Source of the DNA: Rhodopirellula halodulae
GTDB taxonomy: Bacteria; Planctomycetota; Planctomycetia; Pirellulales; Pirellulaceae
Reading direction: 5' to 3'
NCBI RefSeq assembly: GCF_020966775.1
Contig: NZ_JAJKFV010000002.1
Span: 124,001 to 188,000 of the forward strand
DNA length: 64,000 bases
The translations under genes were made by a program, and so were the position numbers. The notes under the pieces are model-generated. The model was not told the DNA's origin and ran no database searches. It saw only the letters and a list, made by a program, of their open reading frames with translations. This document shows, one piece after another, positions 1 through 64,000 of the stretch (its first letter is position 1; every line of letters begins with the position of its first letter).

Positions 1-1902
1 GCGGTCAGTCAGGCGGGCAAAGAAGTCGCTTTGAAACGCATCCAGCGAAATTTGGAAGTTGAACTGCGAGGCGTTTCCCATTGCTTGAACCTCAAACACC
101 AAAACCTCGTCTCACTGCATGACGTCTGCCGGGATTCGGACGATCAAGCTTGGGTGGTCATGGAATACGTGGCCGGCCCGAACCTGAGAGAGGTTTTGGA
201 TGATGCGGCAAAAGCGAACCAAGCTGAAAAACGAAATCGTTTTCGTCCGTCAAAGCGATTGCCTAGCGGGATGTTCGAATCGCAGGTCCGACATTGGTTC
301 GCGGGCGTTTCGGCCGGCGTGGCTCATTTGCACTCCGCTGGCTTGGTCCACCGAGACCTGAAACCGGGCAACCTGTTCGATGACGACGGCATCGTCAAAG
401 TGGGTGACTACGGACTGAGCAAGTTTATCTCTGCCTCCCACCGCAGCGGCCATACGGAAAGCATCGGCACCTTCCATTACATGGCACCGGAAATTGGTCG
501 AGGCCAATACGGTCGCGAAATCGATTTGTATGCATTGGGAGTGATCTTGTTTGAAATGCTCACCGGAGAACTTCCGTTCGATGGTGAAACACCCCAAGAG
601 ATCATCGTCAAACACCTGACCGATTCACCCGACCTCAGCCGCGTTCCGGAAGACTACCGCAACGTGATTTCGCGGTGCCTTCAGAAGGACCCGAAGAAAC
701 GTCCACGAGATGTTGCGGAAATGCTGTCTTTGGTTTCCATGGACGTTCAACAAACACCGGTCATGGCCGAGGTTGTCCGGGCGAACTCGGACGATCGCCC
801 AGCCACCGATGCAGCGAACGATCTCGAATCCAACGAACAAGCTCCCTTCGCACAGGCAGCCCTCGGTCGCCAGGAAGGCGGAACGGCGATGGTGTTGAAC
901 TCACCGGATAGCGAAGAGCCCATCGCTCGCGCGGTTCGGAATACATTCGCCGATGCCAGTGCTTGGTGGCGTGCTTTGGAAACCTCGCCGGGGATCAAAC
1001 TCGTCTTGGCAATCTCCGCCGTGGCGATTTTGTTGGTCAACACGCACTGGTTGTTGCCGGTGCTTTCGATGGTGGGATTCTTTTACGTTCCGTATTACGT
1101 GCTGCGTCATGTTGTGCTGCAGTTGTCGGAACCGCCATCTTACTCGCCATCCAATGACAACCGATCCAACCATTCACAACAACTGACTTCTGCTCCGGCC
1201 ACTCCCCCCAAACGCAAACCGACGATGTCCAAGGCTCAGGTCCGAGCCTTGCTTCGCGGTGGTTTGGCCGATCGCACTCGCCTATCGCGCGCCGCGGAAT
1301 GGTCCACGTCGGGAATGACGTCGATGATCGTTGCCGGAGTGCTGCTGCTACTCAGCTCCGTCATCGGCATGCGAAGCACGCCTTTCACTCCTTTGGCTCT
1401 CGCACCTTATGTCTGGATGGCTCTGGTGATTTGGCTGGGTGCATTTGGCTTGCTGGGCATCGGCAAATTTTGGGAAAGCACAGAGGGCGAGGGCCTCGTT
1501 CGCCGATTGGTGTCGGCGTCTTGGGGAGCATGTCTGGGACTACTGGCATTTGCGTTGGGCCACTTCTTGATGGTCCCGATGGATGAAGGTTTGACCCGAG
1601 ACATCGATGCAACCGCACTTCCGGTTTCGTTCTACCTCGAAACAGGCGTTCCCAAAGCCGCGGCGATGATGGCTCACTTCGCATTGCTCTTTGGCGTGTT
1701 GCGAATGTGGAAGCCGGTCGATCCTTTGCGTCGCGTGCGGCTCAGCCTTTGGGCGGTGACCGTCGCGGTGGTCGGCGAGTGGGTCGTCCATCAAATCGTT
1801 CCCGTACCACAGCCCGCTGGGATGCTGATCGCGGGTGGCGTGATCGTGATGACTCAGCTTTCTGCTCCTTGGGTGAAGTCCGATGCAATTGCAACCGTTT
1901 GA
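1..1902 (+). CDS. Serine/threonine protein kinase with multi-pass membrane region (5' truncated by window edge)
   Basis: The frame is open from base 1, so the N-terminus lies outside the window; the TTG at 31 is not the real start. A VALKR stretch at 25-39 carries the ATP-anchoring lysine. The catalytic loop HRDLKPGN starts at 349. The metal-binding triplet reads DYG (406-414) rather than the usual DFG, and MAPE (481-492) marks the activation-segment end. The Hanks-type kinase domain ends near base 740. After a polar linker there are about seven to eight hydrophobic segments (roughly bases 985-1130 and 1310-1890). It should phosphorylate Ser/Thr on cytoplasmic targets while anchored in the membrane. 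The tail does not look like a known sensor such as PASTA. The next gene overlaps its 3' end by 20 bases, so the two are probably co-transcribed. The family call is secure; substrate and signal are unknown. Confidence 0.93.
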   Translation, partial: AVSQAGKEVALKRIQRNLEVELRGVSHCLNLKHQNLVSLHDVCRDSDDQAWVVMEYVAGPNLREVLDDAAKANQAEKRNRFRPSKRLPSGMFESQVRHWFAGVSAGVAHLHSAGLVHRDLKPGNLFDDDGIVKVGDYGLSKFISASHRSGHTESIGTFHYMAPEIGRGQYGREIDLYALGVILFEMLTGELPFDGETPQEIIVKHLTDSPDLSRVPEDYRNVISRCLQKDPKKRPRDVAEMLSLVSMDVQQTPVMAEVVRANSDDRPATDAANDLESNEQAPFAQAALGRQEGGTAMVLNSPDSEEPIARAVRNTFADASAWWRALETSPGIKLVLAISAVAILLVNTHWLLPVLSMVGFFYVPYYVLRHVVLQLSEPPSYSPSNDNRSNHSQQLTSAPATPPKRKPTMSKAQVRALLRGGLADRTRLSRAAEWSTSGMTSMIVAGVLLLLSSVIGMRSTPFTPLALAPYVWMALVIWLGAFGLLGIGKFWESTEGEGLVRRLVSASWGACLGLLAFALGHFLMVPMDEGLTRDIDATALPVSFYLETGVPKAAAMMAHFALLFGVLRMWKPVDPLRRVRLSLWAVTVAVVGEWVVHQIVPVPQPAGMLIAGGVIVMTQLSAPWVKSDAIATV

Positions 1903-2569
1903 TCGAAGTCGCTATCTGCCGACGTTGGCCGCGTTTCTGCTCGGAACCGCGTGTTCATTGCACGTCACCATCGCCTCCTGTGACGACGCCTCGGCCAAGA
2001 CTTCGGATGCAACCGAGGTCTCGGAAGCAGACGTCGTCGAGGACGGGACCGCCGAATTGAGCGTTGCCCCGCTGTCACACACGATCTATCCGCCGGAGCG
2101 ACCAGGATGGATCGATGAAACCAAAGCTCGCGACGGTGACAACGTGCAAATGGTCGTGACCTCCGGTCCGTGCGTTTCCAAAAGCGAAGCCGATGAGATG
2201 ACCAAGCTTTATGCTCGCGCATCAGTCCAAACTTATGTCGATGAACTCATTGCAAAGCAGCAATCCACCGCTGATCCCGCAATGGTTCCCATCGCCGAAG
2301 ATTGGATTGAAAATGAATTGATCGTTCGTCGCTACGAAGGCAAGGTGCTGGTCGGCGATGAGACTCAACACGAAAAAGCGGTGCTGTTGCGGATTCAACC
2401 GGAACACCAAAAACGCTTTGAAACCGCCATTTCGAACGTTCAATTGCAAGAGCGTTTGGCGGCAACAGGAATCGTGATCTTGGGCGGATTTGGCTGCCTG
2501 GTCGGCGGCTCGATCCTGCTCGGTGGATTGGCTTCGCGGCAACGGCAGCAAACAATCGCCAAAGCCTGA
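1883..2569 (+). CDS. Hypothetical exported/membrane protein
   Basis: A 228-residue protein whose ATG overlaps the end of the kinase gene, suggesting translational coupling. The first about 32 residues look like a signal peptide (hydrophobic LPTLAAFLLGTACSLHVTIA). The middle is polar and mixed alpha/beta without a recognised domain. A C-terminal hydrophobic helix (ATGIVILGGFGCLVGGSILL) is followed by a basic tail, so it is probably a single-pass protein with most of its mass outside the cytoplasm. The overlap with the kinase gene suggests a shared process, but no function can be assigned. Confidence 0.75.
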   Translation: MQLQPFDRSRYLPTLAAFLLGTACSLHVTIASCDDASAKTSDATEVSEADVVEDGTAELSVAPLSHTIYPPERPGWIDETKARDGDNVQMVVTSGPCVSKSEADEMTKLYARASVQTYVDELIAKQQSTADPAMVPIAEDWIENELIVRRYEGKVLVGDETQHEKAVLLRIQPEHQKRFETAISNVQLQERLAATGIVILGGFGCLVGGSILLGGLASRQRQQTIAKA

Positions 2570-2632
2570 TTGCACGATAACTTGCTCGCACGAACTTGAT
2601 CACACGCCAAACCGTTGTGTTTGGTCAGGCGA

Positions 2633-5578
2633 TCAATTTCCGAGCGGACGAAACAGTTCGGTCGAAAACGCTCGCTCCGACTGCATTCGAAATTCCGCCA
2701 GGTCCACCACCATCATTTGAGGATCCTCCGCATCGGATTCAGAAGCCGGCGATTGAGGCTGGTTCCCGACCAAATTCGCTTCGATCACGGTGTCCATCGC
2801 TGGATCCAAAGATGCGGCTTGCAAAATACTGGCCATCTGCGGCTCGTTTTCCTCGCTCGTTCCCTGATTGGCCCAACCCTCCGCATCGGGTTCCCAAGGC
2901 TTTGGCATGATTGGAGTGGCGGCCGTTCGTTGCGACTGCCGACGAAACACATTGCACCCAACCAATCGTGTCTGATGGGGCGGTGAAAAGTTGACGAAGA
3001 ACGACTGCTGGCGGACACCAAGATCGATCGTCAAATGTGGGCTCCGCCGAAGCACGTCTGAGATCTGACGCGGGCTGAGGTTGCAGTCTTTCAACATCAC
3101 TCGGTGAAGGGTTTGTGACCTCGCGAGTAAGTTCAAATGACTGTCCGTCAGCGTGCATCCGGCGAGGTTCAGCGTTTCGAGGTTTCCGTTCTCCACCAAA
3201 CGCTGCAGATCCTCGACCGGGAAGTTGCAGCCGCTGATATCCAGTGAAGCCAACTGCGAAAGCGAACTCACCAAGCGGCTCGCTTCTTCGTTCAAATCGA
3301 CCCGAGCGATCGACAAACGCCGAAGCGACGGAATCTCCTTCAGCCACCGAAAGGTATTGGTCGAGACACTGGTGTCATCAAAATTGGCAACACGCAGTCG
3401 CATCAACTTCGTCCAATGCGACGCTGTTTGATCGTCCACGGCACACCCCGGCAATTCTAATCCGGTCAGGTACCGGTACTTTCCCAGTGCCTGCAATCTC
3501 TGGGAAGAAACGTTCGGGTAGGCCAAAACGATGTGGTCCAAATTTCGGAACTTCAGAACCTGATCGATCACCCCGTCGTTGAGCCCAGGTCCGCCGCCAC
3601 CGAAGTAACGCAAACTACGAAGCCCATCTAATTTGGCCTTCGCCGGCCACGGACTTTCGATCAGCAACTCATCCAGCAACGGCAAATCGACCAGTTCGAT
3701 CTCATCAATTTCGCCACGAATTTGGATGGCTCCGCGAAGCCGAGGCAGATGCGTCAACTTCAATCGCTCAAGCTCAGTCACTTCGAAATGATCGAGAGCG
3801 ATGAGATTGCTGTTGTCTGCAATGGCGACTTGATCAAGCCCCGAAAGATCGGCATGCAGCCTCTTTAGCTTTGGCAGGTTCGCCAAACAGTCGTCCAACC
3901 ATTGCGAAGAGATCTGACACTCGGGAATGTCCAATGCCTCCAAATTGGTCATGGACAGGATCCAGTCCAGTTGCGCTGGGTTGAGATCGGCCTCACGCAT
4001 TCGCAACCGCCGCAAATACCGCAGTTGAGTCAATCCCTTCAACGCCTCGGAATCAAACCGCACTCCCGATAGGTCAAGCGACGTCAACGTCGGCGTCGCG
4101 GCAATCTGATCAAGCCAAGTCGAATCCCCATTCATTGTCGGACTCGCGGCGTGCACCTGTCCCTGGGAATCGTAGTTGTAGACACCGATATGGATGTCTT
4201 TGAGTCGATTGACATCTGATAAACGCAACTCTTTCAAATCCGTTGCTTGACACTGAATGGCGCGGATACTGGGAACGTTTTCGAGATCCAGCGTTTCAAA
4301 CCGCGTCAGCCCCTCAAGCTTGGTGTTGTTTCCATAAAGCAACATCAAATCAATCGGCTCAAGGACTCGATAAAACCGCGGCAAATTCTTGGCGTACAAA
4401 GAGTGTTTCTGAGAACGATCGAGATGAATTTCGCGAAGCGACGGCAGATCGACCAAGGACAATGTCAATGTTGCATCGTTGCGGATTCGAATCGAATCCT
4501 GAATCAGTAGACGCTCCAAATGAGGCCACTGATAAATATTCAAATGAGCCGCCTCGCCCGGCCTAGGCCTACTGAGGATTAGCGTGCGACACGTTTGCGA
4601 CCAAGTGGGACGTTGGATTGCTTCCAATGCGAAAAGGTTGCCTTGCAAATCGACATGCTGCAGATGCTTCATGCCACCAAGATGTGCAATCATCTCGGAA
4701 TCCAACCGGCATCGATGAATCCCCAAGCAGATCAAACGCTCGCATTTCGCGATTTCTTGGCAAACTTCCGCAGACACGGGAGTCCGATTCAGAGCGAGAC
4801 TGGTCAGTTCAGAAGTGCGTGAGAGTGGCTCCAGCAACTCGGCATCCAATTCGCCATCCGCGATCAACACGGATCGAAGCGTGGGCACTTGCAACAATTG
4901 CTGCATTGCCAACCGATCAGGTGAGTAGAGCTCAACCGATCGCAAACGCAGGAAATAAGGGTGCAACTTTTCGGGAATGCGTTTTTGAAACAACTGAGGT
5001 GCTTCAAAGGTGAAGTGATAACCACCACGTGCACCGAGACGCTTGACCGATTGATATTGCTGGCGAGCGATCAGGCTGGATCCAAAGACACAAAATGCCG
5101 GGACAAGGAAACTTGCCGAAGCCGCGGCGATGTCAAACCGACGTTGCGTCCGCTCGGGCGTGACGGATTTCGCGATTTGCTTTCCTCGCCAGCACCACAA
5201 CATGAAGGCCAAGACCACCAGGAGCACTGCGACGAAGCTATCTGCGATCAATGCCCCCCAAGACCAAAAGCGGGTCGAATTTTCATTCAAAAGCTGCAAC
5301 TTGGGAGCATCGTGGAAAGACACTCGCGTTGCATGCTGCGAGTCTCCACCATCGATGACGATCTGGTAACGCCACGGCCAACCCGCCCGAGTGATTTGGT
5401 CGGTGTGAATCGTCGGAACTCGCTGAATCAGCGTGAAGGGCTCGCCCACCCAACGTTCGCTAATTTGCGCATAACGCCACGGAGCATTGAATAGAACCAT
5501 CAAACCAGCAACCAAAATGGCGATGGCATAGGCCGTTTGACGAGTGCGACGACGGTACTGCGAAACTGAATCCGACAT
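2633..5578 (-). CDS. Large leucine-rich-repeat membrane protein
   Basis: A 981-residue protein with an N-terminal hydrophobic helix (residues about 15-33), a second one near 105-125 and a third near 150-170, followed by a long array of irregular leucine-rich repeats (about 200-870). Repeats resemble LxxLxLxxxxL with units such as LRRLRMREADL and LASLDISGCNF. The final 110 residues are polar and acidic with no repeats. LRR arrays are protein-interaction scaffolds, and the topology suggests a membrane-anchored array facing the periplasm or the cell exterior. Planctomycetes carry many such long LRR proteins, mostly uncharacterised. It is convergent with the 1883-2569 gene, and its 3' end lies 63 bases from it. 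Partner unknown. Confidence 0.85.
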   Translation of the reverse strand: MSDSVSQYRRRTRQTAYAIAILVAGLMVLFNAPWRYAQISERWVGEPFTLIQRVPTIHTDQITRAGWPWRYQIVIDGGDSQHATRVSFHDAPKLQLLNENSTRFWSWGALIADSFVAVLLVVLAFMLWCWRGKQIAKSVTPERTQRRFDIAAASASFLVPAFCVFGSSLIARQQYQSVKRLGARGGYHFTFEAPQLFQKRIPEKLHPYFLRLRSVELYSPDRLAMQQLLQVPTLRSVLIADGELDAELLEPLSRTSELTSLALNRTPVSAEVCQEIAKCERLICLGIHRCRLDSEMIAHLGGMKHLQHVDLQGNLFALEAIQRPTWSQTCRTLILSRPRPGEAAHLNIYQWPHLERLLIQDSIRIRNDATLTLSLVDLPSLREIHLDRSQKHSLYAKNLPRFYRVLEPIDLMLLYGNNTKLEGLTRFETLDLENVPSIRAIQCQATDLKELRLSDVNRLKDIHIGVYNYDSQGQVHAASPTMNGDSTWLDQIAATPTLTSLDLSGVRFDSEALKGLTQLRYLRRLRMREADLNPAQLDWILSMTNLEALDIPECQISSQWLDDCLANLPKLKRLHADLSGLDQVAIADNSNLIALDHFEVTELERLKLTHLPRLRGAIQIRGEIDEIELVDLPLLDELLIESPWPAKAKLDGLRSLRYFGGGGPGLNDGVIDQVLKFRNLDHIVLAYPNVSSQRLQALGKYRYLTGLELPGCAVDDQTASHWTKLMRLRVANFDDTSVSTNTFRWLKEIPSLRRLSIARVDLNEEASRLVSSLSQLASLDISGCNFPVEDLQRLVENGNLETLNLAGCTLTDSHLNLLARSQTLHRVMLKDCNLSPRQISDVLRRSPHLTIDLGVRQQSFFVNFSPPHQTRLVGCNVFRRQSQRTAATPIMPKPWEPDAEGWANQGTSEENEPQMASILQAASLDPAMDTVIEANLVGNQPQSPASESDAEDPQMMVVDLAEFRMQSERAFSTELFRPLGN

Positions 5579-5718
5579 TCATTCCCCCGTGCGAGTGAAC
5601 TCACCACAGAGGGGTCCCAAAGAGGCTCTGCAGTCGAAGTGTCGTCAGTTTAACAGACTCACCGACGGCAACACTGTCTGATTTTTGCAACTTCAGCGAC
5701 CGCTATCGCGGGACAAGG

Positions 5719-6540
5719 TCACCAGAGCCCGCATTCCTGTAGCTGTTGCGTCGCTTTCCCCGCCCAATCCTTGTTGGCCGCCGGGGACGCCGGACTGGGG
5801 TGCAGGATCCGGTGTATTCGAAAGGCGGATTCTTCTGTCTGCCGCCGCACAGCTTTCTTCCGGCTTGTTTTCTGAACGTCGCTTTCTCCCATCGATTGAA
5901 CGCATCGAATGAGACACTTCTCGGCAAATGCTCCGACTCCGATCAGGTCCGTCCAAGACGCCGCTTGCAGCACTCGAACCAGATGAGCATCGCAGACCGC
6001 CTCCAACGCCTTCTTTTCGCTGGCCGGCAACTTATCCGGCGTCCGGTTTTTGCCACTTTCTTCCATGAAAACCAGCGGACAATAATTCGCGATGAAATGT
6101 TCTTTGAAGAAGTCTTTTGCCTTCGGATAGCGTTCGGACATCAGACCCCACAGTCGACGCCCGCTGACTTCACTGCGTTCACACGCCAACCCTTCGATGG
6201 GACGCTTTGGGTGTTCGGAAGAAGGCGAATCGACTTCCCCCTGAATTCCCATCCAATTTGCAACCGCATCGATCTCACCGAATGGAACGCCCGTTTGCGC
6301 CATCCCCCACGGGCCTGGGTTCATTCCCAAGAAAAGCACGCGCACTTTCGGACCAACTTGACCAACATACTTTTCATGTAAACCCCATGCGTACTGCAAC
6401 GGGTTGTAGACGTGCGTGACCGGCTCGTCAAACACCAGTGAGTCGACGGAATCTCGAAGTTCCTCCGCGGCCTTCAACAGGTCGGCTTGGATCCGCTTGG
6501 ATCCGGACGACGTCTTGGAGACACGTTTCGCAGTGGGCAT
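5719..6540 (-). CDS. smug1: SMUG1-type uracil-DNA glycosylase
   Basis: A 273-residue protein of the uracil-DNA glycosylase superfamily that matches the SMUG1 branch. It has the diagnostic block GMNPGPWGMAQTGVPFGE (residues 72-89), with Asn74 where SMUG1 enzymes have their catalytic-site Asn, then EHPKRPIEGL and SEVSGRRLWGL. Near the end is the HPSPASPAANKDW block with His247 as the conserved base-contacting histidine. It should excise uracil and oxidised pyrimidines such as 5-hydroxymethyluracil from DNA in base excision repair. SMUG1 was first known from animals but also occurs in scattered bacteria. The gene follows the 6562-7341 membrane protein by 21 bases on the same strand, so it may be the last gene of a three-gene run. 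A short non-conserved basic N-terminus (about 20 residues) precedes the domain. Confidence 0.93.
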   Translation of the reverse strand: MPTAKRVSKTSSGSKRIQADLLKAAEELRDSVDSLVFDEPVTHVYNPLQYAWGLHEKYVGQVGPKVRVLFLGMNPGPWGMAQTGVPFGEIDAVANWMGIQGEVDSPSSEHPKRPIEGLACERSEVSGRRLWGLMSERYPKAKDFFKEHFIANYCPLVFMEESGKNRTPDKLPASEKKALEAVCDAHLVRVLQAASWTDLIGVGAFAEKCLIRCVQSMGESDVQKTSRKKAVRRQTEESAFRIHRILHPSPASPAANKDWAGKATQQLQECGLW

Positions 6541-6561
6541 GGCGTTCGTCGTTGGAAGCGT

Positions 6562-7341
6562 TCAGGGCTTGGGATGGTGAGCCGGAACGGTCGTCCCAGC
6601 TGTCTGGTTCAGGATCATGATCTTTTGCCAGATCTTTCGAGACAGACCGGTCGAGAGCTGTTCGATTTCACTCACCGCCGCGATGGAGTCAGGGTCGTCA
6701 AAAGTCTTGACATAGAGAGCCGCGATTTTTCCAGTCAGCGACAACATTTCGCTGCAGTAGTCGAGATAGCGATTGAGTTCAAACGCCGACATTTTTTGTC
6801 GCGGTGAGTTGTCAGTACCTCGGAAGTTGGAAAGCAGACGTTCCGGGTCTTTCGTCAATTGGTGCATGTCGATGATGTGACACATCGATCGCAGCTCGTG
6901 AATTGCAGTCAAAGCACGCCGTCGTTTCAAACGAGTCTCTAGCGAGATCAAGAAGTAGATTCCCGCGCACAGCAACAACATGACTTGACTAGCCGAATCA
7001 GCGGTGGCAATCAGGTTGGTAACCTTCATGTCGTCTTGCGTCAGGTCCGTCGTGGACGATTGGGCCACGGAAAACGCCAACACCACCACCGACCCAATCA
7101 GTCCAGCGAGCAACAGATAGCTGGCCACCCGAATACGCCGAATGGGGCGGCCCATCTCTTGAGAACGCTGGGACGCCTGACGGGCGACTTCGAGCAACTC
7201 ACCACACAAACGCTGCAGCCCTGAATCGGGAAAACGTTCGCTGATCCGTCGCTGCAACGTGGCAACGGTCTCAACGATGTGCACATCGTGCAGGGCGAGT
7301 TCAGGAGGCGGTGTCGTTCTTTCCATGGTCGATCCATTCAT
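6562..7341 (-). CDS. Hypothetical two-helix membrane protein
   Basis: A 259-residue protein with two predicted membrane helices (about residues 68-92, SYLLLAGLIGSVVVLAFSVA, and about 115-135, VMLLLCAGIYFLISLE). An amphipathic N-terminal region of about 65 residues and a C-terminal helical region of about 120 residues probably both face the cytoplasm. The start could also be the second ATG at 7326. It lies 6 bases downstream of the AroE-like gene and 21 bases upstream of the SMUG1 gene, so the three are probably one transcript. No catalytic motif or known family was recognised. Confidence 0.75.
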   Translation of the reverse strand: MNGSTMERTTPPPELALHDVHIVETVATLQRRISERFPDSGLQRLCGELLEVARQASQRSQEMGRPIRRIRVASYLLLAGLIGSVVVLAFSVAQSSTTDLTQDDMKVTNLIATADSASQVMLLLCAGIYFLISLETRLKRRRALTAIHELRSMCHIIDMHQLTKDPERLLSNFRGTDNSPRQKMSAFELNRYLDYCSEMLSLTGKIAALYVKTFDDPDSIAAVSEIEQLSTGLSRKIWQKIMILNQTAGTTVPAHHPKP

Positions 7342-7347
7342 GGCCAG

Positions 7348-8259
7348 TCAAACCGACAGATACTCTTCGATTGCATCCCGCAACACATCCACTCGGACTT
7401 CCTTCCCGAGCCACATCGGGACGACTTTGGCGAGGCATGCGGCATGAATGTCCCAGCGTGTGATGCAGTTGCTGCCGACATCCATTTTGCAACGTTCCCA
7501 CTCGCTCATGTCGTTTGCCGACCAGTCTTCGCTCAGATCCACCAACACGGTTCCCGGCGGTGTGGACGATTCGTGAAAAGCCTGGATTGCGTCCGCCGCA
7601 TTGCCGTCCAACACCAACCAAATGTTCGCGTGGGTTGTCCTGGTGATCTCCTCCGGGCGATTCACGAACACAAATCGCTCGCGAATCATGCCTTCATCGG
7701 TCAATTCGGGATCCGTTGATTCCGAATCGCTTTCTTGAGAACCAGCGACCTGAGTGGCAACCGGTACCGAAAAGGGCCACGATTTTACTTCGGCCAAAGA
7801 GTGAGCCAAACGCCGGCTTTGAGTCGAATCCTCGCCGACCAGCATCACCTGCTGCACATGAAATCCTCCGAGAGCGAGTTGCTGTGCAACCATGTCGCCC
7901 CAGACGTCTTGCCGGATTGCAATTGGCAACCAGGGTGAGCTTAAAACCTCGATCTCCTTGGCTGAATCCTGCCTGCTCCGGCGCTGCAACGCGTCGCAGG
8001 CAAACGATTTGCTTTCTTCTTCCGACGCCAAGGAACGTACGATGGATGCTTTGCAATTCGCGTCAATCCACGCCCCTCGAAACCCCATGGCATCCATTCC
8101 AGCCAGAGCAATCGGCATCTGCTGTTCGTCGAGGTCGAACGAAAGCACTCGGCAATCCAGATTGGCTTGGTCAAAGGCACTTTCCAAAGCGAACTGTGTC
8201 GGGTTGCCGGCAACCGGATGTCCAACCACTGCGATCACAGGCTCGATCTTGTCGTCCAT
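7348..8259 (-). CDS. Shikimate dehydrogenase-like protein, probably catalytically altered
   Basis: A 303-residue protein whose N-terminus follows the AroE pattern: a beta strand plus GHPVAGNPTQFALESAF where AroE has GxPIAHSxSPxxHNxAF, then a segment ending MGFRGAWIDANCKASI in place of GxNVTxPxKE. The NTDG motif that carries the catalytic aspartate in AroE reads DVWG, and the following nucleotide-binding glycine motif is reduced to LVGEDS. The fold is therefore probably the shikimate/quinate dehydrogenase fold, but the catalytic Lys/Asp pair and the NADP site look eroded. It heads a tight minus-strand run with the 6562-7341 membrane protein and SMUG1. It could be a regulatory or binding paralogue. 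The true AroE reaction is unlikely from these residues. Confidence 0.7.
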   Translation of the reverse strand: MDDKIEPVIAVVGHPVAGNPTQFALESAFDQANLDCRVLSFDLDEQQMPIALAGMDAMGFRGAWIDANCKASIVRSLASEEESKSFACDALQRRSRQDSAKEIEVLSSPWLPIAIRQDVWGDMVAQQLALGGFHVQQVMLVGEDSTQSRRLAHSLAEVKSWPFSVPVATQVAGSQESDSESTDPELTDEGMIRERFVFVNRPEEITRTTHANIWLVLDGNAADAIQAFHESSTPPGTVLVDLSEDWSANDMSEWERCKMDVGSNCITRWDIHAACLAKVVPMWLGKEVRVDVLRDAIEEYLSV

Positions 8260-8515
8260 GGAGAGGGGTGCCGTGATGCGAAAGTGCGAAAAGAGCAGTG
8301 ATGCGGATGGAATCGAGGCACAAACATTCTCTGAACGCGCTCAACAATTCACTTCCAGGTAGTTTACCGCGATCTCTTCGATTGCACGACCTTGCTACCT
8401 TGGCTGTTATGCTGTCTGCCTTCACCTCCACCCTGATTCGATACGCTCAACCGCCGTGTCGAGTCTTCCGTATTCCTTGCTGGCGAACTCACCGCTGCCA
8501 ATCTTTTTGATCTTC

Positions 8516-9826
8516 ATGGAACCTTCGCGAACAGAACTACTTTCTTTGAACCGAGATCAACTTCGGCAATGGCAATGGGAACGGCTCCAGACAGTCTGGC
8601 AAAGCATCCAATCGCAAAATCACCCTCTGTATCAAGACATCTTTGAGCAATCGCCTGAACTGACGGACTGGGACGCTTTTGAGGCGTTGCCTTTCTTGAC
8701 CAAAACTGACTTACTTGGCGAAACCCGTGACCAGCCATCCAAGCTCTTTACCTTGCCGCGAGGAGACTACACGAGGACGCATCAAACCAGCGGTTCTCGA
8801 GGATGGCCAATGCCCATCTTCGACACGCCCGATGATTGGCGATGGTGGTTGGATTGTTGGCAGTACGTGTTGGACGCAGCGGAGGTCACCTCATCGGACA
8901 CCGCGATGATGGCGTTCTCGTTTGGTCCATTCATTGGGTTTTGGACGGCAAACGATGCCTTGGTCGATCGAGGTTGTTTAGTGGTCCCGGGTGGTGGCTT
9001 GTCGTCATTGGCCCGTCTTCAATTGATGCTGGACCGACGATGCACTGTCGTTTGTTGCACGCCGACTTATGCGTTGCATCTCATCTCCGTCGCGAAAGAA
9101 AACGGGATTGATCTGCGTGACAGCCCGGTGAGTCGACTGATTGTGGCGGGGGAACCCGGTGGTAGCGTTCCCGATATTCGGCGTGCAATTGAAAAACCGT
9201 GGGGAGCTCGTGTGATCGATCACGCGGGTGCGAGCGAGCTAGGTGCGTGGGGTTTCCCAACGGCCGATGATTCGGGTCTGCATGTGATCGAGTCTGAGTT
9301 CATCGCCGAGTTCTTTGTGCTGGATGAGGATGGCACCCCGCAGCGACGTGCGAAACCTGGCGAAGCCTCCGAGTTGGTGATGACCAATCTGGCGCGTCTG
9401 GGTGGTCCGGTCATTCGGTACCGCACCGGCGACATCGTTCGTCCCGTTTGGCAACATGGTTTGGATTGCGGCTTTGTCAAACTGGATGGTGGTGTGATTG
9501 GCCGAGCCGACGACATGCTGGTCATCCGAGGAGTCAACGTGTTTCCAACCAGCATTGAAGCCATCGTCCGACAAATCGCCCCCACGGCAGAATTTCGAAT
9601 GATCGCAACACGAAAAGATCATTTGGATCAGCTCTCGATTGAGCTGGAACGCGACGATTTGAACGGCGTGAGGGACGAAACGGCAAGTGCCGCCGACCGT
9701 CTCAAGGACGCCTTCCGAGAGCGTTTGGCTTTGCGGGTGGAGATCCACGAGGTCGCCGCTAGCTCGCTTCCCAGATCCGAGGGAAAATCCAAGCGTTTTG
9801 TCGATCGCCGCGGAGCTGATTCGTAA
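8516..9826 (+). CDS. PaaK-like adenylate-forming enzyme (phenylacetate-CoA ligase family)
   Basis: A 436-residue protein if the ATG at 8516 is used; an in-frame GTG at 8456 would add 20 hydrophobic residues that do not match the family, so 8516 is preferred. Motifs in order: an ATP-binding HQTSGSRGWPMP loop, HAGASELGAWGFP, the YRTGDIVRPV adenylation motif and GRADDMLVIRGVNVFPTSIE at the start of the C-terminal lid domain. Enzymes of this family activate aryl or acyl acids as adenylates and usually transfer them to CoA. There is no neighbouring phenylacetate degradation gene, so the substrate cannot be stated. The gene is divergent from the AroE-like gene across 256 bases. Confidence 0.88.
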   Translation: MEPSRTELLSLNRDQLRQWQWERLQTVWQSIQSQNHPLYQDIFEQSPELTDWDAFEALPFLTKTDLLGETRDQPSKLFTLPRGDYTRTHQTSGSRGWPMPIFDTPDDWRWWLDCWQYVLDAAEVTSSDTAMMAFSFGPFIGFWTANDALVDRGCLVVPGGGLSSLARLQLMLDRRCTVVCCTPTYALHLISVAKENGIDLRDSPVSRLIVAGEPGGSVPDIRRAIEKPWGARVIDHAGASELGAWGFPTADDSGLHVIESEFIAEFFVLDEDGTPQRRAKPGEASELVMTNLARLGGPVIRYRTGDIVRPVWQHGLDCGFVKLDGGVIGRADDMLVIRGVNVFPTSIEAIVRQIAPTAEFRMIATRKDHLDQLSIELERDDLNGVRDETASAADRLKDAFRERLALRVEIHEVAASSLPRSEGKSKRFVDRRGADS

Positions 9827-10036
9827 CGATTGTGCGGTTTGGACGAATCAAAATGATTCTCCGCGACATTCTGACGAGATGAGGTCAAAATGGGCTCCTC
9901 TCGCCGGTTGAAAACGGCTGAAACATGCTTTTTCGCTTGACGATCACCAGGGCGCAAGTGAACATCGGTCTGTCACGATGGGGGGAACGCTTCGAACCCT
10001 GTCGTCCATCATCGACTGACCCCGAGAATCTTATCT

Positions 10037-12397
10037 ATGGCTGAGTCTGCCAAACCGACCAACCGGCTTCCCGCTCACAGTCCCTCCAGTAGCTCCGTCG
10101 ACAACGAAGAGACTCTGGATGTCCTACAGATTCTCAGTCGCCAACGTTGGCTGATTGCCTTCCTCAGCATCGCGGGCATCGTCGCCGGGATCGCCTACGC
10201 ACTGAACGCGACCGTTTGGTACGAATCAAATGCCAAGGTCCTGATCAATCAAAAAAGCGCAGGTCTCGGAGGCAACAGCACCGGCACCGACATGGTTGAC
10301 GAGGACATCCTGGCCAACCACATGGAATTGCTGCAGAGCCGGATGATCGTCGGTGAAGCACTAGACCAAAACGAGCTGCGGGATTTGCCATCGATTCTGG
10401 TTCACCTTGACGAAAAAACAGACGCCGTCGACTACGTCATCGACCAACTTTCGATTGTCAAAGGTGGCGACGGCGCAGCGAAAACCGCTCGCAGCCTCAA
10501 CATCTCGTTCAACCACACTGATCCCGACGACGCCAAGTTGATTTTGACGGCCGTGATGAAACGGTACGAACAATTCATCATCGACCAAGTCGAGCAGGTC
10601 ATGGGTCGGGCCAACGAGATGGTCAACGAAGCCAAAACCGAAGTCGAAGCCGATTTGATTGCGGCGGAACAAGCTCACCTGAAAGCTCGCCAAGAAGCTC
10701 CCTTGTTCTTCCAAGGGGAAGGCAGCAGCAACATTTACCAAGACCGCTACCGACGACTCCAAGACGAACTACTGGATCTCGATATCCAAGAATCAACGGT
10801 CAAAACGCGACTGGCTCGAGTGGACGAGACTCTCGAAGAGATGGGTGATTCGACCGATCCAATGGATCAGCTCGACAAACTTGCTTTGATCGACAGCGAG
10901 AGTCTTGAGCGATTGGGTGTGTTCGCCGGACTGCAAATGAATTCTGCAAACACAGCCGAATTCAAAGCTGCGATGCCAGCGAAAATGGAAGAGGCGCGTA
11001 CCCAAATCACTCACCTGCTTCAGCTCAACAGTGAGAAGCAACGATTGTCCTCTGTCTTCGGTCCGGGACACCCCAAGGTCCAAGAACTCGAAAGCGAAAT
11101 CACTCTGGTCAAAGAATTCTTGCAAGACAAAAAAGATCTCACCGACCCAGGTGAGATGTTCGGCGAGAGTGCCTTGACCCCTGAAGGATTGCTGAAGGCT
11201 TATGTTGGCTTCTTAAACCACGACTTGGCCGCACTCGCAGAACGTCGCAAGGAACTGACCTATCTGGCCGCCGACGCGGAAACCAAAGCCAAAGAACTAA
11301 TTGAATACGAACTGACGGACATGATCCTTCAAAAGAAGATCACGCGTCAGGAAGAGCTGTTCGAAGGTGTCGTTCAACAGCTTCGTGAGCTGGATACGGC
11401 GAGCGGACTGACTGGATATCTCTACGAGTTTTTGGCGATTCCGCGGGTGGGTGAAAAATCCTGGCCAAAGCTTCCGCTATGTGCTGCGGGCGGTCTAATG
11501 CTCGGATTGTTTTCCGGGCTGTTTCTCGCCGTCGCCAACGACGTCCGCGATGGCCGATTCCGTTCCGCGGCGGAACTCGACGAAGCCATCGGACTGCCAA
11601 GCCTGGGACGAGTTGGCAAATTGAACTCGATCAACCAGGGCATCAAGGGCCTGATCGCAACGGAGCTCTCACCTGATGCCGAAGCATTCCGATTGGGACG
11701 CACGGTGCTCCTGCCTGATATTCGGAGCGGCAACGTCCAGACGATCGGATTCACCAGCCCCATGCAGGGCGATGGAAAATCGACCGTCGTCTCCAACTTT
11801 GCCGTTTCGTTCTCGCAGGTCGGGCTGAAGGTTCTGGTCATCGATGCTGACCTTCGACGCCCCAGTGCTCATCGCTACTTCAGCCTTGGAAAAGAAGACG
11901 GCCTGTGCGATGTCCTGGAGGGGCGACTTGAAATTCCAGAAGCCATCAAGACGACGGAAGCTGAAAACGTTTCTGTGATGACGTCGGGTTCATCAAGCCA
12001 AACCCCCGCTGAGCTTCTTCAGTCCAATCGATTGGATGAGGTCCTGGCGGTCGTGAAAGATGAGTATGATTTGGTCCTGGTCGACCTTCCGCCTGTGTTG
12101 GCGGTTTCCGATCCAGTGGTCGTTCTGCCACGATTGGACGGCGGCATTTTGGTCGTCAAAGTTGCCAATGTGCGACGTGATGAGGTGGTCAACACACTGC
12201 GTCGCGTCGGAAGCTCCGGCGGTGAAATGCTGGGCTGCATGCTGAACGCATTTGGAGCGGGCAAGAAGTTTGATTCGGACGGTGGCTACTACGGCTACTA
12301 CAAGAGCGACTACACGCGCCCCACCTCCGCCACCCCACGGATGTCCGCCCCCAAGGCAGCCACCATCTCCAACAACGGCCAACCCAAGCCAGAGTAA
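10037..12397 (+). CDS. Wzc-type polysaccharide co-polymerase / bacterial tyrosine autokinase
   Basis: A 786-residue inner-membrane protein. A first membrane helix (about residues 35-55) opens the Wzz domain, a long coiled-coil periplasmic region follows (about 150-430), and a second helix lies near 475-495. The cytoplasmic BY-kinase domain has Walker A SPMQGDGKST (Lys581), Walker A' VLVIDADLRRP and Walker B LVLVDLPPV. A tyrosine-rich tail (GGYYGYYKSDY, about residues 748-758) is the usual autophosphorylation cluster. It should control chain length and export of the capsule or exopolysaccharide together with the outer-membrane Wza-type protein. That protein is encoded convergently next to it (12538-13863). 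Both functions are fused in one chain as in Proteobacteria. Confidence 0.96.
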   Translation: MAESAKPTNRLPAHSPSSSSVDNEETLDVLQILSRQRWLIAFLSIAGIVAGIAYALNATVWYESNAKVLINQKSAGLGGNSTGTDMVDEDILANHMELLQSRMIVGEALDQNELRDLPSILVHLDEKTDAVDYVIDQLSIVKGGDGAAKTARSLNISFNHTDPDDAKLILTAVMKRYEQFIIDQVEQVMGRANEMVNEAKTEVEADLIAAEQAHLKARQEAPLFFQGEGSSNIYQDRYRRLQDELLDLDIQESTVKTRLARVDETLEEMGDSTDPMDQLDKLALIDSESLERLGVFAGLQMNSANTAEFKAAMPAKMEEARTQITHLLQLNSEKQRLSSVFGPGHPKVQELESEITLVKEFLQDKKDLTDPGEMFGESALTPEGLLKAYVGFLNHDLAALAERRKELTYLAADAETKAKELIEYELTDMILQKKITRQEELFEGVVQQLRELDTASGLTGYLYEFLAIPRVGEKSWPKLPLCAAGGLMLGLFSGLFLAVANDVRDGRFRSAAELDEAIGLPSLGRVGKLNSINQGIKGLIATELSPDAEAFRLGRTVLLPDIRSGNVQTIGFTSPMQGDGKSTVVSNFAVSFSQVGLKVLVIDADLRRPSAHRYFSLGKEDGLCDVLEGRLEIPEAIKTTEAENVSVMTSGSSSQTPAELLQSNRLDEVLAVVKDEYDLVLVDLPPVLAVSDPVVVLPRLDGGILVVKVANVRRDEVVNTLRRVGSSGGEMLGCMLNAFGAGKKFDSDGGYYGYYKSDYTRPTSATPRMSAPKAATISNNGQPKPE

Positions 12398-12402
12398 TCG
12401 TA

Positions 12403-12423
12403 GAACAGTTGTCGCAACTGTTC
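12403..12423 (+). terminator. Hairpin just after the wzc-like gene
   Basis: A perfect 9-bp stem (gaacagttg / caactgttc) with a tcg loop starts 6 bases after the stop codon of the autokinase gene. No T-run follows, so it may protect the transcript end or act with the stronger hairpin downstream. Confidence 0.5.
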
Positions 12424-12477
12424 CATGAAGCAAGGCTGCGTCGAAAACGCCCCTCGCTGGCGTGATGCCCAAAAGAA

Positions 12478-12512
12478 AAAGGCCGCGAACAATCCAAGTG
12501 TTCGCGGCCTTT
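12478..12512. terminator. Bidirectional rho-independent terminator
   Basis: A perfect stem of 14 pairs (aaaggccgcgaaca / tgttcgcggccttt) with a 7-base loop. It lies between the convergent wzc-like and wza-like genes, with A-runs on the left and T-rich sequence on the right, so it can serve both strands. Confidence 0.85.
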
Positions 12513-12537
12513 CGTTTGCTGAACTAGGTACTCGAAC

Positions 12538-13863
12538 CTACTCTCGAGTGAAGGCAACCAAGATTGAGTCTCCGCTGAAGTAGTTCAGGAACCCATTGAA
12601 GAATGCGGGACCAGGTTTTTGCTGCAGCATGACAACGTCGTCAGGCAGAATTCGAAGTCGCTCTTTCGGATCTTTCATCGCACGATCCAGGTCACAACGA
12701 ATGGTCATCTGACGCCCATCGGGCAACGTACGAAGAACCAATACACGGCTTGGCTCTCGAAGGTAACCGGGAGTTCCACCCGCCAGGACGCTACCATCGC
12801 GGCCAAGAGGACCACCTGCTGAACCACTGGCGAGTGCGATTGCCTCGATGATGTCGACGTCCTGGTCACGAGGAAGAGGAACACGTCCTCCGGGGAGCAG
12901 GCCACCCGCGATGAAGTATTCGTTGCGACGTGGAATGAACACCACATCGCCTTCTTCCAAGATGACGTCTTGTTGTGTGAAGGGTAGGTTGTCACAGGGG
13001 CAACCCGCAAGCGGAATTCGAATCACTCCAGGGTTACACTGACCGCCTTCTCCACCGGAGACGATGCTCTGCAATTGACCACCGCTGATGAAGCTGGTGT
13101 TCAAGCCCGCACTCGCACGGATGACATACAATTCACGAGCGGCGTCGGTACCTGGCAATCCACCTGTCGATGCCAGGGCGTGCAACACATCGTTCTCGTA
13201 GATCGGCAAATCGATCACTTCGCCCGAACCACGATGAATTTCATCTACGGCTTGCGGTGAGACAAGAGCCACTTGGGTGTTCGGCGTATCTTCTCGAAGA
13301 ACGACGACACGTTTGACACGCGGGATCAAGAGATCCACCGTCACGCGTTCTTTGCCTTCTTGAACCACTTCTTCTTCAATCAAACGAGCGGTGATGCGTT
13401 CGATCGCCTCACTCATCGTCAAACCGTTTACATCAACCCGCCCGATGATGGGCAGCGTCACGCTCCCATCGGCATCGACTTGAATTGGAAGGCCGGTTGC
13501 GGGAGCGACCACACTGCCTCGCGGCGGATAGTAACGCTGGTTAACAGCCTGAGTTCGCTGCTGAACTGGTGTCTCGTCTTCGTTTGGTGGGAAAACACCA
13601 AAGACGTAAACACTCAAGGTGTCACCGGCCGCAATTCGGTGAGCTGCCGGCTTCGGCTGGCCCAGCGTCGCATATGGCAACGGGCCCAACGCCTCACGCG
13701 AGCAAGCAAACAGTTCTGGATCCAGACGATGAGCCGGCACGGCGTGAGCGGCGGACGACACCAAGTGCTGATGACATCCGGTGCTGCCGATCGCGGCCAT
13801 CGCGAGCATGCCACAGGCGGTCTTCGCCATGCTCTTCATCAGGGTTTCTTTAAAGCGGGTCAT
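12538..13863 (-). CDS. Wza-type outer-membrane polysaccharide export lipoprotein
   Basis: With the ATG at 13863 the product has 441 residues; an in-frame upstream start at 13962 would add 33 residues before the signal peptide and is less likely. The N-terminus is a lipoprotein signal (basic MTRFKETLMKSMAK, hydrophobic core, lipobox IGSTGC). The poly-export domain follows (HRIAAGDTLSVYVFGVFPP ... GSVTLPIIGRVDVNGLT), then SLBB-like beta-grasp regions (about 205-400). It should form the outer-membrane channel for the exopolysaccharide exported with the Wzc-type kinase. The 13928-14812 lipoprotein gene lies 64 bases upstream on the same strand, so the two are probably co-transcribed. Confidence 0.94.
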   Translation of the reverse strand: MTRFKETLMKSMAKTACGMLAMAAIGSTGCHQHLVSSAAHAVPAHRLDPELFACSREALGPLPYATLGQPKPAAHRIAAGDTLSVYVFGVFPPNEDETPVQQRTQAVNQRYYPPRGSVVAPATGLPIQVDADGSVTLPIIGRVDVNGLTMSEAIERITARLIEEEVVQEGKERVTVDLLIPRVKRVVVLREDTPNTQVALVSPQAVDEIHRGSGEVIDLPIYENDVLHALASTGGLPGTDAARELYVIRASAGLNTSFISGGQLQSIVSGGEGGQCNPGVIRIPLAGCPCDNLPFTQQDVILEEGDVVFIPRRNEYFIAGGLLPGGRVPLPRDQDVDIIEAIALASGSAGGPLGRDGSVLAGGTPGYLREPSRVLVLRTLPDGRQMTIRCDLDRAMKDPKERLRILPDDVVMLQQKPGPAFFNGFLNYFSGDSILVAFTRE

Positions 13864-13927
13864 TGCTGAGTCCCTTCGCAATGCAAGGAATGTTCGGGTG
13901 TTGGAAGTTGCAAAAACGGGAACTCGT

Positions 13928-14812
13928 CTACTCGGCGAGTTTGACAACGGGCTGAGTCTCAATCATTTCAAAGAAACCAGCGGGCAAAGCGATGGCATTG
14001 CCACTCGCGTCTTTGAGCTCGGTACTGGCCTTCAATCCTTCACCGGTGGGCTCAACCATTCGAATGACACCAGTCCGTGCGGAAGCAGGCTTGGCTTCGA
14101 AAGAAGGAGCATTCCGGCGAGCAATCAACTCGGGTTCGCGATCGGGCTTGATCGAAGGCTTTTGCTTTGGCTCAGCTTTCGAAGTCGCCTCAGGCCCAAT
14201 CGTGTTGCCGGCATCAACCGGAAGTTCGCTGACGTCCAAGTCGATGACTTGAGCTTTCTTTGCGGCAGCTTGCAGGTCGCTGAAGGAGGTCTCGATGTCG
14301 GTGGTTTCCATGGTTGGCACCGGAATCGGGGCCATCTCGATCATCTCGTCGGAAACCGGCATTCCGATCGCGGGAGTCCCACAAGGAATGCAGGTACCGT
14401 CCGCACAAGGTTCTTCGCAACGGGGGAACGGGCACTCGCATGTTTCGAAAATGCGAATGGTGTGCGTGTCCGGGAACTGCTCTGCTCGAGCCGCTCCGTC
14501 CTGCCACCCGCTGTAATAGGCGTGACGCTTGTTGTCACAATCCTTCAGAATTTGACCTGGCTTCCAGTATCGCGACGGGGCAACCGCCGGCGGGCAGGTG
14601 CTGCCACCGGTGGACACCTCGTAGAAGCCGTCAATCCAACCACACTTGTAGTCGTGTGGGTAGCAGGATGAATCAGGATTGCCGCATTTCATGTACTGAA
14701 CGATCGCGCGAGCCGACTGGGTGTGCTCGTAGCAGCAATCATCCAACGACGCACAACCGCCGAAGGGGACCATCAACAGCATGGTCGCCAAGAATTTCCG
14801 TTTCATTTTCAT
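13928..14812 (-). CDS. Cysteine-rich lipoprotein next to the export gene
   Basis: A 294-residue protein with a lipoprotein signal peptide (MKMKRKFLATMLLMVPFGGC; lipobox Cys at residue 20). The first 150 mature residues are rich in Cys, Tyr and Trp (for example YKCGWIDGFYEVSTGG and CECPFPRCEEPC), which suggests a disulfide-stabilised periplasmic or outer-membrane domain. The C-terminal half is low-complexity and proline/glutamate-rich, ending with a short conserved-looking segment. It is upstream of the wza-like gene on the same strand and is probably an accessory part of the exopolysaccharide machinery. No family was recognised. Confidence 0.8.
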   Translation of the reverse strand: MKMKRKFLATMLLMVPFGGCASLDDCCYEHTQSARAIVQYMKCGNPDSSCYPHDYKCGWIDGFYEVSTGGSTCPPAVAPSRYWKPGQILKDCDNKRHAYYSGWQDGAARAEQFPDTHTIRIFETCECPFPRCEEPCADGTCIPCGTPAIGMPVSDEMIEMAPIPVPTMETTDIETSFSDLQAAAKKAQVIDLDVSELPVDAGNTIGPEATSKAEPKQKPSIKPDREPELIARRNAPSFEAKPASARTGVIRMVEPTGEGLKASTELKDASGNAIALPAGFFEMIETQPVVKLAE

Positions 14813-15426
14813 ACTCGCACCGTGGCTCGTTTGAGACCCGTAGATGGGGATCGCCTACCGGTGTTTTCGGAAAGTCAAGCAATTCCGCACGGAGGAAAGG
14901 CAGGAAACCGGGACAAGTTCCCATCCCCCCACCCTGCGAGTTTCAAAACCGTCGCGACCGCAACAGCCGTCAAAGTTTGCCCAGGCGGTTCGCTAGGTTT
15001 GCAGACGCTGCTCGCAACCCGCCACGCAACAGAGTTTTGCCGTCGTTGCGTCACGACTTAGACCCCGCAGCGTCAGCAAAGAAGTGCATACGTCGCAGCA
15101 ATCTTCGTTGTCAAAAAGCTGACAAGCAGGATGGCCCTGCCGTTGACCCTCCACGCACTTCTCATCGCAGCAAATAAACGCGTCCCAGATTAAACTGGAC
15201 GCCCAAGCCTTGTGCCGCGCAAACACACTCTGCATTCGCAAGATGCTCCAGGAACAAGTCCCAATGACAACCTGCGGCCGTGCATCAGTCTCAGCAAAAT
15301 CATTTGCTCGGTCACGGGCGTTCAGCCGAAGGAAAAGGCAACGTCAAAGTTGGCAATGAGCGTGATTCGGTTCGCTTTGACATCTGCGGCTCTTTTCTTC
15401 CTTCCACTTTCAACCTTCACCTGCAC
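14813..15426. other. Gap upstream of the lipoprotein/export genes
   Basis: This 614-base stretch separates the divergent lipoprotein gene and the O-antigen ligase-like gene and should hold both promoters; no consensus -35/-10 pair was convincing. It contains one possible small cysteine-rich reading frame on the minus strand (14993-15235), listed separately. Confidence 0.5.
14993..15235 (-). CDS. Possible small cysteine-rich protein (doubtful)
   Basis: An 80-residue frame from ATG 15235 with ten cysteines arranged mostly as CC or CxxC-like groups (FICCDEKC, EDCCDVC, LCCVAGC). The regular Cys spacing is unlike a random shadow frame, and no other gene covers the region. There is no clear ribosome-binding site or signal peptide and no family was recognised. 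It may be a small metal-binding or disulfide-rich protein, or a chance reading frame. Confidence 0.3.
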   Translation of the reverse strand: MQSVFARHKAWASSLIWDAFICCDEKCVEGQRQGHPACQLFDNEDCCDVCTSLLTLRGLSRDATTAKLCCVAGCEQRLQT

Positions 15427-16839
15427 ATGCTCAGCCCCGAAATCTCGTTTTGGATCATGCTGACCGTTTCGCTTGGCTTCGCAGGGTGGTTCGGATGGCA
15501 GCACGGAAAGAAATACGCCTTGGGCGCTGGCTTGGCCGCTTCTTTGCTGGCGGGCACTTGGTTTGACATCACGGTGCTGAACACACGCATCAATGTCACG
15601 ATGGCGACTGCGATCGTGCTTCTCGTTGTCTATTGCACACACTCATGGCGAGAAATCTTTCGCCACCTCGGCCTGCTCGACTACCTCATTGGCGCGATCA
15701 CGATCTGGCACATCATCGTCGACACTTACCACGGCGAACAGCCACTCGCCGTCGCCGCCCAGGCCTACGGCCAATGGATGCTTCCCTATGCCGCCGGCCG
15801 CTATGCCTTCCTGCACCGCAACTCATTACTCAAACTCGGACCAGTCTTCGCGATTGCTGGCGCGATCATTTCTCTACTCTGCGTCGCTGAAGCCTGTTCT
15901 GGAACCAACATCTGGGAAACCGCCTTTGCTCCACGCGATGAGCTGGTCAATTTTAACGGTCGGGTTCGATACGGGATTGCCTATCGAGCATGCGGTCCCA
16001 CACGACATGCAATCTTCCTGAGCAACATGCTACTCACGCTCATCCCGTTTGCCATTTTGATGACGCAGCGAGAAATCAATTGGTTTCCAAAACTCGGAAA
16101 GCGGAACCGTCTACCCGGCCTCGCAATCGTTGCCATCTTAACCGCAGGAATCGCCTCGTCCTTGTCGCGAGGCCCGTTAATCACACTCTACGTGGCAGGC
16201 TGCCTTTCGATCGCATGGCTCTACCGCCCTGCTGCGTGGACATTGCTTGGAGCTAGTCTGATCGCGGCGATTCTTGTCGCGGCGAATTGGAACGAATTCA
16301 TTCGATTGATAGAATCGAACGAACAAGACCGCAAGCGAGCCTCCGTTCTGGTCGTTGACGATGAAGACGAAGCCATCATCTACACGGGAACCAGAAACCG
16401 CCTTGTGATCTTACAGGTCTACGTTCCAATCTTCCTTGAGGGTGGCCCGCTAGGTTACGGAACGACAGCCAGCACCGGCTTCCCACCGAAAGACCTTCCA
16501 GGGCTTCCCACTGCGCCCAAAGTCCGAAAACGCCTAGGCATCGTCGACAACGCCTTCCTCAATAACGGCCTGCGTTTTGGCTGGGTTGGATTGGTTTTGT
16601 TCGCAGGGCTGTTCGTTCTCGCAACGTCAACGGCACTCCACCTCGCACGTCGAGCCAGCACCTATTTCTTCCCGCTAGATCAACGCTACTTCATCGCCGT
16701 CGCCATGCTTTCCATCGCGTTCCTGTTCGAGATCGCCACTGTGTTTTGGTCTTACGACTACGCGACTTGGATGCTGCTCGGATTTGGTACGGTCTCCGGA
16801 CTGCTATCACAAGTGAAGCGTCCTGACTTCGCAGTTTGA
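15427..16839 (+). CDS. O-antigen ligase/polymerase-like membrane protein (Wzy/WaaL superfamily)
   Basis: A 470-residue polytopic membrane protein with about 11-12 hydrophobic segments. The ATG at 15427 is chosen because membrane sequence starts directly after it; the frame is open further upstream but encodes polar, non-conserved sequence. A large polar loop in the second half (residues about 300-390, including GPLGYGTTASTGF) fits the periplasmic loop of the O-antigen ligase/polymerase superfamily. It should polymerise or transfer lipid-linked repeat units of the exopolysaccharide. A second candidate polymerase is encoded at 22178-23683. Confidence 0.82.
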   Translation: MLSPEISFWIMLTVSLGFAGWFGWQHGKKYALGAGLAASLLAGTWFDITVLNTRINVTMATAIVLLVVYCTHSWREIFRHLGLLDYLIGAITIWHIIVDTYHGEQPLAVAAQAYGQWMLPYAAGRYAFLHRNSLLKLGPVFAIAGAIISLLCVAEACSGTNIWETAFAPRDELVNFNGRVRYGIAYRACGPTRHAIFLSNMLLTLIPFAILMTQREINWFPKLGKRNRLPGLAIVAILTAGIASSLSRGPLITLYVAGCLSIAWLYRPAAWTLLGASLIAAILVAANWNEFIRLIESNEQDRKRASVLVVDDEDEAIIYTGTRNRLVILQVYVPIFLEGGPLGYGTTASTGFPPKDLPGLPTAPKVRKRLGIVDNAFLNNGLRFGWVGLVLFAGLFVLATSTALHLARRASTYFFPLDQRYFIAVAMLSIAFLFEIATVFWSYDYATWMLLGFGTVSGLLSQVKRPDFAV

Positions 16840-16858
16840 TCGTTTCTTCAACCGAACC

Positions 16859-16877
16859 CTCGCGATCGCGTCGCGAG
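16859..16877 (+). terminator. Hairpin after the O-antigen ligase-like gene
   Basis: A perfect 7-bp GC-rich stem (ctcgcga / tcgcgag) with a 5-base loop begins 20 bases after the stop codon. There is no T-run, so termination is only plausible. Confidence 0.4.
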
Positions 16878-17516
16878 CACATCCGGATGCAGCTCCGCGA
16901 GAATTCAACTCCACGACATTCCGAGTCTCAGACACGGAGAGCTTCCGTCGCAAATCCTTAACAGTTTGCTGCTTCTGGTTCGAGCCCAATCGTTTCCCCA
17001 AGGTGCTTCCCAAAGCATGGTTCTGGCTTGTTCGCCCTGGACCAAGAGTCGCTTCAACCGCATGCCTTCACCTGCAAATTCCTTAGAAACTGTTTTGAGC
17101 GAGCCCCTGATCAACTTGGAACAACGAGGGTTGCAAATGGCCCCGAAGATTACCGTCGTCGACTGTGCCCTTGAATTCTGAGCTGCGTTCCGCGAAGCGA
17201 TCCCAGGAACGCGTTAACAACGCTATTGAGTCTACAAAACGGCCAACGCACCGAAAAAGATACCCAAGAGCGTTCACCCGATAGTAAAAGGCGACCTTCA
17301 AGAACTTTAGCAGGCAGAAACGAAGGATGATGCGAAAAAGGCATTCGGCGAGCTTTTTGGAACGACGAGACGAAGTACGCTTAACCGAGCAACTGTGTGA
17401 AGAAGAAAAGCGACGTGCTACTGCCTTTCCCTGCTTGAAAACTACCTTCGTCTAGTAACTCTTGGCCAACGACGATTCGACTTTTTCTGGCAGGCTGCCA
17501 CTGCCCCCGAAAAAAC
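16878..17516. other. Gene-poor stretch left of the insertion sequence
   Basis: About 640 bases with only short overlapping frames on both strands and no recognisable protein. It may be decayed sequence from a gene displaced by cluster rearrangement. Its right end includes the left target-site copy of the insertion sequence. Confidence 0.4.
17509..17516. repeat. Left target-site duplication of the ISL3 element
   Basis: gaaaaaac here matches aaaaaaac at 18815-18822 in 7 of 8 bases. Eight bases is the usual duplication length for the ISL3 family. Confidence 0.6.
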
Positions 17517-17543
17517 GGTCCATCCGGGAATCCTGTGGGTCGG
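17517..17543 (+). repeat. Left inverted repeat of the ISL3 element
   Basis: Begins ggtccatccggg and contains tgtgggt; pairs with 18788-18814 in inverted orientation at 19 of 27 positions. Confidence 0.7.
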
Positions 17544-17571
17544 TTAAAATTCTCGGCAAAGGAGAGCACCG

Positions 17572-18801
17572 ATGCAGGAAACCGAATTTTACCAGCAAAT
17601 TCTCGGACTCAAGCAACCTTGGTTCGTGGCTGATGTCAAACTTGATCCCGAGGCCCAGCAAGTTGACGTGTACGTCGAGCATCCTGAAGGAACCTCATTT
17701 TGCTGTCCCGAATGCGGCAAAGCCTGCTCGGTCTACGATCACACGAAGTCGCGTCGCTGGCGACACCTGGACACCATGCAATTCCGCACCGTCCTTCACG
17801 CTCAACCGTCTCGCGTGAATTGCCCTGAGCACGGCGTCAGACAGGCGACGTTGCCTTGGGCTGAGAAGAGCAGTCGCTTCACTATCTTATTTGATCGCTT
17901 TGCGATCGATGTGTTGCTCGCCACGCAAACCGTCCTAGGAGCCCAAGGCATCTTGAAAACAAGCTGGGACGAGACCTGGCACATTCTCAAAAGAGCAGCC
18001 GCTCGCTGGCAAGCTCGCAAATCGGCAAAACCGATGCCGCGAATTGTTATCGATGAAAAGGCCTTCCGCAAAGGGCAAAACTATATCACGTTAATTTACG
18101 ACCTCGATCGCAGCACCGTAGAAGCGATTTCCGATGGCAACGATACCGAGAGCGGAAACGCCTGTTTTTCGCAGCTTTCGCAGGAACAGCGTGACTCTGT
18201 AGAAGCCATCGCGATGGACATGAGTGCCGCGTTGGTCCGAAGCGCCAAGCAGAACATTCCACTGGCGGAGCACAAGATCGTGCACGATCGTTTTCACATC
18301 ATGAAGCTGGCAAGCGAAGCGGTCGACAAGGTGCGTCGCGGCGAACACCGACAACTGAAGAGTCAAGGCGATGATCGCTTGACGGGAACTCGCTATCTCT
18401 GGCTCCCGGGGCAAGAGAACCTGACCGACGGCCAGCGAGAACGATTCGACCGGGTCTACAAGCAAGAGTTGGAGACGGGAAAGGCTTGGGCCTACAAGGA
18501 AATGCTTCGCGACCTGTGGCACCATGAGGACGTGGGGTCAGCAACGCTCTTCTTCCAGGACTGGTACCGGCGAGTGATTCACACCAAGCTGACTCCGCTG
18601 AAGAAGGTCGCCCGCACCATCAAGGAACGTCTCGCCAACGTCGTGAGCTACTGCGCTCATGGAATCACCAACGCGGTGGCCAAGGGAATCAACAGCAAGA
18701 TCATGTCAATCAAACGACGCGTCGGTGGCTACCGAAACCGAGAAAACTTCAAAACCGCGATCTATTTCTACTGCGGTGGGCTGGATCCCTACCCACAATA
18801 A
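17572..18801 (+). CDS. ISL3-family transposase
   Basis: A 409-residue DDE transposase with a good ribosome-binding site (ggag at 17561-17564). The N-terminal zinc-finger (CPECGKACSVYDH ... CPEHG) precedes a helix-turn-helix region (about residues 95-150). The DDE catalytic core has the first Asp in RIVIDEKAFRKG, the second in IAMDMSAALV, and HDRFHIMKLASEAVDKVRR typical of ISL3/IS204-type enzymes. The C-terminal glutamate region ends in GYRNRENFKTAIYFYCGGL, also typical. Length is as expected for the family and no frameshift is seen, so it is probably active. Confidence 0.95.
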   Translation: MQETEFYQQILGLKQPWFVADVKLDPEAQQVDVYVEHPEGTSFCCPECGKACSVYDHTKSRRWRHLDTMQFRTVLHAQPSRVNCPEHGVRQATLPWAEKSSRFTILFDRFAIDVLLATQTVLGAQGILKTSWDETWHILKRAAARWQARKSAKPMPRIVIDEKAFRKGQNYITLIYDLDRSTVEAISDGNDTESGNACFSQLSQEQRDSVEAIAMDMSAALVRSAKQNIPLAEHKIVHDRFHIMKLASEAVDKVRRGEHRQLKSQGDDRLTGTRYLWLPGQENLTDGQRERFDRVYKQELETGKAWAYKEMLRDLWHHEDVGSATLFFQDWYRRVIHTKLTPLKKVARTIKERLANVVSYCAHGITNAVAKGINSKIMSIKRRVGGYRNRENFKTAIYFYCGGLDPYPQ

Positions 18802-18814
18802 ACCCGGTTAAACC
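18788..18814 (-). repeat. Right inverted repeat of the ISL3 element
   Basis: Inverted partner of 17517-17543. It overlaps the last codons of the transposase gene. The right target-site copy (aaaaaaac) follows at 18815-18822. Confidence 0.7.
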
Positions 18815-18945
18815 AAAAAAACACGCACAATGAAGGAGCCCTAATAAGCTGTTGAGTGCTTCGACACTTGTGCCAAATCTTCGTTGAACTAAAATTGGCG
18901 GTGATACAAGCGATTTGACCTCAGCTTTTCATTTGCCAGCATTCC

Positions 18946-19803
18946 ATGAAATCGCCGCCGACGGCCATCCCGAATCTTTGGCACCGCTGCATAATAAGCA
19001 GTCGGCATGCTTTGATGAAGAGTGGCTTTCGGCACCGACTAGTCACACTACGGCACCGGAACCTGACATCAAACGATGTATTTCTGAGCTCGTACCCGAA
19101 GTCAGGCAACACGTGGCTTCGTCACTTAATCACATATGTAGTGACTCAAGAGTCCGTTCCTTGGCGAGGTGGCGTTGATGGCGTCTCCAGATTAGTGGGG
19201 CGTCACCGGTTACTTCCGGAGGTCGCCGCTGGCGGAGGAAGGTTAATCAAGACACACGAACCGCATCGCGCGAGCTATCGACGCGCGGTTTTATTGGTAC
19301 GTGACGGTCGTGACGTCGCAGTTTCCGAATACTACTTTCAAAAAACCTACACCCCTTACTTTTACAAGTACGGCAACTCGTTCGAACGATTCTTGAATTT
19401 ATTCTTGAAAGGCAAGACAAACGGGTATCGAGCTTGGCACTACCACACGTCAACTTGGCTTGATGCGACTGCGGATCGACAGAATGACATCCTCGTCTTG
19501 CCATTCGAGCGTTTGAAGAGCGAGCCCCATGAGTCGCTTCGAAGCGTCGTCGATCACATAGGACTCGAGGCCGATGACTCTTTGATTCGAGACGCAATTG
19601 CCGATTGCAGTTTAGAATCGATGAAGCAGAAAGAAGATAAGTACTGGAAAGATCGTGGTGAATCCAGCAAAAACTTTGTTCGTTCAGGCAGCTTTGGTGG
19701 ATGGCGGAAACACTTCACGCCAGAGTTAGAAGAAGCATTCTGGAAAACCGCAGGCTCGACCATGGAACGACTTGGTTACGAGAGGGTTCGCCTGAGCCAA
19801 TGA
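18946..19803 (+). CDS. Sulfotransferase (P-loop, PAPS-dependent)
   Basis: A 285-residue cytosolic-type sulfotransferase. The 5'-phosphosulfate loop reads SYPKSGNTWLRH (about residues 48-59), the 3'-phosphate motif is VLLVRDGRDVAVSEYY, and the C-terminal block RSGSFGGWRKHFTPE matches the GxxGxWKxxFT signature. It should transfer sulfate from PAPS to a sugar hydroxyl of the repeat unit. It is the first gene after the insertion sequence and is followed by a glycosyltransferase 54 bases on. The start may be internal (Met24), because the first 40 residues lack conserved features. Confidence 0.92.
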   Translation: MKSPPTAIPNLWHRCIISSRHALMKSGFRHRLVTLRHRNLTSNDVFLSSYPKSGNTWLRHLITYVVTQESVPWRGGVDGVSRLVGRHRLLPEVAAGGGRLIKTHEPHRASYRRAVLLVRDGRDVAVSEYYFQKTYTPYFYKYGNSFERFLNLFLKGKTNGYRAWHYHTSTWLDATADRQNDILVLPFERLKSEPHESLRSVVDHIGLEADDSLIRDAIADCSLESMKQKEDKYWKDRGESSKNFVRSGSFGGWRKHFTPELEEAFWKTAGSTMERLGYERVRLSQ

Positions 19804-19857
19804 AACTAGAATGTGTTGCGTGATGGCGAAAATTCAGATTCCGTGTGCTAAGACCTT

Positions 19858-21021
19858 TTGGAGTTCTCTATCTTGACGAAGGGCTGTCCTTTGACTTCCG
19901 AAACGAGGCCTCCAATATCTGTCGCGGTCGTGCTACCAGGACCACGCAACGGCATGACGCTCATGACTGAGCGAATTGTTCGTGAGATGCAAAGACAATT
20001 CTCACTGCGTGTGTTTGACATTGGAAAGAACGGTCGCCCTCGCGGCCGAAGATGGCAGCTTAAAAAGCTGATTCGCAGCGTTTTCTCTGCCCTTCGAATC
20101 TTTAGCTGGAAACGACGGGGACAGGAGCGATTGTACCTCGTACTCAACTCCGCGTCTGGACTCATCTACAATCTCGCTCAAGTGATTGCTGGTCGCGGCA
20201 GAGGATTTGAAATGGTGGTCCACCATCATGTGTGGTCTTATCTTTCCAAACGTGATTGGCGAATGGACCTGATCATTCGGTTTTTAGGAGACAATGCTGT
20301 ACACGTCGTTGCCTGCCCGGAAATGGCATCCGCACTGGAGAAGGTTTACGCTCGTCGCCTGAGGTTTGCCTATGTGACACCAGGAATCGTCGGATTGCCA
20401 GAGCAAAGCGAACCCGACAATGCACCAAACACGGGAGGACGTGCTTTCCGGCTTGGCATGCTCAGCAATCTAACAATCGAAAAGGGTTTGGGCGATGCAA
20501 TTGAAACGTTTGCGGAGCTAAGACGACGCGACCGTGATGTCGAGTTAATACTTGCCGGCCCCGCGGCTGAACCGGAAGCTAGGCGGAGAATCGCCGATGC
20601 ACAGCAGAAATATGGCGACCGAATACACGTTCTTGGACCTGTCTACGGTGACGAGAAGACCGCTTTCTATCGAGAAATCGATGCATTCCTATTTCCGACT
20701 CGATATCGAAACGAATCCTGGGGGATCGTTTTGAACGAAGCACTGATGGCAGGGGTTCCAGTCATCACGCTCCGCCGAGGTTGTATTGGATACCTTGTCG
20801 GAAAGACCGGAGGTACTCTAGCTGCTCACGACAACGATTATGTCGAGACAGCTACATCGCAAATTGAACACTGGATCAAAGAGCCGGCCCAATACGCCAA
20901 GGCTACGGGAATGGCGCGGAGTCGGGGCAATGAATTGAGGGAAGAGGCTGAAGCTCAGTTGACTTGCTTCCTTGATGGTTTCCAAACCGGGCATTGGCCT
21001 ACCCCCATGAGACATGGCTGA
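19858..21021 (+). CDS. Glycosyltransferase family 4
   Basis: About 387 residues from a TTG at 19858. No upstream ATG exists in frame, and the first beta strand (ISVAVVLPGPRNGM) needs a start before 19930, so a TTG start is likely. The GT-B fold is indicated by the nucleotide-sugar-binding half: LGMLSNLTIEKGLGDAIETF, VELILAGPAAEPEAR, and the donor-site block FPTRYRNESWGIVLNEALMAGVPV with the conserved glutamates. It should add a sugar to the lipid-linked repeat unit on the cytoplasmic face. Its stop overlaps the start of the pyruvyltransferase gene by one base. Confidence 0.88.
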   Translation: MEFSILTKGCPLTSETRPPISVAVVLPGPRNGMTLMTERIVREMQRQFSLRVFDIGKNGRPRGRRWQLKKLIRSVFSALRIFSWKRRGQERLYLVLNSASGLIYNLAQVIAGRGRGFEMVVHHHVWSYLSKRDWRMDLIIRFLGDNAVHVVACPEMASALEKVYARRLRFAYVTPGIVGLPEQSEPDNAPNTGGRAFRLGMLSNLTIEKGLGDAIETFAELRRRDRDVELILAGPAAEPEARRRIADAQQKYGDRIHVLGPVYGDEKTAFYREIDAFLFPTRYRNESWGIVLNEALMAGVPVITLRRGCIGYLVGKTGGTLAAHDNDYVETATSQIEHWIKEPAQYAKATGMARSRGNELREEAEAQLTCFLDGFQTGHWPTPMRHG

Positions 21022-22112
21022 TGAACAGCCCCAACGCTCAATCCGAGACACGCAAGTACGCAATCTTCGGCTTCTTCGGTGGATTCAATTCAGGCGATGA
21101 AGCCATCCTGGAGACCGTGATCCGAAATCTACGCTCGCTTCATCCGAACGCGGACATCGTGGCGATCTGCCCACGAATCCGAAGTGGGTATGCACCGGTC
21201 TACGAGTCGATGGGAATTCGCGTTGTTCCGGCAAATGCAGTGAAGCAAGTCCGCCTATTGCTTCGGACGCACCAACTGATTGTTGGCGGCGGCCAAATCA
21301 TCACCGGCGACCGTTCCTACAAAGGGCTGCTCTACCTCTGGTGGCTACATCGAATTGCTGCGTCCCATGGTCGCAAGCCATACATGGTTGGAATTGGAGT
21401 TGAAGGGGTCCAGCGGCGACTTGCGAAGTGGATCGTGAAGAGTTTGACAGGGTACACCGCACGCATCGGATGCCGCGATGAGTATTCGCTAAACATGCTC
21501 CGCAGTGCTGGATGCGACGATGGAAAACTTAAGCTAACCGCAGACGTCGTTCTTTCATCCGTGTTCCAAATGGAAAAGATCAAGACCTTGCAAAAGCAAG
21601 AGCGTCCAATTGCGATTGGCCTGCACCACAGCCCGGTTCGTACGTATGCGGAACCCGACTTTTACCAAAGCCTGGTGAAGAAAATTCGCCTCGCATTCCC
21701 GGAAAGAAGTGTGGTACTTGTATCCAATGACTCTCGAACAAACTTTGACGCTGGCCTGTTAAACCACCTTACAACGTCGATTGATGACCCTCTTGTGGGC
21801 TTTCAACACTTCGATTCACTCGAGGACGTGGTCAAGGTGTACGCACATGCATTGTGCGTGGTAAGTGTCAGAATGCATCCGCTAATATTGGCATTGATTC
21901 ACGAAGTCCCAGTGGTTGGTGTAAAACGAAGCAAAAAGGTCGAACAACTGTCCAGCAGAGTTGGATTCCCCCTCTACTGCCCTTTAAATGAAAGCAATCC
22001 TTCAAGCGACAGCGGTGATTTGATTAAATGTATCAAACGAGCGATCCAGCAAGAATCGTTTGAGTTAGGTGAATTGCCCAATCTTGCGAAGATCAATTTC
22101 TTAAGTGTCTGA
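21021..22112 (+). CDS. Polysaccharide pyruvyl transferase family protein
   Basis: A 363-residue protein using the ATG at 21021, which overlaps the preceding stop as TGATG and implies translational coupling. The family signature is clear: FFGGFNSGDEAILETVIRNL near the N-terminus, LIVGGGQIITGDRSYKG, and the later SVRMHPLILALIHEVPVVGV. Members (CsaB, WcaK types) transfer pyruvate from phosphoenolpyruvate to a sugar as a ketal, giving an acidic polysaccharide, although some members have other roles. It belongs to the 18946-23683 plus-strand run. Confidence 0.9.
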   Translation: MNSPNAQSETRKYAIFGFFGGFNSGDEAILETVIRNLRSLHPNADIVAICPRIRSGYAPVYESMGIRVVPANAVKQVRLLLRTHQLIVGGGQIITGDRSYKGLLYLWWLHRIAASHGRKPYMVGIGVEGVQRRLAKWIVKSLTGYTARIGCRDEYSLNMLRSAGCDDGKLKLTADVVLSSVFQMEKIKTLQKQERPIAIGLHHSPVRTYAEPDFYQSLVKKIRLAFPERSVVLVSNDSRTNFDAGLLNHLTTSIDDPLVGFQHFDSLEDVVKVYAHALCVVSVRMHPLILALIHEVPVVGVKRSKKVEQLSSRVGFPLYCPLNESNPSSDSGDLIKCIKRAIQQESFELGELPNLAKINFLSV

Positions 22113-22177
22113 GAAATCAGTGCGTCCTGACCGTCGCCCATCAACCCATCTCGGCTTTGTTCTACCGGAACTGACGT

Positions 22178-23683
22178 ATGCCTCCTAAAGAGTTACAACA
22201 ACAAGCTACGATTCGCAAGGCAGTGGGACTTGCGCTGGGCGTACTCTTTGTTGCAACGCTGCTTGGTCTCGCAGTTGCTTGGTCCGAAATGTCTCCGACC
22301 CGATTTCGACTCGCTCTGATGCTAGTGGGCCCAGCATTCATCACCCTCGCCACGCCAATCTTGATCGCGATGCGGCAACGCCCGTACGACATTTTCCACC
22401 CACTCAATTTTGTTGCACTGTCGTTCTTTTTTGGTGTATTTGGACGTGTCCTCTATGTGCTATCTGCGCACTCGGAAGCGGCGCAAGACCTACTGGAGGG
22501 ACGTCCAATCGAGATGCTTATCCCTGGTGCAATTCTTAGTGCCACGGGTTCAGTTTTGCTTTGCACCGGTTTCGTCGTGGCAGGATCGATTCATGTTCGC
22601 ATGCGAACGCTAAACCGAATTTTTGAGGGAACGACCTATCGAGGACTTTCGCTCTGGCTTCCGTTTTGGCTTCTCGTTTCACTAGGCGCCACGTACCTAT
22701 TTCTTCGCGAAACAGGCTTTCAATATGATGGATTTGCATCGCTTTCAGCAAAGCGTCGCATGGTTGTCAATGGAAACGAAACTCCACTTGGCTACCATCG
22801 CTTGCTCGCTCAAGGCATTTCACGGATTGTTATGCTAATTCTAATTTCGATGTGGTTTTGGCCGATTCGCCGCAGTATTGGCTTACGACTTTGGATCTTG
22901 ACATTCAGCCTTTCAGCCGTAGCGTTGCCGTTCATGGCCAGCAGTCGCGTCAATGTATTGCTGGCACTTATCGCCGCCTGCGTTGCGATTAACCGACTGA
23001 AGATCATTCAATTTCGAACGCTACTACTGGCAGTTGCTGCATGCGTAGTGATTCTGACTTGCATGCTTGCACTGCGCAGAGAGAATCAACGGGGAATAGA
23101 CGCGTCAGAGTCAATCGTAAACCTAGGTTTGGAACCGCTGTTCGGGAACAAGAACTTCGCTTGTGTGGTCAAGCTTTCGCATATCTATGACGGAGTCCCG
23201 GACTTAATGGAATATAAATATGGCCAATCATACCTTGGCATGTTTTATGCCCCGATCCCTCGTACTCTTTGGGAAGACAAGCCAGCAATACGGATGGGGC
23301 GAGAAATCACAGAGAAAATCTACCACCGCGGATTAGACCTCCGAGACAAAGGCGGTGGAACTCCGCCTGGAATGTTCGCCGAGGCAATTATCAATTTCAG
23401 CGTGTATTTATTCCCATTGTTTGTGTTCCTGGTTGGCTTACTATTCCGAATACTCGACAATTCACTAAAAGCACTGGCCGACCAAAGTCCAGTTGGAACG
23501 GCACTTTATGCTGGAATCATGCCTGGGCTGAGCCTCGAATTGATGTCTGGAGACTTCGTGGCCACCGTTATTCTAACATTGTCTGTATTGGGCATCCTCG
23601 TCGCCATCTGCATTCTTAGACGCTTAACTATCAAGCGGCGATATACCTATCTTTCCTACGACGAAACGGAACCTGCACGATAG
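22178..23683 (+). CDS. Oligosaccharide repeat-unit polymerase (Wzy-like)
   Basis: A 501-residue polytopic membrane protein with about 12 hydrophobic segments. A large soluble loop in the second half (about residues 325-395: YKYGQSYLGMFYAPIPRTLW, GGGTPPGMFAEAIINF) has the arrangement seen in oligosaccharide repeat-unit polymerases. It should join flipped repeat units in the periplasm, working with the flippase at 24621-26003 and the Wzc-type co-polymerase. It is convergent with the second sulfotransferase, only 5 bases away. Confidence 0.82.
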   Translation: MPPKELQQQATIRKAVGLALGVLFVATLLGLAVAWSEMSPTRFRLALMLVGPAFITLATPILIAMRQRPYDIFHPLNFVALSFFFGVFGRVLYVLSAHSEAAQDLLEGRPIEMLIPGAILSATGSVLLCTGFVVAGSIHVRMRTLNRIFEGTTYRGLSLWLPFWLLVSLGATYLFLRETGFQYDGFASLSAKRRMVVNGNETPLGYHRLLAQGISRIVMLILISMWFWPIRRSIGLRLWILTFSLSAVALPFMASSRVNVLLALIAACVAINRLKIIQFRTLLLAVAACVVILTCMLALRRENQRGIDASESIVNLGLEPLFGNKNFACVVKLSHIYDGVPDLMEYKYGQSYLGMFYAPIPRTLWEDKPAIRMGREITEKIYHRGLDLRDKGGGTPPGMFAEAIINFSVYLFPLFVFLVGLLFRILDNSLKALADQSPVGTALYAGIMPGLSLELMSGDFVATVILTLSVLGILVAICILRRLTIKRRYTYLSYDETEPAR

Positions 23684-23688
23684 AGCAT

Positions 23689-24612
23689 TTACGCTTGATC
23701 TTTCGGAAGTTTCCAGTGGTTTAGATCACGGCCGAGTAATCGCTCCACTTTTTCGACCTCGGGAGCAAAATGCTCTACTAACTCGCGGCTGAACTCTCGA
23801 GAGACGGGCTCGCGTTTCGAAGGACGAAACATCAGCTTGTGCTTTGCCGCACGGGCATAGCGATAGAAAGCTCCGCTGAGCCTGGACTTCAAAAACATCG
23901 TCACGTTGCGCACCGGTTTGCTTCGCAACATCCGAGTGACGACAACACTGTTTGATTTCATCGCTGCGTTGTCTTTGGGAAACTCGGATCGCCCATCACT
24001 GGGAAGCTCGAGAAACGACAATACGCGTTCGTACTCTGCTTTGGGATCTTGAGCGAAATCGTCGAATAGCAGCACATGTACTTGCGCCGGCGGGATGACT
24101 GCGAGGGCGCGCTCTAACTGCGTTCCTAACGCTGCTACGGAAGCGTACTGCAACAGTCTAGGAGACTTGCATCTCGCTGCGATCGATGCTGGATTGCTCC
24201 GACGCGACTCCTGCATTCGCCACGCTTTTTCGAAATCCGGTTCGTTTTCCGCTTCATGGAAACACATCTGCATGTGATAGGCATGCGCGACTTCGTCAGG
24301 ACGCCGCAACATGAATAGGTACCGCATTGACGGGTTATAGGCCAGTGAATCCGGCACCGCACAGTCCGAATATAGGTAGAGTGTCGACCCCTCCCCGACA
24401 ACAGCGTGCTCGTCGGTCGCAGCCTGAAACAAAGACTCGTAGGCTTGCGTTGTTTCGATTCCTTCACTGCTACGTAACCCAGGCATGTCGGAAGCCCAAT
24501 AAAAAGGCTCCTTCACGAAGGAAAAGTAAATCTGCGGATGAGTCCGCAGATAGTTCGCAAGGGCCGTCGTACCACTCTTGGGAACGCCCCCGATGATGAA
24601 GTTCGGCTTCAT
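23689..24612 (-). CDS. Sulfotransferase
   Basis: A 307-residue sulfotransferase with a near-terminal phosphosulfate loop (FIIGGVPKSGTTALANYL, residues 5-22), KEPFYWASD as in carbohydrate sulfotransferases, and a 3'-phosphate region YLFMLRRPDEVAHAYHMQM in which Ala replaces the more usual Ser. The DUF-like C-terminus ends with LLGRDLNHWKLP. It is likely to sulfate a sugar of the exopolysaccharide. The flippase gene lies 8 bases upstream on the same strand, so the pair is probably co-transcribed. Confidence 0.9.
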   Translation of the reverse strand: MKPNFIIGGVPKSGTTALANYLRTHPQIYFSFVKEPFYWASDMPGLRSSEGIETTQAYESLFQAATDEHAVVGEGSTLYLYSDCAVPDSLAYNPSMRYLFMLRRPDEVAHAYHMQMCFHEAENEPDFEKAWRMQESRRSNPASIAARCKSPRLLQYASVAALGTQLERALAVIPPAQVHVLLFDDFAQDPKAEYERVLSFLELPSDGRSEFPKDNAAMKSNSVVVTRMLRSKPVRNVTMFLKSRLSGAFYRYARAAKHKLMFRPSKREPVSREFSRELVEHFAPEVEKVERLLGRDLNHWKLPKDQA

Positions 24613-24620
24613 AGTAGCTC

Positions 24621-26003
24621 TTAGGTTTTCGCTTGTTTCTTTCGGTTCAAAATGCGCTTACTCAATTCCAACATGCCCCTGAGATCAGTTGTTGGCGTAC
24701 ACCATATCTTGATTTGCCAGCGGACAATCAACATTGAAATCACATTGCGAGCACAAATCATCAAAGCGGCCATGCAGGCGGCTCCAAACAGTTGATATGT
24801 CTGGATGACCCAGGGTGCTGTGAAAACGTAAGCGATCGCCAGAAGTACCGTTGTCACCGTGGTGACGCCCAAACGATTGGTCATTCGCAAGGTCAATCCC
24901 GCGCTGCCCGCGCCAACGAAGACGACATTCGCAGCCCCAAGCAAGCACAATGATGTTGCGCCGACCGCGAAATCGGGATCGAACACCGACAGCACCGCAT
25001 CTCCGAAGAACAGGAAAAGCAAGAATGCGATCAACGCTGGGGGAGTCGCAATGGTTGACGTAGTGCGCAAGAGCCTCTGCAATTGTTTCAGATCACCGGC
25101 AGAATACAGTTCGGCGATGAACGTAGGGACGGCGGCGTTGATCAACAAGAGTGGCGCACTGACCAGGGAAATCATTCGCCGTATTGCCCCCCAAGTTCCG
25201 ACCTCCACATCGGTGCAATAGCGCCCAACCAACAGGGTCTCAAATTCAACCAATCCAAACACCGCCATCTGCGAGATCACGATTTTGGAGCTCTCAGCGA
25301 GAAGACTTCGGTACCCCGGCACTCGATGCGGAGACTCGACGGGCGTATCAGCATCTTGAAACGCTTTTCGCAGAACGAACACACCTAGCAACGTGATCAA
25401 GAGTGAGATCACGACGTGCACCAAAAGTGCGTCGCGTGCGTCATTGATGCTGGCCCCAAACAGCAACAAGTACAGCATCATGGACACATTGACCAATGGC
25501 CCCTCCTGAAGCCCGCCGAAAAAAGCCGCCTGTGAAAACTTTTGAAGTCCGCGGAAGCTCTCAGTGAACATGGTGATCGCGGCTCGTAAGGCGACCCAAG
25601 TCAGGATCAATGGCAAGACGGACTGTAGCGAACGGCCCAAGAGTCTGGGGTACCAATGCAGCAACATTGAAAAAACGCATGCACAGAGAACACATGCGAT
25701 CGCGGACATCGCGAATACCCGCCGAAGCAATGTCCTACGCTCGTCCCGACTGACTCCCTCCTTCCGAGGACTTAATTGACGCAGCAACACGGTGCTGAGC
25801 CCGGAACATGTGATGACGGTTCCTAACGAAGTCGCACTGACGGCGATGACATAAAGAGAAATCTCGGAATCGCTGAGGTAACGACAAACCAAGCGATAGT
25901 TGTAGAGAACGCAGAAGACGGAAGCGACGCGTCCGATCAAAGCCCAGAGGCTACTGGAGGCCAGTCGGCGGAGGAGGGAATTTGGTTGTTTCGGCGTCGG
26001 CAT
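24621..26003 (-). CDS. Wzx-type polysaccharide flippase (MOP superfamily)
   Basis: A 460-residue membrane protein with about 12-14 helices. The N-terminus (LASSSLWALIGRVASVFCVL) and spaced charged residues in helices fit the MOP/polysaccharide synthase family. It should flip undecaprenyl-linked repeat units across the inner membrane for polymerisation by the Wzy-like proteins. It is followed by the sulfotransferase gene at 23689-24612 in the same direction. Confidence 0.88.
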   Translation of the reverse strand: MPTPKQPNSLLRRLASSSLWALIGRVASVFCVLYNYRLVCRYLSDSEISLYVIAVSATSLGTVITCSGLSTVLLRQLSPRKEGVSRDERRTLLRRVFAMSAIACVLCACVFSMLLHWYPRLLGRSLQSVLPLILTWVALRAAITMFTESFRGLQKFSQAAFFGGLQEGPLVNVSMMLYLLLFGASINDARDALLVHVVISLLITLLGVFVLRKAFQDADTPVESPHRVPGYRSLLAESSKIVISQMAVFGLVEFETLLVGRYCTDVEVGTWGAIRRMISLVSAPLLLINAAVPTFIAELYSAGDLKQLQRLLRTTSTIATPPALIAFLLFLFFGDAVLSVFDPDFAVGATSLCLLGAANVVFVGAGSAGLTLRMTNRLGVTTVTTVLLAIAYVFTAPWVIQTYQLFGAACMAALMICARNVISMLIVRWQIKIWCTPTTDLRGMLELSKRILNRKKQAKT

Positions 26004-26092
26004 ACGCGGTTGCAGATTGGACTGTAGCGGTTGTGTGGAAGAAACGAAACGTTTTGACTCAGGACAGCGCTGGAAACTAGATACGATTCCAA

Positions 26093-26112
26093 TGTCTTCC
26101 CAAAGACGGCTC
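26093..26112 (+). repeat. First copy of a 20-base hairpin repeat
   Basis: tgtcttcccaaagacggctc matches 26265-26284 except for one base. Each copy can fold as gtctt...aagac. Its role is unknown. Confidence 0.45.
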
Positions 26113-26264
26113 AGCGAGCACCCAACTCGAAAAGTCTAATTGTCGCATCGCAAATTCGACACCTGTGTTTCAATGGATTGCAGTTCAATCATGCCCGGAG
26201 AACACCGTTAAATCCCGCCGAAGGCTATCTGCATCCACCTAAACCTGACTGGGAAACAGCCATG

Positions 26265-26284
26265 TGTCTTCGCAAAGACGGCTC
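26265..26284 (+). repeat. Second copy of a 20-base hairpin repeat
   Basis: tgtcttcgcaaagacggctc, 172 bases from the first copy, in the leader of the third sulfotransferase gene. Confidence 0.45.
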
Positions 26285-26478
26285 GGTAAAATCGCGCCGG
26301 CAACGACTCGATTTCAGGTTCCATTCTCGCATCTGGACGCAAAGCAACCGCGGCGATGAAGCCTTAATTTTCGTGGCTCGGTTTCCAGCAGGGATTCGAT
26401 CCGGGGAATGGCAGAAACGATTGAAATCCGACACGGGTGGCTTAACATGTCAGCTTCCAACTCACACCGCAGGTAAAC

Positions 26479-27330
26479 ATGGTGAAGCTTCGTCATTCGG
26501 CCGTCTATCGAAAAGGGAAAAGCCTTCTGGCGAAGCCGTTGCGGGTCCGGGCGCGACGTCGAGTTCGACGTGAATTTCCGCAAGGCTGCAGCGCCGTGCT
26601 GTGCAATTCATTTCCAAAAAGCGGAACTCATCTTCTGATCCAAGCCCTGGGAGCTCTGCCAGAAACAGAGTTCTATGGATCCTTTATCGCAAGCGTTCCG
26701 TCCATTCGATTTCGTCTCCGCTCCGATCAAGCTCACCTCAATCGAATCAAGAGCGTTGCGCCAGGCGAAGTCGTCCCTTCCCACCTTTATTACAGCCCGC
26801 CATTCGCCGACCAAATCCGCAAACAACGGATCGCTCACTTTTTCATCTATCGCGACCTGCGTGACGTGGTGGTTTCCGAGGCTTTCTACTTGCACTCGAT
26901 GGCATGGTGGCACGGATTAAGCCGACACTTTCGTGCTTGCCCCAATTTAGAATCGCGACTGCTTTTGTCGATTAATGGAATGCCGGACAAACTACCGAAT
27001 GAATATCCTGGCGTCGGATCGCGGTTTCGCTTTTACCAGCCCTGGATCGACGACCCGAACTGCATGGCCATTCGGTTCGAAGACTTGGTCAGCGACGAGA
27101 AACGAGAGGAAACGCTGCGTGGAATTGCAACGTTCGACCAATCCATTCGTGGCCGGGCCTATGACGTCAACGACTTCGTTTCAAAAGCAACCGTAGCAAT
27201 GAATCCTGGCAAAAGCCACACATTTCGCAGCGGCAAGCGGCAGGAATGGAAAAAACACTTCACGCCGGCCATTGAGAAAGCATTCGACCGTGTCGCGGGT
27301 GAGGTCAATTCATCACTGGGATACCAGTAA
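26479..27330 (+). CDS. Sulfotransferase
   Basis: A 283-residue sulfotransferase. The phosphosulfate loop is NSFPKSGTHLLIQAL (about residues 45-59), the 3'-phosphate motif FIYRDLRDVVVSEAFY (about 121-136), and the tail FRSGKRQEWKKHFTP matches the final nucleotide-binding block. A basic N-terminus of about 35 residues precedes the domain. It is the third sulfotransferase of the locus. The glycosyltransferase starting at 27374 follows 43 bases downstream on the same strand. Confidence 0.91.
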   Translation: MVKLRHSAVYRKGKSLLAKPLRVRARRRVRREFPQGCSAVLCNSFPKSGTHLLIQALGALPETEFYGSFIASVPSIRFRLRSDQAHLNRIKSVAPGEVVPSHLYYSPPFADQIRKQRIAHFFIYRDLRDVVVSEAFYLHSMAWWHGLSRHFRACPNLESRLLLSINGMPDKLPNEYPGVGSRFRFYQPWIDDPNCMAIRFEDLVSDEKREETLRGIATFDQSIRGRAYDVNDFVSKATVAMNPGKSHTFRSGKRQEWKKHFTPAIEKAFDRVAGEVNSSLGYQ

Positions 27331-27373
27331 GTCACTCAATCTATCGCTCCAGGGGATACGCAGAACCGTCGCC

Positions 27374-28585
27374 ATGAAAATACTAATGCATGACTATGGA
27401 GGTTATCCGTTTCCGGTTGACCTCAGCCGTGAACTTGCGGAACGCGGCCACGAAGTGCAACATACCTACTGCGGATCACTAAAAACGACCCCCGGAAGAG
27501 GCTTCAAGCGAACAAACGAAGACGCTGCTGGTCTAACCTTTTCGGCTGTTACTCTCTCCGAGCCTCTTGAGAAATACTCTTTAATAAAGAGGTGGCGACA
27601 AGAACGACGCTATGGGCAACTAATCGCCGATCAAGTTGACATTTATTCACCGGACGTCGTCGTCTCTGCTAACACTCCTCTTGACGCTCAAAGGCCACTT
27701 CAGAACGCTTGCCGCCAAAAGAAGATTCCTTTTGTGTTTTGGCTCCAAGACATACTCAGCTTAGCGACTCAAAAGTTGCTAAGCAAACGCATTCCCGGCA
27801 TTGGTCATATGATCGGCGAATACTACAAATCGATGGAGGCCAATCTTCTCAAAAACAGCGACTGGAACATTCTAATTACCAGTGATTTTGAGCCAGTGCT
27901 TCAGCGTTGGGGAATCCAACGACAGAAAACGAGTGTCATCGAAAACTGGGCTCCCATCCGAGAAATCCCCGTTAAGCAAAAGATCAACCAGTGGTCATCT
28001 CTAAACGGATTGTCAGACAAAAAATGCATCGTCTACACCGGCACGATGGGCCTAAAGCACAACCCTGCCTTGATGCTCAAGCTAGCTCTAAAGCTTAAAG
28101 AGTCACCAGATTGCCGCGTAGTCGTAATATCCGAAGGCAAAGGAGCTGATTGGCTCCGAAGAAAAGCACTAGAGCTAGAACTGGATAACCTGCTCGTCCA
28201 CCCGTTCACCCCTTTTGAAGACATTCCGGACGTCATGGCAACCGCAGAAGTCTTGGTTGCAATCCTTGAACCTGACGCGGGTGTCTATTCCGTTCCTTCG
28301 AAAGTCTTGGCCTACCTTTGTGCAGAAAGACCGCTCCTACTTTCTGTGCCACTTGACAATCTCGCAGCAAGGACTGTATCGCGAGCGAAAGCGGGTTCGG
28401 TTCATGCACCAGATGACGAAGACGCTTTCGTCAATTCTGCAATCGAGCTTCTGAACAACGAAAGCAAACGTAGACAACTTGGTTGCAATGCAAGATCCTA
28501 TGCGCAAACAAAATTCAACATCAAAGAAATCACAGATCAATTCCTCGTTGGATTCAGAAAGCTAACCAACTCTTCAGCTCATTGA
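27374..28585 (+). CDS. Glycosyltransferase family 4 (WbuB/WcaI-like)
   Basis: A 403-residue GT-B enzyme from ATG 27374; the upstream in-frame start at 27272 lies inside the sulfotransferase gene and would add residues before the first beta strand. N-terminal Rossmann half: MKILMHDYGGYPFPVDLSRE. C-terminal donor half: CIVYTGTMGLKHNPALMLKL, VVISEGKGADWLRRKA, and SVPSKVLAYLCAERPLLLSV in place of the EX7E region, as in the WbuB-type branch. It should extend the lipid-linked repeat unit. Codons are noticeably more A/T-rich than in the flanking housekeeping genes, which would fit lateral exchange of the cluster. Confidence 0.9.
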   Translation: MKILMHDYGGYPFPVDLSRELAERGHEVQHTYCGSLKTTPGRGFKRTNEDAAGLTFSAVTLSEPLEKYSLIKRWRQERRYGQLIADQVDIYSPDVVVSANTPLDAQRPLQNACRQKKIPFVFWLQDILSLATQKLLSKRIPGIGHMIGEYYKSMEANLLKNSDWNILITSDFEPVLQRWGIQRQKTSVIENWAPIREIPVKQKINQWSSLNGLSDKKCIVYTGTMGLKHNPALMLKLALKLKESPDCRVVVISEGKGADWLRRKALELELDNLLVHPFTPFEDIPDVMATAEVLVAILEPDAGVYSVPSKVLAYLCAERPLLLSVPLDNLAARTVSRAKAGSVHAPDDEDAFVNSAIELLNNESKRRQLGCNARSYAQTKFNIKEITDQFLVGFRKLTNSSAH

Positions 28586-28633
28586 AACGCTCACTCCGAA
28601 TTGCGGTTCCGCTATCGAAACTGCTGGCATCCG

Positions 28634-30211
28634 TCAATACGCGCCCTCTCGAAAGAGCATGGTTCGGATGGTTCGGAAGATGATGTAGGTGTCGAGCCAG
28701 GGGGACCAGTTGCAGACGTAGTAGCTGTCGAGACGGACTCTTTGTTCGTAGCTGGTGTCGTTGCGGCCGGAGACCTGCCAAAGACCTGTGATTCCTGGGC
28801 GGACCCGGAGGTAGAGAGGGTACATCTCTCGGTAGCGTCCAATCTCGTCTGCCACGATTGGACGGGGTCCCACCAGACTCATTTCGCCTTTGAGTGTATT
28901 CCACAATTGCGGGATCTCATCCAAGCTGGTCTTTCGTAGAAAGCGACCGATACCGGGGATGATTCGCGGATCGTTCTTCAGCTTCTGATCTTCGACCCAT
29001 TGGCGACGCATCTCCGGGTCTTGCTCGAGATATTGCTCGAGGACTTGATCTGCGTTAGTGACCATCGTACGAAACTTCCAGGCTTTGAACGTTTCGCCGC
29101 CAATTCCAATTCGTTTGTGACCGTAGAAAACCGGTCCAGGACTCTTGCGTTTGATGTAGACCGCAACGATCGCAAAGAGTGGCGAAAGTGCAATCAAAGC
29201 ACCTGCTGATGCAACCACGTCAACCGAGCGTTTTACAAAACGACTCACTGGACTACGAAGGTGGTCTTTCAGGTGAACCCCCATCACCCCGGCACATTCT
29301 CGTGTATTCGACCATAAACTTGGTAGGAGCACTTGAGACGGCAACACAAGTAAGTTGGGTACGTTCCCCGCATGCGACATGACTTCGTTCATGTCAATTT
29401 GCTCGCAGCCACCCGGTGCCACGATTGCCCAGCGGACCTGGAGCTTGCGACGAAGTCGGTCCAATCGTTGCACAGACCCTAAGTACGGGATTCCGTTGAG
29501 TTCTTCTGAATTGAGATCAGCAGTTTGCCGAGGAAAATCAACGATTCCAATCGGACGAAGTCCACGCTGCGGCACGCGACTGTAGAAGCGAAACAAAGCC
29601 CGCCCCTGAGGTCCCGCACCAACGATAATGGTGTTCTCGCCCCACCATGTTGTTTTGGAACAAAGCTTGCGGACAGTTAGCCGAACAATTGGCACTAAAA
29701 AGACAGCTACCAATATCCCAATTGAGCACAACAAAAATTCGCCGGTGCTCAAGGTGGCAAGCGTCATGTTGGCGAGCATTACAAATGCAAAGGAGGCAGC
29801 AGCGGCCAAAACAGTTTGCCGCAACTCCAAAACGGGACTGCTACCCGTCCCGGGGAAAAGTCCCAAAATTGCACCGGTGCCGAGATAACATGCAACAAGA
29901 CAAACTGCCTGCAAGAGCAATCCAGAATGCAGGCCCAACCATTCAAGCGTGAACAGAGGCAGAGCGGCGATCATCGCTGACAGCAGAAGAGATGTGACAT
30001 CACCCAGTACCAGGGGCATGCAGGTCATGAAGAGCTGCATGGTGCCGGTCGCTTGATTGCGAGGCGCGCGTCGTTTGCGTGGACTCGCGCTGCGACGCTG
30101 AGTCAACCGCTGGTCCTTGACCGCCGCGCTGGGGACGAAGGGGTCGAGTTGTTCGATCGTGTCTGTGCAAACGACACCGACCGGTAGCGGATTTGTGTCT
30201 AGCTGCGGCAT
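28634..30211 (-). CDS. WbaP-type undecaprenyl-phosphate sugar-1-phosphate transferase
   Basis: About 525 residues from ATG 30211; an in-frame TTG at 30238 is an alternative start. Four to five N-terminal membrane helices (about residues 70-185) precede a Rossmann-like CoA_binding_3 region ([17 protein letters not shown]). Another helix (about 325-345) then leads into the catalytic domain. That domain has [18 protein letters not shown], the [12 protein letters not shown] motif and [15 protein letters not shown]. The enzyme loads the first sugar phosphate onto undecaprenyl phosphate and so starts repeat-unit synthesis. It closes the polysaccharide locus and is convergent with the glycosyltransferase at 27374-28585. 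Confidence 0.95.
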
Positions 30212-30238
30212 CAATCGCGGACCAAGTTGAACAATCAA

Positions 30239-30829
30239 GATGAGTGAAGCACGCCGTTGCGGAACGCGGGGTTCGCTCGGACGGGTGGCATTCTAATTGG
30301 ACTCACCAGAAGAAAAGGCAACTTCGTCAAGGTTTTACGAAGATCCGATCCCGGCAGCCATCACCTGCTTATAAAGGGGCATCGCATTCCGTTAAGGATC
30401 GCATTTGCGAAAAACACAACGGGACAAGCATGGACACTTTCGACAAGACATACGTTTGTCGCGGAGTTGATATCACGGGGAATTTGCAGTCATCATTTCG
30501 GTCCGTCACCGACCAGGTTGATCGAGCAGACACCGAGTCCGGCTTGGCTTATGTCGGGTTATTCTCCGTAAAGGACATGCCGAAACCGACACCAGACATC
30601 ACTGTGACGACACGCGTCAAACGACGCTAATTCCAGTATCAGAGACTTGGGTTTTGATTTGAAGATCGAGCCGTCTTTTGGACGGAACCTGAAGGTGGGT
30701 TGGGCGGAGACGCCTCGTTTCTGCGAAGCATCGGCCAGAGTGCCATGTGAGACATGGCCTACGAAGAGGTTGGGAAGCGGTGAATTGGTGAAGCTTCCTT
30801 CATCTCAACCTTTGCGGCATTGATCTGCT
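30239..30829. other. Gap between the polysaccharide locus and the radical SAM gene
   Basis: About 590 bases without a convincing gene; a 128-codon plus frame has no recognisable domain. A compact hairpin (gccatgt-gag-acatggc, 30748-30764) followed by ctacg resembles the palindromes at 51.7-52.2 kb. A weaker hairpin (ccgtc/gacgg) lies near 30672. Confidence 0.5.
30748..30764 (+). repeat. REP-like palindrome
   Basis: A 7-bp perfect stem (gccatgt / acatggc) with a gag loop, followed by ctacg, like the palindrome-plus-cctacg units in the 51.7-52.2 kb repeats. Confidence 0.45.
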
Positions 30830-32584
30830 TCAGGCAGAAGCGGCGGAGTCGCAACTGGATGCGTCAGCGATTGGCAGCGAGGTTGCCGAGTCGTGATTGC
30901 TGAACGCCGGCATGTCGGCCACGCTTCTTGGGTACGTCGCGTGGTTCTTCGCGAAATCGATGCTGACGTCTAGAGCTTCCAGCATCTTGCGTGTCTGCAG
31001 ATCGAAGTGCAGGAAACTACCCATCACAGTGTGGGCATATTCAAACTTCGTCGGCCCCATCCACGCCGCTCTGGCAAAGTTTCGCAGATACAGATACCGG
31101 GTTCGTTTATCGCGAAGCATCCGCCAAGCAATCGTTCGAAAGCCCTTGAACATTCGCCGAAATTCCCAGCCATTGGGAACGTGCTTGTTGACGATTTTGA
31201 TTCGCGAGGCGGTGTCGATCACACGGTCCATGAAAGCCCGCGGCGAGTAGACATGCTCGATGATGTTGCGGAGCTCTTGGTAGATTTCCACTCGGTCACG
31301 CATCGTGACAAAGTTCATCCCGCTGATCGTTTGATCTTTCGATTCGGCGCTTCGCAGCTCGTAGTTTGCCGCGTCGTCTTGAATCCAGTTGTGTTCGGAG
31401 TCAATCAAACGACGTTCCTTCGCCAGACGCCGGGTGAGCTGCGTGTTGGGCAGCGCCGACAACAAGCCAACCATGGAAAGCGTGATGCCACTCTCTTGAA
31501 TGAACCGGATCATCGGCCCATCCGTGCCGGGTTTGTCCGTATCGAATCCGATGATCAACCCAGCGGCGACGGAAATCCCATGATCGTAGATCGTTCGAAC
31601 TCGTTCGATGATCGGGTGCACCGTATTGATTCGCTTTTGAGTGTGAATCAATGTCTCCTCATCGGGCGATTCAATCCCCAAAAAGACATAACGAAACTGC
31701 ACGTCTCGCATCAGTTCCAGTAGCTCTTTGTCATCCGCCAAGTTGATACTGGCTTCGGTGGAAAACACAAAAGGATAATTGTGTTCTTCGTTCCACTGCT
31801 TGAGTGCCACCAACAGCGGTTTGATCAGCTTGCGGTTGCCAATGAAATTGTCATCAGTGAAATCAACCCAACCTCGGTAGCCGAGATCGTAAAGCCGCTG
31901 TAGCTCGGCCAGAAACTGATCGGGCGTCTTCACGCGTGGTCGGCGGCCGAACAGCTCGATGATGTCGCAGAACTCACAGTTGTACGGACAGCCTCGCGAA
32001 GACTGGACGCCCACGTGCAGATAGTCATTGAAGTCGACGAGATCAAAACGAGGCGTCGGTGTTTGAGTGACATCGGGCTTGTGCGGCGATTCAAATTGCC
32101 CCTTGGGGTTCCCATCTCGCCATGCGTCGAGCCACATCGGAATGGTCAGTTCACCTTCGCCAACGATCACCGCGTCCGCGTCTTGATAGATCTGCGGCTG
32201 GCTCGTCGGATCCGGCCCCCCAACTACAATGAACTTGCCTTCCGCGTTGGCCCGCTGAACCCATTGCAAGATGCCGGGTTGCTGAGGCAGCATGCCGCCC
32301 GTGCAGACAACATCGGCCCATTGCCAATCCTCCTCGTTCACCTCGTCCACATTTTGATCCGCGAGGCGAAACTCCCATTGTTGAGGCAACAACGCGGCGA
32401 CCGTCATCAATCCCAACGGCGGAGCGGTCGCTTTGGCACCGATCGCTTTGGCACTTTCGACGAAGTTCCAGTAGTTCGTTTGTTCAAAACGCGGCTGAAT
32501 GAGAAGACAACGAACCGGAGCATCGGGGCTCTCAGGGAGCCGTGAAAAATCTGGCAAGCTGGACGGAGTGGGCGTCGTTTGCAT
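30830..32584 (-). CDS. B12-binding radical SAM protein (BchE/HpnJ-like, DUF4070 type)
   Basis: A 584-residue enzyme. An N-terminal cobalamin-binding Rossmann region (about residues 25-155, APPLGLMTVAALLPQ, VVGGPDPTSQP) lacks the DxHxxG base-off motif, as in many class members. The radical SAM core has the iron-sulfur triad SSRGCPYNCEFCD with Cys199, Cys203 and Cys206, then WVDFTDDNFIGN and FLGIESPDEETL. A C-terminal helical region (about 430-560) fits DUF4070. Such enzymes methylate or rearrange unactivated carbons, often in lipid, hopanoid or natural-product pathways. It is divergent from the megasynthase gene across 551 bases, which makes a shared pathway possible but unproven. Confidence 0.9.
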   Translation of the reverse strand: MQTTPTPSSLPDFSRLPESPDAPVRCLLIQPRFEQTNYWNFVESAKAIGAKATAPPLGLMTVAALLPQQWEFRLADQNVDEVNEEDWQWADVVCTGGMLPQQPGILQWVQRANAEGKFIVVGGPDPTSQPQIYQDADAVIVGEGELTIPMWLDAWRDGNPKGQFESPHKPDVTQTPTPRFDLVDFNDYLHVGVQSSRGCPYNCEFCDIIELFGRRPRVKTPDQFLAELQRLYDLGYRGWVDFTDDNFIGNRKLIKPLLVALKQWNEEHNYPFVFSTEASINLADDKELLELMRDVQFRYVFLGIESPDEETLIHTQKRINTVHPIIERVRTIYDHGISVAAGLIIGFDTDKPGTDGPMIRFIQESGITLSMVGLLSALPNTQLTRRLAKERRLIDSEHNWIQDDAANYELRSAESKDQTISGMNFVTMRDRVEIYQELRNIIEHVYSPRAFMDRVIDTASRIKIVNKHVPNGWEFRRMFKGFRTIAWRMLRDKRTRYLYLRNFARAAWMGPTKFEYAHTVMGSFLHFDLQTRKMLEALDVSIDFAKNHATYPRSVADMPAFSNHDSATSLPIADASSCDSAASA

Positions 32585-33135
32585 GATTGCGGTGTCAGCC
32601 AGGTGAGTGGATCAATTGCGTTGCCAAGCATGTTGTGCGGCCGCGTCCATCTCGTCCAATCCGCCCAGACACGACTCAGTCAACCTAGTCAGTCAGTGGG
32701 GGGTCACCAAATGAGAAACGCGGTTTTCACGTAATTTTTGCAATCTGACGGGCTGGACAGTTGGAAGCCGAAACACCCGACGAGCCCCCAACCACCGCAT
32801 TGCCGAAAGCTTGAATCATTCGATCAGTTTGATCGCAACGGGTTCAGTTTGCTCACAGCGGGCTAGCAAATTGCTTTACGCGTCCCAAGCAAGACCGGAT
32901 GCAAGTGTCCCACTGCGCCCGCCGGATTTTCGACTTCACCATTCAGACCGGTCGAAAGGACTCGGCGGGCACAATCCTTGCAACCCGGCCAAGTTGAACC
33001 AAGCGAATTCACTGCTTCGACATTCCCGCCTTTTTTGGCGTCACCGTTTGCACGGGGGGATCTGCAAATAAACTTGGGCGGTACGAAACATTTGTTCTTC
33101 ACCGATGCGGTGGCTGCAAAGCCGACCCAAAAACC
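32585..33135. other. Divergent promoter region of the megasynthase and radical SAM genes
   Basis: 551 bases between two divergent starts with no convincing gene. No operator or riboswitch could be identified. The length is enough for long leaders on both sides. Confidence 0.45.
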
Positions 33136-36100
33136 ATGCCCCACTCGCCTTCTCTCGGAATGCCATTGATCACAGGAGCCAGCGGCATGCTGGGCTCTTA
33201 CGTGATGGCGGAGATGCTACGTGCGGGCCGATTGTGTGCCGTCCTGGTGCGAGGCAAAGGCAAACAATCCGCATCGCAACGAGTGGATCACATCCTCAGC
33301 CGATACGAAACGGCTTGGCAAACAAAGCTCGTTCGTCCAACGATTTTGGAAGGAGATCTGCTGCAACCTGGTTTAGGCCTCAGCAACGAAGCCATCGACT
33401 GGGCCAGCCAAAATTGCGATCGAATTCTGCACAGCGCTGCCAGCTTGAGTTTTCTGCCGGCTGACCCCGAAGGCGACAACGAACCCTATCGCACCAACGT
33501 CGATGGGACTCGCGAGGTCATTGCGATGGCCCGCCGAATGGGACTCACCCAGTTTCATCACGTTTCCACCGCCTACGTCTGCGGCAAGCGATCGGGACGA
33601 GTCAAGGAGTCCGAAGGAGACGTCGGTCAATCGTTCGCCAATGACTACGAACGCAGCAAACTGATCGCCGAAGGAATTGTCCGCGAGGCCTTCACCGGTC
33701 GGGATCTAACCATCTACCGTCCTTCGATTGTGATTGACCGCACGGGTTTGTCGCCGGTGTCCGGTGATCGCACGATCTACGGTGCGTTCTCGATGTATCA
33801 AATGCTGGCGTCTCGATTTGGTCTGCCGAGCGACGGTCAATGGTTTCGCGATTTGGGTTTTGCCGGCAATGAATGCAAGAACATTGTCGATGTGGATTGG
33901 ATTGCCCGTGCGATTTGCAAGATCATCAGCACGCCACGTCTGCACGGTCGGACTTACCACCTGACGACTCGCGACGGCAGCTCCATCGAATCGTTGGACG
34001 CCGCATTCCACACAGCCACAACGCAGTGGCTGGCCACCCGCAAGCCAGATCGAGTGTCTGCGTCACGGCCATCCAACTCCGACCGAAGTGCGTCTCCATC
34101 GCAAACTCGAAAAGAGCTGGATCAGATGGCCGATCCGTTTGTCAAAACGTTCTTGCCGTATTTCCGCGACGACCCAACCTTTGATCGTGAAAACATCGAC
34201 GACGTGATCGCAACGACGCATCTGGATGACACTCCGGCCATTGGCACCGAGGAGTTGTTGCAGATGATCAGCAATTGGACGGCTCCCACGACGAAGCAAC
34301 CCACCGGGAAGAAGCGCTCGGCAAGGACAGCTGACTCCGCCGCCGAAGGCGACAAGCGAACTTCCGTTGCCCGATCGCCAGAAGCCGCCATCTCAGAAGG
34401 CAATCCAAACGATTGTGTCATTTGCGGGTTTGAAGTTCGGCTCCCCGGAGGCGTCGATAACGCTCGGGCTTTTGAAGAAATGCTGTTCGATGGGCGGTCC
34501 GTCATCGCCCCGATGCCGAGCGACCGTTTGGATCGCGAACTGTACTTCGATTCCAAACGCGGAGTGCCAGGCAAGACCTACACTCAGCTCGGTGGATGCG
34601 TCTCGCCCGCGCCACTGGATCCCGATGTCGAGCGTCAAATTGAGTCTTTGGGCACGTTTGACTTGACCCATCGGCAATTCGCTCAGGTGGCGGTCGCGGC
34701 GATGAAGTCAGCGGCGGCCGCGAACCAATCGTTCTCGTTTGATCCAATGCGAGCCGGTGTGTTTGTCGGACATAGCGGTGGCACCGAACTTGGTGGCCCG
34801 CTAGCGATGGCGACGATGGCTGATTCCGCGATGGAATTGGTCGAGCAAACTTCCAACGTTCAAGCGTTGGATGCTGGCACGCGAGAGGGACTGAAACGGT
34901 CCGTCGCCAACGCCATTCGCCAAGATCGCCCACGTCATCAAGCCAACCATCTCCCGGAGTTCAACGCGTACTCCGCCGCATCGTTGGCCGCCAGGATGCT
35001 CGGCTTCCAAGGTCGACGCGAAGTCATTGATGCGGCTTGTTCCTCGTCACTGTTGGCGTTGCAACATGCCGCCTCGGCGATTGAAGCCGACCGAATTGAT
35101 CTCGCGGTGGTTGGCGGAGCAACATTCAACAACGTCGACAACTTGGCTTTGTTCTCGCAATCGGGCGCGTGCAGTGAGACGGGCTCTTACCCGTTTGACA
35201 ATCGAGCCAGCGGGCTGATTAGCAGCGAAGGGTACGTCGCGGTGGTGATCGCGCGGCGCAGCGTCGCCGAAGCGAACCAGATGCCGATCTTGGCCACACT
35301 GCGTGGGGTTGGTGTTGCTTCCGACGGAAAAGGCAAGGGCCTGTGGGCGCCCCGCAGCGCAGGCCAGCAAACGGCGATGCAACGTGCCGTTGACTCGCAA
35401 CCACTCAACATTGATTACTTGGAGTGTCATGCCACCAGCACGCAGGTCGGTGATGCGACGGAGCTTGAAAGCCTGACTCAATTGCTGGCCGGAAAGAGCG
35501 GCAACGGCCCACTTCCCATCGGCAGTGTGAAGAGCAATCTGGGGCACCTGTTGGAAGCGGCTGGTTTGGTCGGCGTTGCGAAGTGCCTGCTGGCAATCCA
35601 ACGCGGTGAAATTCCACCGTCCATCAATTTCTCACAGCCGACCGAACGACACGACTGGCAAAATTCGCCGGTACGAATTGTTGACCGCGTGGAACCCTGG
35701 ACACAACGGACTTCATCGCGTGGAAAAGTCGCCGCGGTCAACGCATTTGGCATCGGTGGCTTGAACGCTCACGCGGTGATTGAAGAAAAGCCGTCCACAA
35801 CATTGAATTCCCGCACAACAGCTAGTTCGCGAGAAGCCGAGCCGATCGCAATCGTTGGTCGCGGTGTGGTGCTTCCGGACGCGCCGAACTTGGATGCATT
35901 CCGCGAATTGTTGACTTCGAGTCGTTCCGCGATCAGTGATCCTCCGCCCGGTCGATGGATGCAGCGTGCGGCGGACGGAGCCTGGATTGGTGTCACCAAT
36001 CGCTCACAGTACGGCGAGATTGGTTACAGCACACCGCATTGCCGTGGCGGCTACATTCGCGACTTCAAGTTTGACGCCCAGTCCTATCGCATTCCGCCCA

Positions 36101-39100
36101 AGATGGTGGCCAACGCCAATCCGGCTCAACTGATGCTGATCGAAGCCGTTCGACAAGCGATGGATGAGTTCGATGGCGGCCAATGGTCCGTCGATCGGCA
36201 AAAAGTCGGTGTCGTTGTCGGAACGATCTTTGGTGGCCAATTCAGCAACGAATTGCAGGTTGGTTTGCGTCTGCCAGAGATCACTCGGTTGGTCACGCGG
36301 CAACTGCGGGAATTGGGTTGGTCCGACCTCCAAGCCCAGGCGACCGCCGACGAATTGCGTCAAGTCACGCTCGACAAATACGGTGCTTTGCTTGACGAAA
36401 CCGGCGGGTTCACCGCCAGCACACTGGCATCACGGATTGCGCGCACATTCGATTTGATGGGCGGTGCTTTCGCGGTCGATGCTGACGAAGCCTCCGGCGG
36501 TCTCGCGCTGATCACCGCGATGGAACAACTGCATGCCGGCAAAATGGACTTGGCCATTTGCGGCGTCACTCAGCGCGGCATGGACTTGGTCGCGTTCGAA
36601 CAGTTGGCTCGCAAGAATCAGCTCCTCACCACCGGGCATCCCCAAGATCTTCCGCACGATGGATCGCAGATCATCCCGGGTGAAGGCGTTGCCGTGTTGA
36701 CCCTTCAACGCCTCAGCGATGCGAAAGCCAACGGCCGTAAGATTCTCGGAATTCTCACCAAACCTACCGAGAGCTTCACGAGCGATGTTCGGGGCGCGCG
36801 TGCCGCAGCGGCTCAGGATTCCGAAAGAAATCAAATAATTTCCGCACGAAAACTGGTGGGACAAATCGGCCACTTGGGCGGTGGTCAGGGCATCGTTCGA
36901 ACAATAGCGGCAACATTGTCGCCTTCCTTCGGTTCCGCAGCAGCACCTCACGAAGCGATACGCATCCACGAAGTTGCCGACGACGGCTATCAAGTGAATT
37001 ATAGTGTCGCCCCCCAGATGAACTATGAGTCTGCATCCTTGTCTTCTGATGAGTCAACTTTGATTTCGCCATCAACCGCTTTGGAATCCCGAGCCGAATC
37101 GACTCCTTCGCCGAACTTTCGCGAAAACGTCGTGGCGGCCACATCGCCGGAATCGGGAGACTGCATCACAACTCGGATTCAGTGCTTTTCCTTCGAGGCA
37201 TTGCAAACGGCTCTTCGCCAAATCGCGGAAGGCGTCACGCCAAACGATTCTGTCGTTGAGCAATTCGACTCCTTCGCCCACCGATGCTATCGAGCCGTCT
37301 TGCTGGGTGACAACCAACCGGAAATCGCGTCCGCCGCATCAGCAGCACTCAGCGGCCCCATCCGAGAACGAAAATCAGGTGGCTTGGTTCGTCATGATGG
37401 CTGGGTTTGGATGCCGTCCTCTCGCCCGAGCGAACTCCTGCCCCGCGCGGCTTGGTTGTTCCCCGGACAAGGTTCGCAATACGCGGAGGCCCCGGCTTGG
37501 CTGAAGTCCGACGATGCCGAGGCGAGCCGAGCATTCTTGCAGTCGTTTGATGGTGAGCTGCAAGCCATGGGATTGCCCGCGGTTTCGGATCGCCTGCATG
37601 ATCCTGATCAGCAACTCGGTCGTGATGTCTGGTGGACTCAAGCGTGGGTGTTGGCCGTTGGGTCAATGTTCTCCGATGCATTGCTGCGATCTGGACTGCG
37701 TCCTGACGTTGTTTTGGGTCACAGCTTTGGCGAATGCACGGCAGCATGGTGCGCCGGCGTCGTACCGACTCGCCAAGCCATCGAGTTTGCCAAGTCGCGA
37801 AGTGATAGCGTCGTGATGACGACTCGCGAACGAGGGGAATTGCTCTCGGTTCGTGGCGCACCTTCCCAAGTCGATGCGGCACTCCTGTCGAGCGACATCC
37901 GATACACGATTTCGCATCACAATTCGCGTCAGCAAACGGTCATCGCCGGTTCGCCTGACCAAATGCGTGCTGCGAAGGAGACGTTGGCCTCCGCGGGCAT
38001 GGCGTCGGTCGTGATTCCCGTTCCCGCTGCATTCCACACTCCCGAGATGATGCCCGCGCAGGAGATGCTGCGCGCTCGATTCACCGGTCAAAACGCTCGA
38101 CCACCTCGCTTCGCATTTTTGTCCGCAGTCTCCAATCGCTACTTGGCTGAACCCGCGGACATTGTCGACAACCTAGTCACCCAATTGACGCGTCCCGTTT
38201 GCTTCAGCGGTGCGGTGGAACGATTGGCTCATGATGGTTGTGAATTGATGGTCGAGGTTGGCCCGAACAATGTCCTCACACGACTGGCGGGCTCCACCGT
38301 TGAACCGCACGTGCTGTGCTTGTCGGCTGATGAACGCGGACGCACCCCACATCGCCAATTGAAGCTTTTGAAGCTGGCCTACGAAGCTTTGGGACAAACA
38401 CTGGATCAGTCCGTATCGCCGTCGATGCCCACTTCACCGGCGAGTCGACCTCGGCATTCGCAAAATGGCCATGTCGCCATGCAAAACGGGCATGCCACCA
38501 GCGTACCTGTCAGCGCGGCCACGACCTTGCAAACGCAACAACAACCGACATTTGAGGTGGTCGACGTCACTCGCCGCAGCCGACGACAAGCGGACCAATG
38601 TGCCGATCCGCAAAACGACGCAAGCAACATGAATTCCATGTTGGCAACACCAGTCAGCAGCAATGGTTCGGCATCGCAGGCTACGATCGATTCACCGATT
38701 GCGCCCCCTTCGCCGGCGACCGTGGCTCCGACCAAGGCTGCGAACGCGATGGCGTCACCAGCTTCCACGGCAACCGATCTTCAACGTATGCAATCAGCTC
38801 GATCCTTCTTGTTCGATTTGGTGGTCGATCTGACGGGTTACGATCCGGAAGTCATCGAATTTGATGCGGACCTGGAAGCGGAGCTTGGCGTCGACAGCAT
38901 CAAAAAGGCTCAACTGATCGGCGAGATTGTGCAGTGGGGCAACTTGGAGGTGGATACGCAATCCATGCGTCTGGCTCAGTTCGCTTCGCTGAACGACATT
39001 TTGCAGTTGGTCGGTGATCCCTCATCCATTGAGAACGCACCGGAACCTTCCACCGCGTACTCGAACCAGGCGTCGCCTGGAACAGAAGAATTGCCACTAC

Positions 39101-41973
39101 CAGAAAGCGGGTCTGATCTGGCGGACTCGCTGAAGCGATTGATGATTGATCTGGTCGTTGACCAAACCGGTTACGACGAAGACATCATCGACATGGACGC
39201 GGATCTGGAAGCCGAACTGGGAATTGACAGCATCAAGCGGGCTCAGCTGCTGGGCGAGCTGGAGCAACAGTACGAACTGCAATCGCTCCGCCAATCCAAC
39301 TTGAAACTGTCGGACTTCCCCACGTTGTCTTCGATCCACACGTTTGTGATGGACCAAATCGAAGGGCGGGAACCATCCAGCGAAAAAAAAAACGCCTCGC
39401 TGAACGAACGCCCCACCGCTGAATCAGGCGAACAGGACGCTCCCGCCACGGGCACTCATCGATTTGTGATGCGAACCCGAAAGGCCAATCGCCGTGACGG
39501 AATGCCAACATCGCCGAACCTCAACGGTGCGGCATTGATTCTGGGCGACAACGACGTTGCGGATTCTTTGGCGCGACGATGTCTTGAGCAAGGCGTTGAG
39601 GTCTATCATCTGAATCGCCCATCATCGATGGAAGCTTTGGATGCGGAGCTGGATCGGATTTGGCAGATCGAGCCGACTCCGCATTTGTTCCTGACCACAC
39701 CGCATGACGCCGGTGCGTGTTGGTCCACGTTCGATGTGGAATCATGGCGTCAACGGCACGCCGATGCATTGGCCACTCCCTATCGCGTTTGCCAGCGTTG
39801 GATGCAGCACATGATCGATGACGACCGAATGAGTCAATCGTCGCTGGTCACCACACTGAAACTGGGCGGCGAATTCGGCTTCGACGCGATGACATCGGCG
39901 GCTCAGTCGAACGTCGCCATTCACAGTCGGTCCGCAGAGTCGGGTGGTTTGGCCGGTCTGACCAAAGCGATGCTGATCGAAGCTTGGATGCGAGGCTTCC
40001 GAGACACACCGATGCTGGTCGTGGAAGGCATCGATGGTTCCTCCGCCGACGAAATAGCCGATGGCGTCTTTCGCGAATTGGCCGTGCCTTCGTATGACGA
40101 AGAAGTCGCTGTCCAAGGTCAAGAACGTATTGCGACGCGAGCCGTTTACCAACCGTTGGACATTTCATCACAACAGACACCACGGCTGACTCGGGGCGGC
40201 AATTGGGTTGTTGCTGGTGGCGGTCGCGGCATCACGGCGATGACCGCCATGGAGCTCGCTCAGCGTCACGATTTGAAGCTGCACCTGCTTGGCATGGCTC
40301 CCGTTCCGCAAATCGATGCGGAGATGCGTGCCCATGCCAAGCGTGATCGGGCGGATCTTCGTCGCGTGGTGATGGCGCGCATCCAAAAAGAAGGTGGCAA
40401 CCCGGTTAAAACTTGGCGTCAGCTCGAAAAGGCGATCGAAATCGACCTGACGTTGGAAGAGTGCCGCGAACGATCGATTCAGGCCACTTATCACAGTGTG
40501 AATGTCTCCGACGCCGAAGCTGTCCAAGCCGCGTTGTCAAAGATCCGTTCGACCGACGGCCCGATTCGCGGCGTGATCCAGGGTGCAGGTTCAGGACAAG
40601 ACGCACGCTTCGATCGCAAGCGTCCAGATAAGGTCGCTCAGTGCTTCAGTGCCAAAGTCGACGGCACCATTTCGCTTGCCGCCGCGACACAGAACGATCC
40701 ATTGGAATGGTTCATCGGCTACGGTTCGATTAGCGGACGTTTTGGCGCCAACGGGCACACCGATTATTCGGCCGCCAATGACATGCTTGCCAAGCTGATC
40801 GGGCGACTGCGCCAGCAACGGCCACAAACCCGTTGCGTGACTTTTCATTGGCACGCTTGGGGTGATGTCGGCATGGCAACCAAACCCGAAGCCAAATTGG
40901 CGCTCGACATGATCGGCATGGAATTCATGCCGGCGGAAGAAGGCCTGCAGCATTTCCTTCGCGAAGTGGAACATGGTGGGAACGAAGCTGAGGTCCTGAT
41001 CACGGACCGACGTTATGTCCGGAAGTTCTTTCCGTCGGAGTCTTCACGCTGGATCGAGTCTCCCGATCGTCCTTCCCCGATGCTTGATCCGACCGAGCGG
41101 ATGGACGACTCAAACCCAGAAACTTTCGCAGTCACGCTTCATCCTCAGAACGATTTGTTTCTAAAAGATCACTTGGTGGTGGGACGGCCAACGCTGCCTT
41201 TCGTGATGGCGATTGAAATGCTGGCCGAGGCCGCCCGTTGGAACTCTTCACAGCAAGTCACTCGATGTCGCGATGTGGTGGCATCCATGCCTCTCAAATT
41301 TGCGACGGACGATCCGTTGGCAATTGAGATTCTGAAAAGCGATGCCAGTTCATCCGACCGCTGGTCCTTGGTCAGTGACCTTCGCCGAAAAGATGGCCGA
41401 TTGGTTCAGTCACGGCGTCAACATTTCTCGGCAGCGTTTGATTTGGGATCGCCAACCACCAAACGCGGTTCGATTGAAGTTGCACGGGTTGAAGAGTTGC
41501 CCGTTCCCTACGTCGACGAAACCGCGCCGGTCTATCATGGGCCATCGCTTCAGTGCTTGAGAAGCATTGGCTTCCTGAACGTTGCCGGCAGTGCCACCGC
41601 AACGTCCACCGACAAACCAGTGGCCGTCGGCACCATCGTCGCACCGAGCCCAGCACACCTTGCTGGCGAATCTCGACCGCTGATGGGATGGGTTCTGTCG
41701 CCCGCAACGATGGATGCGGTGCTTTACGCTGCGGGAATGCTCGCCTACCGAGTGGGCGGCAACCCCAGCCTGCCGATTTCTTTCGACACCATCGACTTTG
41801 GCCGACTGCCTGATCCTGGCGAACCGCTCCGAGTCCAGGTTCGATGGGAAGAAGACATTCCTGGCAAAGGTCCGGAATCCGCAGCGGGCGGACGATTGTC
41901 GGCGTTGCTTCTGGGGCAAAACCAAGACGTGATTTTGCAGTTGCATGGATACCGAGTTGGTTGGTTGCGTTAG
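33136..41973 (+). CDS. Multidomain PUFA-synthase-like polyketide synthase with N-terminal thioester reductase
   Basis: A 2945-residue iterative type I synthase. Order: NAD(P)-dependent thioester reductase (about 5-380; ITGASGMLGSYV, Thr145, Tyr171, Lys175); ketosynthase (about 425-880; DAACSSSL with Cys635, His765, His804); second KS-like domain (about 902-1320) with Glu1118 in place of the cysteine and without the first histidine block, so a chain-length-factor type; acyltransferase (about 1438-1760; FPGQGSQY, GHSFGE with Ser1530); two acyl carrier domains of PUFA-synthase type (LGVDSIKK Ser1921, LGIDSIKR Ser2032); ketoreductase (about 2355-2610; AGGGRGI, Tyr2544); C-terminal hotdog-type dehydratase region (about 2660-2945; FLKDH with His2679). 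No enoyl reductase is present. It should build a long, partly reduced acyl chain and release it reductively. Two bases separate it from the Rieske gene. Confidence 0.93.
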   Translation: MPHSPSLGMPLITGASGMLGSYVMAEMLRAGRLCAVLVRGKGKQSASQRVDHILSRYETAWQTKLVRPTILEGDLLQPGLGLSNEAIDWASQNCDRILHSAASLSFLPADPEGDNEPYRTNVDGTREVIAMARRMGLTQFHHVSTAYVCGKRSGRVKESEGDVGQSFANDYERSKLIAEGIVREAFTGRDLTIYRPSIVIDRTGLSPVSGDRTIYGAFSMYQMLASRFGLPSDGQWFRDLGFAGNECKNIVDVDWIARAICKIISTPRLHGRTYHLTTRDGSSIESLDAAFHTATTQWLATRKPDRVSASRPSNSDRSASPSQTRKELDQMADPFVKTFLPYFRDDPTFDRENIDDVIATTHLDDTPAIGTEELLQMISNWTAPTTKQPTGKKRSARTADSAAEGDKRTSVARSPEAAISEGNPNDCVICGFEVRLPGGVDNARAFEEMLFDGRSVIAPMPSDRLDRELYFDSKRGVPGKTYTQLGGCVSPAPLDPDVERQIESLGTFDLTHRQFAQVAVAAMKSAAAANQSFSFDPMRAGVFVGHSGGTELGGPLAMATMADSAMELVEQTSNVQALDAGTREGLKRSVANAIRQDRPRHQANHLPEFNAYSAASLAARMLGFQGRREVIDAACSSSLLALQHAASAIEADRIDLAVVGGATFNNVDNLALFSQSGACSETGSYPFDNRASGLISSEGYVAVVIARRSVAEANQMPILATLRGVGVASDGKGKGLWAPRSAGQQTAMQRAVDSQPLNIDYLECHATSTQVGDATELESLTQLLAGKSGNGPLPIGSVKSNLGHLLEAAGLVGVAKCLLAIQRGEIPPSINFSQPTERHDWQNSPVRIVDRVEPWTQRTSSRGKVAAVNAFGIGGLNAHAVIEEKPSTTLNSRTTASSREAEPIAIVGRGVVLPDAPNLDAFRELLTSSRSAISDPPPGRWMQRAADGAWIGVTNRSQYGEIGYSTPHCRGGYIRDFKFDAQSYRIPPKMVANANPAQLMLIEAVRQAMDEFDGGQWSVDRQKVGVVVGTIFGGQFSNELQVGLRLPEITRLVTRQLRELGWSDLQAQATADELRQVTLDKYGALLDETGGFTASTLASRIARTFDLMGGAFAVDADEASGGLALITAMEQLHAGKMDLAICGVTQRGMDLVAFEQLARKNQLLTTGHPQDLPHDGSQIIPGEGVAVLTLQRLSDAKANGRKILGILTKPTESFTSDVRGARAAAAQDSERNQIISARKLVGQIGHLGGGQGIVRTIAATLSPSFGSAAAPHEAIRIHEVADDGYQVNYSVAPQMNYESASLSSDESTLISPSTALESRAESTPSPNFRENVVAATSPESGDCITTRIQCFSFEALQTALRQIAEGVTPNDSVVEQFDSFAHRCYRAVLLGDNQPEIASAASAALSGPIRERKSGGLVRHDGWVWMPSSRPSELLPRAAWLFPGQGSQYAEAPAWLKSDDAEASRAFLQSFDGELQAMGLPAVSDRLHDPDQQLGRDVWWTQAWVLAVGSMFSDALLRSGLRPDVVLGHSFGECTAAWCAGVVPTRQAIEFAKSRSDSVVMTTRERGELLSVRGAPSQVDAALLSSDIRYTISHHNSRQQTVIAGSPDQMRAAKETLASAGMASVVIPVPAAFHTPEMMPAQEMLRARFTGQNARPPRFAFLSAVSNRYLAEPADIVDNLVTQLTRPVCFSGAVERLAHDGCELMVEVGPNNVLTRLAGSTVEPHVLCLSADERGRTPHRQLKLLKLAYEALGQTLDQSVSPSMPTSPASRPRHSQNGHVAMQNGHATSVPVSAATTLQTQQQPTFEVVDVTRRSRRQADQCADPQNDASNMNSMLATPVSSNGSASQATIDSPIAPPSPATVAPTKAANAMASPASTATDLQRMQSARSFLFDLVVDLTGYDPEVIEFDADLEAELGVDSIKKAQLIGEIVQWGNLEVDTQSMRLAQFASLNDILQLVGDPSSIENAPEPSTAYSNQASPGTEELPLPESGSDLADSLKRLMIDLVVDQTGYDEDIIDMDADLEAELGIDSIKRAQLLGELEQQYELQSLRQSNLKLSDFPTLSSIHTFVMDQIEGREPSSEKKNASLNERPTAESGEQDAPATGTHRFVMRTRKANRRDGMPTSPNLNGAALILGDNDVADSLARRCLEQGVEVYHLNRPSSMEALDAELDRIWQIEPTPHLFLTTPHDAGACWSTFDVESWRQRHADALATPYRVCQRWMQHMIDDDRMSQSSLVTTLKLGGEFGFDAMTSAAQSNVAIHSRSAESGGLAGLTKAMLIEAWMRGFRDTPMLVVEGIDGSSADEIADGVFRELAVPSYDEEVAVQGQERIATRAVYQPLDISSQQTPRLTRGGNWVVAGGGRGITAMTAMELAQRHDLKLHLLGMAPVPQIDAEMRAHAKRDRADLRRVVMARIQKEGGNPVKTWRQLEKAIEIDLTLEECRERSIQATYHSVNVSDAEAVQAALSKIRSTDGPIRGVIQGAGSGQDARFDRKRPDKVAQCFSAKVDGTISLAAATQNDPLEWFIGYGSISGRFGANGHTDYSAANDMLAKLIGRLRQQRPQTRCVTFHWHAWGDVGMATKPEAKLALDMIGMEFMPAEEGLQHFLREVEHGGNEAEVLITDRRYVRKFFPSESSRWIESPDRPSPMLDPTERMDDSNPETFAVTLHPQNDLFLKDHLVVGRPTLPFVMAIEMLAEAARWNSSQQVTRCRDVVASMPLKFATDDPLAIEILKSDASSSDRWSLVSDLRRKDGRLVQSRRQHFSAAFDLGSPTTKRGSIEVARVEELPVPYVDETAPVYHGPSLQCLRSIGFLNVAGSATATSTDKPVAVGTIVAPSPAHLAGESRPLMGWVLSPATMDAVLYAAGMLAYRVGGNPSLPISFDTIDFGRLPDPGEPLRVQVRWEEDIPGKGPESAAGGRLSALLLGQNQDVILQLHGYRVGWLR

Positions 41974-41975
41974 AG

Positions 41976-43148
41976 ATGTATCACGCGACGACCTCCCTTC
42001 CAGCGATTCTGCCATCGCAGTGGTACACCGACGCTGACTTCAATCGGCGTGAGCGGACGGCGTTACGTCGCGACGGATGGCAACTGGTGGCCGCCGCGTC
42101 TCAACTGGCAAATTCAGGCGACTACGTCGCGATGGACTGCCTCGGGCTCCCACTGGTCGTCCGCAACCACGACGGTGAACTGGTCGCATTTCAAAACGTC
42201 TGTGCCCACCGGCAATGCCAACTCGTCCCAAAGGGACAGGGCACATCGGAAGAATTAAGATGTCCGTACCACGGCTGGCGTTACGGGGCTGATGGCCGAA
42301 CACGAAAGATCCCCGAAGCAAAGAACTTCCCTTACTTTGACCGTGAAAAGCACCGCTTGACCGGCTATCCGGTTCACCAAATTGGTCAATTGGTTTTCGT
42401 AGATCTCGCTGTCGACAAGAGGTCCGACGAACCAAGTGATCCGCAGATGTCTTGGCCCGCACCATGGCTGAGCGAACTGGCCGCCCGAACCAATTCAGAT
42501 GACTGGCAATTGGTTCTGTCGGATGAGTTGAGTTACCCGTGCGACTGGAAGATTCCCATCGAAGGATCGCTCGAAAGTTATCACCTCAGCGAAGTGCATT
42601 CTGAAACATTCGGAACAGACCCGGGCGAAAACGCGAGCACGCATGAATTGCTTCCCTGGGGAACTCGCTTCGCAACCGACGCCCGGGAGGACTCTTTCTT
42701 GGCCAGAATCGAGGAACGTGTGATGAAGTACTTGGTCGGCAATTTTGGCCCTGAATACCACCATGTGCACGCGTTTCCAAATATCATGGCATCGTTCACC
42801 GACACCATGAGTTTGGTCTACCAAATCACCCCGGTGGTCGATTGCGCAACCGATGGCCAAAGCGGCGGAACTCCCCAAAGCAAAATGAAAGTGTTCGGAT
42901 TTACGCGAAAGTCCAAGCGCAGCGGTCCCGTTGGAAGATTGCTTTCGCGAGGACTTGGTCGGAGCGCGGCTTCCATGGCACAAAAGGTCTTGGCAGAAGA
43001 CGCGGCGATTTTCCCCAAGGTTCAAGCGGGGATGAACGCCGCTGTGAGTCACCATCGCCAAACACCCGAAAGAATCTTTGGACGTTGCGAAGAACGTCTG
43101 CACGCGTTTCACGTGCATTGGAACCAACAAATGAAACGTCACGGATAA
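41976..43148 (+). CDS. Rieske non-heme iron oxygenase, large-subunit type
   Basis: A 390-residue protein starting 2 bases after the megasynthase stop; the longer frame back to 41844 lies inside that gene. The Rieske [2Fe-2S] site has Cys76/His78 (NVCAHRQCQL) and Cys96/His99 (LRCPYHGWRYG). The catalytic domain has the mononuclear iron region EGSLESYHLSEVH. It resembles ring-hydroxylating and choline/carnitine-type monooxygenases. Because of the tight operon with the synthase and an SDR, it probably hydroxylates or desaturates the synthase product. Its reductase is not adjacent; the ferredoxin-NADP reductase gene at 49243 is a conceivable but unproven electron source. Confidence 0.92.
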   Translation: MYHATTSLPAILPSQWYTDADFNRRERTALRRDGWQLVAAASQLANSGDYVAMDCLGLPLVVRNHDGELVAFQNVCAHRQCQLVPKGQGTSEELRCPYHGWRYGADGRTRKIPEAKNFPYFDREKHRLTGYPVHQIGQLVFVDLAVDKRSDEPSDPQMSWPAPWLSELAARTNSDDWQLVLSDELSYPCDWKIPIEGSLESYHLSEVHSETFGTDPGENASTHELLPWGTRFATDAREDSFLARIEERVMKYLVGNFGPEYHHVHAFPNIMASFTDTMSLVYQITPVVDCATDGQSGGTPQSKMKVFGFTRKSKRSGPVGRLLSRGLGRSAASMAQKVLAEDAAIFPKVQAGMNAAVSHHRQTPERIFGRCEERLHAFHVHWNQQMKRHG

Positions 43149-43164
43149 GGACAGGACGGCAATC

Positions 43165-43959
43165 ATGCAGAGTGACTCCTATCAAACGAATGCAACGTTG
43201 GACCTACTTGGAAAACGAGCCTTGGTCACGGGAGCAAGCCGTGGCATCGGCAAAGCCATCGCTCTCGAACTCGCTTCACGCGGTGCGTCGGTCGCGATCA
43301 ACTTTTTGAAGTCAGAAGAGCAAGCCGTCCAAGTCGCGACGGAGGTTTCCAACCTCGGTCGAAACGTCATGCTCGTGCGGGCCGATGTGTCTTCGAAAGA
43401 CGATGTCACCGCGATGGTGGACACGGTTGCCGACAAATGGGGTGGACTGGACATCGTGGTCAGCAACGCCGCCGCCGGTGGCTTTCGCGATCTGAACGAT
43501 CTCACGCCGGTCAACTTCGAAGCTGTTTTGCGCAGCAACTCCGCTCCCGTGGTTTGGCTCGCGCAAGCGGCTTGGCCTCATTTGGCCAAGGGTGACGATC
43601 ACGGCAAACTGGTCGCGGTGAGCAGCCACGGATCCAACTGGGCGGTCCCGCACTACGGTGCCATCGGCGCTTCCAAAGCGGCGCTCGAAGCCTTGGTCCG
43701 TCATCTTGCATTGGAACTGGGCGACCATGGGATCAACTTCAATTGCGTCTTGCCTGGCATCATCGCAACGGAAGCAATCGCCAGCATGCCTGGATCGGAA
43801 GGTTTGATCGAAGCCGCGACCGAACGCATGATGGTCGGGCAACGACGCCTGTGCGAACAAGATGTCTCTTCCGTGGTGGCGTTTTTGAGCGGACCAGGCA
43901 GTGACCTCATTCAAGGCCAAACGATCGTCGTCGACGGCGGAGTCAGCATTCGCGTCTAA
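43165..43959 (+). CDS. FabL-like short-chain dehydrogenase/reductase
   Basis: A 264-residue classical SDR with a good ribosome-binding site (aagg/agga at 43147-43156). NADP site VTGASRGIGKAIA. The segment SNAAAGGFRDLNDL, SSHGSNWAVPHYGAIGASKA and the final SDLIQGQTIVVDGGVSIRV follow enoyl-ACP reductase FabL more closely than FabG. Because the megasynthase lacks an enoyl reductase domain, this enzyme could act in trans to saturate intermediates, or it could reduce a released carbonyl. It is the third gene of the operon, 16 bases after the Rieske gene. Confidence 0.9.
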   Translation: MQSDSYQTNATLDLLGKRALVTGASRGIGKAIALELASRGASVAINFLKSEEQAVQVATEVSNLGRNVMLVRADVSSKDDVTAMVDTVADKWGGLDIVVSNAAAGGFRDLNDLTPVNFEAVLRSNSAPVVWLAQAAWPHLAKGDDHGKLVAVSSHGSNWAVPHYGAIGASKAALEALVRHLALELGDHGINFNCVLPGIIATEAIASMPGSEGLIEAATERMMVGQRRLCEQDVSSVVAFLSGPGSDLIQGQTIVVDGGVSIRV

Positions 43960-44062
43960 CCGTCTCAACCATTTCATCTCATCCATTTTCATCTCATCCG
44001 GCGAGTCGCTGCCCCGACGTCACGCCGCCATCATCCCACGCAACACAACGAACGAGTTCGTC

Positions 44063-45355
44063 ATGGTAGATCCCCTGATGCTTCGCCGAGGTACCATCGC
44101 TTTGGCGGTAGTTCTGATCGGCATGATTGGATGGCAAGTCGCGAAAACGGCTCCTGGTTCGTTGCCCGGCGAGACTTCGGACAAGGTCGCAAAAGAGACA
44201 CCCGAACTGAGCCTGGGCAGCTTCGCACAGCCGGTCCGGCCTTCGCGAGCCGAAGGCGAAAGTGAGTCGTCGCGCGACTTGACGCTGCGAGTTGGCCAGA
44301 TTGGCTCCGCCCCGCGCCGCGACGAGTTGATGACGTTGCGAGCACTCCCAGAATCCGAACGCGACTGGATGCGGGCATACAGCAACGCCAAAGGTCACGC
44401 TTGTCGTGTGCTGACGCCGGGTGCCTCGGTCTCGTCGTCGTTTTCGCGAGTGCGTCCCGGACAACATGGCGAACTCGGTCGTCCGTCAGCGATCACGATT
44501 GGACTGGAGATGGCCAACGAAGGCCGCCAGAAGCTTCCGGCGGTGACCCGCCAACAGGTGCTTAAGTATTTCGAGGACCATCGTCTCTCCGTCCAACCCA
44601 ACTTGTATTACGACGAAGAAGGTCGGGTCTACTTTGGCACTGACTGCGCCGCCGCGTTCTATGAAATCGAACGCCCTGGCTACACGATTGAACCGGAACC
44701 CATGATCAATGTCGCGGTCAGCCGTTTCCGAACGCTGGGTTTGATGGGCACACCTGATGACTCGGGCGTGGTAATCGGACGCACCTTGGCAATGATGTTC
44801 GCGTTTGAAAAGAGTGACGCGACGGTGTCGGGCGTTGCCGATAGTGGTCGCCAGGCGCTGGAGCTGATGCTGCTTCATCTGCCGCAGGATTCCACCGCAG
44901 ATGACTTCGAATTGGAGGTCTACATCACCAGTGAAGAACGCACGAACTTGCATCGTCTGGATTTGGGTAACCAGGCGGTGAACTCACCATTGCCAACGAT
45001 CTCCTCCGAGGTTCGATTTGACAAGATGATTTTGATGGGCATGTACCCCGCGGAACCCGTGGTCACCAAGATCCATTTTCGTTCGGCAGGCATCCTATCG
45101 ATGGAAATGATCAAACGTTTGACACGAGGTACCAGTGACCGAACGGCGATGAGCCTGACCGAGATCCTGGACGAGTTTGGCAAGTTGTCTCTGGAAGCGC
45201 CCGTCAATTCGACGCCGAAGTACGAGGACGCGGAAGTCGCGGAGGCGGCACGACGCAAGTACGAACGATTGCGTGCGATGCGTGAAGAGATTTCTCGCGA
45301 CGACGCGATTTTAGATTCCCCCAAGCGAGCGATGATGACCGGCTTGGACGACTGA
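44063..45355 (+). CDS. Hypothetical membrane-anchored protein
   Basis: A 430-residue protein from ATG 44063; the in-frame start at 43901 lies inside the SDR gene. One N-terminal membrane helix (GTIALAVVLIGMIGWQVA) is followed by a low-complexity linker and then a large, probably periplasmic region (about residues 90-430) with mixed alpha/beta sequence and an acidic, helical end. No known domain was recognised. It follows the synthase operon by 103 bases on the same strand, so a link to that pathway is only positional. A terminator lies just downstream. Confidence 0.75.
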   Translation: MVDPLMLRRGTIALAVVLIGMIGWQVAKTAPGSLPGETSDKVAKETPELSLGSFAQPVRPSRAEGESESSRDLTLRVGQIGSAPRRDELMTLRALPESERDWMRAYSNAKGHACRVLTPGASVSSSFSRVRPGQHGELGRPSAITIGLEMANEGRQKLPAVTRQQVLKYFEDHRLSVQPNLYYDEEGRVYFGTDCAAAFYEIERPGYTIEPEPMINVAVSRFRTLGLMGTPDDSGVVIGRTLAMMFAFEKSDATVSGVADSGRQALELMLLHLPQDSTADDFELEVYITSEERTNLHRLDLGNQAVNSPLPTISSEVRFDKMILMGMYPAEPVVTKIHFRSAGILSMEMIKRLTRGTSDRTAMSLTEILDEFGKLSLEAPVNSTPKYEDAEVAEAARRKYERLRAMREEISRDDAILDSPKRAMMTGLDD

Positions 45356-45369
45356 ATCAGCGCAAACAA

Positions 45370-45397
45370 GAAGCCGATTCGTCTCCGAACCGGCTTC
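45370..45397. terminator. Bidirectional terminator hairpin
   Basis: A 12-bp stem with one mismatch (gaagccgattcg / cgaaccggcttc) and a tctc loop. It lies in the 69-base gap between the convergent 44063-45355 gene and the RNA-binding protein gene. Confidence 0.75.
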
Positions 45398-45424
45398 GCG
45401 TTTCTCAAACTTTGCTGTCGAGGA

Positions 45425-45829
45425 TCAGCGATCGCCGCGGCCACCGTAGCCGCCACCGCCGCCGTATCCACCGCCACCACCGTAGCCGCCACCGCCGCCG
45501 CGGTTTCCGCCGCCACCGCCATAGCCACCTCGGCCGCGTCCGCCGCCACCGCCACCGTATCCACCACCACCGCCACCACGCGGTTCACGTGGACGAGCTT
45601 CGTTGACCGTCACGCTGCGACCGTCAATTTCTTGTCCGTTCAGGTTTTCGATCGCGTCTTTTGCGCCTTCGGCGTCCGCCATTTCGACAAAGGCAAATCC
45701 GCGACTACGTCCTGTCTCTCGATCCATGATGATGTTCACAGATGACACTTCGCCATACTGTTCGAACGCCCCACGAAGCTCATCCTCCGTGGCTTTAAAC
45801 GAGAGGTTCCCGACATAAATGTTCGTCAC
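45425..45829 (-). CDS. RRM-type glycine-rich RNA-binding protein
   Basis: A 134-residue protein using the GTG at 45829; the in-frame start at 45880 would add 17 residues before the canonical [11 protein letters not shown] opening. One RNA recognition motif (residues 1-80) has RNP2 IYVGNL and RNP1 [12 protein letters not shown] glycine/arginine/tyrosine-rich tail (about 85-134) follows. Such bacterial single-RRM proteins resemble cyanobacterial Rbp cold-induced proteins and probably bind RNA at low temperature. Its 5' leader holds a small hairpin (45860-45874). It is convergent with the 44063-45355 gene. Confidence 0.95.
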
Positions 45830-45859
45830 TAATCTAATACCCTGCAAACCGTCACCAAC

Positions 45860-45874
45860 GAGGCAAGATGCCTC
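45860..45874 (-). promoter_or_regulatory. Leader hairpin of the RRM gene
   Basis: A perfect 6-bp stem (gaggca / tgcctc) with a 3-base loop lies about 31 bases upstream of the GTG start. It could affect translation or stability in the 5' leader. Confidence 0.35.
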
Positions 45875-46122
45875 TCGCATTCAGGTTCGTTTCACTGGAA
45901 AACGCTTCCAAAACAAACCAACCAACCCGAATGTGGTGCTCAACTGACTGCGCAGCGTGAACCATCCTCATACCTCAGTCAATCCCAACTTTTTGACGCG
46001 ATGATGGAATTCACGAAACAATTCCCTCGCGTCGCAATACCGTCAACTCGGGGTGTCACGTTCGCCATCCATCCCGATCCGGTCATGGATCGGCACCTCA
46101 ATCCGGAAGTCTCGGCAGCACC

Positions 46123-47595
46123 TTAAGATACGTCGGCCAAAATCTTCTTCGCAGTTCGCTCCGCCGCCGCGATGACGGGTGCGATCCCCACACCGCCCAG
46201 TGCATTCGTGTTCAGATGCAATCCGGTGAATGGCTCCAACGCGGAACGGATCGTTTCGACCTTTTCCAAGTGCCCAACCTCGTACTGAGGCATCGCCTGA
46301 TTCCACCGAACCACGCGGATCACCGACGCAAGCTCGTCAATTGACAAGGCTTGGTCGAGCCCAATCAGATCCCCCAGTTCCTTTCGCACCACGGAAACAA
46401 TTTCGTCGTCGCTGCGCTGCAGGATTTCAGGTTGCAAGACACCACCGACAAACGCCCGGATGATGACGTGATCGTCCGGTGCCCGCTGCGGGAATTTGGT
46501 GCTAGCAAAGCTGCCCGCCAAAACGTGACGCTGTTCCTTTGGCGGCACGACAAAACCAAACGTATCCGGCAACCGTTCAACATATTCTTTCCGCACAGCC
46601 ATCACCACGATGGCGGTCGAGGCAAAGGGAATGCTGCGAAGTGTTTCCGATGCCTTTTCGCTCCAAGACTGAACCAAACCTGCCGCCACGTGCGCCGGCG
46701 TTGAGATCACGACTTGATCGAACTCCGACGAATCTTCCAAGCCTGGCGATGCACCGGAATCGATGTTCACTCGATAACGCCCATTGTCGGCCTGTTCGAT
46801 CGACAGCACTGATGTTTGCAGTCGAATACTCTCACGACCGATGAAGTCAGCGAGTGTATCCATCCACTGCTTCATGCCCTCTGGAAAGGCGCGAAACTTT
46901 TCGTAGCGAGCCCCGCTGCTGGCTTGTTCGGTGGAGTCCTCTCCAGATCGAACGCGGCGGATGGTCGCCTTTGCCAATGATCCGTCTTGCGACTCCATGT
47001 CCCACAGTGGCTTCATCGTCGCCGCCATGCTCAACCGATCCACGTCCGCGGTGTAGATCCCAGCCACCAACGGCGCCACGATGTTATCCAAGCACTCGGG
47101 TCCCAACCTTCGCCGGACAAACGCGCCCACACTTTCGTCAGCAACGCTGTTGTCTCGAGGCGGTATCAAACGCTCGCGAAGCAAACGCAACTTTCCTGGC
47201 CAACTCAACAAAGGCGTTGTGATCATCGACCAAAGCCGGGTTGGTCGCATCAAGACAAACCCTTCGGGAATGGGGACCAACTGGTCGCCCGTCGCAATCA
47301 TGGCGCCACGACCGTTGGGATTGGGGCGCAGCAGCTGATCCGCGACTCCCAACTGCTCACACAATTCGATGGCTGCGGGTGGCGCGGTGGCGAACATGTC
47401 GGCACCGTGATCGATGACGAACCGATTGCCAGCCTCATCCGTCACGGTTTCGGTATGGATGACTCCGCCGAGTCGATCGGCTGCTTCAAATAGCGTGACG
47501 TTGGGCTGCGGCTTGCCTTGTTTCTTTGCCAACAAACGCAGGTGAGCGGCGGTCGACAATCCCGACAAACCACCACCAATGATCGCAATGTTCAT
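46123..47595 (-). CDS. hemY: Protoporphyrinogen oxidase (HemY type)
   Basis: A 490-residue FAD enzyme of the monoamine oxidase/protoporphyrinogen oxidase group. The dinucleotide-binding N-terminus is NIAIIGGGLSGLSTAAHL, followed by the FAD-contact region EAADRLGGVIHTE and the C-terminal FAD motif GVGIAPVIAAAERTA. It oxidises protoporphyrinogen IX to protoporphyrin IX with oxygen, the penultimate step of haem synthesis. Length is normal for the family. The SHD1-type protein gene lies 13 bases upstream on the same strand, so it may be transcribed from the same promoter. Confidence 0.94.
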   Translation of the reverse strand: MNIAIIGGGLSGLSTAAHLRLLAKKQGKPQPNVTLFEAADRLGGVIHTETVTDEAGNRFVIDHGADMFATAPPAAIELCEQLGVADQLLRPNPNGRGAMIATGDQLVPIPEGFVLMRPTRLWSMITTPLLSWPGKLRLLRERLIPPRDNSVADESVGAFVRRRLGPECLDNIVAPLVAGIYTADVDRLSMAATMKPLWDMESQDGSLAKATIRRVRSGEDSTEQASSGARYEKFRAFPEGMKQWMDTLADFIGRESIRLQTSVLSIEQADNGRYRVNIDSGASPGLEDSSEFDQVVISTPAHVAAGLVQSWSEKASETLRSIPFASTAIVVMAVRKEYVERLPDTFGFVVPPKEQRHVLAGSFASTKFPQRAPDDHVIIRAFVGGVLQPEILQRSDDEIVSVVRKELGDLIGLDQALSIDELASVIRVVRWNQAMPQYEVGHLEKVETIRSALEPFTGLHLNTNALGGVGIAPVIAAAERTAKKILADVS

Positions 47596-47608
47596 CTACT
47601 GAACTGGC

Positions 47609-49042
47609 TCACTGATTCGTTGGCTGCATGCCGTAGCCTGGACCACTTTGATCCATGCTGCCGTCTTCCATCATCATGGGTTCGCCATAGTTCTCGCCAT
47701 AGTCGGGTGGGCCCATCCCCATGTTCATGTCGTCGTAACCCGAGTTGCCGTAGCCCCCCATTCCATTGCCGCCACGGCTCGCACCCATTTTCGCGAAGGC
47801 AGAGACCATACTGAACATCGGCTGAATCGCAGCAATTGTTTGCTCCGATGCCTCGTGAAATGCGGTGGCACTGTTGGCCGATTCGAGTGGGGCCAAAAAA
47901 GAGTCCAGCATTTGCGGGGCCTGGGTTGCCATTCCAGCAACCATTGGATTCGCGGCACCGGCACCTGTGTTCAACGATGCCATGGTGGCCTCACCATCGC
48001 TCATTCCATTCAGCTTTTCGGTTTGCTCTTTGATCCAATCTGGAAACCGCTCCGAAACACCCTTTGGAATCCAGTAGCCGTCTACTTTGACAATCTCGAT
48101 CGAACCACCGCGGTTGCCGCGTCGCTGGCCAGGCTGAGTCGCACCCGAACCGACGGGTTGGATCATTGCGGAGTCTTCCTTGAAACTCCCAACTTCCCAC
48201 CGAGCCTCTGAACTGGTGAAGGAGCCGGTGAGCTGATGAAGGTAAGGTGCCATCACACTGCTACGTTCTCGAAACCAAGCGGTGAAGCCTTGTCCGCGGA
48301 TGGACTCGGGTGAGAACGCGTTGTCCGCCATGCCTACTCGAATCATGTTGGCAAGCGGCAGAAGCAATTCATCAAACGCTTCGCTGAATGCACTCGGACT
48401 GCTGGGATCACCGGACGACAAACGCGGATGTGACTTGATCCAGTTTTGGCGAGTCACCAAGAGATCCGCCAAACGGTAGAGCTGTTGATTGCCTTGGTTC
48501 CATTCGTTCGGATCGACTTTCTGCATCGCCAGATCCACCAACTGATCCAGATCGCTGCGGTAAGATGGAGGCAGGGCGTCGAAGATAACCGCCAAGTGTC
48601 CGTCACGAAGCTGCTGCTGTATCTGCGACACCGCTTCATCAGCCGACAATCCGGCGGCCAACGGTGTGTACGCCGGGGCTGCCGGTGGCGTTGGCAGCGG
48701 GTCGGGCGCGGGAGCCGATTCCGCCGACGCCACCTGACGCAATTCGTCGCTCAATGCCTGACGTTGCGACTTCAGCCGTTCGGCGATTTCTTCGGCTTGA
48801 ATGCGACTCTCCGCAACCAAGCTTCTCATCGGCACGCTGACTTTCCGTCCATTGGACATCAGCAGGATGACGTTGTCGTCCCACAGCCCAACCATCTGCG
48901 CTTGAATGGTGCGGTTCCCCACGAGGCTGGTCCAGTTCTCGGCGGGCAATTGGGTTTGCGCGCAGATCGCCAATCCGATCGCAAGCGAAAGGCTTGAGAA
49001 AGGACGCGAAAGCAACCGAAAGAAGACTTGGCGATCAAACAT
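47609..49042 (-). CDS. Secreted protein with an SHD1-like domain
   Basis: A 477-residue protein from ATG 49042; the longer frame to 49228 runs through non-coding leader. A signal peptide (about residues 1-32) precedes a small SHD1-like domain (about 33-90: WTSLVGNRTIQAQMVGLWDD, KVSVPMRSLV), common in planctomycete exported proteins. A large helical region (about 130-400) has no recognised domain. The tail is rich in Gly, Met, Tyr and Asp (GYDDMNMGMGPPDYGENYGE) and probably disordered. Role unknown. It is divergent from the FNR gene across 200 bases. Confidence 0.8.
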   Translation of the reverse strand: MFDRQVFFRLLSRPFSSLSLAIGLAICAQTQLPAENWTSLVGNRTIQAQMVGLWDDNVILLMSNGRKVSVPMRSLVAESRIQAEEIAERLKSQRQALSDELRQVASAESAPAPDPLPTPPAAPAYTPLAAGLSADEAVSQIQQQLRDGHLAVIFDALPPSYRSDLDQLVDLAMQKVDPNEWNQGNQQLYRLADLLVTRQNWIKSHPRLSSGDPSSPSAFSEAFDELLLPLANMIRVGMADNAFSPESIRGQGFTAWFRERSSVMAPYLHQLTGSFTSSEARWEVGSFKEDSAMIQPVGSGATQPGQRRGNRGGSIEIVKVDGYWIPKGVSERFPDWIKEQTEKLNGMSDGEATMASLNTGAGAANPMVAGMATQAPQMLDSFLAPLESANSATAFHEASEQTIAAIQPMFSMVSAFAKMGASRGGNGMGGYGNSGYDDMNMGMGPPDYGENYGEPMMMEDGSMDQSGPGYGMQPTNQ

Positions 49043-49242
49043 GATCGATGGCCTGAATGGAATGATGAGATAAAGGAAGGTCGGTGTCGGATGCGAGGCC
49101 TCGGGTGCTATGAACGTCCCACGTTCGGCCCGACTGAACCACGGCACTGCCAATCCATCTCTCTCCGTAGGCCAGGCACCCGTCGTCACCACGCCGCTCG
49201 ACGCCATCCAGTATAGTAACTCCCGCAAGAGAGGTCGCCGAC

Positions 49243-50247
49243 ATGAACCAGCATCTGGGAGCGGAACGAAAGATGGACGAAGTGGACTACCCAGATGAGG
49301 AAGAGAAACAGCAGCTCCGCGAAAAACACTACAACGCGACCATCATCAAACGAATCGACCTGACGGAAGACCTCGCTCGATTCCGCATTCAGTGCGACGA
49401 ACCGTTCATGCCGTTTGTGCCAGGGCAGTACGTCGCGATCGGACTGGGGAACTGGGAACCCCGGTTGCGTGGGACTCAACCAGAAGACGTCCCGATCAAA
49501 AAGTCACGCAAACTGGTCCGCCGCGCATACTCGATTTCATGTCCGATCTTGCACGACGCAGATTCGCCGCACGCCGGCCAACTGGCGCCGGTGGACGAGA
49601 TCGACTACCTGGAGTTCTACATCACCCTGGTCCGCCAAGGCGCCACGTCGGCGAGCAAACCACCTGCGCTGACGCCTCGCCTGTTCGGCAAAACCGACGG
49701 AGATCGAATCTGCGTGGAGAAAAAGATCACGGGACGTTACCTGTTGGGCGATATTCCTTTGGACGAGAACGTTCTGATGCTCGGGACGGGGACCGGCGAA
49801 GCACCTCACAACGCCATGGCCACAACGCTGTTGTCCAACGGCCATCGCGGCAAGGTCGTGGTGGCCACCAGCGTTCGCTTCCAGTCCGATCTCGGATACC
49901 AGCCCGAACACGATGAACTGATGCGTCGCTTTCCGAATTACTGCTACCTGCCTCTGACAACTCGCGAGCCGAAGAACCTGGAACCGAACCGTCCCGATTA
50001 CGTCGGCAAGCAATACCTTCAAACAATCTTCACTTCCGGTCGACTGGCTGAATTGGTTGGCGATCCGCTGTCCCCGTCAAACACGCACGTTTTCCTGTGC
50101 GGCAACCCAGACATGATCGGCTACGTTCCGCCAGGTGCGGAAACTCCTGACAGGCCGGGCATGCTCCCTCTGTTGCGTGCGGCCGGTTTCCACGATGCTG
50201 ATGAAGCTTCCGGGCCAGGCACAATTCGCTTCGAGAAATACTGGTAG
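49243..50247 (+). CDS. Ferredoxin--NADP(+) reductase (Fpr type)
   Basis: A 334-residue flavoprotein with a clear ribosome-binding site (agagagg at 49228-49234). The FAD-binding barrel has FVPGQYVAIGLG and RRAYSISCPI; the NADP half has LMLGTGTGEAPHNAMA and THVFLCGNPDMIG. The extra segments between the FAD motifs (about residues 80-125) make it longer than E. coli Fpr. It transfers electrons between NADPH and ferredoxin or flavodoxin. It could feed oxygenases such as the Rieske protein encoded about 6 kb upstream, but that is only inference. Confidence 0.9.
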   Translation: MNQHLGAERKMDEVDYPDEEEKQQLREKHYNATIIKRIDLTEDLARFRIQCDEPFMPFVPGQYVAIGLGNWEPRLRGTQPEDVPIKKSRKLVRRAYSISCPILHDADSPHAGQLAPVDEIDYLEFYITLVRQGATSASKPPALTPRLFGKTDGDRICVEKKITGRYLLGDIPLDENVLMLGTGTGEAPHNAMATTLLSNGHRGKVVVATSVRFQSDLGYQPEHDELMRRFPNYCYLPLTTREPKNLEPNRPDYVGKQYLQTIFTSGRLAELVGDPLSPSNTHVFLCGNPDMIGYVPPGAETPDRPGMLPLLRAAGFHDADEASGPGTIRFEKYW

Positions 50248-50372
50248 CCTCTGACCATCTTCTTGCAAGATTCGGCTTCGTAAAAACAACGCATTGCCTG
50301 CTGACCGCTGAAACCGAACCATCTAAGACAGACTCTTCACACGCACGAGCACATCATCCCACGAGAGTGATC

Positions 50373-51656
50373 ATGGACCTCAACAACACCATCGCTTTGA
50401 TTCTTGGTGGCGGCCGCGGGACTCGCCTGTTTCCGTTGACAAAGATCCGCGCCAAACCCGCTGTGCCATTGGCGGCCAAGTATCGCTTGATCGACATTCC
50501 GATCAGCAATTGCATCAACAGCGGCCTGAATCGTGCCTACGTGCTGACCCAATTTTTGTCGGAAAGCCTGCACCGTCACCTTCGTCAGACCTACACGTTT
50601 GACCATTTCAACGGCGGCTTTGTCGAACTGCTGGCGGCTCAGCAAACCGTCAACTCAGGAACGGACTGGTACCAAGGCACCGCCGATGCGGTTCGCAAGA
50701 ACCTGGTCCACCTTCGTGAAAGCTGGATCAAACACGTGCTGATCCTTTCGGGTGACCAACTGTACCGAATGGATTTTCGAGAAATGATGCGGACGCATAT
50801 CGAATCCGGTGCGGCCGCGACCATCGCGGGCATTCCCGTGACTCGCAAAGACGCTTCCGCGCTGGGCATCATGCAAGTCGATGACTCCGGCCGCGTGACC
50901 GGCTTTGTCGAGAAGCCACAAACCGAAGAGGAGATCGCGAAAGTTCGCATGGAGCCTAGCTGGATCGACGCTCGCGGCATCGAAAGCCAAGGGCGTGACC
51001 TACTGGCCAGCATGGGCCTGTACATTTTCGACAAGGACCTGATGGTCGACATGTTGGAAAGCAGCACACACAGCGATTTCGGCAAAGAAGTGTTCCCGGA
51101 AGCGATCAACACGCACAAGGTTCAGCTGCACCTGTTCGATGGCTACTGGGAAGACATCGGTACCATCCGCTCGTTCTACGAAGCCAACCTGTCGCTGGCC
51201 AGCAAGAACCCGCCGTTTGACATCCGCAATCGACATTCACCGATCTACAGCCGGCCTCGCTTTCTGCCACCAACGATCATTGGCGACGCCAACATCCGGG
51301 GCAGCTTGATCGCCGACGGCTGCCGAATTGGCGACAATGTCACGATCGAAAACAGCGTCATCGGCCTTCGAACGGTCATCGGCGACAACGTGACGATTAA
51401 AGACAGCGTGGTCATGGGAGCGGACTTCATCGAAATGCGTGGTGCCAATCGCGACGGCCGTTTGCCGCTGGGCGTCGGAGCCGGCAGTTACATCGAAGGC
51501 GCGATCCTCGACAAAAATTGCCGCGTGGGACAAAACGTTCGCATCACCAATGCCGCGAAGGTCGACCACCAAGGCGAAGACGATGACCTGCAAATTCGAG
51601 ACGGCATCAGCATCGTGATCAAGGATGGTCAGATCAACGACGGATTCCAGTGCTAA
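50373..51656 (+). CDS. glgC: Glucose-1-phosphate adenylyltransferase
   Basis: A 427-residue ADP-glucose pyrophosphorylase. The ATG at 50373 is preferred over the GTG at 50367 because it lies near gagag and matches the family start. The pyrophosphorylase domain has ALILGGGRGTRLFPLTK, AKPAVPLAAKYRLIDIPISN and the sugar-binding VEKP motif. The C-terminal left-handed beta-helix (about residues 300-427) carries hexapeptide repeats such as NSVIGLRTVIGDNVTIKDSV. It makes ADP-glucose for glycogen. Its gene precedes the palindrome-rich intergenic repeats. Confidence 0.96.
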   Translation: MDLNNTIALILGGGRGTRLFPLTKIRAKPAVPLAAKYRLIDIPISNCINSGLNRAYVLTQFLSESLHRHLRQTYTFDHFNGGFVELLAAQQTVNSGTDWYQGTADAVRKNLVHLRESWIKHVLILSGDQLYRMDFREMMRTHIESGAAATIAGIPVTRKDASALGIMQVDDSGRVTGFVEKPQTEEEIAKVRMEPSWIDARGIESQGRDLLASMGLYIFDKDLMVDMLESSTHSDFGKEVFPEAINTHKVQLHLFDGYWEDIGTIRSFYEANLSLASKNPPFDIRNRHSPIYSRPRFLPPTIIGDANIRGSLIADGCRIGDNVTIENSVIGLRTVIGDNVTIKDSVVMGADFIEMRGANRDGRLPLGVGAGSYIEGAILDKNCRVGQNVRITNAAKVDHQGEDDDLQIRDGISIVIKDGQINDGFQC

Positions 51657-51720
51657 GACTGAGGTCATTGGCGGCTGGCTTATTAGGAGAAGAGTCCGGT
51701 GGAACCGGACCTACGTGACT

Positions 51721-51903
51721 CGAAGACACGCCAGCGTTTTGGGACGGGCAATAGTGCCCATCCTACGTCGGTCGAGAGACACGGAAGGGTCAACTGTAGG
51801 TTGGCCACTCTTGGCCGACCGCGAACACGCGCGGCCTGTCAAGGAACACGCGGGCTGCGATCATTGGCTCGCAGGAGCGTCCGGTAGAACCGGACCTACG
51901 CCA
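51721..51903 (+). repeat. Duplicated REP block, copy 1
   Basis: Nearly identical to 51973-52156, with a few substitutions and one length difference. Contains three palindromes joined by conserved spacers such as gaccgcgaacac and ctgcgatcattggctcgcag. Confidence 0.8.
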
Positions 51904-51972
51904 TAACGCTGAATTGTCTTGCGGTGAAAGTGGGCTCAGGGCAACTGCGCTGACCAATTTGCACCAGAAGCC

Positions 51973-52156
51973 CGAAGAGACGCCAACGTTTTGGGATGGG
52001 CAAGAATGCCCATCCTACGTCGGTCGAGAGACATTGAAGAACCAACTGTAGGTTGGCCACTCTTGGCCGACCGCGAACACGGGCGGCCTGTCGAGGAACA
52101 CGGGGGGCTGCGATCATTGGCTCGCAGGAGCGTCCGGTAGAACCGGACCTACGCCA
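51973..52156 (+). repeat. Duplicated REP block, copy 2
   Basis: Second copy, 69 bases after the first. Its gatgggca/tgcccatc palindrome is perfect, while copy 1 has one mismatch. Confidence 0.8.
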
Positions 52157-52187
52157 CACCGCAAATTTCCTCCCGGTGGAAGGGAGC

Positions 52188-52724
52188 TCAGGAGTTGGTC
52201 GACTCTTTGGCGGCGCCAAGTTGGCGAGTGACAGCTTCGATTGGAATTGGGATGCCTCGCAGGCAACCTTCCAAAACCAAGTCCGTGCCGACGACGCCTT
52301 GGAAGCGGGCAACGATCATGCGGCCACGGCGAGCTTTTTCGAGCTTCACCAACACGATCAAGTTATCGCCGGGGGTCACGACTCCGCGGAAACGGACTTC
52401 GTCAACACCACCGAAACCGACCATGGCGGCGCCGAGAAGATCGTGCTTTTGGGTGTAGTAGCTGGAAAGCTGAGCGACTGCTTCCAACATCACCACACCG
52501 GGCATCAGCGGCATGCCGGGCATGTGACCGCGAACCCAGAATTCATCTTCCGTGATGGCCTTGTACGCTGCGCAAGCATGCTGATCGAGATCCTCATAGA
52601 GAATCGCCGTCAGCTGTTCCATTTCGTGCCGCTGCGGGTTGTACTCGCGAATCGCATTGATGTCTGCGATTGGCTTTTCAATGTCCAGCAGAGCCGGGTC
52701 CAGGATGAATTCGCTACGTGCCAC
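52188..52724 (-). CDS. fabZ: 3-hydroxyacyl-ACP dehydratase FabZ-like
   Basis: A 178-residue hotdog-fold protein starting with GTG 2 bases after the small basic gene upstream. The active-site block EDEFWVRGHMPGMPLMPGVV corresponds to the FabZ FxGHFPxxPxMPGV motif with its catalytic His, and MLEAVAQL with the conserved Glu/Gln follows. It should dehydrate 3-hydroxyacyl-ACP in fatty-acid synthesis. The N-terminal about 45 residues are longer than in E. coli FabZ. It is the last gene of the rplM-rpsI-infA run, which links fatty-acid and translation genes in one probable transcript. Confidence 0.92.
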   Translation of the reverse strand: MARSEFILDPALLDIEKPIADINAIREYNPQRHEMEQLTAILYEDLDQHACAAYKAITEDEFWVRGHMPGMPLMPGVVMLEAVAQLSSYYTQKHDLLGAAMVGFGGVDEVRFRGVVTPGDNLIVLVKLEKARRGRMIVARFQGVVGTDLVLEGCLRGIPIPIEAVTRQLGAAKESTNS

Positions 52725-52726
52725 GA

Positions 52727-52825
52727 TCAGGTCTTGATTTTCTTACGCTTTGCTTTGCGGGCTTTGGCGTTGGCAGGACGTTTGCCGTGGTTGGCTTTCT
52801 TTGGTTTCCGGTGGGGCTTGGCCAC
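52727..52825 (-). CDS. Small basic protein resembling ribosomal protein bL37
   Basis: A 32-residue protein read from GTG 52825 (MAKPHRKPKKANHGKRP, then a Lys/Arg-rich tail ending KRKKIKT); a further GTG at 52837 would add four residues. The MAK opening and KANHGKRP core match actinobacterial bL37 as recalled from established knowledge; no search was run. Nearly half the residues are Lys or Arg, as expected for an rRNA-binding peptide. It sits between infA and fabZ in a ribosomal-protein operon, with its stop 2 bases from the fabZ start. It is too short for most gene finders. Confidence 0.65.
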   Translation of the reverse strand: MAKPHRKPKKANHGKRPANAKARKAKRKKIKT

Positions 52826-52923
52826 TGTATCGGTCACTATGGAAGAGGGGAGACGAATGGAAACGGCAAGCAGATGGCGAATGAAACCGTCGGCCAACAC
52901 GAGCGGATGCGAAGGCTTGTGAC

Positions 52924-53145
52924 CTAGCGTTCTCGGTAGACGATGCGACCTTTGGTCAAATCGTACGGAGAGAGTTCCACGCGAACCTTGTCGCCTGGGA
53001 CAATCCGAATGAAGTGCTTTCGCATGCGGCCGGCAACGTGTGCCATGACTTCGTTGCCGGTTTCCAATTGCACGCGAAAGCGAGTGTTGGCGAGGGCCTG
53101 TGTAACGGTGCCCTCGACTTCAAAAGCTTCTTCTTTCTTACCCAA
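52924..53145 (-). CDS. infA: Translation initiation factor IF-1
   Basis: A 73-residue S1-like OB-fold protein ([51 protein letters not shown]), the normal IF-1 length. It binds the 30S A-site during initiation. It begins 12 bases after rpsI, an unusual linkage, as infA usually lies in the spc/alpha ribosomal cluster. Confidence 0.98.
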
Positions 53146-53157
53146 AATTGAACCTTC

Positions 53158-53571
53158 TTAGCGTTTGCTAAACTGAACGCCACGGCGAGCACCGCGAAGG
53201 CCTGGTTTCTTACGTTCCTTCATACGTGAATCACGCGTCAGGAAGCTGCCTTCACGCATTGGATCGTGCAGAGCCTCATCGTGGCTGCACAGGGCACGAG
53301 CCAAGCCCATGCGGACGGCGCCGCTTTGGCCGGTCATGCCACCACCGGAAACGCGAACCAACAGGTCGACCGATCCGGTCAATCCCGCTGCATCGAGCGT
53401 TTCAGTGATCGCGTAGCGATGTTGATCGTTGACGAAATAGTCTTCGATCGATTTTCCGTTGATTGTGATGTTACCGCTGCCGGGACGCACGCGAACTCGG
53501 GCAACGCTGCTTTTGCGACGACCTGTTCCCAGTGCGTCGCCGTTGATCTTGTCTTTTTTAACTGAAATCAT
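53158..53571 (-). CDS. rpsI: 30S ribosomal protein S9
   Basis: A 137-residue S9/uS9 with GTGRRKSSVARVRVRPGSG near the start, GGGMTGQSGAVRMGLARAL in the middle and the C-terminal GLRGARRGVQFSKR that reaches the P-site. It is 42 bases downstream of rplM, the classical L13-S9 pair. Confidence 0.98.
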   Translation of the reverse strand: MISVKKDKINGDALGTGRRKSSVARVRVRPGSGNITINGKSIEDYFVNDQHRYAITETLDAAGLTGSVDLLVRVSGGGMTGQSGAVRMGLARALCSHDEALHDPMREGSFLTRDSRMKERKKPGLRGARRGVQFSKR

Positions 53572-53613
53572 GGATCAGACCCGCATGATGCGGTCGGTGA
53601 GGACGTGTGGGAA

Positions 53614-54069
53614 CTAGGCGGTGGCTTTCTTGCTGGTGCGAGCCAATTCGGTTGGCTGCTGAGCGGTGTGTGGGTGCTCAGGACCAGCGTAAATTTTCAG
53701 CTTGCTCAGCATTTGGCGAGCCAGCTTGTTTTTCGGAAGCATGCGACGAACAGCGTGAAACAGCAAATCCTCAGGTTTGCGATCACGACGATCTTGATAG
53801 CTTTCCAAACGCAGTCCGGTGTAACCGGTGTACCACGTGTAGTGCCGATCACTCATCTTGTTGCCAGTCATGGCGATCTTCTCGACGTTGGTCACGATGA
53901 CGAAGTCACCGCAATCCACATGTGGGGTGTACTCAGGACGATGCTTTCCCATCAACACAACAGCGATATCGCTGGCGAGTCGACCGAGGACTTCGTCACT
54001 GGCATCGACGACGTACCACTGTTTTTCGATTTGGCCGGGTTTGGCCATGTAGGTTCGTTGAACAGCCAC
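53614..54069 (-). CDS. rplM: 50S ribosomal protein L13
   Basis: A 151-residue L13/uL13 with WYVVDASDEVLGRLASDIA, GDFVIVTNVEKIAMTGNKM and AVRRMLPKNKLARQMLSKLK. It is the first gene of the rplM-rpsI-infA-bL37-like-fabZ run. Confidence 0.98.
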   Translation of the reverse strand: MAVQRTYMAKPGQIEKQWYVVDASDEVLGRLASDIAVVLMGKHRPEYTPHVDCGDFVIVTNVEKIAMTGNKMSDRHYTWYTGYTGLRLESYQDRRDRKPEDLLFHAVRRMLPKNKLARQMLSKLKIYAGPEHPHTAQQPTELARTSKKATA

Positions 54070-54196
54070 TGCTTACAACTTCTGACAAAAGGGCACCGAA
54101 AATTTGAATCGCAGAACCTACTCGACCGACCCCAAGGCCGGCAAGGGCTATTTGGGAAACGTTTGTAGGCTTTTTGGGCGAAATGGGACAGCGGAG

Positions 54197-54799
54197 CTAG
54201 CCGGCCTTCGTTCGTGACTCCGCCGTCGAAGTGGTCGTGCGACCGGACTTTGACGAGGCGGTCGATTCGGAACGAGGCTTCCGCTCGGGCTTGGCCGTCA
54301 ACTGAATTGGCGGCACCGAAGCGGACCCGCCATGAAAGGTGCGTTTCCCGTCAATGGTGTGATCCAAGACGAACGCTCCCGCTGGCATCCCTTTTCGCGG
54401 CGAGACACGCAAAATCGCAGCGTGCCCGCACTGAGGGCATCGAATCCGAAGGCTATGCGCGTCCAATATCTTTTGAATGGATTGAGCAAGTTCTCGATTT
54501 TCTTCGATCGTCTCCAGCGACTGCCCCACCAAGGACTGCAACCGCGATTGCAGCGTCAACCGGATGGTTCGCTGAATTCGATTCAATTCCCACTGCAGCG
54601 ACTGCAACATCTGGCCAGGAGCAACCTCGCTCCCCACCGCAGCGGCACCGACGGCACCCGCCGTCCCCTGAAGCGTCTCCTTGGAAGAACCCCGCGTTGC
54701 GGCGATGGATTGCTGACGGGCGGGCTGGGCATCATCCAAGACGCGGATCCATTGTTGAAGACACAGAGATAAAGACACGGACGAGAGACCAAGCGACAT
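54197..54799 (-). CDS. Hypothetical protein with a zinc-ribbon-like CPxC motif
   Basis: A 200-residue protein. A coiled-coil-like middle (about residues 62-115) leads to IRCPQCGHAAILRVSPRKG, where a single CPQCG pair suggests a small zinc-ribbon or a half-site. The C-terminal 50 residues are Ser/Thr/Lys-rich and disordered. A shorter start at the Met near 54610 is possible. No family recognised. It lies 127 bases upstream of rplM in the same direction. Its upstream region contains the palindrome at 54847-54863. Confidence 0.65.
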   Translation of the reverse strand: MSLGLSSVSLSLCLQQWIRVLDDAQPARQQSIAATRGSSKETLQGTAGAVGAAAVGSEVAPGQMLQSLQWELNRIQRTIRLTLQSRLQSLVGQSLETIEENRELAQSIQKILDAHSLRIRCPQCGHAAILRVSPRKGMPAGAFVLDHTIDGKRTFHGGSASVPPIQLTAKPERKPRSESTASSKSGRTTTSTAESRTKAG

Positions 54800-55105
54800 C
54801 CTGATTAACCGCCTCTCGGTTTCAAAAGTTTTCTCTAGACACGAGGTTATACAAAATGTATAAGTTGTCCAGTGGAAATCGCTGCAATCGATTTCCTCAG
54901 CGTTTCCGGAGTTGTCGGCCGAGACGCGCTGGGGGGAAGGACCGGGTCAATCGGCGTTTTCCATGCCAGTGGTGCAGTCGACCCACGTTGGAGGCAAACT
55001 CCGTTTTTGACGTCACTTCCCGTGGCGATCTGGGCGGATGTTTAAGTAGTGTCGGCCCCACTGGACGTTTCCGCCCCCTTCTCGCCCGAGCAGTCAAGCA
55101 GGCCC
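54800..55105. promoter_or_regulatory. Divergent gap upstream of the GAF/HlyD gene
   Basis: 306 bases separating the minus-strand hypothetical gene (54197-54799) and the GAF/HlyD gene. It should hold both promoters. The one clear element is an AT-rich palindrome at 54847-54863. Confidence 0.5.
54847..54863. promoter_or_regulatory. AT-rich palindromic operator candidate
   Basis: A perfect inverted repeat, ttataca-aaa-tgtataa, in GC-rich surroundings and 48 bases from the minus-strand hypothetical start. It could be a repressor site or overlap a -10 element. Not matched to a known regulator. Confidence 0.5.
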
Positions 55106-57157
55106 ATGTCGGTCAACCAACAAACGGTCGAAGAAACCAAAGCACAGATCCGTGGTTTGGTGAACGAAATCGCAGCTCTCTCAAAGAGCGGTGCCACCGC
55201 CTCGGAGTTTTATCCAGAGCTGCTTTCGAAAATCATCACCGCCCTGGCAGCCGCCGGTGGTGCGATTTGGTTGCTCGATGACGACCAACAACTACGGCTG
55301 CAGTACCAAATCAATGCGGAACCTTCGATTCTGAACGAAGGCACGGAAGACGCCGATCGACACAACCGATTGATCCGCCGAGCCGCGGCCGCCGGCCAAT
55401 CTCTTTTGGTCCCGCCCTACAGCGGAACGACCGACGGCGACGCGGAAGGAAACCCGACCCGTTATCTGTTGGTGCTGGGTGCACTGCAGCATGACGGACA
55501 AAAGGACGGCTTGATTGAGATCTTCCAACGCCCCGACACGGCACCGGATACCCAACGTGGCTACCTGCGGTTCCTACAGCAGATGTGCGAATTGGCGGCG
55601 GAGTGGCTTCGCAGCCAAAAGTTGCGAACACTCGGTGATCGCCAAACCCTTTGGCAACAAGCCGACTCGTTTGCCCGCGCCGCTCACGAATCACTCGATC
55701 TCAAAGAAACCGCCGCCATCGTCGCGAACGAAGGCCGCCGATTGATCGGCTGCGACCGAGTCAGCGTGGCCATCAAGAAAGGCCGCAAGTGCAAGGTGGA
55801 GGCCATCAGCGGCCAAGACACCATCGAGAATCGCTCGAACATCGTTGCAGCCCTGAACGTCCTGGCAACTCGAGTGGTCGCCGCCGGCGAACCTCTTTGG
55901 CACGACGGGTCCACGGAAGATCTGCCGCCGCAAATTGAAGAAGCCCTCGAGGATTACGTCGACCTTTCCTACGGCCGCAACTTGGCCGTCCTTCCGCTGC
56001 GTGAACCACAACGCAAACTCGGTCACGAAGCCGAGGTGGGTGCCGCCGGAGAAGTCGACCGCGACAACGCTCACCGCGGCGAAGTCATCGGTGCGTTGAT
56101 CGTGGAACAAATCGAATCAGATCTGCCGCCGGAAATCTTCCGCCAACGTTGTGACTTGGTTTTCGAACACGGCACTCGAGCCATCGCGAATTCGCAAGCA
56201 CACTCGAATCTCTTCCTGATGCCGCTGTGGCGGACACTCGGTCGCGCCACCTGGGTTCTGCGGGCTCGCACCCTGCCCAAGACTGTCGGTGTGATCGCGG
56301 GCATTGCCGCATTGATCTGCGGATTGATCTTCATCCCGATGGAGTTCGACCTGGAAGCCGAAGGCACCTTGAAAGCCGAAGCCCGCCGCGAAGTCTTCGC
56401 CGGAATCGACGGCGAGGTCCGTGAAGTGCTGGTGGACCACAACTCGACGGTCAAAGCCGGTGATCCACTGGTCAAGATGATCAACCCGGACATCGATATC
56501 GAAATTGAAGATCTGCGTGGGCAAATCCGCACGACGATGGCGGAACTGAATCGCATTCTGACGCAGTCACAAAATCGCTCGCAACTGAAGCCCACGGAGC
56601 GATTGGCAATTGAACTGGAAGAAGTCGAAGTCCGCACCAAGCTCAAGGCACAACAGGCCAAGCTCGAGCTGAAAGAGCAAAGAGCCGCGGATCTGATTGT
56701 GCGATCGCCCATCGACGGAATCGTTGTTTCGTGGGAGGTCGAGAAGATGCTGCTCAACCGACCGATCCAAACGGGCCAAGTCCTGATGGAAATCGCGGAT
56801 CTCTCCAAACCCATGTATCTCGAAGTTGAGATGCCGGAGAAACGTGAAGGTCACTTGGATGAGTTCATTCAGAAAAACAAAACGCAAGTCCTCGATGTGG
56901 ATTACATCCTGGCATCCAACCCGGACGAAGCTCTGCCGGGCAAGCTCCCCGTCGAAAACATTTCGCTTCGCGCGGATACCAGCGAAGAGCATGGCTCGAT
57001 CATCAAAATGCGTGTCCTGCCCGACCTAACGGAACTGAACAAGTTGTCGCCCAGCCCCGGCACCAAGCTGACCGCCGACGTGAAATGCGGCAAACGTGCC
57101 AGCGGCTTTGTACTGCTGCATGAGGTGCTCGAGTGGCTCTACAAGTTCATGTTCTGA
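55106..57157 (+). CDS. Tandem-GAF membrane protein with HlyD-type adaptor domain
   Basis: A 683-residue protein from ATG 55106 (an in-frame GTG at 55049 is less likely). Two GAF-like sensory regions (about residues 25-160 and 190-370; GGAIWLLDDDQQLRLQY, GCDRVSVAIKKGRKCKVEAI) lie in the cytoplasm. One membrane helix (about 393-413, TVGVIAGIAALICGLIFIP) follows. The periplasmic part is a HlyD/membrane-fusion domain: lipoyl-like halves (EGTLKAEARREVFAGIDGEV, RSPIDGIVVSWEVEKMLLNR) flank a coiled-coil hairpin. This couples small-ligand sensing to a transport adaptor. It is the first gene of a three-gene run with a second adaptor gene and an M50 gene. Confidence 0.88.
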   Translation: MSVNQQTVEETKAQIRGLVNEIAALSKSGATASEFYPELLSKIITALAAAGGAIWLLDDDQQLRLQYQINAEPSILNEGTEDADRHNRLIRRAAAAGQSLLVPPYSGTTDGDAEGNPTRYLLVLGALQHDGQKDGLIEIFQRPDTAPDTQRGYLRFLQQMCELAAEWLRSQKLRTLGDRQTLWQQADSFARAAHESLDLKETAAIVANEGRRLIGCDRVSVAIKKGRKCKVEAISGQDTIENRSNIVAALNVLATRVVAAGEPLWHDGSTEDLPPQIEEALEDYVDLSYGRNLAVLPLREPQRKLGHEAEVGAAGEVDRDNAHRGEVIGALIVEQIESDLPPEIFRQRCDLVFEHGTRAIANSQAHSNLFLMPLWRTLGRATWVLRARTLPKTVGVIAGIAALICGLIFIPMEFDLEAEGTLKAEARREVFAGIDGEVREVLVDHNSTVKAGDPLVKMINPDIDIEIEDLRGQIRTTMAELNRILTQSQNRSQLKPTERLAIELEEVEVRTKLKAQQAKLELKEQRAADLIVRSPIDGIVVSWEVEKMLLNRPIQTGQVLMEIADLSKPMYLEVEMPEKREGHLDEFIQKNKTQVLDVDYILASNPDEALPGKLPVENISLRADTSEEHGSIIKMRVLPDLTELNKLSPSPGTKLTADVKCGKRASGFVLLHEVLEWLYKFMF

Positions 57158-57228
57158 TTCCGAAACGCTTCGCAAACTCCTTCTCTCCTCTCCCTTCTCT
57201 TCTTGACCCCCACCACGAGTTTCCCTTG

Positions 57229-58140
57229 ATGAACACCTGGCGTTTGATCTTTGCAGCAATGGCTTGCATCGGCACCGCGTTGATCAGTGCTGACTTGGCG
57301 ACGGCTCAAACTGGATCCGCAACCGATCCGTCGACAGTCTCGCAAAACTGTTCTGTCAAATTCATCCGCAAGGTGGACATCCCTGCCGAGGTCGAAGGCA
57401 AGCTGGTTGAACTTCCGATCGAAGAGGGCATGAGTGTTTCCAAAGGCGACTTGCTCGCACTGGTCGACGACACGTCCGCTCGGTTGGCCTTGGAATTCAA
57501 GAAAGCGGAAGAGAAGGAAGCTCAACTCAACGCGGCCAACGAAGTCAATCTCAAAGACGCTCGCAACAACGAAGAACTGGCCCGCGCCGAGGCGGAGTCC
57601 TTTCGCGAGCTGTACGAAAAAGGTGCAACGCCTTACTACGAGATGAAGAAGAAAGTGCTGGAAGCCATCCGAGCTCTGCTTCGGATCGACTTGGCAGAGA
57701 TGCAAAAGAAAATTGCCGAGGCGCAGTACATCGCAAAACGCAGCGAACGTGAAATCGCCGAGTTCGAACTGGATCGTCGCCGCATCACGGCTTTGTTTGA
57801 TGGCTACATCGAAATGCGAATCGCTCAGCTTGGCGAATGGGTTCAACCAGGATCACCAATCGCCACCTTGGTGCAACTGGATCGCCTGCGAGTGGTTGGC
57901 GACATCAGTGCCATCGAGTCCAACGGCATGGCTCGCGCGGGCGCACCAGTTGTGGTTCGCGTATTCAACTCGGCCGACCCCGACCAAGACTACGAAACCA
58001 ACGCTCAACTGGGCTTTGTCAGCAGCGAAGTCGATGGGCTGAAACGCTATCGCATTTGGGTCGACATCGACAATCGCAAGGACAGCAACGGCAACTGGAT
58101 GGTCAAACCCGGTATGGATGCGGAAATCATTTTTCAGTGA
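57229..58140 (+). CDS. HlyD-family membrane fusion protein
   Basis: A 303-residue exported protein from ATG 57229, with a signal peptide (about residues 1-26, ending ATAQ). Barrel-sandwich halves (FIRKVDIPAEVEGKLVELPI, ITALFDGYIEMRIAQLGEWV) are separated by a coiled coil (about 95-180). Length and order fit periplasmic adaptor subunits. Unlike the first gene it lacks the GAF part, and it is followed by the M50/HlyD gene 65 bases on, suggesting the three adaptors work in one complex. Confidence 0.88.
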   Translation: MNTWRLIFAAMACIGTALISADLATAQTGSATDPSTVSQNCSVKFIRKVDIPAEVEGKLVELPIEEGMSVSKGDLLALVDDTSARLALEFKKAEEKEAQLNAANEVNLKDARNNEELARAEAESFRELYEKGATPYYEMKKKVLEAIRALLRIDLAEMQKKIAEAQYIAKRSEREIAEFELDRRRITALFDGYIEMRIAQLGEWVQPGSPIATLVQLDRLRVVGDISAIESNGMARAGAPVVVRVFNSADPDQDYETNAQLGFVSSEVDGLKRYRIWVDIDNRKDSNGNWMVKPGMDAEIIFQ

Positions 58141-58205
58141 TTGCAACTCTTCTCAATCGCTTCTTTGAACCATTCGCAACTTGATCTCTCGCGTAGCTTG
58201 ACTCC

Positions 58206-60443
58206 ATGACCACTTTGGCTGAATCACTGGTAAGCAGTTCGTCACGTGCACTGACCGTGCGCCGACGTCCTGACTTGACCGCCAGCCGCCACCACTACCA
58301 GGGACAAGGGTACTGGGTGGTCAAAGAGCCTGTTGGCCTGCAGTACTTTCGTTTTCACGACGAAGAGTATTTCATCCTGAACATGCTGGACGGGCATGTC
58401 AGTTTGCAGCAAATCAAAGACGGCTTCGAACAGCGGTTCGCGCCGCAAAAGATCACCTTTGGTGACTTGCAACAATTCATCGGCATGCTGCACCGCAGCG
58501 GCTTGGTGATCAGTAATTCACCCGGTCAAGGAAAGTCGCTTCGCGAACGCGGACGCAAGAAAAAGAACAAAGAGCTGCTGGGGAAATTCTCCAACGTCTT
58601 CGCCATCCGTTTCCGTGGCATCGACCCAGAAAAGATCCTGAACCGGATGCTGCCGATTTTCGGTTGGGTGTTCACGGTCCCCGCGTTGCTCTTCTTCATT
58701 GGCTTGTTCTTCGCCGCATCCTTGCTGCTCGCGACGCAGTACCAGACAGTTTACGCCAAGCTACCGACCTTCCACCAATTCTTCGCAGCCGATCGCTGGA
58801 TCATCTTGGCGGCGACCATGGCCATCGTGAAAGTCATTCACGAATTTGGTCACGGGTTGAGCTGCAAGAAGTTCGGCGGCGAATGCCACGAAATTGGCTT
58901 CATGTTGCTGGTGTTCACACCATGTCTTTATTGCAACGTGTCCGACTCGTGGATGTTGCCCAACAAATGGAAACGCATTTGGATCGGTGCCGGCGGGATC
59001 TACGTCGAGATGATCCTCGCCTCGATCGCCGCGTTTGTTTGGTTCTTCAGTGAACAAGGCACGACGGTCAATGACTTGTGCCTCAACATGATGTTCTTGA
59101 ATGTCGTGAGCACGGTCTTGGTCAACGGGAACCCGCTGCTGCGTTTCGACGGCTACTACATTTTGATGGATTACTTGGAGATTCCTAACCTCCGTCAAAA
59201 GAGCACCGAAGTTCTCAAACGTTGGTTCCAAACCACGTGTTTGGGATTGGAACTGCAAGAGGACCCATTCTTGCCAACCCGCAATCGATTCATGTTTGCG
59301 ATGTTCACCGTTGCCAGCGTGATCTACCGCTGGGTGGTGGTGTTTTCGATCGTGTGGTTCGTGATGCAAGTCTTGGAGCCTTACGGCTTGCAAGCACTGG
59401 GACGGATCCTGGCCGTGATCGGCTTCTCGGGTTTGGTGGCCCAACCCGTCATTCAAACTTGGAAATTTGTTCGCACACCTGGGAGATTGTCAAAAGTGAA
59501 ACGCGGACCGTTGTTAACGACGCTCGCCGTTGCGGGCGTGATCCTCGCCGCGGTGTGCTACATCCCTTTGCCGCACCACATCGACGCGGCGTTTGAAATT
59601 CGCCCCAGTCAAGCTGGCATGGTCTACGCCGGCGTGGTTGGTCGCGTGGAAGAGACCGTCCCGGTCGGAACTTTGGTCAGTGCCGGTGACACCATCGCCA
59701 TGCTGAAGAATCCTGAACTGGAGATTCGACTGGCGGAACTTCAGGGCGAACGCAATCTCGCGAAAGTTCAATTGGCCAACTTAAAGTCACGCCGGTTGGA
59801 TGACACCTCCGCCAAAATCCAGATCGAGATTCAAGAAGAGATGTTGGAAGCCATCGAGACATTGATGGCGAAGACGCAAGAAGAATTGGATCGCTTGAAC
59901 GTTCGCGCAAAACGTGACGGTTTTGTACTTCCTCCGCCGGAAAGAAAGGAACAAGACACCAGTGATGGGCGTCTACCAAGTTGGACCGGCACGCCACTGC
60001 AAGAACGCAATCGCGGTGCGCTGCTGACCGCCGACGATTTGATCTGCGAAATCGGTTCGCCCGAAGCTTTTGAAGCGGTGCTGATCATCGACCAAGGCGA
60101 TCGTCAGTTGGTCCGTGAATCACAAGAAGTCGACCTGAAATTGGATTCGCGTCGCTTGGAAACCTTTCATGGTTCCATCCAGGAGATTTCCAAGAAGCCG
60201 TTGGAAGCTGCATCGGCGTCCATGTCCAGCCAAACCGGTGGCAACCTGCAAACCGAAATCGACCCACAAACCGGACAGATCAAACCACGAAGCGTCTCGT
60301 ATCAAGCACGTGTTCCGATCGAGGGAATCGATTGGCCACTGCGGCCCGGATACCGAGGTGCCGCCAAGGTTCATGTCGACCCGATGTCTCTAGGAGCACG
60401 TTTGTGGCGAGTCATTATCAAAACTTTCAACTTCGACTTCTGA
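58206..60443 (+). CDS. PqqD-like/M50 metallopeptidase/HlyD fusion protein
   Basis: A 745-residue polytopic protein. The N-terminal about 100 residues look like a PqqD-like small wHTH domain (FRFHDEEYFILNMLDG). The membrane-embedded peptidase has HEFGH (His212, Glu213, His216) and NPLLRFDGYYILMD (Asp315), the site-2-protease M50 signature. After about 6-8 helices, the C-terminal half (about residues 440-745) is a HlyD-like adaptor with lipoyl halves and a coiled coil. Similar fusions occur as the membrane component of peptide or lipid export clusters. No ABC ATPase gene lies within the window. It is the third gene of the run. Confidence 0.88.
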   Translation: MTTLAESLVSSSSRALTVRRRPDLTASRHHYQGQGYWVVKEPVGLQYFRFHDEEYFILNMLDGHVSLQQIKDGFEQRFAPQKITFGDLQQFIGMLHRSGLVISNSPGQGKSLRERGRKKKNKELLGKFSNVFAIRFRGIDPEKILNRMLPIFGWVFTVPALLFFIGLFFAASLLLATQYQTVYAKLPTFHQFFAADRWIILAATMAIVKVIHEFGHGLSCKKFGGECHEIGFMLLVFTPCLYCNVSDSWMLPNKWKRIWIGAGGIYVEMILASIAAFVWFFSEQGTTVNDLCLNMMFLNVVSTVLVNGNPLLRFDGYYILMDYLEIPNLRQKSTEVLKRWFQTTCLGLELQEDPFLPTRNRFMFAMFTVASVIYRWVVVFSIVWFVMQVLEPYGLQALGRILAVIGFSGLVAQPVIQTWKFVRTPGRLSKVKRGPLLTTLAVAGVILAAVCYIPLPHHIDAAFEIRPSQAGMVYAGVVGRVEETVPVGTLVSAGDTIAMLKNPELEIRLAELQGERNLAKVQLANLKSRRLDDTSAKIQIEIQEEMLEAIETLMAKTQEELDRLNVRAKRDGFVLPPPERKEQDTSDGRLPSWTGTPLQERNRGALLTADDLICEIGSPEAFEAVLIIDQGDRQLVRESQEVDLKLDSRRLETFHGSIQEISKKPLEAASASMSSQTGGNLQTEIDPQTGQIKPRSVSYQARVPIEGIDWPLRPGYRGAAKVHVDPMSLGARLWRVIIKTFNFDF

Positions 60444-60545
60444 GTGAGCTAGGTTTCCAACATCCTTTCCCATTTGCCGCGAATTCGCTTCTTTGACTCG
60501 ATCAAACCTCACTGGAATCGAAGGCGTTTCAAAAACACAGATTCT

Positions 60546-60590
60546 TGATCCCCACCCGTCGCTTTCGCGTTGCGACGTTGGGGGGGATCA
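60546..60590 (+). terminator. Long hairpin after the M50 gene
   Basis: tgatcccc pairs with ggggatca and cgtcgc with gcgacg around a short internal loop, giving a stem of 14 pairs with a 9-base loop. No T-run follows, so it may be a terminator or a leader element of the DUF3467 gene. Confidence 0.45.
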
Positions 60591-60656
60591 CTACATTGGC
60601 CCCAAACACGCGAATCTCAACGTTACCTTTCCCCTTTTGATTTTTTGGAGATTTTG

Positions 60657-61055
60657 ATGGCAGACGAAACCAAGACGGCAGAAGCCCCAGCAGCAGAAAA
60701 AGCCGCTCCAGCTGAAAAGGCTCAAAGCCAAGCTCAGGCTCCTGTGCAAGTTCAGGTCAACGACGACAACGCCGTTGCAACCTACGCGAACTTCTGCCGC
60801 GTGACCGGTTCGCCCGAAGAACTGATCATCGACTTTGGTCTGAACCCACAACCGATCGGTGTGCCAAAGGAACCTATCCAAGTCAAGCAACGCATCATCG
60901 TGAACTTCTTCACTGCGAAACGTTTGTTGGCTGCTCTTCAAATGTCGGTCGCTCGTCACGAGTCGGTCTTCGGCGTTTTGGAAACGGACATCAACAAACG
61001 AGTTCGTCCAGGCCTGCAACAGCAGCAACAGCAACAAGCTCCTGCCAAGTCGTGA
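60657..61055 (+). CDS. DUF3467 family protein
   Basis: A 132-residue protein from ATG 60657, with a clear ggag ribosome-binding site at 60647-60650. The first about 40 residues are Ala/Glu/Lys/Gln-rich and disordered, followed by the DUF3467 core (YANFCRVTGSPEELIIDFGL, QRIIVNFFTAKRLLAALQMS). A polyglutamine run ends the protein. The family is widespread but uncharacterised. Highly expressed gene architecture (good ribosome-binding site, strong terminator) stands out in this low-Shine-Dalgarno genome. Confidence 0.9.
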   Translation: MADETKTAEAPAAEKAAPAEKAQSQAQAPVQVQVNDDNAVATYANFCRVTGSPEELIIDFGLNPQPIGVPKEPIQVKQRIIVNFFTAKRLLAALQMSVARHESVFGVLETDINKRVRPGLQQQQQQQAPAKS

Positions 61056-61082
61056 TCGACTGAGAGCTTCTTGAGACTCCCA

Positions 61083-61119
61083 AAGCCATCTCGTTGAGTT
61101 CAGCGAGATGGCTTTTTTT
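61083..61119 (+). terminator. Strong rho-independent terminator of the DUF3467 gene
   Basis: An 11-bp perfect stem (aagccatctcg / cgagatggctt) with a 10-base loop runs directly into a T-run (61113-61119). Confidence 0.92.
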
Positions 61120-61294
61120 GTGCCGGGCCGACCGCGAAGCAAAACACGCGGGCAATTCAGAATGCAGTGGTTCGATTCAGCCCATGGTTCGAGGTAGCAC
61201 TGGCACGCGGTATCCCCGATGATGGCACCGACCGCCATCGAATTTGTGTGATGGCCCTGCAATCTGAACATTCTCCCTCGCCACGAAAGATCGG

Positions 61295-64000
61295 ATGTCG
61301 TCGATCGCATCCCAATCGAACCGCTCCGCTGATCCGGATTCCCTGCTGCCAAAGTTCGGACTGACGCAGTTCCGTCCCGGACAGCGAGACGTGGTGGACG
61401 CGTTGGCGAAGGGATCGGACTGTCTGTGCGTGATGCCGACGGGCGGTGGAAAGAGCCTGTGCTACCAATTGCCGTCGCTGGCGCGTGAGGGCACAACGAT
61501 CGTCGTGTCACCGCTGATCGCACTGATGAAGGACCAAGTCGACGCATTACAGAAACGCGGCATCCAAGCCCGGTTGCTGAACAGCACGCAGTCGCACGGC
61601 CAGCAAGAATCGGTGATGGAAGAAATGGCGGCCGGTCGTTTGGACATGATTTACGTCGCACCGGAACGATTGCGAAACGGTCGCTTCTTAGATGTGGTTC
61701 CCAAAGCCAATGTGACCTTGCTGGCCGTCGACGAAGCTCACTGCGTGAGCGAATGGGGACACGATTTCCGCCCCGACTATTCGCGCCTTGGTCGTTTTCG
61801 GGATCGCTACCTCGGCGGAGTGCAAACGATTGGCCTGACCGCCACCGCCACCCCAACGGTTCGCGACGACATCTGCGAACTGTTGAACCTGAAACAACCA
61901 AAGATCTTTGTTACCGGCTTCGCTCGCACCAATCTGCGTTTCTCGGTCACGCCTTGCAACAACGACGTTGCCAAACAGAACGCCTTGCGTGATTACTTGG
62001 CCAAGCAATCTGGTGCGGGCATCATTTATGGTGCCACGCGAAAACGATGTGAAGAGATCGCTGAATGGCTGCCGGAAAAGACCGGTCGCCATGTGGGCGT
62101 TTACCACGCGGGCATGCATCCGGACGAACGACGTCGTGTCCAAGAGTCGTTCATGAATGGCGATCTGTCCGCGATCGTTGCCACCAACGCGTTCGGGATG
62201 GGGATCGACAAATCGGACATTCGATTTGTTGTTCACTACAACATGCCCGGCTCGCTCGAAGCCTATTACCAAGAAGCGGGCCGCGCCGGACGCGACGGCG
62301 AAATGAGCCAGTGTTGCTTGCTGTTCGCCTATGCCGACCGGCAAATCCAAGAGTTCTTTATCGAGAATCGGTACCCGTCTCGCGAAACGGTCAAGAAGGT
62401 TCACGAATACCTGTTGTCTCGCGATGAAGATCCGATCGAGCTGACGCTGGATCAGGTCCGCGAGGCAATCGGGGTGCGTGATGGCAGCGAAGCCATTGGG
62501 ACATCCGAAACGTTGCTTTCGAAAGCAGGTGTGTTGCGACGACTCGACGCCAGTGCCAACCAAGCCGTGCTGCGGATCGACAGCGACGCCCCCACCTTGT
62601 TGGACTTTTTGCCGCCGGAAGCCAAACTCAAACGCCAAGTCATGACGGGGATCGAAAAGATCGTCGGTTCGCGACGCGGCGAAGATGTCTTTGTACGTTT
62701 GAGCTACCTGGCGACTCGATCCGGAGTGGAACGCAAACAACTGACGCGGACACTGCGTGAACTGACCAAGCTGAAGTCGTTCGACTACATCCCGCCGTTC
62801 CGCGGACGCGCCGTTCACATCATGCGTCGCGACGTGCCCTTTCATCAGTTGAAAATCGACTTTGATGAACTGGCGCGGCGCAAGAAGGCCGAATACGAAA
62901 AGCTGGAAGCGGTGATCGACTTCGCACGGTCAACGTCGTGTCGCCAACATGTGATCCTCAATTACTTCGGCGACCCCAACGCATCGGAATGTGGCAAGTG
63001 CGACCACTGCGATCCTGCGGGCGACTGCATGCCCGCGGAAACCGGCACGAACTCAGCCGGCAACACTCTTCCAACCGCGAACGAACTGCAGGTCGGCGGC
63101 GGACTCAGTGACCAGCCTGGATTGGACATGTCCGCACTGACCACCGCGGTGCGAGTGATCCTCAGCGGCGTGACCCGGACGCATGGACGACTGGGCAAGA
63201 ACCTGATCGCCCAAATGCTGGCCGGCTCAAAGAACAAAAAGGTCACCCAGCTTCGGCTGAGTCGCCTCAGCACTTACGGCATGCTATCGGGAATGAAGCA
63301 GGCTGAACTGACCGACGCAATGGACTCACTGCTGACCGTTGGTTTGCTGGATCAGAAAGAACTGAACGAACGGCGGCCCACCGTTCACATGACGGACCTT
63401 GGTCGCAGCGTGATGAATGGACAGGTGCCACTTCCGAGCACGTTGCAACTGAAGTTTCCGCTCGCGAAGAAGCTGGCAAAAATCGCGAGCAAGATCGAAT
63501 CGGGAGATGTCGCGGAGGAAGAACCTGGCGACGCTCCCATGGTGCCAACTTCCGTCGGCCCCACGTTATCCCCACCCGCGCCATCCTCACCCGCAACCGA
63601 ACCGTCCATCGCGACCGAAGCCACTCAACCGACCGATCCGGAGCCACTCACGTCCAACGATGCTTCGGAATTGCTGTATCAAGACTTGAGTGATCGCATC
63701 AAACGTTTTCGGCGGAAACGTTCCGCGGCACTTAACGTCGCTCCCCATCGCATTCTCTCAGAATCCACCATCAAACGACTGGTTCAATCCAAACCCGCCA
63801 ACGTGACGCAGCTCGAAAGTGTCTCCGGCGTATCCGACGAATTCATCGAGGCTTACGGAAGCGATTTGCTGGAATTGATTGCCAACACGTTGTCCGAACA
63901 CGAATCCAGTCTTCCCCCGACAACATCCACACCGACGCCCCAACCGACTGCCACACCAGCCACACCCACCAAGTCATCACCAACGCAAAAGCCCGCCCAG
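61295..64000 (+). CDS. recQ: RecQ-type ATP-dependent DNA helicase (3' end outside the window)
   Basis: Open from ATG 61295 to the right edge with no stop in 902 codons. The helicase core has PTGGGKSLCYQLP (Lys53), VDEAHCVSEWGHDF (Asp146 in motif II) and MGIDKSDIRFVVHYNMP; the motif VI block is YYQEAGRAGRDG. The RecQ zinc site follows (CRQH ... ECGKCDHC, about residues 549-572), then a winged helix. An Ala/Pro/Thr-rich linker (about 735-790) leads to an HRDC-like end (about 790-870, RKRSAALNVAPHRIL) and another low-complexity stretch. It unwinds DNA 3' to 5' in recombination repair. The C-terminal extension makes it longer than E. coli RecQ. Confidence 0.95.
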   Translation, partial: MSSIASQSNRSADPDSLLPKFGLTQFRPGQRDVVDALAKGSDCLCVMPTGGGKSLCYQLPSLAREGTTIVVSPLIALMKDQVDALQKRGIQARLLNSTQSHGQQESVMEEMAAGRLDMIYVAPERLRNGRFLDVVPKANVTLLAVDEAHCVSEWGHDFRPDYSRLGRFRDRYLGGVQTIGLTATATPTVRDDICELLNLKQPKIFVTGFARTNLRFSVTPCNNDVAKQNALRDYLAKQSGAGIIYGATRKRCEEIAEWLPEKTGRHVGVYHAGMHPDERRRVQESFMNGDLSAIVATNAFGMGIDKSDIRFVVHYNMPGSLEAYYQEAGRAGRDGEMSQCCLLFAYADRQIQEFFIENRYPSRETVKKVHEYLLSRDEDPIELTLDQVREAIGVRDGSEAIGTSETLLSKAGVLRRLDASANQAVLRIDSDAPTLLDFLPPEAKLKRQVMTGIEKIVGSRRGEDVFVRLSYLATRSGVERKQLTRTLRELTKLKSFDYIPPFRGRAVHIMRRDVPFHQLKIDFDELARRKKAEYEKLEAVIDFARSTSCRQHVILNYFGDPNASECGKCDHCDPAGDCMPAETGTNSAGNTLPTANELQVGGGLSDQPGLDMSALTTAVRVILSGVTRTHGRLGKNLIAQMLAGSKNKKVTQLRLSRLSTYGMLSGMKQAELTDAMDSLLTVGLLDQKELNERRPTVHMTDLGRSVMNGQVPLPSTLQLKFPLAKKLAKIASKIESGDVAEEEPGDAPMVPTSVGPTLSPPAPSSPATEPSIATEATQPTDPEPLTSNDASELLYQDLSDRIKRFRRKRSAALNVAPHRILSESTIKRLVQSKPANVTQLESVSGVSDEFIEAYGSDLLELIANTLSEHESSLPPTTSTPTPQPTATPATPTKSSPTQKPAQ

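Follow-up and report, generated by a model that had tools for sequence, protein, structure and literature searches.

In the 64,000-nucleotide stretch of DNA from the marine planctomycete Rhodopirellula halodulae that we analyzed (the window), we found a Pfa/Hgl kind of system in which FabL-type enoyl reduction appears to take the place of the PfaD type. Judging from its sequence, we lean, with some reserve, toward a secondary-lipid synthase that works iteratively and releases its chain by reduction; the product would be a fatty aldehyde or alcohol, long and largely saturated, which may be esterified in many relatives. A first-pass annotation had described a 2945-residue multidomain protein with two downstream genes, at gaps of 2 and 16 bases, for a Rieske oxygenase and a FabL-like SDR. 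The frame at 33136-41973 indeed encodes 2945 amino acids, and ORF calls together with Pfam give the order thioester reductase (TR), ketosynthase (KS), chain-length factor (CLF), acyltransferase (AT), two acyl carrier proteins (ACPs), ketoreductase (KR), and dehydratase (DH). The ORF coordinates, the Pfam domain boundaries, and relatives with the same order bear out the description of the protein, as do the ORF starts that of the two downstream genes (Table 1).

Table 1. Features of the synthase locus and its flanks, in window coordinates.
Feature	Position	Strand	Details
Divergent B12-binding/DUF4070 radical SAM protein	30830..32584	-	PF04055, PF02310; CxxxCxxC present
Divergent intergenic region, radical SAM gene to synthase	32585..33135	.	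551 bases
Thioester reductase (TR) domain	33169..33915	+	residues 12-260; Pfam PF07993 (NAD_binding_4), 157 bits; Y171/K175 catalytic pair
Ketosynthase (KS)	34414..35820	+	residues 427-895; Cys635, His765, His804; Pfam ketoacyl-synt
KS-like chain-length factor (CLF)	35833..37335	+	residues about 900-1400; Glu1118 replaces catalytic Cys; second ketoacyl-synt stretch
Acyltransferase (AT)	37453..38304	+	residues 1440-1723; Pfam PF00698, 100 bits; Ser1530/His1634
Two ACP domains	38788..39330	+	two PP-binding stretches; LGVDSIK/LGIDSIK motifs at residues 1917 and 2028
Ketoreductase, structural and catalytic halves	39418..40965	+	Pfam KR, 106 bits (2356-2576); Tyr2544
PKS-type double-hotdog dehydratase	41077..41955	+	PF21089 and PF14765; His2679, Asp2860
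Rieske non-haem iron oxygenase	41976..43148	+	PF00355 (Rieske), PF00848 (Ring_hydroxyl_A)
FabL-like SDR, proposed trans enoyl-ACP reductase	43165..43959	+	264 aa; Pfam adh_short_C2; ATG 16 bases past Rieske stop
ORF484 family	44063..45355	+	N-terminal helix resembling a membrane anchor, then beta-rich domain; start and export predicted

The two ketoacyl-synt stretches of the synthase together reach 225 bits in Pfam. The dehydratase matches are weak (PKS_DH_N, 35 bits; PS-DH, 27 bits; residues 2648-2940), and they are the only dehydratase families that Pfam recognizes in the protein, the FabA-type (PfaC) dehydratase/isomerase giving no match. The hotdog DH assigned earlier is retained as a hotdog but refined to the PKS-type double hotdog. 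The best NCBIfam match of the whole protein is TIGR02813 PfaA, at 554.2 bits against a curated cut-off of 1010.1, and the TR likewise stays below the cut-off of its NCBIfam thioester-reductase subfamily (108 versus 213 bits). Because full-length relatives are 44-73% identical (tblastn) and have the identical domain order, the architecture is not a product of chance. With tandem DSIK-type ACPs, a KS paired with a Cys-less CLF, an AT, and a KR, the protein belongs to the secondary lipid synthases in the broad sense.

The catalytic residues were compared in domain matches above 60 bits from the window and the first-fetched loci; L125, L126, and L159-L163 lie outside these counts. Both TR residues, Y171 and K175, are kept in 26/26 rows, as are the KS catalytic Cys and both of its His. 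At the corresponding Cys position, the CLF carries Glu (16 rows), Asp (8), Ala (1), or Ser (1), and Cys in none of the 26, as expected of a chain-length factor. AT Ser and His (25/25), KR Tyr (30/30), and the DH His and Asp2860 (24/24 each) are equally constant. Thus, the residues across relatives and the Pfam matches support a secondary-lipid-type synthase with a KS, a Cys-less CLF, and a reductive release domain.

The count of relatives comprises 34 loci, namely the window, another 15 in which the TR is fused (L029, L030, L031, L032, L035, L037, L038, L039, L041, L085, L087, L088, L089, L125, and L126), and 18 non-fused ones (L043, L090-L094, L096-L102, and L159-L163). Excluded were L086 (with a contig as long as that of L031 and therefore taken to be one genome with it), L114 (which duplicates the position of L126), L095 (flanking sequence), L042 and L044 (where nothing but the Rieske gene matched), and L119 and L120 (partial synthase stretches). 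The TR is visible as a separate gene in 15 of the 18 non-fused loci; the L092 and L162 sequences break off at the end of a contig, and the part of L160 that was fetched has no visible TR. With a quick method and the root on the long-branched L102, the 28 rows of a KS-CLF tree divide at a single branch (SH-aLRT 100) into the 16 fused rows and 12 non-fused ones, the latter including L092, where the TR is not visible, and two from L102. The TR lies just 5' of the KS on the same strand in L090, L091, L093, L094, L096, and L101, which is the arrangement that a fusion would need. On these comparisons of sequences, the one-polypeptide form is a fusion confined to one lineage. The first-pass annotation had set it against systems whose activities are spread over several proteins; one protein is indeed present here, but its distinctiveness was overstated, since the fusion belongs to one lineage and both Type R and alphaproteobacterial synthases are single proteins. 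The single polypeptide was accordingly rejected as the key novelty, the TR being separate in most non-fused loci and single-protein synthases being already known. In Rhodopirellula europaea 6C (L030, 9932-18765), the synthase occupies two overlapping frames, through either a draft error or a real break. The window genome also holds two other giant KS-bearing frames, of 3737 aa (G000:C29:1531772) and 2510 aa (G000:C11:192200).

By sequence matching, the combination of TR, KS-CLF-AT-ACPn-KR-DH, and SDR recurs in two planctomycete orders. An ACP-KR-DH query matched 84 of 296 genomes of the order at E<=1e-40, some of them through frames of other sizes (three candidates scored per genome). A KS-CLF-AT query matched 7 of 294 genomes of the phylum at E<=1e-90, the window's own included (two candidates scored per genome). 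Four of these seven belong to another order of the class: two have a TR and an SDR beside the synthase, one an SDR only, and one is cut by the contig. Strains carrying the locus include Rhodopirellula europaea 6C, Neorhodopirellula pilleata, and Rubripirellula obstinata.

The SDR is present at 33 of the 34 loci; a contig end truncates the exception, L162. Among solved structures, it is closest to the FabL-type enoyl-ACP reductase 3oic (158 bits), with the runner-up at 126 bits, a gap of 33 bits. The enoyl-reductase spacing Y164-x6-K171 is found in 27/27 rows, and the FabG Tyr position is occupied by Ile (24), Val (2), or Leu (1). The name FabL is taken from NCBIfam NF005975, whose cut-off of 328 bits the SDR misses at 232.5, so that it is a FabL-type enoyl reductase by motif and not a certified FabL. 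The same shortfall would suit a second ketoreductase or an aldehyde reductase, which would leave double bonds or hydroxyls in the chain and yield a polyene or polyol, and the two tandem full KR domains of L096, L101, L102, and L163 also point in that direction. We consider this reading unlikely in view of the invariant Tyr-x6-Lys, the lead of FabL among solved matches, and the failure to find an NMO-type enoyl reductase at the loci. For the latter, tblastn with PfaD-type queries, which had no positive control at these loci, gave no match in the window, in the loci searched, or in L159-L164. Elsewhere in the genome, there are two short NMO-family matches (36 and 34 bits; family cut-off 28), so another NMO-type enzyme may exist. 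The role of trans enoyl reductase proposed by the first-pass annotation for the SDR is thus well supported by its conserved motif and its closest solved relative. The window genome has 13 SDR paralogues, six of which were read for the catalytic motif. One of these (L150) shares the Y-x6-K spacing, and from its motif, we take it to be FabI-like; another (L139) has Tyr and Lys in the same columns together with one more Tyr, spaced as in FabG.

Although the open frame of the Rieske gene extends back to 41844, its likely start is the ATG at 41976, 2 bases past the synthase stop. His247 and His252 of the His-x4-His iron site and Glu244 are invariant in 22/22 rows, as are both Cys ligands of the cluster, while the two cluster His are present in 21/22; the exception is the L093 copy at 6392, which is either misaligned or devoid of them. 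With carnitine monooxygenase as the closest structure solved (73.5 bits) and Glu244 invariant, any action of the enzyme on the acyl chain is no more than a guess. The gene is optional, occurring at 21 of the 34 loci (12/16 fused and 9/18 non-fused; the fused loci without it are L031, L087, L125, and L126). With two changes and long branches, the Rieske tree is compatible with either a single origin or separate origins of the linked genes. Two Rieske genes lie at one locus in both L093 (1821-3284 and 6392-7588) and L099 (11042-12469 and 15697-16836).

A further partner, overlooked by the first-pass annotation, is a Condensation/PapA/WS-DGAT-type acyltransferase, which is encoded at 18 of the 34 loci (16 plus L125 and L126). 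It lies immediately 3' of the SDR in 14 of these 18 (L029, L031, L039, L041, L085, L087, L088, L089, L091-L094, L125, and L126) and elsewhere in the stretch in L090, L099, L100, and L101; it is also found beside the synthase pieces in G026 (L119) and G037 (L120). The gene is absent from the window locus, L032, L035, L037, and L038, and the queries used gave no match in L159-L163; the L030 stretch ends too early to be scored. Members are 15-40% identical to the first member, and HHxxxD is invariant in the 15 aligned, L099, which lacks the first His, being outside the alignment. At E<=1, Pfam gave weak matches of these 15 to Condensation (12) and WS_DGAT_cat (10), and a predicted model (pLDDT 80.4) resembles condensation domains, TRI3, and PapA5. 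The linked acyltransferase thus appears to have the fold and the HHxxxD motif in common with PapA5 and WS/DGAT. The nearest homologue in the window genome is about 450 kb away and adjoins a PIG-L gene; in that stretch (L113, 9767-13930), it stands beside PIG-L and PQQ-repeat genes, and similar-sized neighbours are seen in G002 and G004.

From the domains, catalytic residues, and gene association that can be read in the DNA, we infer the reactions, chain length, saturation, esterification, hydroxylation, and release as alcohol or aldehyde as follows. The AT would load malonyl groups onto the two ACPs, and the KS with its inactive CLF partner would extend the chain iteratively. Each beta-carbon would be processed by the KR and the PKS-type DH, and the separate FabL-type SDR would reduce the enoyl-ACP in trans; the chain should therefore be largely saturated. 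Using NAD(P)H, the TR would then free the chain in the form of an aldehyde or alcohol. Where present, the Rieske oxygenase may oxidize the chain or the released product, and the acyltransferase, at the 18 loci that have it (the window's is not among them), may form an ester on the alcohol or on a chain hydroxyl.

Instead of leading to an alcohol or ester, the aldehyde formed by the TR might be an intermediate toward an amine, a hydrocarbon, or a coupling product. The zeamine genes zmn10-14, in the sections of PMC3547906 that describe them, likewise encode a thioester reductase and a stand-alone SDR of the ketoreductase type along with a PUFA-type synthase; as an analogy, they may serve as a precedent for a TR working with a PUFA-type synthase. 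In those same sections, however, the Zmn system has a PfaD fused to an aminotransferase as well as NRPS partners, whereas we saw no aminotransferase among the neighbours scanned with Pfam. Moreover, the linkage of the acyltransferase favors an alcohol at the loci concerned, and we regard an onward-processed aldehyde as quite improbable.

Among described systems, the hgl synthases of cyanobacteria (Type F) appear to be the nearest functional analogue of the synthase with reductive release. According to the relevant parts of PMC11804610 and Table 1 of PMC3098273, they use KS, CLF, AT, ACP, KR, DH, and thioester reductase to make a long chain diol, and the planctomycete loci have the same association of a thioester reductase with the KS-CLF-AT-ACP-KR set. 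They differ in that the hgl activities are distributed over several proteins and accompanied by the glycosyltransferase HglT, whereas the planctomycete loci have a fused or neighbouring TR, the FabL-like SDR, and often linked Rieske and acyltransferase genes. By this analogy, the alcohol could be glycosylated and exported as a glycolipid or lipid anchor tied to the neighbouring exopolysaccharide genes; in section 11 of PMC11804610, the authors relate the hgl islands to 1,3-diols and conjugates with sugars. At 15-30 kb, the window encodes glycosyltransferases, a MATE flippase, sulfotransferases, Wzy_C, and WbaP; WbaP-like genes lie near L030, L039, L095 (G036), and L164 (G115), Wzy_C-like genes are common to L090, L093, and L094, and Poly_export and Wzz stand beside the G006/G008 loci. 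Nevertheless, the nearby polysaccharide genes vary from locus to locus, and with part of the neighbours profiled, we recognized neither a glycosyltransferase nor an ABC exporter among the families common to many loci; we therefore hold such a glycolipid pathway to be doubtful. The exopolysaccharide-type set of the window (15280-30238), with a Wzy_C ligase and a pyruvyl transferase, contains an ISL3-family transposase at 17572-18801.

The Pfa/PUFA synthases share with the window locus tandem ACPs, a KR, and the KS-CLF-AT order of fused pfaBC. In contrast to them, the window locus has a TR, lacks a PfaD-type NMO and a FabA-type DH/isomerase, and stays below the PfaA cut-off. Shulse and Allen (2011), in the portions of PMC3098273 concerned, distinguish 20 secondary-lipid types, name planctomycetes in types I and J, the latter with a pfaD enoyl reductase, and describe Type R as one KS-MAT-CLF-ACP-KR protein; "Rhodopirellula," "thioester reductase," and "Rieske" have no occurrence in the main text. 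The plasmid-borne synthases of the Alphaproteobacteria Beijerinckia indica (a Type P organism in that part of PMC3098273), Methylosinus sp. C49, and Rhodobacteraceae SC52 are also single polypeptides with KS-AT-ACP-KR, the KS being 30-32% identical (the SC52 ACP is recognized by blastp only). Unlike the planctomycete synthases, they have an N-terminal NMO domain in place of the TR and one KS with no CLF, and the genes beside them carry annotations of the 3-oxoacyl-ACP synthase III type or TauD. We found no description of a planctomycete secondary lipid or PUFA synthase, or of a Rhodopirellula PKS with a Rieske enzyme, in the open-licence literature, and the system does not appear in the accessible parts of PMC13190842, PMC10896814, PMC12078418, PMC13291983, and PMC10351704.

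The first-pass annotation had also passed over the radical SAM gene and ORF484, and both are left unexplained by the favored reading of a reductively releasing synthase. In the radical SAM protein, the radical SAM and B12-binding domains are both present (Pfam), and C199, C203, and C206 are invariant in 11 rows. A homologue at least 45% identical occurs in 10/14 synthase-bearing versus 0/26 synthase-lacking relatives, counted over 40 relatives including the window genome, with the synthase called at E<=1e-60 and uncorrected for kinship; in six of the 40, the best match is only a weaker paralogue (35-43%). Among 18 chosen synthase-bearing genomes, in which G026 and G036 recur, nine have a homologue at 45-83%. 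The gene was rejected as an invariant partner, as G006 and G008 carry the synthase without it. The ORF484 family is present at the window and 13 other loci, plus L125 and L126; its predicted model (mean pLDDT 71.5) had no PDB match at E<=0.001. In G115 (L164, 13959-16543), genes for homologues of the radical SAM protein (54%) and ORF484 (24%) adjoin each other at a distance of about 17 kb from those of the synthase, with a WbaP homologue nearby, an adjacency that fits one pathway. The locus might accordingly make an undescribed lipid class, a saturated long-chain alcohol oxidized by the Rieske enzyme, C-methylated or cross-linked by the B12 radical SAM protein, and set into the envelope with ORF484 as a membrane-anchored component, although we deem this full scheme improbable. 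The PPOX, SHD1-like, and FNR genes at 46-50 kb were rejected as parts of the system, being present only in the four nearest relatives fetched, and a role of the FNR as reductase of the Rieske enzyme is hypothetical; the protoporphyrinogen oxidase-like protein (46123-47595, minus strand) scores above the TIGR00562 cut-off.

Together, these data describe a type of synthase that recurs among planctomycetes, has reductive release built in, and appears to use a FabL-type reductase in place of PfaD. According to the consulted part of a 2025 review (PMC12078418), a type III PKS has so far been the subject of the only targeted study that set out from a gene cluster predicted in planctomycetes. The lipid of this locus can be tested in the named strains that carry it, and natural variation among loci in the presence of the Rieske, radical SAM, and acyltransferase genes offers a ready comparison of products.
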